The translations under genes were made by a program, and so were the position numbers. A model generated the notes under the pieces. That model was given only the letters and a program-made list of their open reading frames with translations, had not been told where the DNA came from and made no database searches. A DNA stretch of 43,663 bases from a virus. The DNA lies in IMG/VR virus record IMGVR_UViG_3300022821_000036, positions 1 to 43,663 of that record; one strand, 5' to 3'. Within the stretch, counting starts at the first letter, position 1, and the number at the start of each line of letters is the position of its first letter. This document shows positions 1-43,663 of the stretch, one piece after another.

Positions 1-384
1 CACCTCTGTTCTACTTCCCACATCTCCTACCCTATCAGTATTGTCTGCATGAGCAGAATCGTAATATAAGTATACTTCTGTGTTTGCGTCTGCGTCTAAT
101 ACCCAATCACTTTTAGATACCCAAAGTACAGCAGTTTCGTTAGCATCATCCCACTTCTCTATTTCTACATAAAGCTCTGTTGTCCCATCAGTTTTCGTTA
201 CTGCTATCTTTAACCTATTCGCATCACTTGTAAGCTCGTCAAAAACAAAACTCACATCATTATTGCCAGTTCCTACTGAAGTTCCTAGGGTAAGTAATAA
301 AGGAAAGTGCGTTTGGTCAGCATCTATGTTTGTATTAGACGCTGTTACTTTAACTCTATGTGCGTATGTGCCAAGCCATGCCAT
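1..384 (-). CDS. DUF2341-like fibre protein, N-terminal part (cut by window start)
   Basis: The gene starts with ATG at 384, a few bases after the stop of the small membrane gene, and runs off the left end. It begins MAWLGTYAHRVKVTASN and continues with a beta-rich domain of the DUF2341 type found at the N-terminus of LamG surface and fibre proteins (motifs NETAVLWV and VYLYYDSAHADN). Bases 22-143 are identical to 43542-43663. Joined through that repeat, this part plus the right-end fragment gives exactly 436 codons. Bases 1-21 stay in frame but encode a different continuation (VGSRTEV instead of TNSVVAESVW). That could be a population variant at the assembly end or a second, paralogous fibre gene. 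The likely role is host or surface binding at the virion. Confidence 0.75.
   Translation of the reverse strand, partial: MAWLGTYAHRVKVTASNTNIDADQTHFPLLLTLGTSVGTGNNDVSFVFDELTSDANRLKIAVTKTDGTTELYVEIEKWDDANETAVLWVSKSDWVLDADANTEVYLYYDSAHADNTDRVGDVGSRTEV
22..143. repeat. 122-bp exact repeat, left copy (circular closure)
   Basis: This stretch is identical to 43542-43663. It lies inside the DUF2341 coding region. The likeliest meaning is the overlap of a circular, or circularly permuted, genome, because joining here restores one full gene and a continuous late operon. The 21 bases outside it (1-21) do not match the right end. Confidence 0.9.
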
Positions 385-385
385 G

Positions 386-484
386 TTATTTTAAGTAAAT
401 CAATACTAATAAAATTATCACTGCCAATCCCCATATACCAAATGGGATTAATTCTTTATGTAGTCCCTCTTTCCAGTGAATCAT
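386..484 (-). CDS. 32-residue single-span membrane protein
   Basis: This short gene begins MIHWKEGLHKELIPFG and continues with one hydrophobic helix (GLAVIILLVLIY, about residues 19-30). It fits tightly between the 214-residue gene upstream (stop at 487) and the DUF2341 fibre gene downstream (start at 384), which supports it being real. Function is unknown. A small membrane protein in a late operon could assist lysis or entry, but nothing here shows that. Confidence 0.55.
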   Translation of the reverse strand: MIHWKEGLHKELIPFGIWGLAVIILLVLIYLK

Positions 485-486
485 AT

Positions 487-1131
487 TTATTTATCGAATA
501 ATTTTATATTACCATTTGGCTCTATGATAACTGCTATCTTCTTTTTGTCTTGAGTTTCATATCCAAGCACAAACCTATTATAAAATGTAAATTCATCTAG
601 CATGTCTACAAATTCCTTGATCTCGTTGTTTGCGCTACCATGTGTTGACCCAATTCTTTTTCTTGTAAATAATATTAGCTTTTTATCGCTATTTATTTCA
701 TTGATGCAACACTCGGCTTTTACTTCTTGTGAAGCATATCCATTAAGAAAACTAAATAAGCCAGTATTCATATCAAGTTTTACTATAACCCTTTTTTCTT
801 CATTATCTGTGGGCCATACGAAATTTGATATATATGAAACTGACTTTACGTTTTCTAAATCTATGTGAGAGAAATTATGAATTGCTCCGTCGTCGAATTG
901 TTTCAAGGACTTACCATCCTTGTATTCTACTATCCATTCAAATTCTAGATTAGATAAGTTGAATTCTTTTAGGTATTTATTAAATGATTCCGGGATCATT
1001 ATCTCTCCGGTACTTTGTTTTCCTATTTTAACTCCAAGATCTATGAGCTGTTTTGTCGAATTTGAATAATCATACATCCCGTTTTGACGAGTTTGTAATA
1101 GTTTGTCTATGCTTGTATTTTGTATATCCAT
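487..1131 (-). CDS. Unknown late protein, 214 residues
   Basis: I do not recognise a family. The protein is soluble, mixed alpha/beta, with no signal peptide or membrane segment. It has aromatic and charged stretches (FEWIVEYKDGKSLKQF; FTFYNRFVLGYE) and ends NGNIKLFDK. It sits in the late operon between small virion proteins and the fibre genes, so an accessory virion or fibre-associated role is possible. A gap of about 90 bases separates it from the next gene upstream. That gap has one T-run and no convincing promoter. Confidence 0.7.
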   Translation of the reverse strand: MDIQNTSIDKLLQTRQNGMYDYSNSTKQLIDLGVKIGKQSTGEIMIPESFNKYLKEFNLSNLEFEWIVEYKDGKSLKQFDDGAIHNFSHIDLENVKSVSYISNFVWPTDNEEKRVIVKLDMNTGLFSFLNGYASQEVKAECCINEINSDKKLILFTRKRIGSTHGSANNEIKEFVDMLDEFTFYNRFVLGYETQDKKKIAVIIEPNGNIKLFDK

Positions 1132-1221
1132 ATAATTGAAATAATTAGATGGTTGAGAGTGGTATCTCTCTGGCTACATTGTATTGAAACCTAACCATTT
1201 TTTTTACCATTCTAATTTATG

Positions 1222-1725
1222 TTAGCTTTCGTCGTAGTTCATTGTGAACACTGCTAAGCTGGTATCGCCTGCGGCTGCGGCCGAGGTAGTTACTAATTGC
1301 AAAGGAATATAATCGGAATATCCTGATGCAACTAAACCACTTGCAAGCCCACCACGACATCTGATATTAGCTGTTCCTGGATCAGACGTTGGGATTGCTG
1401 ACACACATACTCCTGCGCCAGTTACTGGTGCTGTGTACGCGCTTGGTGTCGCTGGCGCCCACTGGATATCTAAACCTGTTGCTGGAGAGAAGTTGGTAGA
1501 ACGCCAGAACTGAACATTGTCAATCTGATTAAATGTTCCAGTAAATTTTGCTCTCAACCAAACTTCATAACTCTTGTCACCGGCAGTGATTGGGTTTGCA
1601 GAATAGTTTGCGGCGGTGGCATCATCTGCTCTTTTGAAGTTGAACAGATTACCTGAAATTCCTAAGTCGGAATTTGTACCTGCGCCAGAACCATATCTTT
1701 GCGCCCATGTAAATGTTGCGGCCAT
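1222..1725 (-). CDS. Predicted virion protein, 167 residues
   Basis: The protein is rich in Ala, Gly, Ser and Thr with beta-type composition (MAATFTWAQRYGSGAG; TSAAAAGDTSLAVFTMNYDES), typical of a phage decoration or tail-surface protein. Local GC content is higher than in neighbouring genes, as also seen for the capsid and the 108-residue virion protein. No enzyme motif is visible. The family is not recognised; the virion role comes from composition and position in the late operon. Confidence 0.65.
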   Translation of the reverse strand: MAATFTWAQRYGSGAGTNSDLGISGNLFNFKRADDATAANYSANPITAGDKSYEVWLRAKFTGTFNQIDNVQFWRSTNFSPATGLDIQWAPATPSAYTAPVTGAGVCVSAIPTSDPGTANIRCRGGLASGLVASGYSDYIPLQLVTTSAAAAGDTSLAVFTMNYDES

Positions 1726-1768
1726 GTTTTTTCCCCTTCGTTACAAATATGTTTTTAATCGACCTTTA

Positions 1769-2044
1769 TTAGTTTAACTCTAGATAGCACTTGCCATTCG
1801 TTCCTATCACCTTGACGTGCATTCCTTTATCAAATCTTATCCCTTCAAATTGGTGCTGGATTGACGTTCCAGACGCTCCAATCATTTCTATGACTACATC
1901 ACCCGAGGCATAGCCATCCCTAATGGTAACGGTACACGCTGAAACTGCTTTCAAACTCACGCTCTCGACCACCTGTGGTTGAGCTGATGTGAAAACCTGT
2001 TTGCCTACCGCTGCACTTACTGTGACTTCTTTTAATACACTCAT
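1769..2044 (-). CDS. Small beta-structured virion protein, 91 residues
   Basis: The sequence alternates beta-strand-like segments (VSLKAVSACTVTIRDG; VIEMIGASGTSIQHQF; MHVKVIGTNGKCYLELN), like small phage head-fibre or decoration proteins. Its start overlaps the TGA stop of the upstream glycosyltransferase as ATGA, so translation is probably coupled. No specific family was recognised. Confidence 0.6.
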   Translation of the reverse strand: MSVLKEVTVSAAVGKQVFTSAQPQVVESVSLKAVSACTVTIRDGYASGDVVIEMIGASGTSIQHQFEGIRFDKGMHVKVIGTNGKCYLELN

Positions 2045-3252
2045 TTTTTTATATTATTTAATCTTTCATAGCGCTGTATAATTTGCATATATGCGTCATG
2101 ATATAAATTAATGTTATCGGCAATCCATTTACTGGAGATCCAATTCTTATTTCTCCTTACGATGTCTTGCCTTTTTTTAGGATTTTCGACCAGATCCTTG
2201 ATATGATTATACCACTCATCAAAGCTTTTTGCTAACAATACATCGCACCCGTCATCTTTGGCCTCTGAGTAAGGAACAACGTCTGATGCAACTATAGGAT
2301 ATCCAATGGCTGAATATTCTCTCAACTTCAGGTCTGACTTACAGTTACCGAATGATTCATTTACTACTGGAGCTAAGGCAATATCCCATCCATGACTTGC
2401 TAATACAACTGGATAATTGTCAATAGACTCTCCCATCCATGTCACAGAATCTCCCTGATATCCACACTGTGGGCAATTATCATGAAATTCTTCTAATCCG
2501 TCAAATACTCCTTTTAGTTCGTGCTTAACCATTCCCATCGTCTCAAACTTTATTTTGCCTTTATATTCTCTAACAATTTTCTCAATTACTTTTGAAATCA
2601 TTTTAAGGTCATCAATGTGAGCGTTTCCTCCTGCCCATCCGATCCTAATATATCCATCGCTTTTTTTGGTTAGTTGTTGCTCCCAGTTACTTTCATTTAA
2701 GAAATTAGGAAGAACGTATATGTTTTTATTACGCGTGAATAGTTCTCTGGCTAATTGTGGAGTAGAAACAGTTACGGCTGACGCAGCTAAAACCTGTTTT
2801 GTAAATCTATGTATAAATAATGTTCCTGGGTTCCATGCACCATAACCGCCTTCATTGTTTGGTGATACTTTATAAAGAAAATCATCACACTCTACTACTA
2901 CTGGTTTCTTATTCTCTATTGCAAAATTCATTGCCTCAATCGATGCACTAGATCCAGTTTCTTGAAATACAACTAAATCAGCTTGAATTATGTGTTCTCT
3001 AGTTGTTGTCTTGAAATCCGTGATCGTGTTCATTAGTCCCATTGTTCTTAGAAATGAGGCTGGCTGTACGCATCTATAAAAACCGCAACCTCCTTTATCT
3101 CTAATTACAAATAATACTGTTTTTAACTCCTTATTGAATTCTATCTTTGTTGGATCTACTTCTGTGACATCTTTTTTCTGTGTTTGAACTTGTTCTGTTG
3201 GTCCATCTGCCCCAGCGAATTTTATTGTTTTCATTGGTTTTATTTCTGGCAT
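2041..3252 (-). CDS. Glycosyltransferase, GT4-like (403 residues)
   Basis: This is a glycosyltransferase with the two-domain GT-B layout. The N-terminal half begins its fold at about residue 45 with VLFVIRDKGGCGFYRCVQP, a pattern seen in phage and metagenomic GT4-type enzymes. The C-terminal half has RIGWAGGNAHIDDL (about residue 203) and a nucleotide-sugar-domain end (LREYSAIGYPIVASD, then DVLLAKSFDEWY). The first 40 residues are a charged extension. It is one of three transferases lying between the capsid and fibre genes, together with a methyltransferase-like gene, so it may sugar-modify a virion protein or host surface glycan. Donor and acceptor cannot be read from sequence. Its TGA stop overlaps the next start. 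Confidence 0.82.
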   Translation of the reverse strand: MPEIKPMKTIKFAGADGPTEQVQTQKKDVTEVDPTKIEFNKELKTVLFVIRDKGGCGFYRCVQPASFLRTMGLMNTITDFKTTTREHIIQADLVVFQETGSSASIEAMNFAIENKKPVVVECDDFLYKVSPNNEGGYGAWNPGTLFIHRFTKQVLAASAVTVSTPQLARELFTRNKNIYVLPNFLNESNWEQQLTKKSDGYIRIGWAGGNAHIDDLKMISKVIEKIVREYKGKIKFETMGMVKHELKGVFDGLEEFHDNCPQCGYQGDSVTWMGESIDNYPVVLASHGWDIALAPVVNESFGNCKSDLKLREYSAIGYPIVASDVVPYSEAKDDGCDVLLAKSFDEWYNHIKDLVENPKKRQDIVRRNKNWISSKWIADNINLYHDAYMQIIQRYERLNNIKK

Positions 3253-3254
3253 AG

Positions 3255-3719
3255 TTATTTTTTAGATTTTTTAGCAGATACTATTACTTCGTAATGCTCT
3301 TTTTTGAATTGAATCCCATCAAACCACGATCGTTGATCTTTCTCGGGGAATCCAGCGCTTCCTAGCAATGTAACTATATCTATCGAATTAAAATATGTCT
3401 TTCTTCTGAAGTCTCTATTAAACTCTTCGAGCGATAAATCTCCTCCAAGATACGCTCTATTTATATAATCGAAATCATGCTCGATTATATATAATTCTCC
3501 TTCTGGTTCTAGGATATCGAAGAAGTTTTTTATCATCGGTACAACTTCGTGTGGTTCTGCAAGACCTAGGATGTTAAAAGCATAGATTGTCTTAACCGAA
3601 GAAGCTCTCATATCTAATTTCTTGCGTGGATCCATAACTAGGTCTACTTCTGATCCAGGTTCGAACCACACAGATATTGCTTCTTCTACTTTTTTTACTG
3701 GTGTTATTTGTATTTTCAT
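3255..3719 (-). CDS. SAM-methyltransferase-like protein, shortened
   Basis: The 154-residue protein matches the second half of class I methyltransferases. It has a strand-helix-strand pattern around MRASSVKTIYAFNILGLAEP and then ILEPEGELYIIEHDFDY (about residues 88-104), which corresponds to the usual conclusion-of-cycle step LKPGG-hydrophobic strand. The glycine-rich SAM-binding motif I expected at the N-terminus is not visible, so it may be degenerate or non-catalytic. It lies between a glycosyltransferase and an amidase and is close-packed with both. Methylation of a sugar or virion component is an inference only. Confidence 0.6.
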   Translation of the reverse strand: MKIQITPVKKVEEAISVWFEPGSEVDLVMDPRKKLDMRASSVKTIYAFNILGLAEPHEVVPMIKNFFDILEPEGELYIIEHDFDYINRAYLGGDLSLEEFNRDFRRKTYFNSIDIVTLLGSAGFPEKDQRSWFDGIQFKKEHYEVIVSAKKSKK

Positions 3720-3721
3720 AT

Positions 3722-4225
3722 TTATGATTGGTTTCCTATATTATTAACGTAATTTTTGTATAGCCATACTGGCGTAATTACGTTGCTACAGAAATTATTT
3801 TTGTCAAAAAACTTATGATTATAATTGTCTTCTTGTCTTAGATTAAACCTTTCCATTAGGGCGTTGTACACCATAGCAGTGTTGTCTTTGATGGCTTGAT
3901 CGGTTGGTGGTTTGTCGAAATATCTCCCGACGATTTCTACTCCGATACTATTCTTATTTCCCTTTGGACCAGCGTGAGTTCCTTGCTTACCGATCGGCGT
4001 GAAGAGCCATATTCCATCTGGTGCAATAAAGATGTGTGGTCCTGACTTCCAACCCTTCGACTCGTATAAATTATAATAATGAAGCATTGATGCCGAACCA
4101 TCCCAGATCTTTATCGGGGACGAGGTGTGATGATAAACAACCTTGTCGATTCTGCGCTTCACCTTTAAGGTATTGATATAATCCCTGAACTGTTCTTGGT
4201 TCAATCTTTTGTTTAATATTTTCAT
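3722..4225 (-). CDS. N-acetylmuramoyl-L-alanine amidase (PGRP/Amidase_2 fold)
   Basis: This is a 167-residue peptidoglycan amidase, expected to cut between N-acetylmuramic acid and L-alanine. Family landmarks are VVYHHTSSP (zinc ligand at His32 or His33), GPHIFIAPDG (about 62-71), GTHAG (82-86) and NSIGVEIVG (92-100). The C-terminal ligand pair is probably His137 and Cys146 (NHKFFDKNNFCSN). There is no signal peptide or separate wall-binding domain. It sits among glycosyltransferases rather than next to the small membrane proteins at 35.8-37.6 kb, so it could be a virion-associated lysin for entry as well as a classical endolysin. Confidence 0.88.
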   Translation of the reverse strand: MKILNKRLNQEQFRDYINTLKVKRRIDKVVYHHTSSPIKIWDGSASMLHYYNLYESKGWKSGPHIFIAPDGIWLFTPIGKQGTHAGPKGNKNSIGVEIVGRYFDKPPTDQAIKDNTAMVYNALMERFNLRQEDNYNHKFFDKNNFCSNVITPVWLYKNYVNNIGNQS

Positions 4226-4226
4226 A

Positions 4227-4991
4227 TTAATTTTTGCCGTAAGTTTGGTTCTCTAAAGAAAAACCTTCTTCACGACCTGATAAAACATCGTTAAATTTTA
4301 TAAGTTTATTTCCGAAATCAGATTTGAAATCTTTCTTGATTGCCTTATCTCTCCTTTCCTTCCATTTCGCTGCATATTTTGGCCAGAAGTCTATATAATA
4401 ATCACATGTTTCTTGCCAATGCTTTACAGATAATCCTTTTCCAAAATGTTTGACAATTCCAGATACGATAATCATTGGTGCTGGAGGAAGGTCAACAACT
4501 CTCTGATCTGGCTTATCGTATTTAAGATAGGCTGAGTTTTTGAAGAAAAAAGGAATCGTTCTAAATTCTGGACCAACCCAATTTCTTTTATTATGATTTT
4601 CTTTTACATCCTCGGGCGTTATATATATATCATATAACTTGCATGCTATCGCATCTATTCCTTCCTCGAAGAAATAATTCCAGTCCCAGAAAAATAACCT
4701 TTCATCTGCGTCGAAATAAACAAACCAATCGCCTTCCTCTGCGTCTTGCTGTGCTCGTTCTAGTGCTCTTTGGCGATTAACCCATTCCATCTTTTCTCTG
4801 TCTGGATCCCAGAACTTAGTTATAAGAACGTCTTTTACTGCCGGATGAGCCTTGCATATTTCAACTGTCCTATCGTCAGAAGCATCATCGACTATATAAA
4901 TTCCTCCTGAACAATAAGAAGCCCAATGATCAAGAGTCTCCTTGATTATTTGTTGTTCATTCCTCACCTTGCAAATGCCAAAAATTTTCAT
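4227..4991 (-). CDS. Family 2 glycosyltransferase (GT-A fold)
   Basis: The 254-residue enzyme starts with the GT2 nucleotide-binding core: MKIFGICKVRNEQQIIKETL, then GGIYIVDDASDDRTVEI (about residues 29-45). It has a metal-binding DxD in VYFDADERLF (Asp94, Asp96). This is the arrangement of glycan-decorating GT2 enzymes that hold a sugar nucleotide with a divalent metal. Its start overlaps the upstream GT4 gene stop as ATGA. Together with its two GT neighbours it probably builds or caps a short glycan; the acceptor is unknown. Confidence 0.88.
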   Translation of the reverse strand: MKIFGICKVRNEQQIIKETLDHWASYCSGGIYIVDDASDDRTVEICKAHPAVKDVLITKFWDPDREKMEWVNRQRALERAQQDAEEGDWFVYFDADERLFFWDWNYFFEEGIDAIACKLYDIYITPEDVKENHNKRNWVGPEFRTIPFFFKNSAYLKYDKPDQRVVDLPPAPMIIVSGIVKHFGKGLSVKHWQETCDYYIDFWPKYAAKWKERRDKAIKKDFKSDFGNKLIKFNDVLSGREEGFSLENQTYGKN

Positions 4992-5980
4992 GATATTAAT
5001 CCTTCAGCAATTTTAATAAGTTCAGCTGCGGCTACCTTGACGTTATGATTTTCTTTCATAATTTTGTGCATAGCATCCACCGTCTTCTGGTTCCACGCTG
5101 CATCTATCTGAGCAATTATTTCTTGTGAAGAAGCAAGGTTATTGTTTGATTTCCATCCTCTGCCACTACAATTGGTTCTAACGAGGTTTTTATAGTTCTC
5201 TGGCGTAATTGCTCCTCCAGTACCCCAACGTCCATGAATGACCCCAATCTTGCCCATGCAGACGCCTTCTAAAACTGATCTACCCATGCCAAAAACTATG
5301 TCTGCATCTTTTATTACCTGATCTACTTCAAATGTTGGAGCGAAGTTAGCGCCAATGCCCATGAACTTTGCATCGTAGTGATCTGCAACTTCCTTAATGA
5401 TTTTATTTATATCATCATCGGCTCCCCAATAATTAGAATTAACGAGAATTGTTTTTGGTTTTTTTGGCAACTTGCCAACCTTCTTAAACCTATCCAGGTC
5501 GAAGAAATTCCTAAGTAACTTAGATTGAATTCCGTACACTTCCAATAAGAGATCCTGGACTTCTTCTGATACAGCAATATATTGATCTACCTTAAATTCT
5601 GTTACTGGATGTTCTGGAAACATTTCGCCAGTCTCTGGATGCTTGTGCATTATTCCATGAACTACTGCGATCATAGGAACGTCTGGAAACTTGCTATGAA
5701 GAAACTTCGTTATCTCGTGATGAGCACAAATTACAACGTCGAATGTTCCTTCTTTTTCTTCAAAAATAGGAGAGAATGGTTTTATTCCATTATTGTCTCC
5801 AGTCATATCCTTAACGCACTTGACTCCTAATCCTTCTAGCTTTGTGGCTACGAGTCCAAGATCTTGACTATAAGCAGTTACTTCATGCCCTAATTTAACT
5901 AATTCTGTGGCTAGGGTGAGCATCCACATTTCTGATCCTGCCAGCCAGTTAAATGTATTATTTCCTAATAGTATTTTCAT
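4988..5980 (-). CDS. Glycosyltransferase, GT4-like (330 residues)
   Basis: The N-terminal GT-B domain is recognisable from MKILLGNNTFNWLAGSEMW, followed by LATELVKLGHEVTAYSQ, the common GT4 opening. The second domain has PKTILVNSNYWGADDDINK and IKDADIVFGMGRSVLEGVCMG, where the acidic residue and following glycines correspond to the donor-binding helix. It is the first gene after the strong hairpin that follows the capsid genes, so its expression probably depends on read-through or a separate weak signal. Its TGA stop overlaps the GT2 start. Confidence 0.83.
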   Translation of the reverse strand: MKILLGNNTFNWLAGSEMWMLTLATELVKLGHEVTAYSQDLGLVATKLEGLGVKCVKDMTGDNNGIKPFSPIFEEKEGTFDVVICAHHEITKFLHSKFPDVPMIAVVHGIMHKHPETGEMFPEHPVTEFKVDQYIAVSEEVQDLLLEVYGIQSKLLRNFFDLDRFKKVGKLPKKPKTILVNSNYWGADDDINKIIKEVADHYDAKFMGIGANFAPTFEVDQVIKDADIVFGMGRSVLEGVCMGKIGVIHGRWGTGGAITPENYKNLVRTNCSGRGWKSNNNLASSQEIIAQIDAAWNQKTVDAMHKIMKENHNVKVAAAELIKIAEGLIS

Positions 5981-5995
5981 AATTTTAATATAACA

Positions 5996-6028
5996 AGGGG
6001 AGCGTTCACCATAAGTGTTCGCTCCCCT
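5996..6028 (-). terminator. Strong hairpin after capsid genes (attenuating terminator)
   Basis: GGGGAGCG at 5997-6004 pairs with CGCTCCCC at 6020-6027, with an outer A-T pair and an inner CAC/GTG pair. On the minus strand the stem is followed by TTGTTATATT, an imperfect T-rich tail. It lies just after the 108-residue virion gene and before the glycosyltransferases, so it probably limits capsid-level transcription from entering them, or stabilises the capsid mRNA end. Confidence 0.7.
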
Positions 6029-6050
6029 GCTTGGTTGTAGTTTAGGTTAT

Positions 6051-6377
6051 CTAGAGCAAAAGAAACGCTTTGTACTTGATGCCATCTAGGTTGCCAACGA
6101 CGTAGAAGGCGGCTGATGTTGCGGCCGACGCGGCGGCTTGTGCAACTACTCCGGCTGAGATAGTACATACTGTTTCTGCTGCTGTTAGCAATGGCGCAAC
6201 GATTACCATTGATGGAATAGCTCCGAGTTGATGGGCTACGGCATAAGTCACTTCGCCTGATATACAGGTCCCTGAAATAGCCTGGCCTTTCAACTCATTG
6301 AGACGTAACTTAATTCCACTTGTCCCGTCGAAACCGGGAAGATAACCTGATACTGAATCTCCTCGTGATAGGGCCAT
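6051..6377 (-). CDS. Small virion protein after major capsid, 108 residues
   Basis: The protein is Ala/Gly/Val-rich and beta-type (MALSRGDSVSGYLPGFDGTSG; AVAHQLGAIPSMVIVAPLL; AFYVVGNLDGIKYKAFLLL) and directly follows the major capsid gene in the same transcript. In many phages this place holds a head-decoration or head-tail protein. No enzyme motif is seen. It lies inside the transcription island bounded by the promoter at 8357-8385 and the hairpin at 5996-6028, implying high expression with the capsid. Confidence 0.7.
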   Translation of the reverse strand: MALSRGDSVSGYLPGFDGTSGIKLRLNELKGQAISGTCISGEVTYAVAHQLGAIPSMVIVAPLLTAAETVCTISAGVVAQAAASAATSAAFYVVGNLDGIKYKAFLLL

Positions 6378-6410
6378 ATATTTAGTATCTAGTTAGTTAA
6401 TGAATTAAGC

Positions 6411-7574
6411 CTAGCCTTTCAAATTCCAATGGATGGCGTGAGCCTTTGCTGCTTGTAGAACCTCCATCGTGTATTCTCCTACGACTTGCCATTTTTCGGC
6501 ATCGCCAGTTTTTGCAAGTTTCTCTAGGAAGAATGGGCGACCTTGTAATGGTTTAATCCTGATTCTACTTGAATCAACAACGATAGCGATATCGCTTGGA
6601 ATCCATCGGTCGACTACGACTCTAAGATTTACTCCTAGATCTGAAACAAATTCTTCAACTGTGAATCCAGCCCTTCGGCTATCAAGAGTTGATCTGCGAT
6701 ATTCCTTATCGAAGGCTGATATCTTTTGTTTCTGTGCCCCACCGACTAATATGAGGTTTGGTTCGCCACCATCGTCCCATACTTGCTTAATCATTGCGTT
6801 CAAAACGCTTGGAGTAAGTGTTTCTGAAGTTGATGTGGTGTTTCCACTTGAGGCATGTTTGACGTAGTCAATAATGCCACCCATGGTTCCGTAAACTGTA
6901 TCTGAGTGATCAGATGCGGCACGAATACCCATGATAACGGTTCTATCTAATTCTCTAATAAGTTCGCGTAATCTCTTATCAATTTGATAAGAATCTTCGG
7001 CTGCAATACCATTATGTTCAATGGCAAGAGCTGTGCCGGTTAGGTTGACGCCTTTTGAGAAGATCTGAGTATAGTTGTAAGATCTTGTTCTAGCGACTGA
7101 CTCATCTTTTGGTCCAGTCATTCCCTCTGGGCGAGGGTTAGACACAATATCGTATATTGCAGATGCGGCATGCGTATCGGCTGAAGTTCCACCATATCCA
7201 CGAGTGACTGTGGCAGATACTCCACTAATTGCAGTTACCTGCAATACTTCTTGTTTTCCTGAGAGCTGATCTCTGAGCAACGTTCCGGCGGTGACGCGAC
7301 CGGCATGAGTTGTGCTTGTTAGACACAATGCAGAGCCAGTAGCTGATACAGCGGATTCCAAAATCCTTCCTGCTGTAACAGTGACGGGGTTGAGTTCGTC
7401 TTCGTCCCACTGATGTTTAGTTTGTGACACTGGCTTGCCATCACTAGAAAATCCTAATACCGAAAGCATATTAGCATCGTCAAGTAAAATAGCATCAACC
7501 ATTGGTTCCAAACTAAGCATAAGAGTTGCACTTTGATCGTAAGATGTTGTTTGTCCTGGTGCTTGTAGGGCCAT
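6411..7574 (-). CDS. Major capsid protein, SU10/DUF5309-like
   Basis: The 387-residue protein shows the layout of the SU10-type HK97-fold capsid family. It has an early inserted beta domain with TVTRGYGGTSADTHAASAIYDI (part of about residues 100-150), then EGMTGPKDESVARTRSYNYTQIF, a long helix region with RELIRELDRTVIMG, a P-domain-like stretch DSRRAGFTVEEFVSDLG, and the ending VGEYTMEVLQAAKAHAIHW. It follows the scaffold gene immediately and precedes a small virion gene, the usual head order. It should assemble the icosahedral shell. I see no evidence of a cleaved propeptide. Confidence 0.92.
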   Translation of the reverse strand: MALQAPGQTTSYDQSATLMLSLEPMVDAILLDDANMLSVLGFSSDGKPVSQTKHQWDEDELNPVTVTAGRILESAVSATGSALCLTSTTHAGRVTAGTLLRDQLSGKQEVLQVTAISGVSATVTRGYGGTSADTHAASAIYDIVSNPRPEGMTGPKDESVARTRSYNYTQIFSKGVNLTGTALAIEHNGIAAEDSYQIDKRLRELIRELDRTVIMGIRAASDHSDTVYGTMGGIIDYVKHASSGNTTSTSETLTPSVLNAMIKQVWDDGGEPNLILVGGAQKQKISAFDKEYRRSTLDSRRAGFTVEEFVSDLGVNLRVVVDRWIPSDIAIVVDSSRIRIKPLQGRPFFLEKLAKTGDAEKWQVVGEYTMEVLQAAKAHAIHWNLKG

Positions 7575-7595
7575 GTAGGTAATATAAATTAAATT

Positions 7596-8348
7596 TTACT
7601 TTTTCCGGGCCTTTAATAAATTATTTAAGACCGCTGTTGACCTAGCTGAACCGGTCTTACCTTCCGTTCCTTCGTTAGGAGAAACTACTGGGTTTGATGG
7701 TCCAGATCCATAAGCTGGTGGCGTTTGAATTGCCGTACCTGCTACTGGTGGTGCACCAACTGGAGGAATTCCAGTTTGTGGGTCGACACCTGGGATTGCT
7801 GGGGGCGTAGTTACTGGAGGAAGGCTAAGTTCGGCATCTAAATAGTCTTGGATGTCTGCAACTGCATCTTCGACAGTATGTGCATCGTTTGTTGCGAATC
7901 CTAGCGGATTGCGAACAATTGCACGTTTTATTCCTGTCGGAAGATCTTTGTATTCATCCGATTCTATCATGTCGCGAACTTTGTCCTTTACCTGCAACTT
8001 GATATTCACAGAGGCTAATTCGCCAATCTTGTTGTCGCGCTCTTTAATTGCTTCTAAAGCGCCTGGATCAGCATTGTCTGTGTCGGAGCTAGATCTTGAA
8101 GTCGAACGGTTAGTGCGACGTCCTTCTCTGCTACGTTTCAGATGCGCTTCCCAGCGACCAGCATTCCTCTTGAAAGTATTGATTTCTTCAGGAGTGTGCT
8201 GAACCGTAGGCGCAGCCTGATTAGTGTCTCCGCCCGATGGCTTGGAGTTATCCACAGCGGCGGGAGGTATTGAACCAGCGGGAGGCTGATTACCAGGAGT
8301 TTGTCCCTGAACGGGAGTAGGTACTGGATTTGGAGTTGATTCTATCAT
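7596..8348 (-). CDS. Capsid scaffold protein
   Basis: The 250-residue protein sits directly before the major capsid gene. It has the usual scaffold features: a disordered Pro/Gln/Gly-rich N-terminus, a charged helical middle (EEINTFKRNAGRWEAHLKRS; LEAIKERDNKIGELASVNIK), a Pro-rich linker, and a basic C-terminus (VLNNLLKARKK) that in scaffolds contacts the capsid protein. It has its own promoter, whose -10 ends only 8 bases before the start codon, so the mRNA is nearly leaderless. Confidence 0.85.
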   Translation of the reverse strand: MIESTPNPVPTPVQGQTPGNQPPAGSIPPAAVDNSKPSGGDTNQAAPTVQHTPEEINTFKRNAGRWEAHLKRSREGRRTNRSTSRSSSDTDNADPGALEAIKERDNKIGELASVNIKLQVKDKVRDMIESDEYKDLPTGIKRAIVRNPLGFATNDAHTVEDAVADIQDYLDAELSLPPVTTPPAIPGVDPQTGIPPVGAPPVAGTAIQTPPAYGSGPSNPVVSPNEGTEGKTGSARSTAVLNNLLKARKK

Positions 8349-8356
8349 ACAAGAAG

Positions 8357-8385
8357 ATTATAACATCATTCTAGAAAGACATCAA
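8357..8385 (-). promoter_or_regulatory. Capsid promoter (TTGATG - 17 - TATAAT, extended -10)
   Basis: On the minus strand TTGATG (8385-8380) is followed after exactly 17 bases by TATAAT (8362-8357), with TG one base upstream of the -10 (TGTTATAAT). The expected start of transcription lies only 0-3 bases before the scaffold ATG at 8348. The site lies near the end of, and just downstream of, the 100-residue gene. It should boost scaffold and capsid expression over the rest of the late operon. Confidence 0.75.
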
Positions 8386-8668
8386 TAGATTTAACATTCT
8401 TAACATTTTCTAATCTAACATTATAAAAGCTGTCTCTTAGAGGAAGGTCGATTCTTTCTCCCCAACGACCTGTTGGATTCTTACATCCTCTTTTAACTAA
8501 CTGCTCGTTACCAGCCATGTCTTCTATAATAACGTCGAATTCTGCTTCTGGATTATCTGAAATTGCGTGAATTAATCCTACGTCTTCCTGACCAATAGAA
8601 ACTTTGTCTGTTCCCCCGTTTATAGTTCCATCGAATTCAAAATGTGCTTGGTTGTGTAATTTTTCCAT
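8366..8668 (-). CDS. Small predicted virion protein, 100 residues
   Basis: The family is not recognised. It is an acidic, beta-rich protein (MEKLHNQAHFEFDGTINGG; AEFDVIIEDMAGNEQLV; VKNVKSIDVFLE) between the giant virion protein gene and scaffold. Its position in the head gene order suggests a minor head or connector component. Its 3' end holds the -35 and spacer of the capsid promoter, so this coding end is doubly constrained. Confidence 0.65.
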   Translation of the reverse strand: MEKLHNQAHFEFDGTINGGTDKVSIGQEDVGLIHAISDNPEAEFDVIIEDMAGNEQLVKRGCKNPTGRWGERIDLPLRDSFYNVRLENVKNVKSIDVFLE

Positions 8669-8669
8669 G

Positions 8670-11600
8670 CTATTGATTCATTGGGTACATTAAATTAAAG
8701 TATTTTATTTTTAGATCTGCTGGCAATCGATCGAAGATTCTAGAGTCGAGTTCTTCTCTATATGATCTCAATGATTGCTGAACGTCTGGAATATATAGAT
8801 TGTTATCTATTATTATTTTATTGAACTTATCGTAGTCTCCATCCATATAGGCATTCATCGCTTCGTTCATTCTGTTGGCTCTTTCTTCTGTGCCCTTCTT
8901 GATTATATCAATTTTTTCTGATTGTTTTGCTGCTTCTTCTGGGCTAAATCCGGCAGTTACTTTAAGAAGTTCTGCAAAGTCAACAAATCTTATAGCCTTT
9001 CCAGATGTCTGAGCATATAGCATGAATGGTCTATCTGGGTCTGTTGATGGATTAGTCCCGGCTTCAAATCTCTTTACTGATCTATAAAAGTTTTGGAGTT
9101 TTTGAGACTGGACTCCAAATGCTATTCCTCCATAGATTTTCATCGTACTTGTTATATCTTTCCATGCTTTATTAACATCATCATCAATATTATTTAATGC
9201 AGAACTCATTGCTCCGACTCCAGTAGCCATCATCTTTCCTAAAGGACCGAATCCAAATCCTCCCATCGGTCCAATGACTGCCCACTTAGAAGCATCAATT
9301 CCTAACGTCTCTTCAGCTGTTCTTTTGACTGCGGTTCCTGCCGCATACCATCTTATTAATTTGTCCCATTGACGACGAGATATCCATTTTTTTAATGTAT
9401 TGGCATATTCAAATCCCCATTGTGTAAATTGCAATGCCACTTTACCGCCTAGCCCATAATGGAATCTTGACTCTGATCCTTTCCTGTATGGAAATTGTGT
9501 ATCATCTATCTTATCCTGAATCATCATGTTCAAGGCTTCTTTAACCGCAGTTTTATCTCCGTCTATTCCTTCAAGAAGTCTTTTTCTTACCATATCTTGT
9601 AATACTGGATTGAAACCATCTAGATTGATATTTTTCTCAAAATCTTCGTAACTTATTTTGCCACTCCTCACTAATTCCCAGTTTTCGTCAAATCTTCCTT
9701 TTGTAGAAAAGTATGCTTGGGTTCTATTCGTTGTATCTCTTGATGCGTAAGGTATTAACGTGGCTGCATTTATCTTTTTTACTGCATCGACAGATTTACC
9801 GACAACACCTTTTCCTTCTGCTGCAAATACTTCTGATCCGTATGGTACACCACTTTGAACCAAAAATCCGGCTTCTCTTACTTCTTGTTTTCCTCCAGGT
9901 TCAAGTGCTTTTTTAACACCATAAGCATACCATTTTGGTCCAAACTCAGGATAGTTCATTAATGGACTTTGCATTGAATTCCTAACTACTGGCATTGGTC
10001 TTCCACCAAGTGCCCCAGCATAAGAAAGTGACATTGCTGCATCGATTGATTGTTTTCCTACATTTTCTGGAATATGTCCATTCGTTAGCTTGCTAACTTT
10101 TTGACTAAGTTTGTCTAATAAAAATGTTAAGTTATCTTTATATCCAAGTTTTTCTTGTAAATAACTAAGCGCGTTTTTTCTAATATAGTTAGGTGCTTCG
10201 TCTATAACATTCTTCGCGTTTTCAACTGGCTCTGCAAGAAAGATTTTCTTTGCAGTGGCGCCCATGTATACATCGAATAATGCTAGTGCATTATCTTCTA
10301 CATGACTAAGCATTCCAGTTCTTTCGAAAGAGAAAAATGGTCTAAGCTCTGCTGGAAGTTCATTTGATTTATATCTACTATAGGTTCCTCCAGTTCTGGC
10401 CAGAGATGGTCCATATTCGCCAAAAAACTCTCCAAGATCTAACTCTTTTCCATAGAGTTTTTTCATTATTAAATATTGCTCTTTGTATTGCTTTATAAAC
10501 CAGTCTCCGATCTCTGATAATTCTGCTTTTTGTATATCCGTAAGCCTATCGTTTTGTAATACAGTATCTTTGTTTCCCCTCACATAATCATCGACAAGTC
10601 TCATTTCTTCTGTATTATTTCCATGCTTCCCGGTGACTTCTCGTGCCGCGGCTTTCCATCTATCTGTAAAAACTTTAACTTGTCTTGTTGCAAGTTCTAT
10701 CGGCATAAAAACTTCAGAATATACTGGTACTCCAAGTTCTTGTTCCGCCGCAGCCATCCAATCTCTTGTCCTGCTTACCCATGGACGAACCATGAAAGCT
10801 TTCTCAAGGTCTGGAGACGTTGGGGTAGTATCGTTGAATGCAAGAATAGCTTCAGAAACTTTATAGGCTTCATCTTGATCTAGTTCGTGCAAGCTATCTT
10901 TCCCAGTCATTACCTTGACTGTTGCGCGAATTATTACGTCTGGCAAACTTCGATCAACTGCTAAAGCCTGTATTTGTCCAATCTGCTTCTTAGTAACAAC
11001 TTTATTATTAAAGCCTTTCAGTGGCTTTGACATTACTGATGGAATAATTCTTTCGCTATGTGGCGTTACTGGTTTTGATCCTGCGATTGTTGCTGTTCCG
11101 GTTGTTTCTTGTCCTGGTAATTGTTGAAGGCCTGTTCCACCTCCTGTTGGATCTGTTGAGGAGATTTCCCCTCCGTCGATATTAGCGATATTAGTCTCTT
11201 TGGCATGTAATTTTGTAAAAACAGTTTCAAATTTTTCTAAGTCAAATACTCCAAGTTGCCCAGCACTTTCAGCTTCAGTTATAGTTTCTGGCGTAGCTGG
11301 ACCAACTTTTGATATGTCTAAATATATTTCTCCATCTTCTTCCCATGTCCCTATATGATTCCCTGGCTCTAGGAGTTTCGGAAGGTTGGTTTGTATGAAA
11401 GATGTCACGGCTCCTTTGGTAAATGTTTCCACTGGAACCTTTGTTTCGAGTCCTTTGTATGGAGAATAAGCATATCCTTTTACTGGGACGTCTCCAGATA
11501 GATTGATAGTGACTCCTTTATTTTCAACTGTACTTTTATATGCTAAATCTCTAACGCCTTGATATTCTGGAGCAAGTCCAGCTCCTTGAGTTAATCCTGT

Positions 11601-13031
11601 TGCTAATTGAGTATTGTCGATAATTGGTGATACTTCTGAGACTTGTGGTTCTGTATATCCAAGACTCGTTAATGATCTGGCGATATCTTGAGTTGCTCCA
11701 ATGCTTCCGTCTGGTCCAGCAACTTGCATTATCGAATCGATTGCAGATTTGCCAGTAATTCCTTCTGGTAAATTTTCTACAGCTTCAATTCCAAGAGATT
11801 CTTGTTCTCCTCTATAAATACGATTCAATTCGTTATAGGCATTTACTTCTACCGGTGCATCTTGAGGAAATGTATTTACTCCTTGCTCCGGTACTGCTGG
11901 GCTAGTCACTGCTCCAGGTATTGCGCTGGGTGGCACAATTCCAGAAGTTGCGACTCTTTCAGCTGCGACTTTTGTCACTGCTCCAGCTGCTATTCCTCCG
12001 GTTGCTTGGGCCGGAGTGACTGCTGCTGGGCTGATTGGGTTTGCTGTTGTAATTGCCCCAGTTGATTGCGAAGTATTCTTAACAATAGTTTCCAGTCTTA
12101 TTTCAGTTCCGTACTGTCCTGTGGTTACGTTTGATTTACCGAATTTCTTCACGAAAAAATCTTTTGCTGTTTTTGCAACAGATCCTTTTATATCAACGAG
12201 AGTATATTCTACTTGTCCTTGTCCTACTGGAGTTCTTTTTATCGCAGTATTTTTAGCAACTTTAACATATGTTGATTGTTGATTCTGTACTCCAGTTCCA
12301 AATTTTTGTGTTGCGGTTGGATCAATCTTAGTTTCTATTTTAGACTTGAGAGTTTGTTTTGAAACAAAACGATCTGTATTTTTTTGTGTTATGGTTTTTG
12401 TCCCAGGAGACTTAACTAATCTTTCCTGAAATGCAGATGACCCTAATTGAAACATCGAATAAAGGATTGCCAAATCACCGGATGTTTCCCCTGTTGCTTT
12501 AATTGCTGATGATACTTTTCCAAGGCCCATTTCCCGTCCTTCTGCATATGATCCTCCAAATCCTCTAACCTCACCAAGCCATGGTAAATTATAGCTCATA
12601 CCGATTCCTTCTTCTCGATATATATCTTTTGCTGTACGATTTTTATCTAACGAAGCTCTTCCTCCAACCGATATATCATATAAGGTTTGTGCTACCTTGA
12701 ATGGAACTTTTAGTAAAGATTTTCCAATCATTGGTCCTTTATCTTTAAGCTGTTCGTTCTTCCATTCCATTTTTTCGAATTGACCCATCTGATCCCAGTT
12801 TTCTGGAGTTTCTCCTTCTATGTTAGAAACAAGTTCTTCTCCAATATAATCATACCAGTGCGTTCCTTTGTCTTCCTGAACTGGAGCTTGCTGTGCTATA
12901 TTTACTTGATTGTCTCTTACTTGCTGAAAAAGATCAGATTGGTTTCCTTGATCTGTCTGTGCTTTATCTATTGGTTGACTCTGTTGCGGTTGAACAGAAT
13001 ACTCTGGTGAATATATATCTTCTCTTGGCAT
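8670..13031 (-). CDS. Very large virion protein (1453 residues), possible ejection protein
   Basis: This is the largest gene. The N-terminal 100 residues are Gln/Pro-rich and polar. A long low-complexity Ala/Thr/Pro/Val middle (about 330-480) follows, then helical segments in the second half (RTRDWMAAAEQELGVPVYSE; LVDDYVRGNKDTVLQNDR; AMSLSYAGALGGRPMPVVRN) and a Gly-rich hydrophobic patch (WAVIGPMGGFGFGPLGKMM). It lies between the portal group and the scaffold, with no separate tape-measure gene visible. Large, mostly helical proteins here are typical of internal or ejected proteins of short-tailed phages. No transglycosylase or polymerase motif was identified. The role is inferred from size and context. 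Confidence 0.7.
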   Translation of the reverse strand: MPREDIYSPEYSVQPQQSQPIDKAQTDQGNQSDLFQQVRDNQVNIAQQAPVQEDKGTHWYDYIGEELVSNIEGETPENWDQMGQFEKMEWKNEQLKDKGPMIGKSLLKVPFKVAQTLYDISVGGRASLDKNRTAKDIYREEGIGMSYNLPWLGEVRGFGGSYAEGREMGLGKVSSAIKATGETSGDLAILYSMFQLGSSAFQERLVKSPGTKTITQKNTDRFVSKQTLKSKIETKIDPTATQKFGTGVQNQQSTYVKVAKNTAIKRTPVGQGQVEYTLVDIKGSVAKTAKDFFVKKFGKSNVTTGQYGTEIRLETIVKNTSQSTGAITTANPISPAAVTPAQATGGIAAGAVTKVAAERVATSGIVPPSAIPGAVTSPAVPEQGVNTFPQDAPVEVNAYNELNRIYRGEQESLGIEAVENLPEGITGKSAIDSIMQVAGPDGSIGATQDIARSLTSLGYTEPQVSEVSPIIDNTQLATGLTQGAGLAPEYQGVRDLAYKSTVENKGVTINLSGDVPVKGYAYSPYKGLETKVPVETFTKGAVTSFIQTNLPKLLEPGNHIGTWEEDGEIYLDISKVGPATPETITEAESAGQLGVFDLEKFETVFTKLHAKETNIANIDGGEISSTDPTGGGTGLQQLPGQETTGTATIAGSKPVTPHSERIIPSVMSKPLKGFNNKVVTKKQIGQIQALAVDRSLPDVIIRATVKVMTGKDSLHELDQDEAYKVSEAILAFNDTTPTSPDLEKAFMVRPWVSRTRDWMAAAEQELGVPVYSEVFMPIELATRQVKVFTDRWKAAAREVTGKHGNNTEEMRLVDDYVRGNKDTVLQNDRLTDIQKAELSEIGDWFIKQYKEQYLIMKKLYGKELDLGEFFGEYGPSLARTGGTYSRYKSNELPAELRPFFSFERTGMLSHVEDNALALFDVYMGATAKKIFLAEPVENAKNVIDEAPNYIRKNALSYLQEKLGYKDNLTFLLDKLSQKVSKLTNGHIPENVGKQSIDAAMSLSYAGALGGRPMPVVRNSMQSPLMNYPEFGPKWYAYGVKKALEPGGKQEVREAGFLVQSGVPYGSEVFAAEGKGVVGKSVDAVKKINAATLIPYASRDTTNRTQAYFSTKGRFDENWELVRSGKISYEDFEKNINLDGFNPVLQDMVRKRLLEGIDGDKTAVKEALNMMIQDKIDDTQFPYRKGSESRFHYGLGGKVALQFTQWGFEYANTLKKWISRRQWDKLIRWYAAGTAVKRTAEETLGIDASKWAVIGPMGGFGFGPLGKMMATGVGAMSSALNNIDDDVNKAWKDITSTMKIYGGIAFGVQSQKLQNFYRSVKRFEAGTNPSTDPDRPFMLYAQTSGKAIRFVDFAELLKVTAGFSPEEAAKQSEKIDIIKKGTEERANRMNEAMNAYMDGDYDKFNKIIIDNNLYIPDVQQSLRSYREELDSRIFDRLPADLKIKYFNLMYPMNQ

Positions 13032-13052
13032 ATTAGTTAGCTACAAAAACTT

Positions 13053-14399
13053 TTAAGAGAATATCCTCTTTAAGTAATCTACTCCAGATCTTACTGTCTT
13101 TTGAATTACGTTACCTGCTGCGACTGGAGATTCTTCATCTGGTTTTTTTGGAGTTTTTTTAAGTGTTGGAACTCCTGGTTCTGGGGTCGTTGGAACATTC
13201 CTCTGTATAACTGACATGTCTCCGAGTGATTGTGTTTGAGGTAACGCTTGTGGTGCGGCCTCTGGAACTCCTTCTTGGAGTTGTGGTCCCAATGGAGCTT
13301 GGTTTAATCCTTCATCTGGAGCTATCGGAGCCGACATATCAATAGTGTCATCAGACTTACTCATGATTGCTTTCTCATAATAATCTGGCAATGTTATCAT
13401 TCGATCTTGATCTGGCATGTTTGGCATCGATCTATTTATGTTTATATATTTTGAATATCCTCCGTCTTCTCTTCTTTTATAAACACTACCATCAACGCCC
13501 TTAGCCCATGAGTTTGTTGGAATATATCCCTGAACTTGCAGTGATTGTCCTTGCAAATTCACATATCCACTTTCTCCTATTAGCCTTCCTCCAGCAGACT
13601 TTGAGTTTGCGACAAGTTTATTTGGCTTCATAGAGCTAGGATTCTCTGGATCTGGCATTATCATATCAACTGCCGAGAATTCAGTGTCACCTAATATAAA
13701 ATAATTATTTCCATCCCTCTTGTAATTTGTTTTACCATAAACCTGGAAGCCATCTATAGTTCCGTTAGTTTCCGCATATCCAGACTTAGATCCATATTTT
13801 GCATAATCAACATCGACAATTTCTCCGTTGTTATTGGTAGTAACATATGCAACGTGTCCTTGTATTGGATTAGTTCCGTCAAAGTTTGCCATTGCTGATA
13901 CAGCCTCTAGTTGGTTCCTGTATTGATTCATCGTTGCATTATATTCATTCATATACTCTGAAACATCATCTCCGGCTTGCTGTTTTATAGATATCATTTC
14001 ATTCAAATCATTTATCTTCGCTTCGGTACTTAGCTTTCTATAAAATAGAAAATCTACTGGACTATTTCCAACTGCCATAACATCTTCAGCTCTTTCTGAT
14101 TCAACAGATCGGTTCATAAAGCCTATATCTCCCTCTTTCGATAGAACTCCTACTGACTTTTGTTTTTCAAAGGCTGAGATTTTCACATTATATTCGGACT
14201 TCTGACTTGCACTTAATCCGGGCATAGATTGTATTGTTCTAGCCTTTTCGATTAAGAGATCGTAATCTCCAGGCGACAAGAAACCATCTTTTCCTAGCTC
14301 GTTTTGTAAAATGGAAAGTTGGTCTGCAAGAAGTCCGGAGTTTGATCCACCAGAACTTCTCATCGCTGGGTTTAAGAATGATACGTTAAATACTGCCAT
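13053..14399 (-). CDS. Predicted structural protein, 448 residues
   Basis: The family is not recognised. The N-terminal half is helical (LLADQLSILQNELGKDGFLS; IEKARTIQSMPGLSASQK), the middle is beta-type (YVTTNNNGEIVDVDYAKYG; GYVNLQGQSLQVQGYIP) and the C-terminal 110 residues are Pro/Gln-rich and probably disordered. Its place between two other large structural genes and the portal suggests an internal or tail-associated virion protein. Confidence 0.65.
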   Translation of the reverse strand: MAVFNVSFLNPAMRSSGGSNSGLLADQLSILQNELGKDGFLSPGDYDLLIEKARTIQSMPGLSASQKSEYNVKISAFEKQKSVGVLSKEGDIGFMNRSVESERAEDVMAVGNSPVDFLFYRKLSTEAKINDLNEMISIKQQAGDDVSEYMNEYNATMNQYRNQLEAVSAMANFDGTNPIQGHVAYVTTNNNGEIVDVDYAKYGSKSGYAETNGTIDGFQVYGKTNYKRDGNNYFILGDTEFSAVDMIMPDPENPSSMKPNKLVANSKSAGGRLIGESGYVNLQGQSLQVQGYIPTNSWAKGVDGSVYKRREDGGYSKYININRSMPNMPDQDRMITLPDYYEKAIMSKSDDTIDMSAPIAPDEGLNQAPLGPQLQEGVPEAAPQALPQTQSLGDMSVIQRNVPTTPEPGVPTLKKTPKKPDEESPVAAGNVIQKTVRSGVDYLKRIFS

Positions 14400-14400
14400 G

Positions 14401-16236
14401 TTATATTTCGAAAGATTTTAATAGGCTTACGTTTTGTTCTGAGGTTCCAGAAAAATCAAGTTCTTCTCCAAGACCTTGCTGTTTGTATAGTTTTTTCCTT
14501 GACTCAAAGGATGCGTCTTGACCTGTTGATTTTAGATAATCAACTATAGACGCGAATCCTTGTGACGTTTGAGTTGGTTTAATTGGTTCTGGTTTGACTA
14601 TCGTCGGAGTGGAGGTTGCTTTAATCTCAGATCCGATTGGTGATTGACCAAAATTGGTTATTTCTTGAACTGCCGAATATCCCTTACCAGTTGATTGTTT
14701 TAGGGTATCTTCGTTCCAGTCTCCAGTTAATGGCCGTAGAGATCCACCTTCCATTTTATAAACTGTTATCTCGCCAGGCTTTCTGTATAATCCACCTTCT
14801 TCTATTTGTGGTTGTTGTGCGAACGAACTTCCTTCTGCCTTTGGATCAATAGTAATTTTATCGGTTTCTCCGAATTGCTGTCCTTCGGCTTTTGCTCCAA
14901 CTCCCGTAATAACATCAGTTGCTTTGGCCGTCGCTAGTTCTTCTGGAGAGAACAATACTCCAGCTCCAGACTTTACGGCTCGATCGAGATATTGTTGTTG
15001 TGATAATCCTGGAGTGTTTGCCATATCTTGCTGCATCGTACTAAGGATCTCTCGTACTTGAGATTCTTTTTCCTTAGCCGCTGACGATATAATCTTTTGA
15101 TAGTTTAGAGTTTGGTCAACTCCGTAAGTGTCCTGAATAGCTGATATGTCGCTTATGGCTTTTTTAGCATCTAATTTTACGGCAAATTCATTTAATATGC
15201 TTTGTGCTCTCAAGTCAGCAGTGCTCTGAAGTGCTACTTGCTGTTCTTGCGCTATCCTATCTTGGTAATCTGTAAGCTCTGGTCTATTTTTTATAGTTTC
15301 GTAGAATGCTTTAACTTCTGACAATGATTCAGTTGATAATATTCCACGACTTTGTTTATAGGTAACTTGATCACTAAGCTCTCCTTGATATCTTGCGAAG
15401 AATCCATTATCGGTTCTGTCATTCAAATAGTCTCCTCTCTTCATTTCCCAGAATTGTTTCGCAGAATCATATTGAACTCCACCGATATTAATTGGAGATA
15501 GTTCATTTGCTCCAGAGACTTTTGTATTAAGTTCGTTGAGTGTTCCAAGTGCCGATTGACCAGTCATTGTGGCAACAGAAAAGTCTAAGATGGCTCTACT
15601 TACCATAGCCTCTTCGTTAGTTTTATTTAGTGACTGTAACTGTAAGTCCAATAGCGTAACATAGTCTTCGTTCCCTGCCAATGATGCGCTCGTGCGCTCA
15701 TTATTAATTCTCTCAATTTGGTCTTGGACTATTTTTGGTGTCTTATCTTTATTTGCATAATCTGTCTGACTTGACAAGGCATTCTGTCTTTTTTGGTATC
15801 GCATCCCTTTTAACTTGCTTATGTTTTCTTTAACATCTTGCTTGATTTTTATGTCTGTTGTTTGTTCTAGTTTTTTATTTAACCAATTGATAGTTGTATC
15901 GATTGATTGCATTCCAGAGTTCAAGAACATTACTTGTTTCAAATAGGCGTCAGAAAATTTCTTCTGTTCGATTAAATCTTTAACTGTTGAGATTTCGTTC
16001 TTAATTCTCCTTTTTTCATCTTTATCTCCAGAGACTACTCTTCCTAGTTGATCATTCCTATATTTGAGTTGTTGATCCAACGTAAGGTTATCTTCTAATA
16101 CTGACCTAGTGAAGATTGCTTCGTCCTCTAAGTTCCTTCTAGTTCTAGCTTTTGATATAAGCAAAATCTGAGAACTTATATAGGTTCCTAGGTTTGTTGC
16201 TATGACTTTTTTGTCACTTAATCTTTCATAGGCCAT
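14401..16236 (-). CDS. Predicted coiled-coil virion protein, 611 residues
   Basis: The protein is strongly helical in its first 430 residues, with heptad-like charged stretches (LDQQLKYRNDQLGRVVSGDK; IDTTINWLNKKLEQTTDIK; KAFYETIKNRPELTDYQDR), and has a polar, Pro/Gln-rich C-terminus. It follows the portal gene by two bases. Helical proteins at this place in short-tailed phages often form the internal core or ejection apparatus. No enzyme motif is seen and the family is unknown. Confidence 0.65.
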   Translation of the reverse strand: MAYERLSDKKVIATNLGTYISSQILLISKARTRRNLEDEAIFTRSVLEDNLTLDQQLKYRNDQLGRVVSGDKDEKRRIKNEISTVKDLIEQKKFSDAYLKQVMFLNSGMQSIDTTINWLNKKLEQTTDIKIKQDVKENISKLKGMRYQKRQNALSSQTDYANKDKTPKIVQDQIERINNERTSASLAGNEDYVTLLDLQLQSLNKTNEEAMVSRAILDFSVATMTGQSALGTLNELNTKVSGANELSPINIGGVQYDSAKQFWEMKRGDYLNDRTDNGFFARYQGELSDQVTYKQSRGILSTESLSEVKAFYETIKNRPELTDYQDRIAQEQQVALQSTADLRAQSILNEFAVKLDAKKAISDISAIQDTYGVDQTLNYQKIISSAAKEKESQVREILSTMQQDMANTPGLSQQQYLDRAVKSGAGVLFSPEELATAKATDVITGVGAKAEGQQFGETDKITIDPKAEGSSFAQQPQIEEGGLYRKPGEITVYKMEGGSLRPLTGDWNEDTLKQSTGKGYSAVQEITNFGQSPIGSEIKATSTPTIVKPEPIKPTQTSQGFASIVDYLKSTGQDASFESRKKLYKQQGLGEELDFSGTSEQNVSLLKSFEI

Positions 16237-16238
16237 GA

Positions 16239-17975
16239 TTATGGGGTTATTGGATTTACTGGAACAGCTGCGCCACCAGTGGCGTGCTGATTCGCCATAT
16301 TAACTGCGCCTTCTTGTCCAGCAGAAGTCTGATTCCCTGGTGCTGGTCCCAATCCCTGATCATTAGATCCTGGCGTACCTTGCTGTTCCTCCGGTGGTGG
16401 TTGCAATAATATTCCAGGTTGGCGAGCAATCTGTGGACCAAGAAGCGGATCTTTGAGATCTCTCTTCATCCTCTTTTGTTCTATCTTTGGCTGAGGAATT
16501 CCGAGGTTCTTCTGGGTCGTAGTGAGTGATTGTACTCCTGATTGTAGTTTGTTTAATTCGTCGATGATGTTTCTTAGTAAGGTTGAGATAATACTGACTT
16601 CGTTTGTATAATCGCCCATTATAATTTCTTTTGTTTCTGGCCAATATTTTTCTAATAATTTGAATATATTCACATTCAAACTTCTCAAACTTTTTTGATA
16701 CCTTTTAATCTTTGGATTCAATTTCCTGACAACTGACTGAAGAGCCATTCCCATGGCCCGTCCTGATGGATTCTGATTTTGTATAGTTGACATGAGTGCC
16801 TCTGAGATTCCAGAGACATCAAGTATTGCAGTTCTCCTGCCGCCAACAAAATTGCTAGTAGCATAAGGATCACCGCTACGCTGTATTGGGTCTAGCTCTC
16901 CTTCGTCTGGCATGTTAAATATCTTCGATAGCCCATGAACCAAGACTTCCATTCCGTCAAGATTTTTACCTTTTAAGTTTATCGTTGATAAGAATTTAAG
17001 AGCATTCGCTAAATCATTATTGACTCTTGTATAGAATAACTGTGGATCGATAACATCTTCTATGTCGGATCTTCCGTACGGATGGTTAGGTACATAGATA
17101 TTTTTTATAAACTCGAGTGGTACAAATCCCCATCCATGCCAATACCAATCTACAAGCTCGTCTTCTAGGAAGATTGCCATTACATCTTTCGTCCAATATT
17201 CATTTCTGCTAATTAAAGATTGATAGGTTTGCTGAGAATTAATATTTGGGTTTGATCTAAATCCAATTCGTGACTTAGCTTTATATTTCTTCAAAAGATC
17301 TTTCATTGCTATTCCTCTCTCGCTGAGATTTTTTTCGTATAGTCGCGCTGCCTTCATTGGAGAGATAGATGTCGTATCGATGAAGCCATAAAGTTTTTTA
17401 TAGTTTTCGTCTTCAAAGATTGGTCGAATATTTGCAGGATTCTCAACATTAAAAAAGACCATTTTCCAATCATCTTTATTCTTACTATTGTTTTTTTCTA
17501 GCATCGGTCCCTTTAGGTAACTATCACCATAAAGAGATCCGCACTTTGAAAGCTCTGGAAATATAATATCATCAGCATCATTATCGTCGTAAATCTTTTT
17601 CAACATTTTTTCTTTGAACTCTGCTTTCATTTCTAGAAGTTCGTCAGTTTCGTCCTGAGAAGGGCAATTTACCTCTACCGGAGCATCAAAAAGAAGAGAT
17701 GAGAAATTATCTACTATTGGTGCGCAGTAATTATCTGTTCTCTGACTTGCTCCAGGCGGCTCGTCATGATCCCATTGATCTCCACGATAGAACTGACCCA
17801 ATGTCTCATAGCCAACGAATTGCTTGCCACTTGATCCACGGGTTGCAGAAATACCATTCAACCTAAATTCTAGGTCTTTTTGTGTTTCACCATCATGGTC
17901 TAGGTATTCTTGTTTTAATGACTCTTCGAAGCTTGTATGCTCCTTTGAAGTCATGTCTGTTTTGTATTCTAACAT
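16239..17975 (-). CDS. Portal protein
   Basis: The 578-residue protein directly follows the large terminase gene and has portal-like features. Its N-terminal region has LGQFYRGDQWDHDEPPGASQ and RTDNYCAPIVDNFSSLLFD (about residues 80-120). An alpha/beta clip-wing region has PFGRSD-like YVPNHPYGRSDIEDVIDPQ, followed by a long helical stem (QSVVRKLNPKIKRYQKSLRS; LLRNIIDELNKLQSGVQSL). The last 70 residues are Pro/Gln/Gly-rich. The portal forms the dodecameric ring for packaging and ejection. Confidence 0.88.
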   Translation of the reverse strand: MLEYKTDMTSKEHTSFEESLKQEYLDHDGETQKDLEFRLNGISATRGSSGKQFVGYETLGQFYRGDQWDHDEPPGASQRTDNYCAPIVDNFSSLLFDAPVEVNCPSQDETDELLEMKAEFKEKMLKKIYDDNDADDIIFPELSKCGSLYGDSYLKGPMLEKNNSKNKDDWKMVFFNVENPANIRPIFEDENYKKLYGFIDTTSISPMKAARLYEKNLSERGIAMKDLLKKYKAKSRIGFRSNPNINSQQTYQSLISRNEYWTKDVMAIFLEDELVDWYWHGWGFVPLEFIKNIYVPNHPYGRSDIEDVIDPQLFYTRVNNDLANALKFLSTINLKGKNLDGMEVLVHGLSKIFNMPDEGELDPIQRSGDPYATSNFVGGRRTAILDVSGISEALMSTIQNQNPSGRAMGMALQSVVRKLNPKIKRYQKSLRSLNVNIFKLLEKYWPETKEIIMGDYTNEVSIISTLLRNIIDELNKLQSGVQSLTTTQKNLGIPQPKIEQKRMKRDLKDPLLGPQIARQPGILLQPPPEEQQGTPGSNDQGLGPAPGNQTSAGQEGAVNMANQHATGGAAVPVNPITP

Positions 17976-17980
17976 AGTTT

Positions 17981-19723
17981 TTATCCGATAATTCTTTCGC
18001 TGATGTTAAATGATTTTGTTTTTATTTCTTTATTTTTATTGTCTGGAATATTTATAATTTGCTCTGGCTTATCGGCAAGTATATTTAGATTAAATACTTT
18101 ATTTCTATGACCAGAGAGCTTCTTTTCGCAGAACCATATTGGTAGTCCGAATGCCATTACTTCATCTTGCTCGAGCTTGCTATCGTCAATGCGATAATTA
18201 CCGAGTTGCTCTTCTAGATCAGCAATATAGTACGATCTTACCTTGCCAAAGTCTGGATTTAATTCTTCAATTCTTCCATCTTCTGTTGTTTTGACTGCAC
18301 GACCGCTTGTTAGTGCTCTTGCCATGAGGAAAAGCATTTCATCTTTCGGATTTCCTCCACTCGTGAAGCTGAAATCGTATATATGACGGACGTGCATCTC
18401 TCTGAGCATTTTCTTTATCATAGTTCCTCCCATAGAAGATGAATCATGAATAATCCTTGCATCATTGAAATCTTGTTGTAATATTTTAAGTTTTGCTAGA
18501 ACTGCATACGGAGATCCTCCTTTTATTGATTCCCGGAAGACTACTTTGTATAATACTTTGTCATTTTTCGGCTTCGCTTGGCTATTGAGAACGTCTAACA
18601 GCTCTGTATAGTCAAAGATATAGAAGACTGTTGGATCACCTGTGTCGGAAAATCCCCAGTCAGCACCGATAATGTAGTGCTTATTTGGTTCACCCATCTG
18701 CAATGGAGTCTCTCCTTCCCATAATCTTGATACTGCGATGTTTGGAAGAAGCTTTGCTCCTGAAGTGACAAACTCTCCGAAGGCAACTTGCCTATATTTT
18801 TCAGGATCTGTCTGTCTAATTGCTTCTAAAGTGATACTTTTTTCTTCTTCGCCAATAAATATATTCTCTGATAGCTTACCAAGAAGAGTAAAGAAGCCCT
18901 TTTTAAGACCAATTCCTTGCTTTACTATGCGTTGATAGTAAGTATGAGATGGTTTATCAACCTCTGGAGTGCCAATAATGTCTAATGGACCACCAGAATC
19001 AATCAACCTAGATTGAATCTTTGCAGGCAACTCCTTGCGAAGATGCAGAGATTGAGGTGCTTCATCGTATGAAATATAGAAGAATTGTGTTCCGGCTAAT
19101 GATGAAGCCTGATCTTCTCCTGTTGGAACGCCTTTGATCGTTGCGTTATTATTAAAGATTATTTCGCGCCTGGTTTGTTTGTGATCGACTAGAAATCCTT
19201 GCAAAATACAATTATTCCTGACTTTCGCTCCATCCCATTCGTAAATAAACTTATTATCGAATATATCAATGATATATCTATAGGCTGCATCAACCTGTAA
19301 TGAGTGAGGTGAGATATTTAAGGTACTATATCGGACGTCATGAATGTATTCCGGTGGACCCTTACATCCGATCTTATAAAAATTATACCATATATGTTTG
19401 ACAGATGTAACAAAGGTCTTGCCAAATCTATTTGCTGGGCACAAAATGTTCTTCAAAAATGGGTGGATCAGTAACTCTTCTAACTCTGGCAATTCTATAC
19501 CTACTGCAACAGCCAGCTCATGTGCTCTTTTTATTTGAGTCTTTGTTGTCAGCCAGAGCCAAATCTTTTGACTAGGATGAAATTTCAGTCCTAGAAAGTG
19601 CTCTCCAAAAAAAACAGGATCTTTTCTCCCTTTTGCAATTGCTTCTACCAAAGGAAGAACTGTTTCCCTTTCTTGGTCAGACATTTCTTTTATAGTTTTT
19701 GAGTGATTTTTGTTATTCTGCAT
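17981..19723 (-). CDS. terL: Terminase large subunit (packaging ATPase-nuclease)
   Basis: The 580-residue protein has the two-domain terminase layout. The ATPase domain has an adenine-region and Walker A CPANRFGKTFVTS (about 95-107), Walker B FFYISYDEAP with catalytic Asp220-Glu221, and a coupling motif DIIGTPEVD. The RNase H-like nuclease domain has IIGADWGFSDTGDPTVF (first acidic residue Asp355), RIIHDSSSMGG (Asp427) and a C-terminal acidic cluster near DEVMAFGLPIW. It translocates DNA through the portal and cuts the concatemer. Its start overlaps the end of the small-subunit gene by 11 bases. Confidence 0.96.
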   Translation of the reverse strand: MQNNKNHSKTIKEMSDQERETVLPLVEAIAKGRKDPVFFGEHFLGLKFHPSQKIWLWLTTKTQIKRAHELAVAVGIELPELEELLIHPFLKNILCPANRFGKTFVTSVKHIWYNFYKIGCKGPPEYIHDVRYSTLNISPHSLQVDAAYRYIIDIFDNKFIYEWDGAKVRNNCILQGFLVDHKQTRREIIFNNNATIKGVPTGEDQASSLAGTQFFYISYDEAPQSLHLRKELPAKIQSRLIDSGGPLDIIGTPEVDKPSHTYYQRIVKQGIGLKKGFFTLLGKLSENIFIGEEEKSITLEAIRQTDPEKYRQVAFGEFVTSGAKLLPNIAVSRLWEGETPLQMGEPNKHYIIGADWGFSDTGDPTVFYIFDYTELLDVLNSQAKPKNDKVLYKVVFRESIKGGSPYAVLAKLKILQQDFNDARIIHDSSSMGGTMIKKMLREMHVRHIYDFSFTSGGNPKDEMLFLMARALTSGRAVKTTEDGRIEELNPDFGKVRSYYIADLEEQLGNYRIDDSKLEQDEVMAFGLPIWFCEKKLSGHRNKVFNLNILADKPEQIINIPDNKNKEIKTKSFNISERIIG

Positions 19724-20261
19724 TTTCTTGAACTATAGCACCTTCAAGCTGGTCTACAGATCCTTCTCCTCCGTATTGCGCGCTCTGAAGCATGTCTTCA
19801 AACATACTTGTTTTTCGTTTCTCGGCATTTATCTTAGCTACCGCAGTCATTCTTGAGTCTCTTGCATTCATGGTACTAAAAAACCACGCCATTCTTTTCG
19901 CTATTGGTATTTGTTCCAATAACTCTGGCTTGTCTATTACTTCTTCTAGCGTAATGTCTGCGATAGTAAGAATCTTTCTAAGAGAATTTTGTTCCATCTT
20001 CATGTCAGTGATTGCGCTGTCACTAACTCGGTTCATAATCTTATTAGTTTTTATAGCAATCTTTTTATCGATCTTCGAAACGTGAAAGTTCCATTGCCTA
20101 TAAGATATTGTAGGATCTAGAGTCTCAACATATTTCTTATGAAAATCAGCACTGGTCATGTGTCTTCCCACTAGCTCATACTTCTCCATTATTTTGGAGA
20201 AATATTCAGATTTCTGTATCGCTGTTATTCTTATTTTTTTTAACTTTTTTCGTTGTGTCAT
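19713..20261 (-). CDS. terS: Terminase small subunit (DNA recognition)
   Basis: This is the first gene of the late block and overlaps the large-subunit start. The 182-residue protein is basic at its N-terminus (MTQRKKLKKIRITAIQKSE) and has a helix-turn-helix-like stretch (LVGRHMTSADFHKKYVETLD), a helical centre and an acidic C-terminus (YGGEGSVDQLEGAIVQ) of the kind that contacts the large subunit. It would bind the packaging site. The assignment rests on position, size and composition more than on sequence signature. Confidence 0.8.
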   Translation of the reverse strand: MTQRKKLKKIRITAIQKSEYFSKIMEKYELVGRHMTSADFHKKYVETLDPTISYRQWNFHVSKIDKKIAIKTNKIMNRVSDSAITDMKMEQNSLRKILTIADITLEEVIDKPELLEQIPIAKRMAWFFSTMNARDSRMTAVAKINAEKRKTSMFEDMLQSAQYGGEGSVDQLEGAIVQENAE

Positions 20262-20282
20262 TAGTGTTGATTACTTGCTATT
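20262..20282 (-). promoter_or_regulatory. Short late leader without Shine-Dalgarno
   Basis: The late mRNA would start near 20276 and reach the small-terminase ATG at 20261 with a leader of only about 15 bases. No purine-rich ribosome binding site is visible. The same weakness of Shine-Dalgarno signals is seen at most late genes here. Confidence 0.4.
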
Positions 20283-20311
20283 ATTATAATACTTTGAATG
20301 TCTTTCTGCAA
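20283..20311 (-). promoter_or_regulatory. Main late promoter (TTGCAG - 17 - TATAAT)
   Basis: On the minus strand TTGCAG (20311-20306) and TATAAT (20288-20283) are separated by exactly 17 bases and point to the terminase genes. No other late promoter of this quality was found upstream of the small terminase. A perfect DnaA-type box abuts its -35 on the upstream side (20313-20321), which could couple late transcription to replication initiation. Confidence 0.75.
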
Positions 20312-20312
20312 C

Positions 20313-20321
20313 TTATCCACA
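20313..20321 (+). promoter_or_regulatory. DnaA box (TTATCCACA)
   Basis: This is a perfect match to the bacterial DnaA-box consensus TTATNCACA. A second perfect box in opposite orientation lies at 22288-22296, so the pair brackets the 2 kb gene-free region between the divergent promoters. This suggests host DnaA-dependent origin function. Confidence 0.5.
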
Positions 20322-20423
20322 GGTTAGCATAATTGTATAATTAAAAATAAAGAGTAAACTATTATTAGTTGAGAATATCTAAAAAACTAAATGCAATACA
20401 TAGCAAACAACCTAGCAGACCAT

Positions 20424-20451
20424 ACCAGCCGATAACAAGGTTGGTTTTTTT
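20424..20451 (+). terminator. Intrinsic terminator, plus strand
   Basis: ACCAGCC (20424-20430) pairs with GGTTGGT (20439-20445; one G-T wobble) around an 8-base loop and is followed by a run of T. A weak -10 (TATAAT, near 20335) lies about 90 bases upstream, so a short RNA could be made and ended here. It would also shield the region from read-through. Confidence 0.55.
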
Positions 20452-21127
20452 ATATAATATAAAAGAGTTATGGCTTCGATACTGCGTGTAAGTAGGGCTT
20501 CAACTGTTCTTCGAAAAAAATCTATTGCATAGATTCTTAACTCGGGTGAAGTCATCCATTCCTCTCTAATATATTGCGACCTTCTAAGGGTGGGTCAGGG
20601 CAGTACCTTCAAAAAAAATCTCATAATATTTAGACATAGAAAACGAATATACAAAAAACCCAATTTTGGCTCACATTAAGAATTAGTCTGAAGTTTCTTA
20701 TCTAAACTGAGTAGATTCTTATTTCAGACAAACCTGTGGACACACAGACAAAATCTGCCCACCCCTAAAAGTACACAATAAAAAATATATAACACGAATT
20801 AGATTAATAATCTAAACCATCACTGATGGTAAATCGCCGTGCGTGTGGCCTAAATCTCCACCATTAATAAAGCGGCGCGTTCAGAAGGCCCGGAAGTAAT
20901 AACGACCACAGAAGGCCAAGCTGATCCAACGTCAAGTCTGTGGGACCTTCCTGGTTGAAATGCCAGGACGGGTACGAGAACGGGCGAATAGCATATAATT
21001 GAGTGTTATTTCTTACCTTCGACACACAAGGGATGTAGGACCAGGCAAGTTTGGAGATAGCTCATGTAATAATATACATATATTAAATACATAACTTTAG
21101 CCAATCCCCTTGCTCGCCTGGCCCAAG

Positions 21128-21143
21128 CAAAAAATCCCCTTAT
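21128..21143 (+). repeat. 16-bp inverted repeat, left arm
   Basis: CAAAAAATCCCCTTAT is the exact reverse complement of 22310-22325. The two arms are about 1.17 kb apart and enclose the 3' half of the structured RNA candidate and the ACA/GTGTAC-rich tract. The role is unknown; origin, recombination or packaging are possible. Confidence 0.75.
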
Positions 21144-21560
21144 AATAAAGGAGATTGATTGCAAGTTTTATACCCATCGAAGCTCTGAGTTTTTTCTAGT
21201 AGATTATAAGCTGTATGTACCTATAAAATGTTCGTAAGTATTAACCCAGGATAGCTCTACAGGTTGAGAAAATCCGAACTCTATAAGATCCTAGCATGAG
21301 GAATATTATCGTGTCAATAAGCGCCGATTGAAAAAAAATATATATAGGAATTGCTATATAGGGAATATCCATTAAGCGGAGTGTCCTCTCCCCCGATCGT
21401 AATCGGGTTCTGATCACAGCCTCGAACTATACGCTTATAGTTGGGGGAAATGACATTTCGTCGAAAATAATTGAGGATATCCTATAAGACAAAGAAGAGA
21501 TTCAAATCTCTCCCGTTGCAACTCCTCGCCTCCTGTTGTTACAAGCTATTGCTATAGTGT

Positions 21561-21587
21561 AAAACACTCTTCCTATAGTGTTTTTTT
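21561..21587 (+). terminator. Intrinsic terminator after structured RNA region
   Basis: AAAACACT (21561-21568) pairs with AGTGTTTT (21577-21584) around CTTCCTAT and leads into a T-run. It is the natural 3' end for an RNA transcribed from the plus strand through 20.6-21.5 kb. The T-run favours the plus strand over the minus strand. Confidence 0.75.
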
Positions 21588-21590
21588 ATT

Positions 21591-22020
21591 GTCACACTGG
21601 GATGACAGGTGCTACAAATGGTTACAAACTGATACATAGTGATAGCATTGTAGATACACTTTGAGAAAACCCTGTGTTATAGAGGTAGAATCCTAGAATG
21701 CTAAGATCGCTCTTGTATGACCCCTCACTACCTTTTCCAGTAGATGGTTTTCTACTGTTGTACATTTGTTTGCAGAGGTGTAGACAACCTGTACACAATA
21801 TCACACCTATTGCAACACAATGTATCACAATGTGTACAAACACAGTGTACCCCCCCGTGTACAATGTGTACAAGTGCTGGCACAGTGGGCAAATGTGTAG
21901 TGTGCAACACAATGGAGACAAAGGTGTTGAAGAACACTATAAGGGACACAAGGGTGCAACTGCTTGCATTGTAGGTAAAAACAAATGTAAGCGAGACACA
22001 CGATGAAGACAACTAATAGG
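21591..22020. repeat. ACA/GTGTAC-rich repeat tract, possible origin or partition site
   Basis: This tract is unusually rich in ACA and TGT. GTGTAC occurs at 21832, 21845, 21857 and 21866, with its reverse GTACAC at 21791. ACAATGTGTACAA is repeated exactly at 21827-21839 and 21861-21873. Such clustered, partly symmetric half-sites look like iterons or operators. Several frames stay open here only because stop-like triplets are rare. Their translations are Cys-rich and unlike proteins, so I do not call genes. Confidence 0.5.
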
Positions 22021-22033
22021 AAGGGGAACAATT

Positions 22034-22063
22034 GAGGCGAAACATATTCGTCTCTTTTTTTTT
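22034..22063 (+). terminator. Intrinsic terminator upstream of early promoter
   Basis: GAGGCGAA (22034-22041) pairs with TTCGTCTC (22047-22054), one G-T wobble, loop ACATA, followed by nine T. It should stop plus-strand RNA from the repeat tract and isolate the early promoter 330 bases downstream. The 15-base string CTTTTTTTTTGTTCG at its end recurs at 22266-22280. Confidence 0.8.
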
Positions 22064-22287
22064 GTTCGACGAAACTATATCTATTAAGTGGAGAAGATTA
22101 CTATAAGGCGTTTCGTTGGTGATACTCTTCTGGGTTGGTCTTTACTATATATGTTGAAAACAATGGGCGAGCCGGCGAGAACGGGACGGATCGGATTAAT
22201 GATGAGATATTGACTATAAGGCAAAAAGACTTACGCCTAGCGGCGAAGCTTCGGATGATCTTATTCTTTTTTTTTGTTCGGCGGGGC

Positions 22288-22296
22288 TGTGGATAA
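22288..22296 (-). promoter_or_regulatory. DnaA box (TTATCCACA, minus strand)
   Basis: TGTGGATAA on the plus strand is a perfect reverse DnaA box, 14 bases before the right arm of the 16-bp inverted repeat. It faces the box at 20313-20321 across the gene-free region. Confidence 0.5.
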
Positions 22297-22309
22297 CTCA
22301 TGGCATTAA

Positions 22310-22325
22310 ATAAGGGGATTTTTTG
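22310..22325 (-). repeat. 16-bp inverted repeat, right arm
   Basis: ATAAGGGGATTTTTTG is the exact reverse complement of 21128-21143. It lies just upstream of the early operator and promoter. Confidence 0.75.
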
Positions 22326-22360
22326 TGCTTTTATATAGCAAGCTAGCGTTGAGTTTGGGA

Positions 22361-22400
22361 AGCATTGTCAATCATTGAAAAGCATTGAAAACTATTGACA
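22361..22400 (+). promoter_or_regulatory. Four tandem 10-bp repeats over the early -35 (operator candidate)
   Basis: The four units are AGCATTGTCA, ATCATTGAAA, AGCATTGAAA and ACTATTGACA. They are spaced one helical turn apart, and the last one contains the -35 TTGACA. A protein binding the same DNA face repeatedly could activate or block the early promoter. No obvious repressor gene lies nearby; the HTH protein at 34154 is one candidate. Confidence 0.6.
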
Positions 22401-22423
22401 TGTATTATAGCGTATGCTAAAAT
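22395..22423 (+). promoter_or_regulatory. Early promoter (TTGACA - 17 - TAAAAT, extended -10)
   Basis: TTGACA (22395-22400) is followed after 17 bases by TAAAAT (22418-22423), with TG one base before the -10. This is a near-consensus host sigma70 promoter, 36 bases before the first early start codon. It is the best promoter in the window and should be active at once after entry. Confidence 0.88.
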
Positions 22424-22459
22424 AGACTTAGGATTGATTAATAAGTTTATTAAAAAAAC

Positions 22460-22627
22460 ATGGCAGAAATAAAACACAAAAAATTGAGTAAAGAAATGTT
22501 ATTAAATTACTTGGTTGATGTGCTGGGATATGATGAGCAAGAGGCAAAGCACGAAATATCAGTTTACCGCTTGCCGGAGCTGTTGAGCGTTGAGCAAGTC
22601 GATGAGTGTATAGCTTATAACTCTTAA
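22460..22627 (+). CDS. First early protein, 55 residues, unknown
   Basis: The gene reads MAEIKHKKLSKEMLLNYLVD and continues as a small acidic helical protein ending VEQVDECIAYNS. It is the first gene behind the early promoter. First-position early proteins often act on host functions, but no family is recognised. The spacing of 36 bases from the -10 and the good helix propensity support it being real. Confidence 0.6.
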   Translation: MAEIKHKKLSKEMLLNYLVDVLGYDEQEAKHEISVYRLPELLSVEQVDECIAYNS

Positions 22628-22635
22628 ATAAAACA

Positions 22636-22818
22636 ATGATAACTAAAAAAGACTTATTGAAAAATGTTGAGCTGTTAAAAAAAAGACTTTCTAAGAATGA
22701 GATTAAACAAATAAAAGGAGAAGACTTTATATATAATTCACCAATCTTCTGGGTTGATAAAGATAAAGATATATATTTTTACATGGTAGGAGATAGACTT
22801 ATTTTTCAAAACAAATAA
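22636..22818 (+). CDS. Unknown early protein, 60 residues
   Basis: A small Lys-rich protein (MITKKDLLKNVELLKKRLSK; FWVDKDKDIYFYMVGDRLIF) with a helix followed by a short beta-type part. It lies 8 bases after the preceding gene. No family recognised. Confidence 0.6.
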   Translation: MITKKDLLKNVELLKKRLSKNEIKQIKGEDFIYNSPIFWVDKDKDIYFYMVGDRLIFQNK

Positions 22819-22819
22819 A

Positions 22820-22987
22820 ATGACAATACAAGAAAAAACAATCTTACAGGAGATAGAACAAGAGGCGAAAAAATATGAAAGTAAAAGAAGTTTCGCAACT
22901 CTTCGATCTTTGATCCTCTGGAGCTGGTATGTAATTTTTGCTTCGGCTCTAGCGTTGGGGATTGGTATTAATTGGGCTGGATTATAA
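22820..22987 (+). CDS. Small membrane protein, 55 residues
   Basis: A charged helix (MTIQEKTILQEIEQEAKKYE) is followed by a hydrophobic span (LRSLILWSWYVIFASALALG). It starts one base after the stop of the previous gene, so it is in the same operon. It is probably an early membrane-inserted factor of unknown function. Confidence 0.6.
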   Translation: MTIQEKTILQEIEQEAKKYESKRSFATLRSLILWSWYVIFASALALGIGINWAGL

Positions 22988-23127
22988 ATTATTAAATCCC
23001 CCGCAATTGATACACTTAGCGGGCTTGTGCGGGCTTCGGCTTGCCGGCTAAGGAGAAAAAATAGTAAAAAAATGATGGCTCTGGATATATAACTTGTTAT
23101 CTATTCGGAGCTATCGAGAGGAAAAAA
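22988..23127 (+). promoter_or_regulatory. Structured leader with Shine-Dalgarno
   Basis: This 140-base gap has CCCGC (23000-23004) able to pair with GCGGG (23019-23023), a direct repeat GCGGGCTT, and ends with CGAGAGGAAAAAA just before the ATG at 23128. The same 13-base leader occurs at 25197-25209 before another early gene, making these two of the clearest Shine-Dalgarno sites here. Confidence 0.45.
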
Positions 23128-23772
23128 ATGACTACACAAGAATTTATTCAAGCAAATATCGGGAATGTACCAGTGCGGGATAAATGGTGCTCTTCTGTTA
23201 TGCAAGGTACAGACGGAAATTTTTATAGCTATGGTTATCGTTATCCGCTACTGTTTAATGTTGCCGGTGTTTGGTTGGTCAATACTAGAGGATATTCAAA
23301 TTCTACGGCAAAGCACATAAATTTGGCGTGGAGCTGTGCGGATGGTGGCGTTAGTCTCGCAAGCCGTCAAGTTGATCTATCTCCGGAGGCAATCAGAACG
23401 GCTCTAAAGAATGAGCTTGATGAAAAGCTGGAAGAATTGGGCGGGCTTGTTAGAAAAAACACAAAGAGAGAACAAGGCATTAAAAATGATATCCTAGAAA
23501 TTAAAAGAGTTATCTCTTTAATGACTGGGCGAGGTGATGGCGAAAGAAAAGATCCGGCTTCACAAAATAGTAGTATTCTAAAAACTACGGGGATGATCGC
23601 TCTTCTTGGGGATGTATTCGGCAATACAAAAAAAGAAAAAAATGACTGGAAAGCTAGAATGATGAAAGCGGGATTAGAAGGGAAGGGATTGACTATGCCG
23701 GAAGACTGGGACGATCTAACAGAAGACGAGAAGGAAAAAAGGTTAAATGGTGCTATTGAGTGTATATTATAA
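23128..23772 (+). CDS. Unknown early protein, 214 residues
   Basis: The N-terminal half has a compact pattern: YSYGYRYPLLFNVAGVWLVN, then NTRGYSNSTAKHINLAWSC (to about residue 72). I recall this kind of sequence from phage and plasmid proteins of unknown function. A helical, charged region follows (LKNELDEKLEELGGLVRKN), with a linker at MTGRGDGERKDPASQ and a C-terminal acidic helix. The start is supported by AGAGGA a few bases upstream. Function not known. Confidence 0.7.
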   Translation: MTTQEFIQANIGNVPVRDKWCSSVMQGTDGNFYSYGYRYPLLFNVAGVWLVNTRGYSNSTAKHINLAWSCADGGVSLASRQVDLSPEAIRTALKNELDEKLEELGGLVRKNTKREQGIKNDILEIKRVISLMTGRGDGERKDPASQNSSILKTTGMIALLGDVFGNTKKEKNDWKARMMKAGLEGKGLTMPEDWDDLTEDEKEKRLNGAIECIL

Positions 23773-23978
23773 TGAAAAAGATATACTTAGAACTCACTGG
23801 AGATCAAAAAGAAAGAGGCGTTATCTTTTCATCGTCCCTATCTTATCACAAACAAGACGGGGGAAAAATTCATGAAGTACTAGGGGATAATGAAAGAAAA
23901 CATCAAATAATCAAAAATCTACTTGATGATAAATTCTTTAATGGTAGCCCTTTCAAGTACAACATTATAAGAGAATAA
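23772..23978 (+). CDS. Unknown early protein, 68 residues
   Basis: The start chosen is MKKIYLELTGD, whose ATG overlaps the stop of the preceding gene (TAATG), rather than an in-frame ATG four codons earlier. It is a small polar protein with a helix HQIIKNLLDDKFF. Family unknown. Confidence 0.6.
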   Translation: MKKIYLELTGDQKERGVIFSSSLSYHKQDGGKIHEVLGDNERKHQIIKNLLDDKFFNGSPFKYNIIRE

Positions 23979-23996
23979 ATTAATTAAAATAAAAAC

Positions 23997-24356
23997 ATGG
24001 CAAAAAAAATAAACTATAAAGAATTTATCGATGAAAACCAAATAAGTTTTGATGCCTCCAGTCGAGGCGGAAGCATAAAAATTGATGTATTAGAATTATT
24101 CCCTGATCTAGAAGGAGAAGCAATCATGGGAGCATATCAAAACTATCTAGGCGGAGAGCTTGCTGGATCAGTCGTCGGGGCTTCTATGTTTAATCCGGAT
24201 GATCTATCGAAAGACAACAGAATTATTTTCGATGAACTGAAAGAAGAAATTAAAAAGTATTTTTTCTACTATACAAATGAAATAGCAGAAGACTGGGACG
24301 AGTGGTCGGCTATGAGCTATAAGAAAAATCAAAATATGCCGGTAAGTGCTTATTAA
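23997..24356 (+). CDS. Unknown acidic early protein, 119 residues
   Basis: The protein has MAKKINYKEFIDENQISFDA, then ELFPDLEGEAIMGAYQNYLGG and an acidic, aromatic C-terminal part (YYTNEIAEDWDEWSAMSY). No signal peptide or metal motif is seen. It lies in a row of closely spaced early genes. Highly acidic small phage proteins can mimic DNA, but that is only a possibility. Confidence 0.6.
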   Translation: MAKKINYKEFIDENQISFDASSRGGSIKIDVLELFPDLEGEAIMGAYQNYLGGELAGSVVGASMFNPDDLSKDNRIIFDELKEEIKKYFFYYTNEIAEDWDEWSAMSYKKNQNMPVSAY

Positions 24357-24361
24357 AAAAT

Positions 24362-24676
24362 ATGACTACAAAAACATACGAAATATTAAAAAAACTTATC
24401 AAAGCCACTGAAGGACTTAAAGAAAGTGAGGTCTGTGGATTGTTTGAGGCTAGGGCTTTGTTTAATAGAACAAAAAAAGAAAATATAGAAAAATATCTTA
24501 AAAAGCAATATGAGATATTACTTAAAATGCAAGACAAGGGATTTAATGCTGTAGCCTGTGGTAGCTGTGGCGAGGCTTTTCTTCACATAACCGGAGATGA
24601 ACTACTTACATGCCCATTTTGTGAATTTAATGACGAAATATGCGAATTCCCTGATTTATTTGTTGATAACTTCTAA
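24362..24676 (+). CDS. Zinc-ribbon early protein, 104 residues
   Basis: A helical N-terminal part (TYEILKKLIKATEGLKESEV) leads to a C-terminal zinc ribbon: ACGSCGEAF and LLTCPFCEFN, two CxxC knuckles about 18 residues apart (roughly residues 62-84). Such ribbons bind nucleic acid or protein. The gene follows the previous one by five bases. Function not assigned. Confidence 0.65.
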   Translation: MTTKTYEILKKLIKATEGLKESEVCGLFEARALFNRTKKENIEKYLKKQYEILLKMQDKGFNAVACGSCGEAFLHITGDELLTCPFCEFNDEICEFPDLFVDNF

Positions 24677-24680
24677 GACT

Positions 24681-25007
24681 ATGCCAAAATATAATGCAAA
24701 TGCACACGAAACAACTTATTATTTAACTAAGGTTATCGAGGCGAAAGATGAAAACGAGGCAGAAGAAAAATATACAGACATGATCGCAATGGGAAATGTT
24801 GAGGAGGTAAACACTGATGAGTATGTATGTAATGTAGAATTAATTGATCCGGAAAAGCATGACTTAAACAATATCGCAAAAATAATATCGGCAGAAGCAC
24901 ATGAAATAATTCAATCACAAATCAATGAACCTCTAGACGGAGACAAGACGGAAAAATTATCTAAGTTATTTTTAGAAGAGTTTAATAAACTAAATGGAAA
25001 TCTTTAG
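24681..25007 (+). CDS. Unknown early protein, 108 residues
   Basis: The start at 24681 (MPKYNANAHETTYYLTKVIE) is preferred over an upstream in-frame ATG inside the zinc-ribbon gene. The N-terminal part, with a strand then EAKDENEAEEKYTDMIAMG, resembles short alpha/beta domains that often carry such acidic repeats. The C-terminus is helical (ISAEAHEIIQSQINEPL). Function unknown. Confidence 0.6.
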   Translation: MPKYNANAHETTYYLTKVIEAKDENEAEEKYTDMIAMGNVEEVNTDEYVCNVELIDPEKHDLNNIAKIISAEAHEIIQSQINEPLDGDKTEKLSKLFLEEFNKLNGNL

Positions 25008-25015
25008 TCTTTAGG

Positions 25016-25037
25016 TTGCCGGCTTTATAGCCGGCGA
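25016..25037 (+). other. GCCGGC hairpin between early genes
   Basis: GCCGGC at 25018-25023 pairs with GCCGGC at 25030-25035 around TTTATA. No T-run follows, so it is more likely an mRNA stabiliser or processing site than a terminator. Confidence 0.5.
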
Positions 25038-25092
25038 GCTAAGAACTAAAAATGGTCGGGGTACTTTAACAACTTAATATATACAGCTTACC

Positions 25093-25185
25093 ATGAAAAA
25101 TAATCCTGAAAAGATGAACAAATTCCAGTGGTTAGCTTTAATTATTGCCGGAGTGTATTACTTATATTCGAAAGTATATAAATAA
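25093..25185 (+). CDS. 30-residue single-span membrane peptide
   Basis: The gene encodes MKNNPEKMNKFQWLALIIAG followed by VYYLYSKVYK, a short basic end, one hydrophobic helix and a basic tail. It fills an otherwise empty gap. Its length makes the call tentative. Confidence 0.4.
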   Translation: MKNNPEKMNKFQWLALIIAGVYYLYSKVYK

Positions 25186-25211
25186 TATACTCCAGTCGAG
25201 AGGAAAAAATT

Positions 25212-25691
25212 ATGGCAAAAAAACAACAGGAAACAATTCGAGAGATGAGCATGAAAAAACTTCTAAACGGCGAGCAGAAAAAAGTCTTATATAAACTTTT
25301 TGAAGCTAAGATCATAACAAAGATCAAAGAAGCACAACAAAAACATAATCATGATGAGGAAGTATTGAGCAATGAGCTGGAAGAAAAAGCTATCGGTAAA
25401 GGCGGAGCAATTCAAAAATTGATGGATGACATCAAAAATGCGGATGAATTGATCGGTAGGGCGGACAAGAAAATCGATGAAGCCGGCTTCACTAGATCCA
25501 GATATGGCAAAGAATTTAGTATCACCGGAAAGCATAAGGAGATCGCAAAAATGGGTGATAACTGGAGGATCAAGAGAAATAAAATGGAAGAGTTAAAATT
25601 GCAACTCTTGGCGGATATTCACGGCTTACCAATGACTTATAAAGAAATGACGAGCTATATTGAAAAAGAAATAGCGAGGATCATGGAATAA
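25212..25691 (+). CDS. Unknown coiled-coil early protein, 159 residues
   Basis: The protein is highly charged and helical (LLNGEQKKVLYKLFEAKIIT; LSNELEEKAIGKGGAIQKLM; MEELKLQLLADIHGLPM). It has a good ribosome binding site (CGAGAGGAAAAAA, 25197-25209) shared with the 214-residue gene at 23128. It is the last gene before a strong terminator. No family recognised. Confidence 0.65.
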   Translation: MAKKQQETIREMSMKKLLNGEQKKVLYKLFEAKIITKIKEAQQKHNHDEEVLSNELEEKAIGKGGAIQKLMDDIKNADELIGRADKKIDEAGFTRSRYGKEFSITGKHKEIAKMGDNWRIKRNKMEELKLQLLADIHGLPMTYKEMTSYIEKEIARIME

Positions 25692-25692
25692 A

Positions 25693-25725
25693 TTTTTTAG
25701 GCGGAAACCCCGACCGCCTAAAAAA
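25693..25725. terminator. Strong bidirectional terminator
   Basis: TTTTTTAGGCGG (25693-25704) pairs perfectly over 12 bases with CCGCCTAAAAAA (25714-25725) around a 9-base loop. A-run and T-run on both sides make it work in either direction. It ends the first early gene group, so genes from 26121 need read-through or a new promoter. Confidence 0.85.
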
Positions 25726-25739
25726 AAGAAAAAAATTAT

Positions 25740-25930
25740 AAGTCGCAGAGGAAACGACCCAGTCACGGTGATTGGCAGAGGAAACGACCCTCTATCAATC
25801 TCCTTGTCTGGTTCACCGGCAAGGAAACTAGATGTGCAGTCATGCCTATCGCCATGTAGGTAATCATCTAGCAAGACTCCTCTAGGCGTAAGCCTAGGGG
25901 GGTCATTCCCCTCTAAATATATATAGTTCG
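25740..25930 (+). ncRNA. Hairpin-rich segment, possible structured RNA
   Basis: Besides the repeats, this segment has CCTTG/CAAGG (25802-25824), CTAGATG pairing with CATCTAG (about 25828 to 25871), a 9-bp stem CCTCTAGGC/GCCTAGGGG capped by GTAA (a GNRA tetraloop) and AGGGG/CCCCT with a 7-base loop. There is no gene. Together with the two tRNA-like elements downstream it looks like an RNA cluster, but I could not match a known class. Confidence 0.4.
25745..25790 (+). repeat. 16-bp direct repeats flanking a 17-bp dyad
   Basis: GCAGAGGAAACGACCC occurs at 25745-25760 and 25775-25790, a period of 30. Between them CCAGTCACGGTGATTGG (25759-25775) is an almost perfect palindrome using the repeat ends. 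As RNA, the second copy can form AGAGG-AAACGAC-CCTCT. It could be an operator, a regulatory RNA or a protein-binding leader. Confidence 0.6.
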
Positions 25931-25934
25931 TTAC

Positions 25935-26005
25935 TTATTAGAGACATGACGCGGTGTAGGGAGATGGCCACCCAGAGGGTTCGAGTCCTTCCTTGTCTCT
26001 AATAA
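25935..26005 (+). ncRNA. tRNA-like element 1 (12-bp closing stem, T-arm)
   Basis: TTATTAGAGACA (25935-25946) pairs perfectly with TGTCTCTAATAA (25994-26005). Inside is a canonical-looking T-arm, GAGGG-TTCGAGT-CCTTC (25975-25991), and the piece GGTGTAGGGA recalls a D-loop. The stretch between is only about 28 bases and I cannot form both a D-arm and an anticodon arm, so no anticodon is assigned. It may be a degenerate tRNA or a tRNA mimic. Confidence 0.4.
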
Positions 26006-26019
26006 ATAGTGAATTATAT

Positions 26020-26080
26020 GCCCCAGTAAAGAGCGCGCTGGCAGATATGCCTGTAGGAGGTGCAATTCCTCCCTGGGGCT
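26020..26080 (+). ncRNA. tRNA-like element 2 (7-bp acceptor, T-arm, no D-arm)
   Basis: GCCCCAG (26020-26026) pairs with CTGGGGC (26073-26079). Directly before the 3' strand is a 5-bp arm with a 7-base loop, GGAGG-TGCAATT-CCTCC (26056-26072), exactly where a T-arm belongs. Only 29 bases remain for the rest, which hold GGCA-GATA-TGCC but no 5+7+5 anticodon arm. About 60 bases is too short for a normal tRNA. No anticodon assigned. Confidence 0.45.
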
Positions 26081-26091
26081 TAAATAGTAAA

Positions 26092-26106
26092 TTAACTTAG
26101 TAATAT
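26092..26106 (+). repeat. Cassette linker TTAACTTAGTAATAT, copy 1
   Basis: First of six identical 15-base copies. It lies between tRNA-like element 2 and the start at 26121. Other copies are at 26322, 26783, 27489, 27894 and 28060. Confidence 0.9.
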
Positions 26107-26120
26107 GTGTATACAAAAAC

Positions 26121-26330
26121 ATGCCAGATAGCACAATAAAACAATTTGAAAAAGAGCTGAGTGAGCTAATAAATAAGCATTGTCGAGAGAATCTATCAAA
26201 TACTCCAGACTTTATTTTAGCAGAATACTTGGTTGGTTGCTTGACTAATTATGAAAAGATTCACAACAATAATGAAAAATGGTACGGTAGAGGGCTTGAG
26301 ATAGAAATGCCAAATAATAATTTAACTTAG
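26121..26330 (+). CDS. Unknown early protein, 69 residues
   Basis: An acidic helical protein (MPDSTIKQFEKELSELINKH; FILAEYLVGCLTNYEKIHNN) with a tail NNNLT whose last two codons and stop are part of linker copy 2. The type is common in phages, with unknown function. It is the first protein gene of the TTAACTTAG-linked block. Confidence 0.65.
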   Translation: MPDSTIKQFEKELSELINKHCRENLSNTPDFILAEYLVGCLTNYEKIHNNNEKWYGRGLEIEMPNNNLT

Positions 26331-26336
26331 TAATAT
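26322..26336 (+). repeat. Cassette linker, copy 2
   Basis: TTAACTTAGTAATAT supplies Leu-Thr-stop of the upstream gene and ends six bases before the next ATG (26343), with ATAACT between, as in copies 3 and 6. Confidence 0.9.
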
Positions 26337-26342
26337 ATAACT

Positions 26343-26552
26343 ATGAAGAAGAAGGAATTAAAATGTCCAATATGCAAAGGAAAAGGAACAATAGATATTC
26401 CAAATAAACTTAATCCATATTTCAATATACAGGTTGACGCTAAGTATATTGCAAAGTCATTGAGAGCAGAAAAGTATTCTTATCGAGAAATTGCTCGCAT
26501 TATGGGTTATAACAATCCACAAAGTATTAAAAATTTAATAGAAAGCACATAA
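26343..26552 (+). CDS. Small protein with zinc-knuckle start and HTH-like end, 69 residues
   Basis: The N-terminus has CPICKGKGTI, the CxxCxGxG half-motif of DnaJ-type zinc fingers. The C-terminus has YSYREIARIMGYNNPQSIKN, which reads like a helix-turn-helix. It may bind DNA or RNA. Its stop TAA overlaps the next start (TAATG). Confidence 0.6.
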   Translation: MKKKELKCPICKGKGTIDIPNKLNPYFNIQVDAKYIAKSLRAEKYSYREIARIMGYNNPQSIKNLIEST

Positions 26553-26791
26553 TGAAAGAACTTAATAGACCGATTTTTATAGCAAAGAAAAATTATAACT
26601 TTGAAGAAGTAGATATTTTTCTACGAGTTAAGGGCAGATTGCCCACGGAAAAGGGAGATGGGCTTACACAAGAGATACTAGATGAGTATTGTGAAAAGTT
26701 TGATAAGAAAGAATTGGTGCAGGGAATTGTGCCACTAAAGTTAATGTATGACCTTATTAAAAGTGGAGAAATAAATAGTAATTTAACTTAG
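26552..26791 (+). CDS. Unknown early protein, 79 residues
   Basis: It begins MKELNRPIFIAKKNYNFEEV and ends NSNLT, the final codons being part of linker copy 3. It has no membrane segment or metal motif. The start overlaps the stop of the preceding gene, so the two are probably co-translated. Confidence 0.6.
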   Translation: MKELNRPIFIAKKNYNFEEVDIFLRVKGRLPTEKGDGLTQEILDEYCEKFDKKELVQGIVPLKLMYDLIKSGEINSNLT

Positions 26792-26797
26792 TAATAT
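26783..26797 (+). repeat. Cassette linker, copy 3
   Basis: Identical 15 bases; gives Leu-Thr-stop to the 79-residue gene and lies six bases before the RNA ligase ATG at 26804. Confidence 0.9.
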
Positions 26798-26803
26798 ATA
26801 ACT

Positions 26804-27463
26804 ATGGAATATCATAAGATACAGACTATGTTTGAGAGAGGGGAAAACTTTAATGTCATCGAAGACAAACTGAGAAACCCAGTGTATGGGACAATTAACA
26901 AGTGGCGTGCTAGTGAGAAGCTAGACGGAACTAACATAAGAGTTTATCTAACAAAAAAGGGAGAGGTAAAAATTAGGGGTAGGTCAGAGAATGCTAACAT
27001 TCATGGACATTTGATAGAGTGGATTTTGACTAATCTACAAGTAAGCAAAATGAAAGAAGTATTATGGAGACCAGACAAAGATGGGAAGATTGAACCTGTT
27101 GATATAGTTCTATACGGAGAAGGAATAGGGGCAGGAATACAGAAGGGTGGAGGAGATTATAGTGAAGAAAAGATATTTGTTCTATTCGATGTTTTAGTAG
27201 ATGAGAAATGGTGGCTAGATTATGACGCTGTAATAGAAATAGCTGGAAAGCTAGGCATCAATCATGCACCAGACTTAGGAGTGATGACATTGGATGAGAT
27301 TATTAAAAAAGTCAAAGACGGAATGGTCTCTATTTTCGCCAAAGAGAATAACGGAAAAGAAAGAGAATCAGAGGGTATAGTAGCAAGACCGATTGAGACA
27401 TTGTTCGATAAGAGGATGAAAAGAGTCATAATCAAGATTAAGAGCGCAGACTTTAGGCATTAA
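26804..27463 (+). CDS. RNA ligase, Rnl2-type nucleotidyltransferase
   Basis: The 219-residue enzyme has the covalent nucleotidyltransferase motifs in order: motif I SEKLDGTNIRVYL with the lysine at about 39, motif Ia-like KIRGRSENA, motif III DIVLYGEGIGAG (about 100-111), motif IV SEGIVARPIE (Glu190) and motif V VIIKIKSADF (about 208-217). It would be adenylated by ATP and reseal nicked RNA. It lacks the extra C-terminal domain of T4 Rnl2, so it is a minimal form. It lies 0.7 kb downstream of two tRNA-like elements, which suggests, but does not prove, that it repairs tRNAs cut by host defence nucleases. Confidence 0.88.
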   Translation: MEYHKIQTMFERGENFNVIEDKLRNPVYGTINKWRASEKLDGTNIRVYLTKKGEVKIRGRSENANIHGHLIEWILTNLQVSKMKEVLWRPDKDGKIEPVDIVLYGEGIGAGIQKGGGDYSEEKIFVLFDVLVDEKWWLDYDAVIEIAGKLGINHAPDLGVMTLDEIIKKVKDGMVSIFAKENNGKERESEGIVARPIETLFDKRMKRVIIKIKSADFRH

Positions 27464-27488
27464 TCAATGCTAAATAATAATGAGTAAA

Positions 27489-27503
27489 TTAACTTAGTAA
27501 TAT
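27489..27503 (+). repeat. Cassette linker, copy 4
   Basis: Identical 15 bases. Here it is not part of the upstream coding end: the ligase stops at 27463 and AAATAATGAGTAAA precedes it. It ends six bases before the ATG at 27510. Confidence 0.9.
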
Positions 27504-27509
27504 GAAAAT

Positions 27510-27902
27510 ATGTTCGACAAAACAATAAACGAATATGAATCAAAAGTAGTGGCAGTAACTAAGGAAATTGAGAAGACGATAAGCCCAGATAAGGTTACTG
27601 AAATGTATGATGCCGTTAAAGAGCAAGTAGAAAAAGACTTTATCTGCAGTTATACAATAGAATCTAACAGCATGAACGCAGTAGTGGTAGTTTTAGCCGA
27701 AGAGTTTAACACAAACACCAAACGATATATTGCAAGATATACGTTGAATGAGAAAGAAATAGTCATAAAAGGAATTTTACCAGAAGATTATAAGGGAAAA
27801 CAGACAAGTTATTTGGCAAATGAAATACGAAACCATTATGCGCATGAAATATCCATGATATTGCTCAGAGAAACAGCTCCAATTATTCATCCATTAACTT
27901 AG
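27510..27902 (+). CDS. Unknown early protein, 130 residues
   Basis: Helical N-terminus (YESKVVAVTKEIEKTISPDK), a beta-type centre (NSMNAVVVVLAEEFN; RYIARYTLNEKEIVIKG) and an ending HPLT formed from linker copy 5. No family recognised. Another ATG eight bases upstream (27502) opens only a very short frame and was not used. Confidence 0.6.
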   Translation: MFDKTINEYESKVVAVTKEIEKTISPDKVTEMYDAVKEQVEKDFICSYTIESNSMNAVVVVLAEEFNTNTKRYIARYTLNEKEIVIKGILPEDYKGKQTSYLANEIRNHYAHEISMILLRETAPIIHPLT

Positions 27903-27908
27903 TAATAT
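27894..27908 (+). repeat. Cassette linker, copy 5
   Basis: Identical 15 bases; provides Leu-Thr-stop to the upstream gene, and its final AT begins the ATG of the next (27907). Confidence 0.9.
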
Positions 27909-28068
27909 GAAAATGAAGATACGTGATATTGAAAAGGAATATGGCATTAAAATGGATGCTCGTAAAAACATGAACACAAGTACGTGGTTGCGCAAGAAAG
28001 GCTTATCTAACATAGCAAAGGCATTAGACTTAATTGAACAAAAAAAACCAAATAGCAAATTAACTTAG
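27907..28068 (+). CDS. Small basic early protein, 53 residues
   Basis: It reads MKMKIRDIEKEYGIKMDARK, then NMNTSTWLRKKGLSNIAKAL, and ends SKLT from linker copy 6. The basic middle with a TWLRKKG turn could be a small DNA-binding unit. The flanking linkers on both sides support it as a real gene. Confidence 0.6.
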   Translation: MKMKIRDIEKEYGIKMDARKNMNTSTWLRKKGLSNIAKALDLIEQKKPNSKLT

Positions 28069-28074
28069 TAATAT
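28060..28074 (+). repeat. Cassette linker, copy 6
   Basis: Identical 15 bases; gives Leu-Thr-stop to the 53-residue gene and lies six bases before the next ATG (28081). It is the last copy; downstream genes lack it. Confidence 0.9.
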
Positions 28075-28080
28075 ATAACT

Positions 28081-28287
28081 ATGAAGATAACAAAAAAAAT
28101 AGAACAGTTTTATCACGAAGAAGATCGTCGTGGCGTCATAGTAGTCGCCTTAGTAACCCTTATATTTGTCATAGTAATGGTCGGCTTACTTATATTAGCA
28201 ATAGGAAAGGGTTCTGATGGAGTGACTGCGTTTGTAGTAGCGGTATTTATAGCATTTATATTTACTGTTGCTGTTCTAAAACATTAA
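28081..28287 (+). CDS. Two-span membrane protein, 68 residues
   Basis: A charged N-terminus (MKITKKIEQFYHEEDRRG) is followed by two hydrophobic helices (VIVVALVTLIFVIVMVGLLI and VTAFVVAVFIAFIFTVAVL) joined by a short polar turn. A hairpin membrane protein in the early operon could act in superinfection exclusion or membrane attachment; not assigned. Confidence 0.65.
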   Translation: MKITKKIEQFYHEEDRRGVIVVALVTLIFVIVMVGLLILAIGKGSDGVTAFVVAVFIAFIFTVAVLKH

Positions 28288-28296
28288 TCAAAAAAT

Positions 28297-28485
28297 ATGA
28301 GCACAAAATTAAAAATTAAAGAACTTAACCTTTCAAGTGACGAAGTCCTCGCGCTGGTAGTTCATGCGGCTGTACACATTAAAGAAACAGCTATGATTTC
28401 AACTAAAAATGATCACATAAAAGCGATTAAAAAACTTAACTTCTGGACGAATATTCTCCTAAAATTAGCCCAGAGAAAAGATTAA
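28297..28485 (+). CDS. Unknown early protein, 62 residues
   Basis: A helical, basic protein (LSSDEVLALVVHAAVHIKET; HIKAIKKLNFWTNILLKLAQ). No family recognised. The stop lies next to the ATG at 28487. Confidence 0.55.
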   Translation: MSTKLKIKELNLSSDEVLALVVHAAVHIKETAMISTKNDHIKAIKKLNFWTNILLKLAQRKD

Positions 28486-28486
28486 T

Positions 28487-28681
28487 ATGTTCAAAAAATA
28501 CTTCAAAAGAAAGAAACACATTGGCAACTACATGACTGTTACAATAGATATTAGGTTTGCCAATAGAGGTCAACGCACTCTATTTAATAGTGTCTTCCTC
28601 TCTTTATTAGAAAAGACTAAGGAGGGATTTGAGTCTCAAGATAGAAGTAATAAATTCAAAATCAAACATGAGTACCACTAA
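28487..28681 (+). CDS. Unknown basic early protein, 64 residues
   Basis: Starts MFKKYFKRKKHIGNYMTVTI and has one amphipathic helix (LFNSVFLSLLEKTKEGF). It overlaps the next gene by 14 bases. A strong AAGGAGGG lies inside its 3' part (28619-28626), upstream of the next gene. Function unknown. Confidence 0.5.
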   Translation: MFKKYFKRKKHIGNYMTVTIDIRFANRGQRTLFNSVFLSLLEKTKEGFESQDRSNKFKIKHEYH

Positions 28682-29213
28682 CTTTAAGTTATTTAGGAAG
28701 GCGAAGGATTTTCGTGCCGTTCTGGAAGGAGACAGTATACTCAGGAAGAAACTTGGCTTTTGCCCAACCTGTGGCCATAACATAAAGGACAGGAAGGTTA
28801 CGCTCTATAAGGAGCTTATAAGCGCGCTGTACGAGATATATAAGTGGTGTGGAGAAAAAGAAGTCCACGAGTTCGAGACTAAGGATATTAAGCATCTGTT
28901 ATCTAAAAATAACTACGCTCGCTTTGGTGATTTAGTCAGATTTGGAGGCGTAGTATATAAGCCAAAAGATGAGCATGGAAAGAGTCGCAAAGCACTCTTC
29001 GGCCTTAATATGAAACGCGCTAAGGAATTCTTTGCTGGCAAAAGAGACATTCCAATCCAAATAACACTTAATCAAATCACAAATGAGATCGTCGAGTCTC
29101 ATTATGTGACAGTTAGGGATTTCCCTAAACTGATTGAATTGTTAGATGAAAAAGGATTATATGACTATGAAAAAGATCTTATCCCGTCACCTAGGGCCGG
29201 GAAGCTTTTCTAA
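28668..29213 (+). CDS. Zinc-finger early protein, 181 residues
   Basis: The start is taken at MSTTNFKLFRKAKDF (28668). An alternative TTG start at 28629 would add 13 residues and lies two bases after a perfect AAGGAGGG, too close to be ideal. A single CPTCGHNI knuckle (about residue 33) is followed by a helical alpha/beta domain (VTLYKELISALYEIYKWCGE; KHLLSKNNYARFGDLVRFGG). The layout suggests a nucleic-acid-binding protein; no family is assigned. Confidence 0.65.
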   Translation: MSTTNFKLFRKAKDFRAVLEGDSILRKKLGFCPTCGHNIKDRKVTLYKELISALYEIYKWCGEKEVHEFETKDIKHLLSKNNYARFGDLVRFGGVVYKPKDEHGKSRKALFGLNMKRAKEFFAGKRDIPIQITLNQITNEIVESHYVTVRDFPKLIELLDEKGLYDYEKDLIPSPRAGKLF

Positions 29214-29637
29214 ACTTATCTGGGCTTGTCTAATCGCTACTCTCCTGATTGTGGTTTGTTACTGTGAGAGTATTGAGTATTACATCGAGACTCTTGGCCT
29301 AGATAGATACACTGATGAAGCAATCACTCCTGTAGTTAATAACCATATAGAGGTGGTAGCTAAGGTCTATGCCTATAATTCAGAAGTATCTAAAACTGAT
29401 AGCGATCCATTTATAATGGCAAGCGGAAAAATTGTATACAATGGTGCTATCGCGTGCCCATCCTTTATGGATCTAGAAACTAAAATAGGAATAGACGGGA
29501 AAATTTATACTTGTGAGGATCGTATGGCTCCAAGATATAGAGATAATTATAACTTCGATATCTGGATGGAAACTACGACTGATGCAATTAACTGGGGCGT
29601 TCAAGAAAAATTAATTAAAATTTATAACTCAAAATAA
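29161..29637 (+). CDS. Exported 3D-like double-psi-barrel protein
   Basis: The N-terminus has a basic start and one membrane span or signal anchor (KLIWACLIATLLIVVCYC). The C-terminal part shows the 3D-type barrel pattern: MASGKIVYNGAIACP, then IGIDGKIYTCEDRMAPRYRD and FDIWMETTTDAINWGVQEK, with Asp residues in EDR and FDIW. 3D-domain proteins act on, or bind, cell-wall glycans. ATG at 29161 has AAAGGA upstream; ATGs at 29146 and 29167 are alternatives. It lies in the early, not the lysis, operon, so altering the envelope early is a possible role. Confidence 0.65.
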   Translation: MTMKKILSRHLGPGSFSKLIWACLIATLLIVVCYCESIEYYIETLGLDRYTDEAITPVVNNHIEVVAKVYAYNSEVSKTDSDPFIMASGKIVYNGAIACPSFMDLETKIGIDGKIYTCEDRMAPRYRDNYNFDIWMETTTDAINWGVQEKLIKIYNSK

Positions 29638-29641
29638 AACA

Positions 29642-30028
29642 ATGAAAAATAAAACAGCTTGGATCATAGGAGGCGCAATATTGATAGCAGCTATCGGTAT
29701 CTCAACTCTGATTGCTAATAATTATTACATTAGTAATCAGCGAAAAGAACAAAACATACCCACTGAAAGTCTTGTAAGAGAGTTCTTAAAAGATGATGAT
29801 TTGACTAGCAGCTATTCAATGAGAGACGACTATATTTGGGGTTGCACGGAAGAAATTGGAGGCCAAGAAGACTATTGCCAGTGTACATACGACTATATGT
29901 TAAAAAGAGTTGGAGAAGATAATCTATTTGAATTCTTTGTATCGCTATATACTGATGATGCCTCAGATGAATCAATAGGCATCTTTACAGATACAATAGA
30001 CAACTGCATGGGTGAGATTAATTGGTAA
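29642..30028 (+). CDS. Exported Cys-rich protein, 128 residues
   Basis: An N-terminal signal anchor (AWIIGGAILIAAIGISTLIA) is followed by a polar outside domain with four Cys (WGCTEEIGGQEDYCQCTYDY and DNCMGEI), able to form disulfides. It directly follows the 3D-like exported gene, and the two probably act together at the cell surface. An exclusion or adhesion-blocking role is a guess. Family unknown. Confidence 0.6.
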   Translation: MKNKTAWIIGGAILIAAIGISTLIANNYYISNQRKEQNIPTESLVREFLKDDDLTSSYSMRDDYIWGCTEEIGGQEDYCQCTYDYMLKRVGEDNLFEFFVSLYTDDASDESIGIFTDTIDNCMGEINW

Positions 30029-30038
30029 AACTATAACA

Positions 30039-30305
30039 ATGGAATCAATAGGAGACTATCTAAATAAACTTAAAGATAGGAAAGGAGAGACACAAAAAGT
30101 TCATTCTGCACACCAACAACTCGCAATTGATGTTGCTAAGGGCTTCGACGATATGGATCATATAGGAATATATATGAAAATCTGCAAGGTGTTTCCTGAC
30201 TACTTTGTGCGAAAAAAAGTAACTCTTGTTAAAGAAATGAACCCAAGAAATCCCGGTCGATACTTTACAAGTATCATGTTTAAGGAGATGGCTGTGGATA
30301 AGTAA
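30039..30305 (+). CDS. Unknown early protein, 88 residues
   Basis: The start at MESIGDYLNKLKDRK (30039) is preferred over an in-frame ATG nine codons earlier inside the previous gene. The helical pattern QQLAIDVAKGFDDMDHIGIY then FPDYFVRKKVTLVKEM resembles small hypothetical proteins I recall from Patescibacteria genomes. This is a recollection, not a search result. The last codons contain a DnaA-box-like TGTGGATAA, taken as chance. Confidence 0.6.
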   Translation: MESIGDYLNKLKDRKGETQKVHSAHQQLAIDVAKGFDDMDHIGIYMKICKVFPDYFVRKKVTLVKEMNPRNPGRYFTSIMFKEMAVDK

Positions 30306-30332
30306 GAGCTTTTAAGGGTATCTAAGATGTGT

Positions 30333-30338
30333 TATAAT
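30333..30338 (+). promoter_or_regulatory. Internal -10 (TATAAT) giving a leaderless mRNA
   Basis: TATAAT is followed by CAACTT and then ATG (30345), so transcription would start at or next to the start codon. No good -35 is visible. The same geometry is seen at the capsid promoter (8357). Confidence 0.45.
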
Positions 30339-30344
30339 CAACTT

Positions 30345-30548
30345 ATGGCAACTAAGACACGAAAGATAATAACTAGAAATAATGGGACAAATCTCATGGA
30401 TTTATTAAGTGATAAATCTCTGAAGGCGTTAAGCAAGTTCGGTCATGTATATTGCGATCCTTACTCAGGACGTAACCGTATTCGTGTTTATAACAAGCCA
30501 AACAAACAAAATGTCATTAATAATTCCACTACTAGACGAGTCAATTAA
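30345..30548 (+). CDS. Small basic early protein, 67 residues
   Basis: Starts MATKTRKIITRNNGTNLMDL; basic, with the ending KQNVINNSTTRRVN. The ATG at 30345 is preferred over an ATG at 30327, which overlaps the -10. It overlaps the nuclease gene start by 38 bases in another frame. Function unknown. Confidence 0.5.
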   Translation: MATKTRKIITRNNGTNLMDLLSDKSLKALSKFGHVYCDPYSGRNRIRVYNKPNKQNVINNSTTRRVN

Positions 30549-31428
30549 ATTATCGAGAAACGAAGAATATCTTGGCAAAAAGAAGTCAACCTTCTGGGCC
30601 TCTGAGTCAGAGATCATGGCCTTTGAGATCTTCCATAGGTGGATAGGAACTAAGCCTACCAATCCTATAAGTGAAGAGAAGCTTATGATGTTAAAGATGC
30701 GCAAGCTTACGGAAGAAGCCGTTATTCTCTTCCTAAGAAAGTCCGGAAAACTTATAGAAAGATTTTCCAATGACGAGAGATGTTTTTTCGAATGGGGCAA
30801 ACACAAGGTCCCGATCTCTGGATATCCTGATGCAGGAATAGAGATAAACGGCGAAGAAATCATTGTAGAAGTAAAAACGTATTACGGAGGATTTCAGCAT
30901 AGCAGGGTACGGATAGGAGATGTAAAGACATCTTATCTGTCTCAGTTAGCTATCTATCTATATCACTTAAAGATCAAGCGAGGAATTCTATTAATGATTA
31001 ATCAAGGTACTGGCGAGCGATATGAGTACGACTTGTATCAAACTGGAGACAATCCTCATCACTTTATCTGTCCCGACAATACGGTTGAGATAGATCTAGA
31101 ACGAGTCTTTAAGAGATTCGAGAAGATCTGGATTGAGAACGTCAAGCCAGGAATAGAACCAAAAATAGAATACCTATATAAATATCCTGTTGATAAGATT
31201 AATTGGGATAATGTATCATCCTCTATAATCTCTAAGGCGCGAAACGATAAATCTGTTCACGGAGATTGGCAAATCAAGTACAGTGACTTCAAAGACATGA
31301 TTGTTAAGAAGCAAGGAACGTGCCTAGGATATTCAGAAAAAGAGCTAGAGATAATTAGAAAAGTAACCACTGGATATTCTACTCGTAAAAAGAATCAAGT
31401 AAGATTCGATCCGAGCGAATTAAAATAA
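30511..31428 (+). CDS. RecB-type PD-(D/E)XK nuclease
   Basis: The 305-residue protein has the nuclease core SGYPDAGIEI (Asp107), EEIIVEVKTYYGG (Glu120-x-Lys122) and the RecB/Cas4-type helix motif SQLAIYLYHL (QxxxY, 145-149). This set marks a metal-dependent exonuclease of the RecB, Cas4 or YqaJ kind. No Cys cluster for an iron-sulfur centre is evident, which argues against a true Cas4. Near the SMC-like ATPase gene at 32218 it likely forms a recombination or DNA-processing pair. The start at MSLIIPLLDES was chosen over an upstream in-frame ATG. Confidence 0.82.
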   Translation: MSLIIPLLDESIKLSRNEEYLGKKKSTFWASESEIMAFEIFHRWIGTKPTNPISEEKLMMLKMRKLTEEAVILFLRKSGKLIERFSNDERCFFEWGKHKVPISGYPDAGIEINGEEIIVEVKTYYGGFQHSRVRIGDVKTSYLSQLAIYLYHLKIKRGILLMINQGTGERYEYDLYQTGDNPHHFICPDNTVEIDLERVFKRFEKIWIENVKPGIEPKIEYLYKYPVDKINWDNVSSSIISKARNDKSVHGDWQIKYSDFKDMIVKKQGTCLGYSEKELEIIRKVTTGYSTRKKNQVRFDPSELK

Positions 31429-31429
31429 C

Positions 31430-31606
31430 ATGACTAAAGAAAAGATAATACAATACAGACCAATCAATAGAAAAAGGCGTATTAAATGTGGAAGATGGAC
31501 TTGGTCTACAACATGTCCAGCGCATTTACCAATGACACTCCAAAGATTGGGACATAAAATAGATATTATAGAAGGATTTGAAGTTATTAAATCTAAGATT
31601 AAATAA
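31430..31606 (+). CDS. Small basic protein, 58 residues
   Basis: Reads MTKEKIIQYRPINRKRRIKC, then GRWTWSTTCPAHLPMTLQRL, and ends EVIKSKIK. It has two Cys and many basic residues, so binding nucleic acid is possible. It starts a few bases after the nuclease stop. Confidence 0.5.
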   Translation: MTKEKIIQYRPINRKRRIKCGRWTWSTTCPAHLPMTLQRLGHKIDIIEGFEVIKSKIK

Positions 31607-31620
31607 ACATAACGGAATCT

Positions 31621-31824
31621 ATGAACCATAAACAAAAACTAAAGCTTGCTAGGCGATTGAGGGGTAGTGAAGAAACAAAGCACAATGTTCCGGTGTTTCA
31701 ATCGAAAGCATGGAATGAAAGAAAAACCGCTATCCAAGAAAAAGTTGAGCGTAAGATAAAAAAGCGCCGAAAAAAAATGAGAAAAAAGCAAAATAAAAAC
31801 AAACAAAATTTATGGAGAAAATAA
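31621..31824 (+). CDS. Very basic small protein, 67 residues
   Basis: Starts MNHKQKLKLARRLRGSEETK and ends in a dense run of Lys and Arg. It overlaps the KTSC gene by 13 bases. The composition fits an RNA- or DNA-binding peptide; function unknown. Confidence 0.5.
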   Translation: MNHKQKLKLARRLRGSEETKHNVPVFQSKAWNERKTAIQEKVERKIKKRRKKMRKKQNKNKQNLWRK

Positions 31825-32051
31825 AACATCATTCAGTAGTATCGTCAAACATTCAATCAGCTGGATATGACGAGACAAGCAGAAGTCTTGAGATAACATT
31901 TAGTAATGGATCTACTTATAGATATGACGAAATTCCACGTTATATTTATGAAGGTATCTTTAAGTCTGATTCTCCCGGTGGATTTGTCCAGAAGTGGATT
32001 GTTAGGGGTAAGTATAAGAACAAAAAACTTGGAGCTAAACCAAAAAAATAA
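31812..32051 (+). CDS. KTSC-domain protein
   Basis: The 79-residue protein matches the KTSC domain: SSNIQSAGYDETSRSLEITF, then NGSTYRYDEIPRYIYEGIF and a Gly-rich end. KTSC domains occur alone in phages and next to lysyl-tRNA synthetase or nucleic-acid proteins; the biochemical role is unclear. The whole domain is present. Confidence 0.85.
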   Translation: MEKIKHHSVVSSNIQSAGYDETSRSLEITFSNGSTYRYDEIPRYIYEGIFKSDSPGGFVQKWIVRGKYKNKKLGAKPKK

Positions 32052-32052
32052 C

Positions 32053-32217
32053 ATGAAGCTATATTACCTAATACCGCTTATTATCTTAGCTGAAATGATA
32101 ATTACATTTATCTCTCTAAGTTATAGCAGAAAAAGGATAGAAGTTGCTTTCATGTTTTGTATCGCTAACATCATATCTGCACTATTGGTCTTGATGATTA
32201 TATTAAAAACAACTTAA
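32053..32217 (+). CDS. Two-span membrane protein, 54 residues
   Basis: MKLYYLIPLIILAEMIITFI is a first span, then SYSRKRIEVAF and a second span (CIANIISALLVLMIIL). The ATG follows the KTSC stop by one base; its own stop touches the ATPase ATG. Function unknown. Confidence 0.6.
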   Translation: MKLYYLIPLIILAEMIITFISLSYSRKRIEVAFMFCIANIISALLVLMIILKTT

Positions 32218-33405
32218 ATGAAAATTATAGAATTAAAATCAAATAACATTAAAAAATTGAAGGCCGTTGAGCTAAAGCTTGACGAGAATAAAAATGTCAT
32301 ATTAGTCACTGGAAAGAATGGTCAAGGAAAGACTTCGGTTCTAGACTCAATATGGTACGCGCTGGGTGGCAAGAAAGCTGCACAGCAAAAGCCAATCCGT
32401 GATGGCGAAGAGAAGGCCGAGATCGAAATAGATCTAGATGGATATATCGTAAAGAGAACATTCACTGAAAGCGGTTCATATCTATCTGTTACGAATGGCG
32501 AAGGATCTAAATATAGCAATCCACAGGAATTCCTTGATTATGTGGTTGGAAGCTTATCGTTTGATCCTCTGGAGTTTTCAAGGCTCGACAATAAAAAACA
32601 AGTTGACGAGCTTACAAGAGTCGTTGGGCTTGATCTCTCACCGTTAGATGAAAAGAAGAAGGAACTTACCCAGGATAGATTATTAGTTGGTAGACAAATA
32701 AAAGCCATGCCAACAAGATTACCTGAATCAATTCAGGAATCGCAAAAAATATTAAAGGAAAATCCCAAGATTCCGTCCATGCAAGAGCTTGTATCAAAAT
32801 TTAATGACGCCAGTGCTGAAGTAAGTAATTACGAGCGCGCACTTAAAGCTATTAAGGAACAAGAACTTTATGTTAAAGATGCTCGTTCAGCGATAGTAAA
32901 CCTTAAAAAAGTAAAGAAACCTTTACATGACTTAACTGCCATGAAAGATGAGATTAGTAACATACAATCTCTTAGCGAGCAGATAGTAAGCTCTAGGCAG
33001 GTCGTTGAAGATGCTGATAAAATAGATAAGGCCAAGAGCGAATACGATAAGCTTACTAGGGTTATTGCTGGTATTGATAAAGAGAAAAAGGATAAGCTAT
33101 CGAAAGTAAAGATGCCTGTAAGTGGGCTTAGTTGGGAAGAAGACGGGGTTTTGTACAATAACATTCCTTATAGTCAAATATCCGCAGCTGAACAACTAAG
33201 AGTATCAATGGCCATCGCAATGGCTAGTAATCCAAAGCTCAAAGTCATTCTGATCAGAGACGGCTCTCTCCTCGATAGCGATAATATGAAAGTTATAGAA
33301 AGCATGGCTAAAGATAAGGATTGGCAAGTTTGGATCGAACGAGTTGATAATTCCGGTAAAGTCGGAATATTTATGGAAGATGGCGAGATTAAAAAGATTA
33401 ATTAA
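32218..33405 (+). CDS. SMC/RecF-like ATPase, 395 residues
   Basis: The N-terminus has the ABC-type opening KNVILVTGKNGQGKTSVLDS with Walker A at about 32-39. A helical coiled-coil centre follows (LTQDRLLVGRQIKAMP; YERALKAIKEQELYVKD). The C-terminal half has the signature-like QISAAEQLRVSMAIAMA (about 317-333) and a Walker B-like LKVILIRDGSLLD. This is the compact phage form of Rad50/SMC-type ATPases. With the RecB-type nuclease at 30511 it likely handles DNA ends during replication or recombination. Confidence 0.85.
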   Translation: MKIIELKSNNIKKLKAVELKLDENKNVILVTGKNGQGKTSVLDSIWYALGGKKAAQQKPIRDGEEKAEIEIDLDGYIVKRTFTESGSYLSVTNGEGSKYSNPQEFLDYVVGSLSFDPLEFSRLDNKKQVDELTRVVGLDLSPLDEKKKELTQDRLLVGRQIKAMPTRLPESIQESQKILKENPKIPSMQELVSKFNDASAEVSNYERALKAIKEQELYVKDARSAIVNLKKVKKPLHDLTAMKDEISNIQSLSEQIVSSRQVVEDADKIDKAKSEYDKLTRVIAGIDKEKKDKLSKVKMPVSGLSWEEDGVLYNNIPYSQISAAEQLRVSMAIAMASNPKLKVILIRDGSLLDSDNMKVIESMAKDKDWQVWIERVDNSGKVGIFMEDGEIKKIN

Positions 33406-33411
33406 AAAAAC

Positions 33412-33777
33412 ATGAAACAAACACATCTAATCGCAAGATCAAATCCAGATGATCTCAAAAAAAAGAAAGATGAGATTATTAAAAATGAGACCAATAAGAG
33501 ACAATTAATAAAATGGAGTGATACAGCAGTCGAAACTAGGACTAAATTATTCATCTTCAAAGTTGTTTCTCTTCCAAGAAATTTACTAGATCAAATAAAA
33601 GGTTACGATTTTGTCGACGCGGAACCATTATTAGAGGATTTAGACAAGTTTGTGAGTGAAATAGGGGTAGTTTGTGGTAAAATAGACAAAAGCGACACCA
33701 AGACCTCACCAGAAGCACCAGACGCCACAGAGAAGAAGGATACGAAAGAAACGAAGGATAGTTCAAGTAAGCAATAA
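33412..33777 (+). CDS. Unknown early protein, 121 residues
   Basis: The middle has RTKLFIFKVVSLPRNLLDQI, a short hydrophobic-basic helix region, and the last 35 residues are low-complexity Lys/Asp/Thr/Ser. It follows the ATPase gene by six bases. No family recognised. Confidence 0.55.
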   Translation: MKQTHLIARSNPDDLKKKKDEIIKNETNKRQLIKWSDTAVETRTKLFIFKVVSLPRNLLDQIKGYDFVDAEPLLEDLDKFVSEIGVVCGKIDKSDTKTSPEAPDATEKKDTKETKDSSSKQ

Positions 33778-33803
33778 TAAATGTAACTGAAGGGCACACA
33801 AGT

Positions 33804-34151
33804 ATGAAATTTAACGTCACAAGAAAAATCTGCTTGACAAATATCGATAAAAAGATTTGGCCGTATGAAACGGAAGATCTTGGCGTTATTGAAGCTGACA
33901 GTTTTGAGGAAGCATACAAAATTGTCGATCCGGCAGTTGCGGAACGCATCGGATATTATCGAGCAAAAGCAGAGGCAATAAATAATGCAAAAACTAAACC
34001 GAAGACACCAAAATTAAAATTACCAGACCTGACTCCAGCTCCGGCCCCGACTCCAATTCTAAGTCAGCCAGCCACAGCTTTGCCTCCAATGACTCCTCCT
34101 ATGACTCCAAGTGATACAGCCTCTCAACCGCCAGTAGAATTTCAAGTATAA
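33804..34151 (+). CDS. Unknown early protein with Pro-rich tail, 115 residues
   Basis: The first 65 residues form a compact basic domain (MKFNVTRKICLTNIDKKIWP; DSFEEAYKIVDPAVAERIGY). The rest is Pro/Thr/Ala-rich and probably disordered. GAAGGG lies upstream of the ATG. Function unknown. Confidence 0.55.
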   Translation: MKFNVTRKICLTNIDKKIWPYETEDLGVIEADSFEEAYKIVDPAVAERIGYYRAKAEAINNAKTKPKTPKLKLPDLTPAPAPTPILSQPATALPPMTPPMTPSDTASQPPVEFQV

Positions 34152-34153
34152 TT

Positions 34154-34369
34154 ATGAAAGAATATTACACGCCACAAGAAGCAGCCGAGCTATTATCTGT
34201 AAATAAATATCTTATCTTACGTTTTATTAATACAGGTAAGCTTGTTGCATCTAACTTAGGAACCGGCCAGAGATCCGTGTATAGAATCTCTAGGGAAGAA
34301 ATTGATAAATTCATCAAAAAAAGTAAGAACAAAAAAGATGACAAACAAAACAGAAATACCAAGGATTAA
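34154..34369 (+). CDS. Excisionase-type helix-turn-helix protein
   Basis: The 71-residue protein starts with the HTH_17 pattern YYTPQEAAELLSVNKYLILR, then FINTGKLVASNLGTGQRSVY and RISREEIDKF, and has a Lys-rich tail. This winged HTH family includes phage excisionases and small regulators. With no integrase here it is more likely a transcription factor, possibly acting at the early operator. Confidence 0.82.
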   Translation: MKEYYTPQEAAELLSVNKYLILRFINTGKLVASNLGTGQRSVYRISREEIDKFIKKSKNKKDDKQNRNTKD

Positions 34370-34847
34370 AAAAATAGCTGAAGTTGGAGAAAATCCTTTT
34401 CAGTGTATTGAAAAAACGGAAAGCATATTACAAGGATGGGATAGCACTATATCTAAAACTGTTTATTTGTTCAAGACCGACGATGGAAGTTGGGGATATT
34501 TTGATAAAGAAACCAGTCAAGTTATCCCAATAAGTCAGTGGAAGGAAAAAGCTGCATGGATAAATGGCCACTGGGTTAAGATGGCTCTGTATCATAGAGT
34601 GCATGTTAGGTTCTCAGAAGAAGTATCTTACTCTGAATGGAATAGCGAAGAGAAAAAGCAGTATAGTGATTCAACACTAGAAGCAATAATTACAATGACA
34701 GATACCTCTTACAAATCTCTCATTGAACAGATGACCGGTAGAGAACGAGATTCATTCTTTAAGTTTGGATTTACCACCAGAAAAATGGGAAAAAGAACAA
34801 TCACTTATGTTGATAAAGTTTTATGGGTTAATCCGGATAAAAAGTAG
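34338..34847 (+). CDS. Unknown early protein, 169 residues
   Basis: The ATG at 34338 (MTNKTEIPRIKKIAEVG) lies inside the end of the HTH gene; an upstream in-frame ATG at 34302 is less likely. The protein has KTVYLFKTDDGSWGYFDKET, then WKEKAAWINGHWVKMALYHR and a polar C-terminus. No motif identifies it. The two genes overlap by 32 bases and are probably co-translated. Confidence 0.6.
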   Translation: MTNKTEIPRIKKIAEVGENPFQCIEKTESILQGWDSTISKTVYLFKTDDGSWGYFDKETSQVIPISQWKEKAAWINGHWVKMALYHRVHVRFSEEVSYSEWNSEEKKQYSDSTLEAIITMTDTSYKSLIEQMTGRERDSFFKFGFTTRKMGKRTITYVDKVLWVNPDKK

Positions 34848-34906
34848 TATAATCAATAATATCAAAGGTCGACTAAAAATAAGTAATTAATTGAAAAAAC
34901 AATAAC

Positions 34907-35113
34907 ATGAATGGAAAAAGAATTCCTGGTATGGCTCCAGATGCAGCCTCATTACCAGAAGACAAACACATCGCACGCGGTAGCATGCCAGACATGCCAC
35001 AAGAAGAGAATTCTGTAGAAGTTTCCGATAAGGCCCCTATAACAAAACCAAAGAAACTTGAAAAGAAAGTAAAGAAAGGAATTAAGCTTGATAAAAAGAA
35101 ACTTAAAAAATAA
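34907..35113 (+). CDS. Basic low-complexity protein, 68 residues
   Basis: Met/Pro/Asp-rich N-terminus (MNGKRIPGMAPDAASLPEDK) and a long Lys-rich end. A TATAAT near 34848 lies upstream but has no clear -35. Function unknown; the Lys tail could bind nucleic acid. Confidence 0.5.
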   Translation: MNGKRIPGMAPDAASLPEDKHIARGSMPDMPQEENSVEVSDKAPITKPKKLEKKVKKGIKLDKKKLKK

Positions 35114-35115
35114 TT

Positions 35116-35472
35116 ATGTCAAAAAAGAACAAAAACAAAATCGTTGCTACTCCTGAATCTGTGTGGAGACAAAGATGCGCAGAGTCTAATGGCACGATGA
35201 TTGCTGTTCCATCCGGGATGGAAGTGGCAACAACCGAATTTCAGAAGAAAAGCGAAGCATTTATCGGAAAGGCAAGAGAATTTGATAAGCTAAATGTAGA
35301 ATTCGATGTTTATGCAAAGAACTTCTGGTTCGCAATGCGTCAAGCTATCGAGAAAATTGGAGATGAAGATATTTTTACAAAAAATATCGGATGGAATGAA
35401 TTAGCTAAAAAAGAAGGAGTAAGTATCATAAATCTTTCTTCAGCCAACAAGCCCCAGCCGATGAAGATGTAA
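35116..35472 (+). CDS. Unknown last early protein, 118 residues
   Basis: Helical centre (TTEFQKKSEAFIGKAREFDK; FDVYAKNFWFAMRQAIEKIG) with basic ends. It is the last gene before the shared terminator. No family recognised. Confidence 0.6.
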   Translation: MSKKNKNKIVATPESVWRQRCAESNGTMIAVPSGMEVATTEFQKKSEAFIGKAREFDKLNVEFDVYAKNFWFAMRQAIEKIGDEDIFTKNIGWNELAKKEGVSIINLSSANKPQPMKM

Positions 35473-35476
35473 TAAT

Positions 35477-35515
35477 AAAAAGGCCCGATGTTCCTGTAGA
35501 TATCGGGCTTTTTTT
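35477..35515. terminator. Bidirectional terminator between early and late blocks
   Basis: GCCCGAT (35483-35489) pairs with ATCGGGC (35502-35508), with a T-run after it on the plus strand and an A-run before it that acts as the T-run on the minus strand. It separates the converging early and late blocks. Confidence 0.85.
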
Positions 35516-35537
35516 ATATATAGAATAAAGGGCGAAG

Positions 35538-35786
35538 CTATCTCCGCCCTTGTTTTATTTTATCCAACCTTTCTAGAAGTTGAATAACTTCTCTTAGGGT
35601 TCTTAACCCAAAGATTTTGTGCCAACAAGCATGCTTCTCTATCTCAATCAAAAGGAGGTTGTTTGGTGTAGCGCGCCCACCCCGCGACTTTGGCGTCAAG
35701 TGGTGTTTGTTTCGACCGCGCAACCTCCGCTTATCTTTATGAGGTTTTCGGTGCTTGTGTTTACGGCGCTTACTCTTCTTGCCCAC
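35538..35786 (-). CDS. HNH endonuclease (small)
   Basis: The 82-residue protein has a Lys/Arg/His-rich N-terminus and a HNH core: NKHHLTPKSRGGRATPNNLL, then EKHACWHKIFGL. GTG at 35786 is chosen as start because a perfect AGGAGG (35795-35800) lies eight bases upstream and overlaps the holin-like gene stop; a GTG at 35795 lies too close. HNH proteins of phages help terminase cut DNA or act as free homing nucleases. It lies at the far end of the late block, not near the terminase. Confidence 0.8.
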   Translation of the reverse strand: MGKKSKRRKHKHRKPHKDKRRLRGRNKHHLTPKSRGGRATPNNLLLIEIEKHACWHKIFGLRTLREVIQLLERLDKIKQGRR

Positions 35787-35798
35787 TAGGACCACCTC

Positions 35799-36041
35799 CT
35801 ATTTTTTGAACTTTCCTAATATAGTTTTGCGAGCGAGAAATAGCTCAAGTATTGCCTTTATTCCAGCTCTAGTAGCTAGGAATATTAATCCAACCAAGGA
35901 TCCATCCTTGAAACTTGAGATAGATATACTATCGATGTCGTTGAAAATTATTAGAGCAAATCCGGTAAGGAATGAGAGGATCGAACTGATCACCCATCTT
36001 TTAATAGTTTGCTTGGTTTCGTCTGTCATTTTTTTTGTCAT
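35799..36041 (-). CDS. Holin-like membrane protein, 80 residues
   Basis: Two hydrophobic helices (VISSILSFLTGFALIIFND and SLVGLIFLATRAGIKAILEL) flank a polar loop, with charged ends and a Lys tail (KTILGKFKK). It starts one base after the cysteine peptidase stop. Two-span small proteins next to a lytic gene are typical holins or pinholins. Confidence 0.65.
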   Translation of the reverse strand: MTKKMTDETKQTIKRWVISSILSFLTGFALIIFNDIDSISISSFKDGSLVGLIFLATRAGIKAILELFLARKTILGKFKK

Positions 36042-36042
36042 G

Positions 36043-37125
36043 TTATTTTTTTAATGTTAATTCTCCTTGAATAAATTCATCCCAATTTATGCTTTTATCT
36101 GGGTTTCTTGGGATATCGATAGCGAAGTTTTTGCAATACGATTCTAGCGCCTCCTGGCTTATTGCCGGAATCCATATACCAGCTGTTAAGCTGTTAGTGT
36201 CCTTAACTATTTTAGCGTTTGTTTCAGGCATGTTATCTTTATCAACAAATGTCCACGGATTAAATTGATACTTATTATTAAAGTAATCAGCACGAAGTTT
36301 TTGCCACCCATCTCCTGGCTTTGATCCTGGCTTCCAAGTTCTTTTTGGATTTTGGAAAGCGTCACTCCAGCTATTGGGCGTGGCTATAAATCGACCTTTT
36401 TCATCGGTTCCAATGGCTCCATAAAATACGCAATGTCCCCATGTAAAACCTTCCTCAGTCGGAGGAAGAGGGTTCTCTGTGCCCCAGCCTCGTCCGCTTT
36501 GACCGATCAAGCCACCGACAACTCCATGATTTTGTATAATCGCTTGAGCAAATAAGTCCATATTATCTGCCGCATTTATAACTCTATATTCTAGCCCTCT
36601 TAGGGCCTTAGCAAGCTCTATCGTCTTCGCATTTAACCAGCTCTTGTCTCGCATAAATCCTTCCGTTGTTCGTCCGTTATTTGTACTCGGAACAATTTTC
36701 TCAAATAATGCTCCCCAATTAACTGCTAGCTTAGCTGCATCTCTAATATATGCACCTCCGTCAGGTTCAATGAAAATTTGTGAATAGAATGCTTTCGCCG
36801 ATATTTCGTCAACTTCTGCTTTATGATAAATTCTTAGCTTTGACAAATCCATCTTATGTCTTTTCATCATCTCAATCACTTGCTTAACCCATAGATAATA
36901 CGACCATCCTTGACCAACACAACTCATGGTTATGTATTGATTCTTTATGTAAATTTCGTCATTAAGTAAATTTCTTATATCAAAACCCTTATCCCAATCT
37001 ATTGCCACTGGAGGCGCACCCATTACTAGCTGATCGTACGAAAAGTCACGTTCATCCTCTTTGTCTGGATGACATCCATTGATTCCTACTATTCTATATG
37101 GAATTATCTTATCTGAATCCGGCAT
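36043..37125 (-). CDS. Papain-like (C1-type) cysteine peptidase
   Basis: The 360-residue protein has the papain-type triad in order: oxyanion Gln63 and catalytic Cys69 in NQYITMSCVGQGWSYY, His231 in GFTWGHCVFYGAIG and Asn251 in IATPNSWSDAF. No clear signal peptide is present. It lies between small membrane proteins (holin-like on both sides), so a lysis role cutting wall peptides or envelope proteins is plausible. Alternatively it processes a virion protein. Phage C1-type enzymes are known but seldom stand in lysis groups. Confidence 0.82.
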   Translation of the reverse strand: MPDSDKIIPYRIVGINGCHPDKEDERDFSYDQLVMGAPPVAIDWDKGFDIRNLLNDEIYIKNQYITMSCVGQGWSYYLWVKQVIEMMKRHKMDLSKLRIYHKAEVDEISAKAFYSQIFIEPDGGAYIRDAAKLAVNWGALFEKIVPSTNNGRTTEGFMRDKSWLNAKTIELAKALRGLEYRVINAADNMDLFAQAIIQNHGVVGGLIGQSGRGWGTENPLPPTEEGFTWGHCVFYGAIGTDEKGRFIATPNSWSDAFQNPKRTWKPGSKPGDGWQKLRADYFNNKYQFNPWTFVDKDNMPETNAKIVKDTNSLTAGIWIPAISQEALESYCKNFAIDIPRNPDKSINWDEFIQGELTLKK

Positions 37126-37127
37126 GT

Positions 37128-37367
37128 TTATAATTTATCTAATTTATTTTCAATTCGCTCAATTACCTTACAAACTAATTTGTTTGTCTCATTGTTTTGT
37201 CCTAGAACAGTCGAATTTCTATCTAGTGCAGCTGTAAAATGCTCAAGGTGGTTGTTCATTGTCTTATTATATATTTTGTCTTTCCACCCTGCGTACGCTA
37301 TTAATGCTAATGCAATTCCAATTGCACCGCCCTGGACTAATATTTGAATCATATCTGGATTATCCAT
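37128..37367 (-). CDS. Holin-like protein with coiled-coil tail, 79 residues
   Basis: One span near the N-terminus (ILVQGGAIGIALALIAYAGW) and a helical, coiled-coil-like tail (NHLEHFTAALDRNSTVLGQN and KVIERIENKLDKL). This form recalls XhlA/BhlA-type holins. It overlaps the next membrane gene by eight bases. Confidence 0.6.
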   Translation of the reverse strand: MDNPDMIQILVQGGAIGIALALIAYAGWKDKIYNKTMNNHLEHFTAALDRNSTVLGQNNETNKLVCKVIERIENKLDKL

Positions 37368-37629
37368 TTTCTTTTTTAGTTTTAGTCAAAATCCAATCTG
37401 CTACATAAGAAGAAAGGATTACAAATACAATTAAATACCATTTCCAACTATAATCTCGTCCCATTGATTCTCCTATTCCAGATATTATTATTAATAGAAT
37501 AAGGATTGAACTAAAGGTATTGTTATTAATTCCTTTAATTGCCTTTTTCGCCATCACCTTCATTGAAGATCCAATCTTATCGATTTTCTTCAATGGTAAT
37601 ACGTTTTTTGGACCAGTTGATATTGACAT
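37360..37629 (-). CDS. Two-span membrane protein, 89 residues
   Basis: Basic N-terminal half (VLPLKKIDKIGSSMKVMAKK) and two hydrophobic spans (FSSILILLIIISGIGESM; WYLIVFVILSSYVADWIL). With its neighbours it forms a group of three small membrane proteins around the peptidase. It may be a holin partner or antiholin. Confidence 0.6.
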   Translation of the reverse strand: MSISTGPKNVLPLKKIDKIGSSMKVMAKKAIKGINNNTFSSILILLIIISGIGESMGRDYSWKWYLIVFVILSSYVADWILTKTKKENG

Positions 37630-37633
37630 ATAT

Positions 37634-39709
37634 TTATGCTTCCAATAAAAGAACCTGAGCTATGGATTCTGTTTTATTTTCGTCTGTGAAATTAATGTTC
37701 GTTCTGATGTCTTCGACATAAACATCATAGCCATTGTCTAATTGTTGAGCTGCGGAATATGCGCGAGGGGTAGTTCCTCTTTGTCCTCTATTAAGTCCCA
37801 GGATCTTGTTAGTCGTAGCCGACGTATAATACATTTCCTCTGCTACACTTCCTGATACTGCCCTTACTCTTCCTTGCCTAGGGAACCTTCCGCTACTACT
37901 TATCAAAGCTGATGTGCTTGCAGAAGTTATTCCGGAAACTATTGTACATTCTGCATAATCAATATCTTCGAAAACAACTTTTTGCTTTGTGAACTTTTCG
38001 TTCCAAAGTTCTGAATTCATCTCATCTCCTTCTCTCTGATCTTGTTGGGTATTCAAAAGTTTTACGCTATCAGAGAAATTCAGTCCCAATGACCATCTAT
38101 TTTTGAAGTCAGGCATTGGTTTATATGACATAATAACATCTCTAATTTTTGGAGTTGTCGCGCTTCCGTCTAATGATATTCTCCACCAGATCTTATTGAA
38201 AATTACGCTTCCTGGAATTATAAATTCTTTCTTAGTATCGCTATCAGAAGCTGAGTATGAACGAGTTCCGGCAGCTACCCATGTGCTTCTTCCATCTATT
38301 GAGTATTCTAATTTTATCGATTGGCCAGTTGCCATTTTATCGAAAATAATAGTTACGCTATTAAGAAGTTTATCAAGAGACGCCACCGGGGCCATTTCAT
38401 TAAATACTAAATAATTCTTAGCTAGTGTTGTTTTGTATGTTGTAGCATCTTCAAAGACATAAGATTTATCTGATGTATTAAGCAATCTTTTTGATCCACT
38501 CTGGTTGACGTATAGTAAGAATAAATAGTAGTCACTATCGTCTCCAAGAGGCTGCTTCCAATTATAAAACGCTGTTCCATCATATATTAGATTCCCCCAA
38601 TGCAATTTATCATCATATTCCGTTGCTCCATAATGTATAATACCCTCTGCAACATTTCCAGTTATGCTATATTTATCATCGTCTCGTGACCATATTTCAG
38701 TTATCGCAGATCCGTCATATTCATAAATCTTTTTGTCTGGAATTGTTATTATTAGTTTTCCGCCATACTCTGATAAGTATTTATCTCCCACACCAGTATT
38801 TGTCATACTTGATCCTAGAAACTTTTTTATTAAAATATCAGACGAATCTGATGGATCGAACGCTCTTAGTTCCGCTAAATTAGTTGTAGATAGTATATAA
38901 TATATTTTACTATTATATACTGCTGCTGAATTTGGAGTTTTAGTGCTGGCTATATGTAATTCCTCTACCCATGTTGTTCCATTATCTACTGTTGACATTA
39001 TTGCAGATTCCTCATTTAGGTAGTCATTAACGAGAACGTACAATGTCCCAGATAATTCACAAAATCCTCTTGCTCCTTTTATAGACGTGAGTGTGCTTGC
39101 TGTAATAATAGCTGCGGAATGATCTGTCCAGGAAGTTCCATCGTAAGATGCAACGACGTCTAAATCTCCAATTCCAATAGTTGTGGCATATAAAAGATTC
39201 TTATGTCCAAATAGCTGAGTACAAGAATTCTGATTTGTATGAAAGTCGGTTCCAGCTATGTCGCTCCATGATCCAGCAGATTCTTTATATATTTTTACAT
39301 TTCCAGATCCGTCATCTTCACATCCTATATATTCACTTATAGCATCATCAACTTCTGCTACTGTTCCACAAATAGCAACTTCAGAAAGTCCATCTTCTAG
39401 TACCACTTGTTTTTCTAATTGAATGCATCCTTGCTCTGAATAAGTATCAATATTTGTTGAATACCAATACTTTGCATCATCTCTCCATGTTTTTTCACTT
39501 TTCACTCCTGCGCTCCAATCTGTTTGAGCTAAATAAAATAGACCTTGTCCGGAGAAATCCGAATAAGCAAGGTCTGAAATTGCCAGTCTATCTATTTGAG
39601 ATGGGACGATGCTTTTCTGATATGCGGGGCGATCTGGTGCACCTCTTAACATATAACCCTTGCTATTAACAGCAATATGGTATTTGTCTCTAACTCCAGT
39701 AGCTGCCAT
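37634..39709 (-). CDS. Large tail protein, 691 residues
   Basis: Start taken at MAATGVRDKYHIAVNSKGYM (39709), four bases after the upstream stop, instead of an in-frame ATG at 39733 inside the Gly-rich end of the upstream gene. The middle has a row of beta strands with repeated blade-like pieces (SYDGTSWTDH; GTLYVLVNDYL; SKIYYILSTT; KIYEYDGSAI), suggesting a propeller, then a jelly-roll-like part. Likely a tail fibre, hub or tubular part of the virion. Confidence 0.72.
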   Translation of the reverse strand: MAATGVRDKYHIAVNSKGYMLRGAPDRPAYQKSIVPSQIDRLAISDLAYSDFSGQGLFYLAQTDWSAGVKSEKTWRDDAKYWYSTNIDTYSEQGCIQLEKQVVLEDGLSEVAICGTVAEVDDAISEYIGCEDDGSGNVKIYKESAGSWSDIAGTDFHTNQNSCTQLFGHKNLLYATTIGIGDLDVVASYDGTSWTDHSAAIITASTLTSIKGARGFCELSGTLYVLVNDYLNEESAIMSTVDNGTTWVEELHIASTKTPNSAAVYNSKIYYILSTTNLAELRAFDPSDSSDILIKKFLGSSMTNTGVGDKYLSEYGGKLIITIPDKKIYEYDGSAITEIWSRDDDKYSITGNVAEGIIHYGATEYDDKLHWGNLIYDGTAFYNWKQPLGDDSDYYLFLLYVNQSGSKRLLNTSDKSYVFEDATTYKTTLAKNYLVFNEMAPVASLDKLLNSVTIIFDKMATGQSIKLEYSIDGRSTWVAAGTRSYSASDSDTKKEFIIPGSVIFNKIWWRISLDGSATTPKIRDVIMSYKPMPDFKNRWSLGLNFSDSVKLLNTQQDQREGDEMNSELWNEKFTKQKVVFEDIDYAECTIVSGITSASTSALISSSGRFPRQGRVRAVSGSVAEEMYYTSATTNKILGLNRGQRGTTPRAYSAAQQLDNGYDVYVEDIRTNINFTDENKTESIAQVLLLEA

Positions 39710-39710
39710 G

Positions 39711-40553
39711 TTAGAAAATATAACCTCCTCCATTGATATAGTATGGTATCTCTGAAGCAGGCATAACAGGTTTTAGTGTCTTCTTTAGGTTTTCGTACAT
39801 TGATTCATTGTCATTTGCCAATATGCGCAAATGAGCCATTGAAAGATGTCCTTCTTCAACTGTTGCGTTTCCTTGAAGAGCGATCTTACTAGCCATCGAT
39901 CTATGAAAGTTAGCTCCAGATTTAAGCTCTAGTAATTCTAGCCAGTTATTTTCTACATCTAGTACATCGGTAACTGCTGTCGGTCTAGTGATTCTTCTTA
40001 AATATGAAATAAGAAGATAATTTGCAGTTGTTGGTTTACCGCCAATAATTAATTTATTAGAGCGACGATCGTATCTTTTATTTATTGATAACTTTGTCCA
40101 TGAACCAGAAGTTGTGTGATTGTCAGACTGCAAAACTTCAGTAAGTCTGATACATGTTGATGGGCAATTATACGCTTGTATATTCGCAGATAAGGTCATT
40201 GCTGTCGGATCACCAACTACTGATTTATAGAATTGATCTCCTAATGAATCTACAGAACTTTGAATAGTCTCGAGCCAATGCTGATCTCTAAACTTGACTT
40301 CTTGATATTGTGGTTTTATAACAGCGCTCGTTGCAGACTGTAATACCAAATCACCAGTATCTAAATCTATCGAATATCCACTCGCAGCCTGAAGTGCATT
40401 ATTAATATATAACTTAAAGCTTCCCTCTTTAATTGGAGCGAATTTTGTCTTATAAATTGTTGACGAACCATCGCCGGTCCTTATATCTTCATGCTTGACA
40501 GGCAGGTCGTGGTATCTTCTCCTTAAAACGGAGATAAATGCAGATGTTATCAT
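39711..40553 (-). CDS. Tail or fibre-associated protein, 280 residues
   Basis: N-terminal beta region (GSFKLYINNALQAASGYSID; SGTSS-type loops) and a helical second half (LLELKSGANFHRSMASKIAL; LRILANDNESMYENLKKTLK). It lies between the two largest tail genes. No family recognised; a connector or tail role is inferred. Confidence 0.65.
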   Translation of the reverse strand: MITSAFISVLRRRYHDLPVKHEDIRTGDGSSTIYKTKFAPIKEGSFKLYINNALQAASGYSIDLDTGDLVLQSATSAVIKPQYQEVKFRDQHWLETIQSSVDSLGDQFYKSVVGDPTAMTLSANIQAYNCPSTCIRLTEVLQSDNHTTSGSWTKLSINKRYDRRSNKLIIGGKPTTANYLLISYLRRITRPTAVTDVLDVENNWLELLELKSGANFHRSMASKIALQGNATVEEGHLSMAHLRILANDNESMYENLKKTLKPVMPASEIPYYINGGGYIF

Positions 40554-40555
40554 AT

Positions 40556-42592
40556 TTATAATATTCTATTATCATCTAAAGATACTATTCCATTTTGATC
40601 GTTTCCGTCCATTGCAAAATCCTCATCACTTCTCATTGCAAAATCATCTTCCCCTTTCATTGTAACATATCCTTGTCTGAAAGCCCATATACTTGCCTTA
40701 GCGGTAATCGTTCTTATTACTCCTTCTTGCTCTATTCGCCCTCTAGACATAGCGGTTGATATGTTGCCTAGAGTTAATATGCGACTCTTGGCTTGGATGG
40801 TTTTTAATATACTTACACTTTCTATTCTAGCCTTTGCCTGAATTTCTACCGATTGATCTGCTACTTTTACGCGTCCTTTAGCTTGAGCTGTAGCTGATTG
40901 ATCTTCTACTTTTACGCTCCCCTTAGCTTGAATCGTTTTTATGTTTAGTGCCTCGACTCTAGCCTTCGCTTGAGATGTGGCGGATTGATCTAGTTGTTTA
41001 ATGTCAGCCTTCGTCTGAACTGTTCCAGAAACTCCTGATTGTTCTATCCTTCCTTTTGCTTGAATTGTTGCTGATTGATCTACTGTTCTAATGCGTCCTT
41101 TAGCTTGGATCGTCTTCACGTCAAAAGACTCGATATTGGCTCTAGCTTGAGCTGTGGCCGATTGTCCAAACTTTTTAATATCTCCTTTTGCTTGAGTGGT
41201 TTTAATGTTTGACGATTCGATTCTAGCCTTAGCTTGAGCTGTGGCCGAAACTCCTGATTGTTCTATCCTTCCTTTTGCTTGAATTTCTACCGATTGATCT
41301 ACTATTTTAACGCGCCCTTTCGCTTGAGTGGTTTTTAAGTTTAATGCCTCGATTCTAGCTTTAGCTTGGGCTGTCTGCGATTTATCTGCTATTTCAATGC
41401 GTCCTTTAGTTTGTGATGTTTGCGAGACTGCAATGTGTTTAATATCGGCCTTCGCTTGTAAGGTCTTTAGGTTCAGAGACTCAATTCTAGCCTTCGCTTG
41501 TAAGGTCTTTAGGTTTGATAATTCAATTCTAGCCTTGGCCTGAGCTGTTTGCGATTGATCTGCTACTTTTACGCGTCCTTTAGCTTGTAAGGTCTTTAGG
41601 TTTGATAATTCAATTCTAGCCTTGGCCTGAGCTGTTTGCGAGACTGCAATGTGTTTGATATCGGCCATAGTCTGAACTGTTGCCGACTGTCCGAACTTTT
41701 TAATATCTCCCTTTGCCTGGATGCCCTTAATACTTGAAGATCCTATTCGTGCTTTAGATTGAATCGTTTTTGTTTCGATCGTCTTAACTCGTCCTTTTGA
41801 CTGGATCGTTTCTAGTTGAGACTGGAGTTCTATTCTGGCCTTAGTTTGGGCTGTTTCGGTTTCGATGGTTTTAACGCGCCCTTTCGCTTGAATCGTTTTT
41901 GGTCCACTCTCATTAAGAATATTAGACTTAACCTGAATAGTTTGACTAATATCTTCTGTTTTAACTCTTGCTTTCGCAGATGATATTCCTATTATATCGG
42001 CCTGCTTAACTCTAGCTCTTGCGCCTCTGTCCCCTGCTGACACTATCAACGCCTTCGCGCCCATAGACATAGAAATTCCCGCCTGGCCCATTCTTGCTTT
42101 TGCTGTAACCGTTTTCGTAAGTTCTTCTGTATAATAAACCTTTACTTGAATATGGTCATCGTACACTGTAATCCCGTCCGTACCACTAGCGCTAGTCTGA
42201 AGATACATATAAAAGTTTCCGTCCGAAAAATCTGTTGCTATCCATGTCTTGCTCCACAAATCAGTTGGACCTCCCTCTACCTCCGTGTCTCCTGGAGAGA
42301 CTAGATATGTTTTATATTTTGTACCTGTTCCGGATGCGCTTGTTGAATATATATAATGTGGTAATGAGATTTGAACACTTCCGTAACCCTCAATTGACAT
42401 TTCAATACCATTAATTGTTGCTCCAGCCGGAATGCCAAATGCAAAATCACTATAACTTTGTCTATAAGTAGATCCGTCAGCCATTAGTCTCGTAGCGTAA
42501 TTATTATTACTACTATAAGCATTGGTCGGATTTGTATAGTCGTTATGTGTTCCTCCTGTTGCTGTCGGAGATTTCCAGCCAGTATCGGCCAT
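40556..42592 (-). CDS. Tail fibre with about 30 degenerate 14-15 residue repeats
   Basis: The first 155 residues form a jelly-roll-like domain (NPTNAYSSNNNYATRLMADG; GIPAGATINGIEMSIEGYG). From about 155 to 640 the protein is a tandem array of units like TAQAKARIELSNLK and TIQAKGRVKVADQSA, with conserved T-x-Q-A-K-x-R-I/V. The short C-terminus has DDFAMRSDEDFAMDG. Related units also occur at the end of the DUF2341/LamG gene. The repeats probably form a solenoid or fibrous stalk. DNA copies are similar enough to recombine, giving length variation. Confidence 0.78.
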   Translation of the reverse strand: MADTGWKSPTATGGTHNDYTNPTNAYSSNNNYATRLMADGSTYRQSYSDFAFGIPAGATINGIEMSIEGYGSVQISLPHYIYSTSASGTGTKYKTYLVSPGDTEVEGGPTDLWSKTWIATDFSDGNFYMYLQTSASGTDGITVYDDHIQVKVYYTEELTKTVTAKARMGQAGISMSMGAKALIVSAGDRGARARVKQADIIGISSAKARVKTEDISQTIQVKSNILNESGPKTIQAKGRVKTIETETAQTKARIELQSQLETIQSKGRVKTIETKTIQSKARIGSSSIKGIQAKGDIKKFGQSATVQTMADIKHIAVSQTAQAKARIELSNLKTLQAKGRVKVADQSQTAQAKARIELSNLKTLQAKARIESLNLKTLQAKADIKHIAVSQTSQTKGRIEIADKSQTAQAKARIEALNLKTTQAKGRVKIVDQSVEIQAKGRIEQSGVSATAQAKARIESSNIKTTQAKGDIKKFGQSATAQARANIESFDVKTIQAKGRIRTVDQSATIQAKGRIEQSGVSGTVQTKADIKQLDQSATSQAKARVEALNIKTIQAKGSVKVEDQSATAQAKGRVKVADQSVEIQAKARIESVSILKTIQAKSRILTLGNISTAMSRGRIEQEGVIRTITAKASIWAFRQGYVTMKGEDDFAMRSDEDFAMDGNDQNGIVSLDDNRIL
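40690..42110 (-). repeat. Tandem coding repeats (42-45 bp units)
   Basis: The repeats of the fibre gene are visible in DNA as recurring pieces such as AAGGTCTTTAGGTT and TGATCTGCTACTTTTACGCG. Some neighbouring units are nearly identical, for example around 41450-41540 and 41580-41640. This favours slippage or recombination and can hinder assembly. Confidence 0.85.
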
Positions 42593-42596
42593 ATTA

Positions 42597-43663
42597 TTAT
42601 AGGTAAACTGTTATTGTTTTCTTTATTCTTCCTTGAGTTTGATTAGTTTGTATGTTGTCATTTTGACTCACCCTCGCTTTTGCTTGAGATATTTTCGAAA
42701 TTCCTAATTGCTCTATCCGTCCTTTTGCTTGAGCTGTAGCTGATTGATCGGCTTGAGTAACCCTTGCCTTGACTTGGGATGTTTTAGTGTAAGTTGTTTT
42801 AGATGTCTCTTCACTACCCCAAGCTACTAGAGCATCTGTTTGTGTGTAGTAATTAGCTTTAATATGGGCAGCTGAACGAGCAGCCTTTGAAATTCTTGTT
42901 TCATCTATAGAACCAGTAAAAAATCCTGCATAGTTTCCAGCACCAAAATTATAGCAACCAATGGTTAGATAGTTAGTTGAGTTTATGGTTGCAGTCGTTC
43001 CATCTGTTACCGCCGTTGCCTCAGAAGCTCCATCAAGGTAGAGATATATTTTATCGTCTGTTGTATTCCTCACGCCAGCAAGATAGTGCCAAGAATTGTC
43101 AGTTCTATCAGTAGAACCAGTAATTTTTGTGAAGTCAGCTCCATCAGTCTCTCCACTAAGTCCAAATTCAACATAACCACCTGTCGCTATTTGAAGAAAG
43201 AATAATGGAAAATAATTATCTGCCCCTCCACCACCCTGCCTCAAAAGAACAACATTATCATTGATGTTCCCATTGAACCAAAGCTCAAGGGTCATGTCTT
43301 CAGAAGTAGTAAAGTCAAAGTCAGTAGAATCTGTAATATTTATACGGTCATCACTTCCATCAAAGTCTTGTGCATTTCCAATCTCACCAGTAGTAACGGC
43401 TGGCTCTGCTGCCCCTTTCTTCGTTCCGTCGTTATCATTGCTAGTAGAATCATAGGTAGCCGAAGTTGATGCACCGTCTGCCATGTGCTGAACCATCTTG
43501 AAACTACTATCCCAAACACTCTCTGCAACTACACTATTTGTATCTCCTACCCTATCAGTATTGTCTGCATGAGCAGAATCGTAATATAAGTATACTTCTG
43601 TGTTTGCGTCTGCGTCTAATACCCAATCACTTTTAGATACCCAAAGTACAGCAGTTTCGTTAG
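42597..43663 (-). CDS. DUF2341/LamG fibre protein, C-terminal part (cut by window end)
   Basis: The reading frame stays open to the window end, so the true start lies beyond it; with bases 144-384 it completes a 435-residue protein. Parts are the end of a DUF2341 domain (NETAVLWVSKSDWVLDADAN), the linker FKMVQHMADGASTSATYDST, then a LamG/concanavalin-like domain (DFDGSDDRINITDSTDFDFT; LTIGCYNFGAGNYAGFFTGS; DETRISKAARSAAHIKANYY). It ends with QAKGRIE-type units shared with the next fibre gene. A binding role for host glycans or surface proteins is likely. Confidence 0.82.
   Translation of the reverse strand, partial: NETAVLWVSKSDWVLDADANTEVYLYYDSAHADNTDRVGDTNSVVAESVWDSSFKMVQHMADGASTSATYDSTSNDNDGTKKGAAEPAVTTGEIGNAQDFDGSDDRINITDSTDFDFTTSEDMTLELWFNGNINDNVVLLRQGGGGADNYFPLFFLQIATGGYVEFGLSGETDGADFTKITGSTDRTDNSWHYLAGVRNTTDDKIYLYLDGASEATAVTDGTTATINSTNYLTIGCYNFGAGNYAGFFTGSIDETRISKAARSAAHIKANYYTQTDALVAWGSEETSKTTYTKTSQVKARVTQADQSATAQAKGRIEQLGISKISQAKARVSQNDNIQTNQTQGRIKKTITVYL
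43542..43663. repeat. 122-bp exact repeat, right copy (circular closure)
   Basis: Identical to 22-143. Joined there, the late block is continuous from the small terminase to the HNH gene, and the split fibre gene becomes one frame. Confidence 0.9.

Follow-up and report, generated by a model that had tools for sequence, protein, structure and literature searches.

A divergent contig end reads as a second version of a DUF2341/laminin-G gene in an uncultured tailed phage

The window, that is, the whole 43,663-nt stretch of viral DNA analysed here (IMG/VR record IMGVR_UViG_3300022821_000036), comes from an uncultured SU10-capsid-type tailed phage and is, judged from its sequence, a near-complete, circularly permuted and closing map of 43,520 bp. 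We consider it probable that the assembler broke this circle within a lectin gene in which a conserved N-terminal DUF2341 module is joined at a VGD motif to an exchangeable linker and head, and that the sample held two versions of that gene. Version A (TNSVVAESVWD..., with a laminin-G head) forms the right end of the window and version B (VGSRTEV...) the left end.

The terminal overlap and the circular map

The two ends carry an exact 122-nt direct repeat, positions 22-143 being identical to 43542-43663. Joining 384..144 to 43663..42597 on the minus strand yields 436 codons including the stop (435 residues) with no internal stop codon, so that the initial annotation was right to state that the matching ends restore an intact DUF2341/LamG gene of this length. 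The joined gene consists of the N-terminal DUF2341 module (PF10102; 22..384, start codon at 384) with a laminin-G-like lectin domain behind it. The left copy of the overlap (22..143) encodes, on the minus strand, the end of the module up to ...DNTDRVGD, and the right copy (43542..43663) repeats it on the same strand. Version A then continues (42597..43541, minus strand) with the linker TNSVVAESVWD, the laminin-G-like (concanavalin A-like lectin) domain, a short repeat tail and the stop. The lectin assignment for version A is clear (Laminin_G_3, PF13385; 2e-18, 66.8-67.4 bits against a curated cut-off of 27.6). The 1-384 fragment scores 25.0 bits for PF10102 against a curated cut-off of 23.4, and the joined 435-residue version A scores 17.5 bits across the same residues; as this is under the cut-off, we regard the module as a borderline, divergent member of DUF2341. 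Directly upstream lies a small membrane-protein-like ORF (MIHWKEGLHKELIPFGIWGLAVIILLVLIYLK; 385..483, minus strand), which in a simple motif search was found, among the copies tested, only here and upstream of the copy on contig G008. The next gene (40556..42592, minus strand) combines another head with a long repeat shaft of the QAKARIKQ type behind it, and comparison with relatives shows that the shaft is conserved among them and the heads are not. From its membership of a lectin-like fold family and from its variability, with an unrelated head at the locus in each relative, we infer that the product of the joined gene is a surface-lectin ("fibre") protein whose head would bind the host. Most of the structural genes searched had no functional assignment in PHROGs or Pfam.

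The proposal that the ends close into a circle gains independent support from synteny. A search with the capsid protein identified four relatives of the same genus (72-84% identity), and in G004, G006 and G007, the three with contigs that cover the locus, the genes that flank the junction adjoin each other. The homologue of 487..1131 (minus strand; 49-54% identity in G004-G007) lies on the left and that of 40556-42592 or 39711..40553 on the right (the latter on the minus strand, 42-73% identity in G004, G006 and G007). Since the flanking genes are neighbours in relatives, and G004 and G006 are broken elsewhere (within the homologues of 1769-2044 and of 8670-13031, respectively), the window is best read as a circular map. 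Its closed length of 43.5 kb is slightly above that of the same-genus relatives (42.0-42.8 kb). The terminal overlap by which a circular complete contig is recognised starts, on the left, 21 bases inside the end, and IMG/VR classes the record as 'linear', probably because these 21 extra bases keep the repeat off the very end.

We considered whether the 122-nt overlap could be a biological terminal repeat and rejected this, given that the end overlaps of other circular contigs have much the same length (114, 123, 123 and 127 nt) and that the relatives' breaks lie elsewhere on the map; it looks like an assembler overlap instead. Contig breaks fall within the DUF2341-module gene in 9 of 36 cases against 3.8 expected (P about 0.005), an excess that we take as no more than suggestive: many of the contigs are short, the count includes the window that gave rise to it, and the gene lengths of incomplete cases are assumed. 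As a separate observation, an unrelated 29,980-bp contig (G003, loci L034/L035) is also broken within its DUF2341/laminin-G gene and has an exact 123-nt end overlap.

Several other features of the map deserve mention in their own right. Three glycosyltransferase-like genes (2041-5980) adjoin the structural genes and are conserved in relatives, as are a Cas4-like exonuclease gene and the SMC/AAA-type ATPase gene that follows it (30445-33405), which are possibly a recombination pair. An RNA ligase gene (PF09414; 26804-27463) has no match in the contigs compared for synteny. Between 26081 and 28075, a motif around AATTAACTTAGTAATAT occurs six times just upstream of small plus-strand genes; it may serve as a phage-specific promoter for early genes or as a translation signal.

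The linker at the left end

Bases 1-21 differ from 43521-43541 and yet remain in frame, as had been noted at the outset and as translation of both junction versions confirms: ...DNTDRVGD is followed by VGSRTEV at the left end and by TNSVVAESVWDSSF at the right. With the N-terminal module as query, 35 loci were recovered, in which a DNTxYVGD motif precedes a short linker that usually leads into VWDxxF. Most of these linkers are of a long type (TNSVVAES, TNDVVAEN, IGSTPGHN and others), and the version A linker, TNSVVAESVWD, recurs at locus L051 (contig G001). In three other viral contigs (L048, L050 and L052) the same position is occupied by an xGxRTEVWDSNF linker, reading SGSRTE, AGGRTE and SGSRTE, each followed by VWDSNF and two residues shorter than the long type. 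Version B (1..21, minus strand) provides the first seven codons, VGSRTEV, of an alternative linker and head of this kind, and six of the seven residues are identical to L048 and L052. The window covers no more than these 21 bases of version B, and the shorter linker of B makes a residue-for-residue comparison of A with B unsuitable in the alignment. Of 400,000 random 21-mers with the base composition of the window, not one fitted any known linker as well. The presence of the same linker type in three other viral contigs strongly supports a genuine coding variant: the left end is where a real allele of the gene family begins, and not a sequencing error.

Errors tend to accumulate at the ends of contigs, and the 21 bases, which lie at one, might be a chimeric join, adapter or error sequence; but they keep the reading frame and coincide with a genuine linker type at precisely the expected place, which makes such an artefact very unlikely. 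A search allowing up to 3 mismatches found these bases nowhere else in the window, and so they were not copied from another part of the contig. Exact searches of other viral contigs gave no match to the B junction as a 32-mer (in IMG/VR, from which records very near the window may have been omitted) or to the shared N-terminal DNA as a 30-mer; the lack of a second contig with the B junction weighs against the two-version reading.

Surface-lectin genes are typical targets of programmed diversification, by a diversity-generating retroelement or an invertible cassette for example, and we asked whether this could account for two versions. No reverse transcriptase (PF00078) is present in the window or in G004-G007, with positive controls, which speaks against a retroelement. 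The variants differ by linker length, not by adenine-directed substitution, and among the inverted repeats listed none around the junction is capable of a switch. We judge such a mechanism to be extremely improbable.

Exchange of heads on a conserved module

Modular inheritance shows in L048, on the 12,255-bp contig G008, which is the closest relative of the window's N-terminal module (88% identity) and matches the remainder at about 33%. At the DNA level, the two are 90% identical over gene positions 225-344, the 120 nt before the junction, and about 65% identical beyond it. As no further protein of the window matches G008 (12.3 kb), the module is common to phages that are otherwise unrelated. 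Across 26 relatives, identity in the N-terminal part shows no correlation with identity in the C-terminal part (rho 0.09 over 325 pairs, which are not independent). Within the genus, the heads at the same locus are also unrelated: glycine-rich in G004, laminin-G without DUF2341 in G006, repeat-type in G007 and of another kind again in G005. In this last contig, a same-genus fragment with its different fibre gene at the locus (L045/L046, 21100-24276), the end of the contig falls inside a further gene of near-identical repeats. Taken together, these comparisons point to a recognition gene built by exchange of heads on conserved parts. The initial annotation had offered two readings of the difference, a mixed population with variable receptor-binding linkers or a second paralogue. 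The coding variant itself holds, its linker being found in three contigs, but variation confined to the linker does not fit so well; the split in identity between G008 and the window suggests that what varies is probably the whole lectin head behind the linker.

We therefore prefer a model in which versions A and B have the N-terminal module in common over at least 122 bases, after which they diverge. When phages recombine inside this conserved module, the heads would likely be swapped, and with them, presumably, the glycan that is bound. Faced with this fork and unable to choose a path, the assembler would have followed B for 21 bases at one end of the contig and, at the other, would have halted after 122 bases of the shared part. 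The coexistence of A and B as alleles in one phage population, their origin by recombination and this behaviour of the assembler are all inferred from the contigs, and the pattern would look the same if another phage had at least 122 nt of the module in common with this one.

The two versions could instead belong to tandem paralogues in one genome, a B-headed and an A-headed DUF2341 copy with at least 122 identical bases, the stretch between them being missing from the assembly. In favour of this, the neighbouring window genes 42597-43541 and 40556-42592 resemble each other in their type of repeat tail and differ in their heads, and of the 35 contigs with the module two are clearly multi-copy (G017 with four copies and G022 with seven) and a third, G036, may carry two copies. 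However, 30 of the 35 contigs have a single match and two more (G028 and G034) have two partial matches in what is apparently one gene, the same-genus relatives have no DUF2341 copy, and the three that span the locus have one repeat-tailed fibre gene each. The closed map, moreover, is already slightly longer than those of the relatives. We regard paralogues as unlikely and favour a mixed population, on the grounds that most contigs have one copy and that the window has no second one.

More tentatively, DUF2341 modules may act as a common socket across many unrelated phages and archaeal viruses, with VGD as the usual splice point, and our sample may have caught one phage with two heads. This broader view is a possibility to which we give less weight than to the mixed population itself.

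Relation to known systems

If two heads on one phage proves true, DUF2341/laminin-G genes would be a simple marker of head exchange across very different phages. The case also illustrates how a short run of unexpected sequence at a viral contig end can turn out to be a genuine second allele of a recognition gene, and how such a run can conceal from end-repeat detection that the genome is circular and complete. A literature search on DUF2341 in phages found nothing useful. In general terms the gene is a further example of known host-recognition module swapping, found here in an uncultured phage group with the DUF2341 module as the constant part.

In phage host-recognition genes the N-termini are conserved and the recognition parts are variable and under-recruit reads (PMC3909814). 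The metaviromic islands of that study resemble our locus in that a tail-fibre or lectin gene has a conserved N-terminal part and a recognition part that changes from one co-occurring lineage to another. They differ in that our case is deduced from relatives and from a contig that failed to join, and not from the recruitment of reads, and in that the gene concerned encodes a DUF2341/laminin-G protein in an uncultured phage of the SU10-capsid type. Host-recognition modules are also common to distantly related phages, as work on Alteromonas phages describes (PMC10579305). The Alteromonas tail-fibre modules are like ours in that a host-recognition module occurs in otherwise unrelated phages, and unlike ours in that the window shares with G008 only the N-terminal module and the small upstream ORF, not the head. 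The nearest isolate records with a DUF2341 module are archaeal viruses, Methanoculleus virus Blf4 and a matching record, L4768. In Blf4 (QXM18650.1), a DUF2341-like segment is 48% identical to query residues 27-126 and is followed by DYVGD and a VWD linker, the same order of elements as in the window; Blf4 is, however, a different, archaeal siphovirus and has another domain after the lectin part.

Follow-up and report, generated by a model that had tools for sequence, protein, structure and literature searches.

Why does a phage carry a run of sugar-modifying genes among the genes for its head and fibres, and on which target do the encoded enzymes act? Phage enzymes that glycosylate virions are known mainly from mycobacteriophages. 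The question is raised here by a window of 43,663 nt (positions 1 to 43,663 of IMG/VR virus record IMGVR_UViG_3300022821_000036), in which a sequence-only reading had placed three glycosyltransferase genes, a methyltransferase-like gene and an amidase gene at 2041-5980, between head and fibre genes. All five genes were found there on the minus strand, in the order GT4, GT2, Amidase_2 protein, MT-like protein and GT1 (Table 1). An SU10-type capsid gene and the small fibre-like gene p108 flank this cassette upstream, and the fibre module lies at its other side. The proposed position between head and fibre genes was likewise borne out, since a 122-nt repeat is common to both record ends (22-143 equals 43542-43663) and p214 is thus probably continuous with the LamG gene across them; the order from p214 to LamG is directly visible in the related record L004. 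The capsid protein shares 58-84% identity across seven related records, and a search of bacterial genomes with it for the host returned no relative. The p108 orthologues in L004 and L025 carry AVTSAKIG-type repeats, and these repeat-bearing copies match tail-fibre PHROGs; the structure model of p108 was of low confidence (pLDDT 62) and too poor for use.

Table 1. Coordinates of the sugar-modifying cassette and its neighbouring features in the window.
Feature	Position	Strand	Evidence or remark
Major capsid protein, SU10 type	6411..7574	-	PF17236 (SU10_MCP) E 7.7e-73; cassette anchor
p108, short fibre-like protein	6051..6377	-	alignment
Intergenic hairpin ahead of GT4, terminator- or processing-like	5981..6050	-	-23.2 kcal/mol
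GT4, GT-B type glycosyltransferase	4988..5980	-	PF13439; motif GMGRSVLEG..HGRWGTGG
GT2, GT-A type glycosyltransferase	4227..4991	-	PF13704, PF00535; DxD (DAD)
Amidase_2 protein, accessory, possible endolysin	3722..4225	-	PF01510
MT-like protein lacking SAM motif I, probably a pseudo-enzyme	3255..3719	-	fold search
GT1, GT-B type glycosyltransferase	2041..3252	-	phrog_7162 E 2.1e-45
p91, small protein, ATGA overlap with GT1	1769..2044	-	tblastn matches in L002-L005 and L025
p167, conserved, possible virion protein, in the interval between cassette and fibre module	1222..1725	-	no family match

The cassette genes had been described as coupled by ATGA overlaps, which holds for two junctions only, GT4/GT2 and GT1/p91, while the remaining three gaps within the cassette measure 1-2 nt. 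The strong hairpin reported before the sugar genes was recovered in the gap preceding GT4 (z -5.6 (-5.55)), and all eight related records have a stable hairpin in the corresponding gap between p108 and GT4 (z -2.2 to -6.7; in L002 and L005 the folding took in the first part of a long gap only).

For the assignment of the glycosyltransferases the predicted proteins were compared with Pfam profiles and curated cut-offs. GT4 matched Glyco_transf_4 (PF13439; E 1.7e-10, 41.6 bits versus a cut-off of 28.5) and GT2 matched Glyco_tranf_2_4 (PF13704; E 3.9e-13, 50.2 bits versus 27.5), whereas GT1 reached Glyco_trans_1_4 (PF13692) at 27.1 bits versus a cut-off of 27 (E 5.5e-6) and also matched the glycosyltransferase family phrog_7162. 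The GT4 motif is conserved in all eight records, save for GG replaced by AG in two copies; DxDE of GT2 is conserved in all of them, so the DxD metal/donor motif is always present, and GT1 carries four cysteines (C56, C61, C260 and C263) that are invariant across the eight. Profiles of GT2 and GT4 gave no match to solved structures, the GT1 sequence alone found no close relatives among viral contigs, and GT2 and the MT-like protein found no match in the phages collection. The distant GT1 loci L026-L043 yielded GT1 matches only.

The MT-like protein (154 aa) has no Pfam match of its own and was assigned because its L025 orthologue matches Methyltransf_11 (profile positions 37-95 of 95) and because of a fold search. 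In the latter, performed with Foldseek, the model (pLDDT 79.5) showed a Rossmann-like methyltransferase fold and was placed among class I methyltransferases (1vlm, E 2.9e-7, TMq 0.60). The glycine-rich SAM motif I is missing from all eight copies, where LGCG of intact relatives is replaced by IS-P or similar. As the fold is kept and the SAM-binding motif is lost throughout, the protein is probably a non-catalytic partner and not a working methyltransferase. If so, it would offer a concrete example, from a phage, of a pseudo-enzyme taking part in a sugar pathway.

Capsid gene, hairpin, GT4, GT2, MT-like gene and GT1 follow one another in this order in each of the eight related records, with the glycosyltransferase genes inside or beside the structural operon every time (for L044 and L045, p91 and p108 were identified by eye), so the arrangement is not due to chance. 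A late-operon position would in itself fit any late function. Among records with SU10-type capsids outside this clade (72, of which 14 redundant ones were dropped and 58 kept; matches on either strand), glycosyltransferase genes showed a modest excess downstream of the capsid gene (6 of 15 genes, p 0.023). In this count two of those six (L050, L056) lie under the Pfam cut-off, a glycosyltransferase-like gene read by eye in L061 is left out, and L057, with a weak match, gave way to its longer duplicate L058, with none. The comparison of downstream with upstream positions in the same records gave p 0.11.

The amidase gene behaves differently from its neighbours. Its product matches Amidase_2 (PF01510) at E 1.8e-13 (51.4 bits versus a cut-off of 26) and is encoded inside the cassette in four of the eight records, and its presence there had been taken as a link to the cell wall. 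That link found no support: L003, L004, L044 and L045 retain every sugar gene and no amidase was found in them, although L003 is, like L025, a fragment, and its lack could be local only. Zinc ligands of Amidase_2 enzymes are His, His and Cys; in the alignment His residues that may serve as ligands are conserved in 4/4 copies and a candidate Cys in 3/4, and it is the L005 copy that is without the cysteine carried by the other three. The gap between GT4 and GT2 holds unrelated genes elsewhere (an HNH gene in L025, a full methyltransferase gene in L005), which indicates that the cassette tolerates passengers. The amidase is thus best read as a passenger, plausibly an endolysin, and it is very improbable that it forms a working part of the system which ties glycan chemistry to peptidoglycan. 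Alternative lysis enzymes of the M15_3 and CHAP families, sought in order to account for the records without amidase, were absent from all eight.

Homologues of GT4, collected by sequence alone, were found at 23 loci outside the clade, representing 15 independent phage groups, some of them with GT1 and GT2. A capsid, major tail or tail-terminator gene recognised by PHROG profiles lies nearby in 9 of the 15 groups, the scan covering only those genes that looked like capsid or tail genes on visual inspection. The neighbour is a capsid gene in the L131 group, L134, L135 and L141, and a tail gene in L137, the L138 group, the L142 group, L145 and L152; in L139 the presumed tail-tube gene gave no match and the group was counted via the tail terminator. 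L135 has the order MCP-GT1-GT4-GT2 on an unrelated capsid type. The six groups without a verified virion neighbour are L130, L136, L146/L148, L147, L149 and L150/L151, among which the scan covered candidates in L148 and L149: the former had no match and the latter matched an Ig-domain family.

Taken with the conserved link to the capsid gene, this recurrence near unrelated capsid and tail genes leads us to favour, with moderate confidence, a cassette that attaches a short glycan to one of the abundant proteins of its own virion, namely the capsid protein, p108 or a fibre. Late transcription would run from the capsid gene through the hairpin into GT4, GT2, the MT-like gene and GT1, and the hairpin probably reduces the enzyme message relative to the capsid message. 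GT4, GT2 and GT1 may then act in succession on one chain with host nucleotide sugars, the acceptor being presumably a virion protein. The MT-like protein, no longer binding SAM in the usual way, could hold the acceptor or GT1, and the amidase would have no part in this scheme. Virion proteins and the host surface had both been proposed as targets; position supports the former, and the latter is kept as a rival. The enzymes would then alter the polysaccharide of the host surface late in infection, for example to keep released phages from re-adsorbing to debris or to exclude competitors. This would agree with the neighbouring cellular GT2-GT4 homologues of Paenibacillus and Phaseolibacter, which by eye lie in apparent surface-polysaccharide loci alongside genes for ABC transporters of the kind found with exported polysaccharides, an adjacency that favours a polysaccharide role. 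A serotype-conversion gtr cassette combines a GtrA-type flippase with membrane glycosyltransferases; neither a membrane flippase nor a GtrA-like Pfam match was found among the ten proteins scanned. The late structural operon position, seen in eight of eight records, is to our knowledge unusual for serotype-conversion genes, and homologues of the cassette genes are also found close to tail genes of other phages; on balance we regard a host-surface role as unlikely.

Substrates of glycosyltransferases are not readable from sequence, some homologues of GT1, those of Phapecoctavirus and Arthrobacter phages, sit among non-structural genes, and the six GT4 groups named above add to the case for another target in the infected cell. 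This could be a small molecule or a protein of the host, perhaps to counter its defences, with the position among virion genes a mere operon convenience. Such a target is quite improbable given how often the genes lie next to capsid or tail genes that are of different, unrelated types. Phage glycosyltransferases can also hypermodify DNA (Pyle 2024, as cited in an excerpt of PMC12619734), and action on DNA bases had been named as the alternative that would overturn the glycan reading. It found no support and was rejected for want of precursor enzymes: no thymidylate-synthase family enzyme (PF00303) occurs in any of the eight records, in a search whose control worked, no T4-type DNA glucosyltransferase family was matched, and the cassette lies in the structural operon. 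Glycosylation of modified bases is hence hardly to be expected. The search for Tet_JBP was also negative in all eight records, which says little because its control was silent.

Virion-glycosylation cassettes are already known, and the glycosylation reported for mycobacteriophage capsids and tails uses analogous glycosyltransferase and methyltransferase genes, which in cluster O lie in the structural operon (excerpts of PMC4351075 and PMC12363180). There, modification of the capsid was first proposed and later reported: the former excerpt places an O-methyltransferase gene and glycosyltransferase genes of Corndog in the interval from portal to protease and notes that capsid peptides were under-detected, and the latter attributes glycosylation of the capsid to Che8 gp110 and Corndog gp38. 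Like the present cassette, those of cluster O (Corndog gp35-38, Firecracker gp33-36) combine a methyltransferase with three glycosyltransferase-type genes near the capsid gene of a structural operon, but they precede that gene instead of following it, and their O-methyltransferase has, by eye, the intact glycine motif that is missing here. Firecracker gp34 is annotated as hypothetical. No convincing relation between the Firecracker enzymes and the cassette was obtained by BLAST or profile (best 7.3 bits). Che8 gp108-110 are likewise three tandem glycosyltransferase genes in a phage with a glycosylated capsid, yet they are located at the far genome end, away from the capsid gene, and have no detectable homology to the cassette. 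The present genes thus appear to be a variant with no detectable sequence relation to the Che8 and Firecracker enzymes tested.

Related genes occur elsewhere. In the Manatee Spring podovirus MW202801, which has another capsid type, the MCP gene is followed by GT, PhyH, MT and NodB-like genes and a GT1 homologue (GT1 profile E 1.8e-42); its PhyH, NodB-like and Fe-S oxidoreductase genes are additional, and its methyltransferase is unmatched to the MT-like family. Streptomyces phage KimJongPhill (gp4-6) has a methyltransferase gene directly ahead of a GT1 homologue, in the same order as here, but the enzyme keeps motif I (KLNVGCG) and the genes lie before the terminase. In Ignavibacteria (L119), homologues of GT2 (51%), GT4 (28%) and GT1 (27%) are fused in a single cellular polypeptide of 1809 aa that also contains TPRs and an additional GT2 domain, and in which no MT-like domain was seen. 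Tentatively, and with considerable doubt, GT4, GT2 and GT1 may be a transferable protein-glycosylation module, parts of which are also fused in the cellular TPR protein, that has spread among phages whose capsids are unrelated, with a tendency to lodge next to the gene for the most abundant virion protein. In this lineage a dead methyltransferase would have joined it as a partner of GT1 in acceptor binding or assembly. If true, virion glycosylation would be far more widespread among environmental phages, and the mobile gene set would be recognisable from sequence, with the neighbouring gene pointing to the substrate. On the fibre side of the cassette, p167 is conserved at 63-80% identity in L003, L004 and L005.

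The sequence-only reading, in which three glycosyltransferases, a methyltransferase-like gene and an amidase were grouped between head and fibre genes, was confirmed, and gene calls on the window placed the five genes on the minus strand where that reading had put them. In transcription order, the capsid gene is followed by p108, which encodes a short fibre-like protein, and then by GT4, GT2, the amidase gene, MT-like, GT1, p91, p167 and p214. Three distinct glycosyltransferases and one Amidase_2 protein are backed by Pfam and PHROGs. Coupling by ATGA overlaps was found at two junctions (GT4/GT2 and GT1/p91), and gaps of 1-2 bases occur at the others within the group. Because the ends of the 43663-base virus record carry a common 122-base repeat in identical copies (22-143 and 43542-43663), which suggests a circular or terminally redundant genome, the record is probably complete and p214 probably runs on into the LamG and repeat fibre genes. 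The repeat-rich fibre gene (40556-42592) contains seven unit copies at a spacing of mostly about 130 bases; its repeat also occurs in the LamG gene (42718-42790).

Capsid gene, p108 and sugar-gene cassette of the window
Feature	Position	Strand	Assignment	Support
Capsid protein	6411-7574	minus	SU10 type	Pfam
p108	6051-6377	minus		
GT4	4988-5980	minus	glycosyltransferase	Pfam/PHROGs
GT2	4227-4991	minus	glycosyltransferase	Pfam/PHROGs
Amidase	3722-4225	minus	Amidase_2 protein	Pfam/PHROGs
MT-like	3255-3719	minus		
GT1	2041-3252	minus	glycosyltransferase	Pfam/PHROGs

Seven related records were collected via capsid or GT1 similarity (L002, L003, L004, L005, L025, L044 and L045; L025 and L046 are one record). 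The capsid gene, GT4, GT2, MT-like and GT1 follow one another in this fixed order in all eight records including the window. Both flanks of GT2 are insertion spots: in the GT4-GT2 gap, L025 has an HNH gene, L005 a complete methyltransferase gene and L002 a reading frame of 113 aa. Since these spots accept extra genes and the amidase gene occupies the GT2-MT-like gap only in the window, L002, L005 and L025, the amidase is regarded as accessory; a cysteine that three of its copies share is absent from the L005 copy. The strong hairpin noticed ahead of the sugar genes does occupy the gap before GT4, and a stable hairpin of varying sequence was found in the p108-GT4 gap of 8/8 records, so what is conserved is its position. 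In seven records no shuffle out of 200 reached the stability of the natural sequence, and in L044 six of 200 did. A terminator or a processing site would be compatible with this and would let the capsid message exceed the enzyme message.

For the window MT-like protein no Pfam match was obtained; the L025 orthologue aligns with Methyltransf_11 over the second half of that profile. An AlphaFold2 model (pLDDT 79.5) found matches among PDB entries of class I methyltransferases (1vlm, E 2.9e-7, TM 0.60 by query). The motif I region reads IS-P or similar in all eight MT-like proteins, as against LGCG or VGCG in intact relatives (the 152-aa methyltransferase adjoining GT4 in L139, and KimJongPhill gp5); erosion extends in part to the LEH signature further on. 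The protein is nevertheless kept throughout the clade, and in the five relatives aligned its identity to the copy in the window is 27-54%. A retained, non-catalytic partner is the simplest reading. By eye, MT-like proteins of weak profile kinship behind the capsid genes of L048 and L050 are likewise without a clear glycine motif.

A scan for the GT4 family yielded 28 loci. Five belong to the clade, and the 23 outside it fall into 15 groups, which were chosen without use of gene position. In nine of these groups GT4 lies near a gene that PHROGs recognise as capsid, major tail or tail terminator. The L131 group, L134, L135 and L141 have it near capsid genes, which belong to three other families; in L137, the L138 and L142 groups, L145 and L152 the neighbour is the tail-terminator/tail-tube region. 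The order in L135 is MCP, GT1, a small gene, GT4 and GT2. Among annotated phages, a Manatee Spring podovirus carries GT, PhyH, MT, NodB-like and GT1-homologue genes behind its capsid gene, and Streptomyces phage KimJongPhill has the same MT-then-GT1 pair ahead of the terminase. Against a virion link, GT1 homologues of a Phapecoctavirus and an Arthrobacter phage have non-structural genes around them. Among 58 records of phages with the same capsid type outside the clade, 6/15 glycosyltransferase genes fell within the 5 kb that follow the capsid gene, which make up 16% of the sequence; this excess is modest (p 0.023; p 0.11 for 5 kb downstream versus 5 kb upstream alone), and the test would not carry the case by itself.

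Three relatives of GT2 were found in bacterial genomes. In an Ignavibacteria genome bin (L119), GT2 (51%), GT4 (28%) and GT1 (27%) correspond to consecutive parts of one 1809-aa protein (7980-13409) with four glycosyltransferase domains, including another GT2, and TPRs, which suggests one common pathway for the three enzymes; another GT2-TPR gene follows it. The Paenibacillus and Phaseolibacter GT2 genes lie, as far as the starts of the reading frames show by eye, in apparent exported-polysaccharide loci, and action of the cassette on a surface polysaccharide of the host therefore stays alive as an explanation. Glycosylation of a virion protein is nevertheless the most likely function, and we hold it with moderate confidence. 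If this is right, the cassette works like those of mycobacteriophage Che8 and cluster O. For cluster O, PMC4351075 describes genes for an O-methyltransferase, two glycosyltransferases and a GlcNAc-transferase that lie between those for portal and protease; from the scarcity of capsid peptides its authors proposed that the capsid is modified. Later work found both the capsid and the tail tube to carry glycans (Freeman 2023, as cited in PMC11256854, PMC12363180 and PMC12619734). Profiles of the cassette enzymes gave no convincing match to Che8 gp108-110 or to Firecracker gp33-36, which puts the cassette outside those protein families. Among open-licence papers, none on this capsid-linked module was found. 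What is new here is that one glycosyltransferase set is tied to virion genes of unrelated kinds, that its parts occur fused in a cellular protein, and that the methyltransferase is eroded.

L044 (16670-17981) and L045 (16111-17431) carry a second pair, by eye a methyltransferase with intact motif (LGCG/IGCG) and a glycosyltransferase-like protein, located after p91 and one further gene and before the fibre genes. Behind a distant SU10-type capsid gene, L061 (11590-14279) encodes a GT2-like protein, a methyltransferase whose glycine motif can be recognised, and a protein of 411 aa that by eye appears to span the membrane and may be a GT-C enzyme.

Elsewhere in the window, p611 (14401-16236) adjoins the portal gene; its C-terminal piece, before which similarity to the L002 relative ends, matches part of an L-alanyl-D-glutamate peptidase PHROG and DUF3597. 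The plus-strand region includes an RNA ligase (PF09414, 26804-27463) and an SMC-like AAA_23 ATPase (32218-33405). Four copies of a 54-base repeat (26296-26349, 26757-26810, 27463-27516 and 28034-28087; 61-83% to the reference) have AACTTAGTAATAT in common shortly ahead of an ATG. At two of the copies this ATG opens a plus-strand gene (26804 and 27510), and a shared promoter or translation signal is possible.
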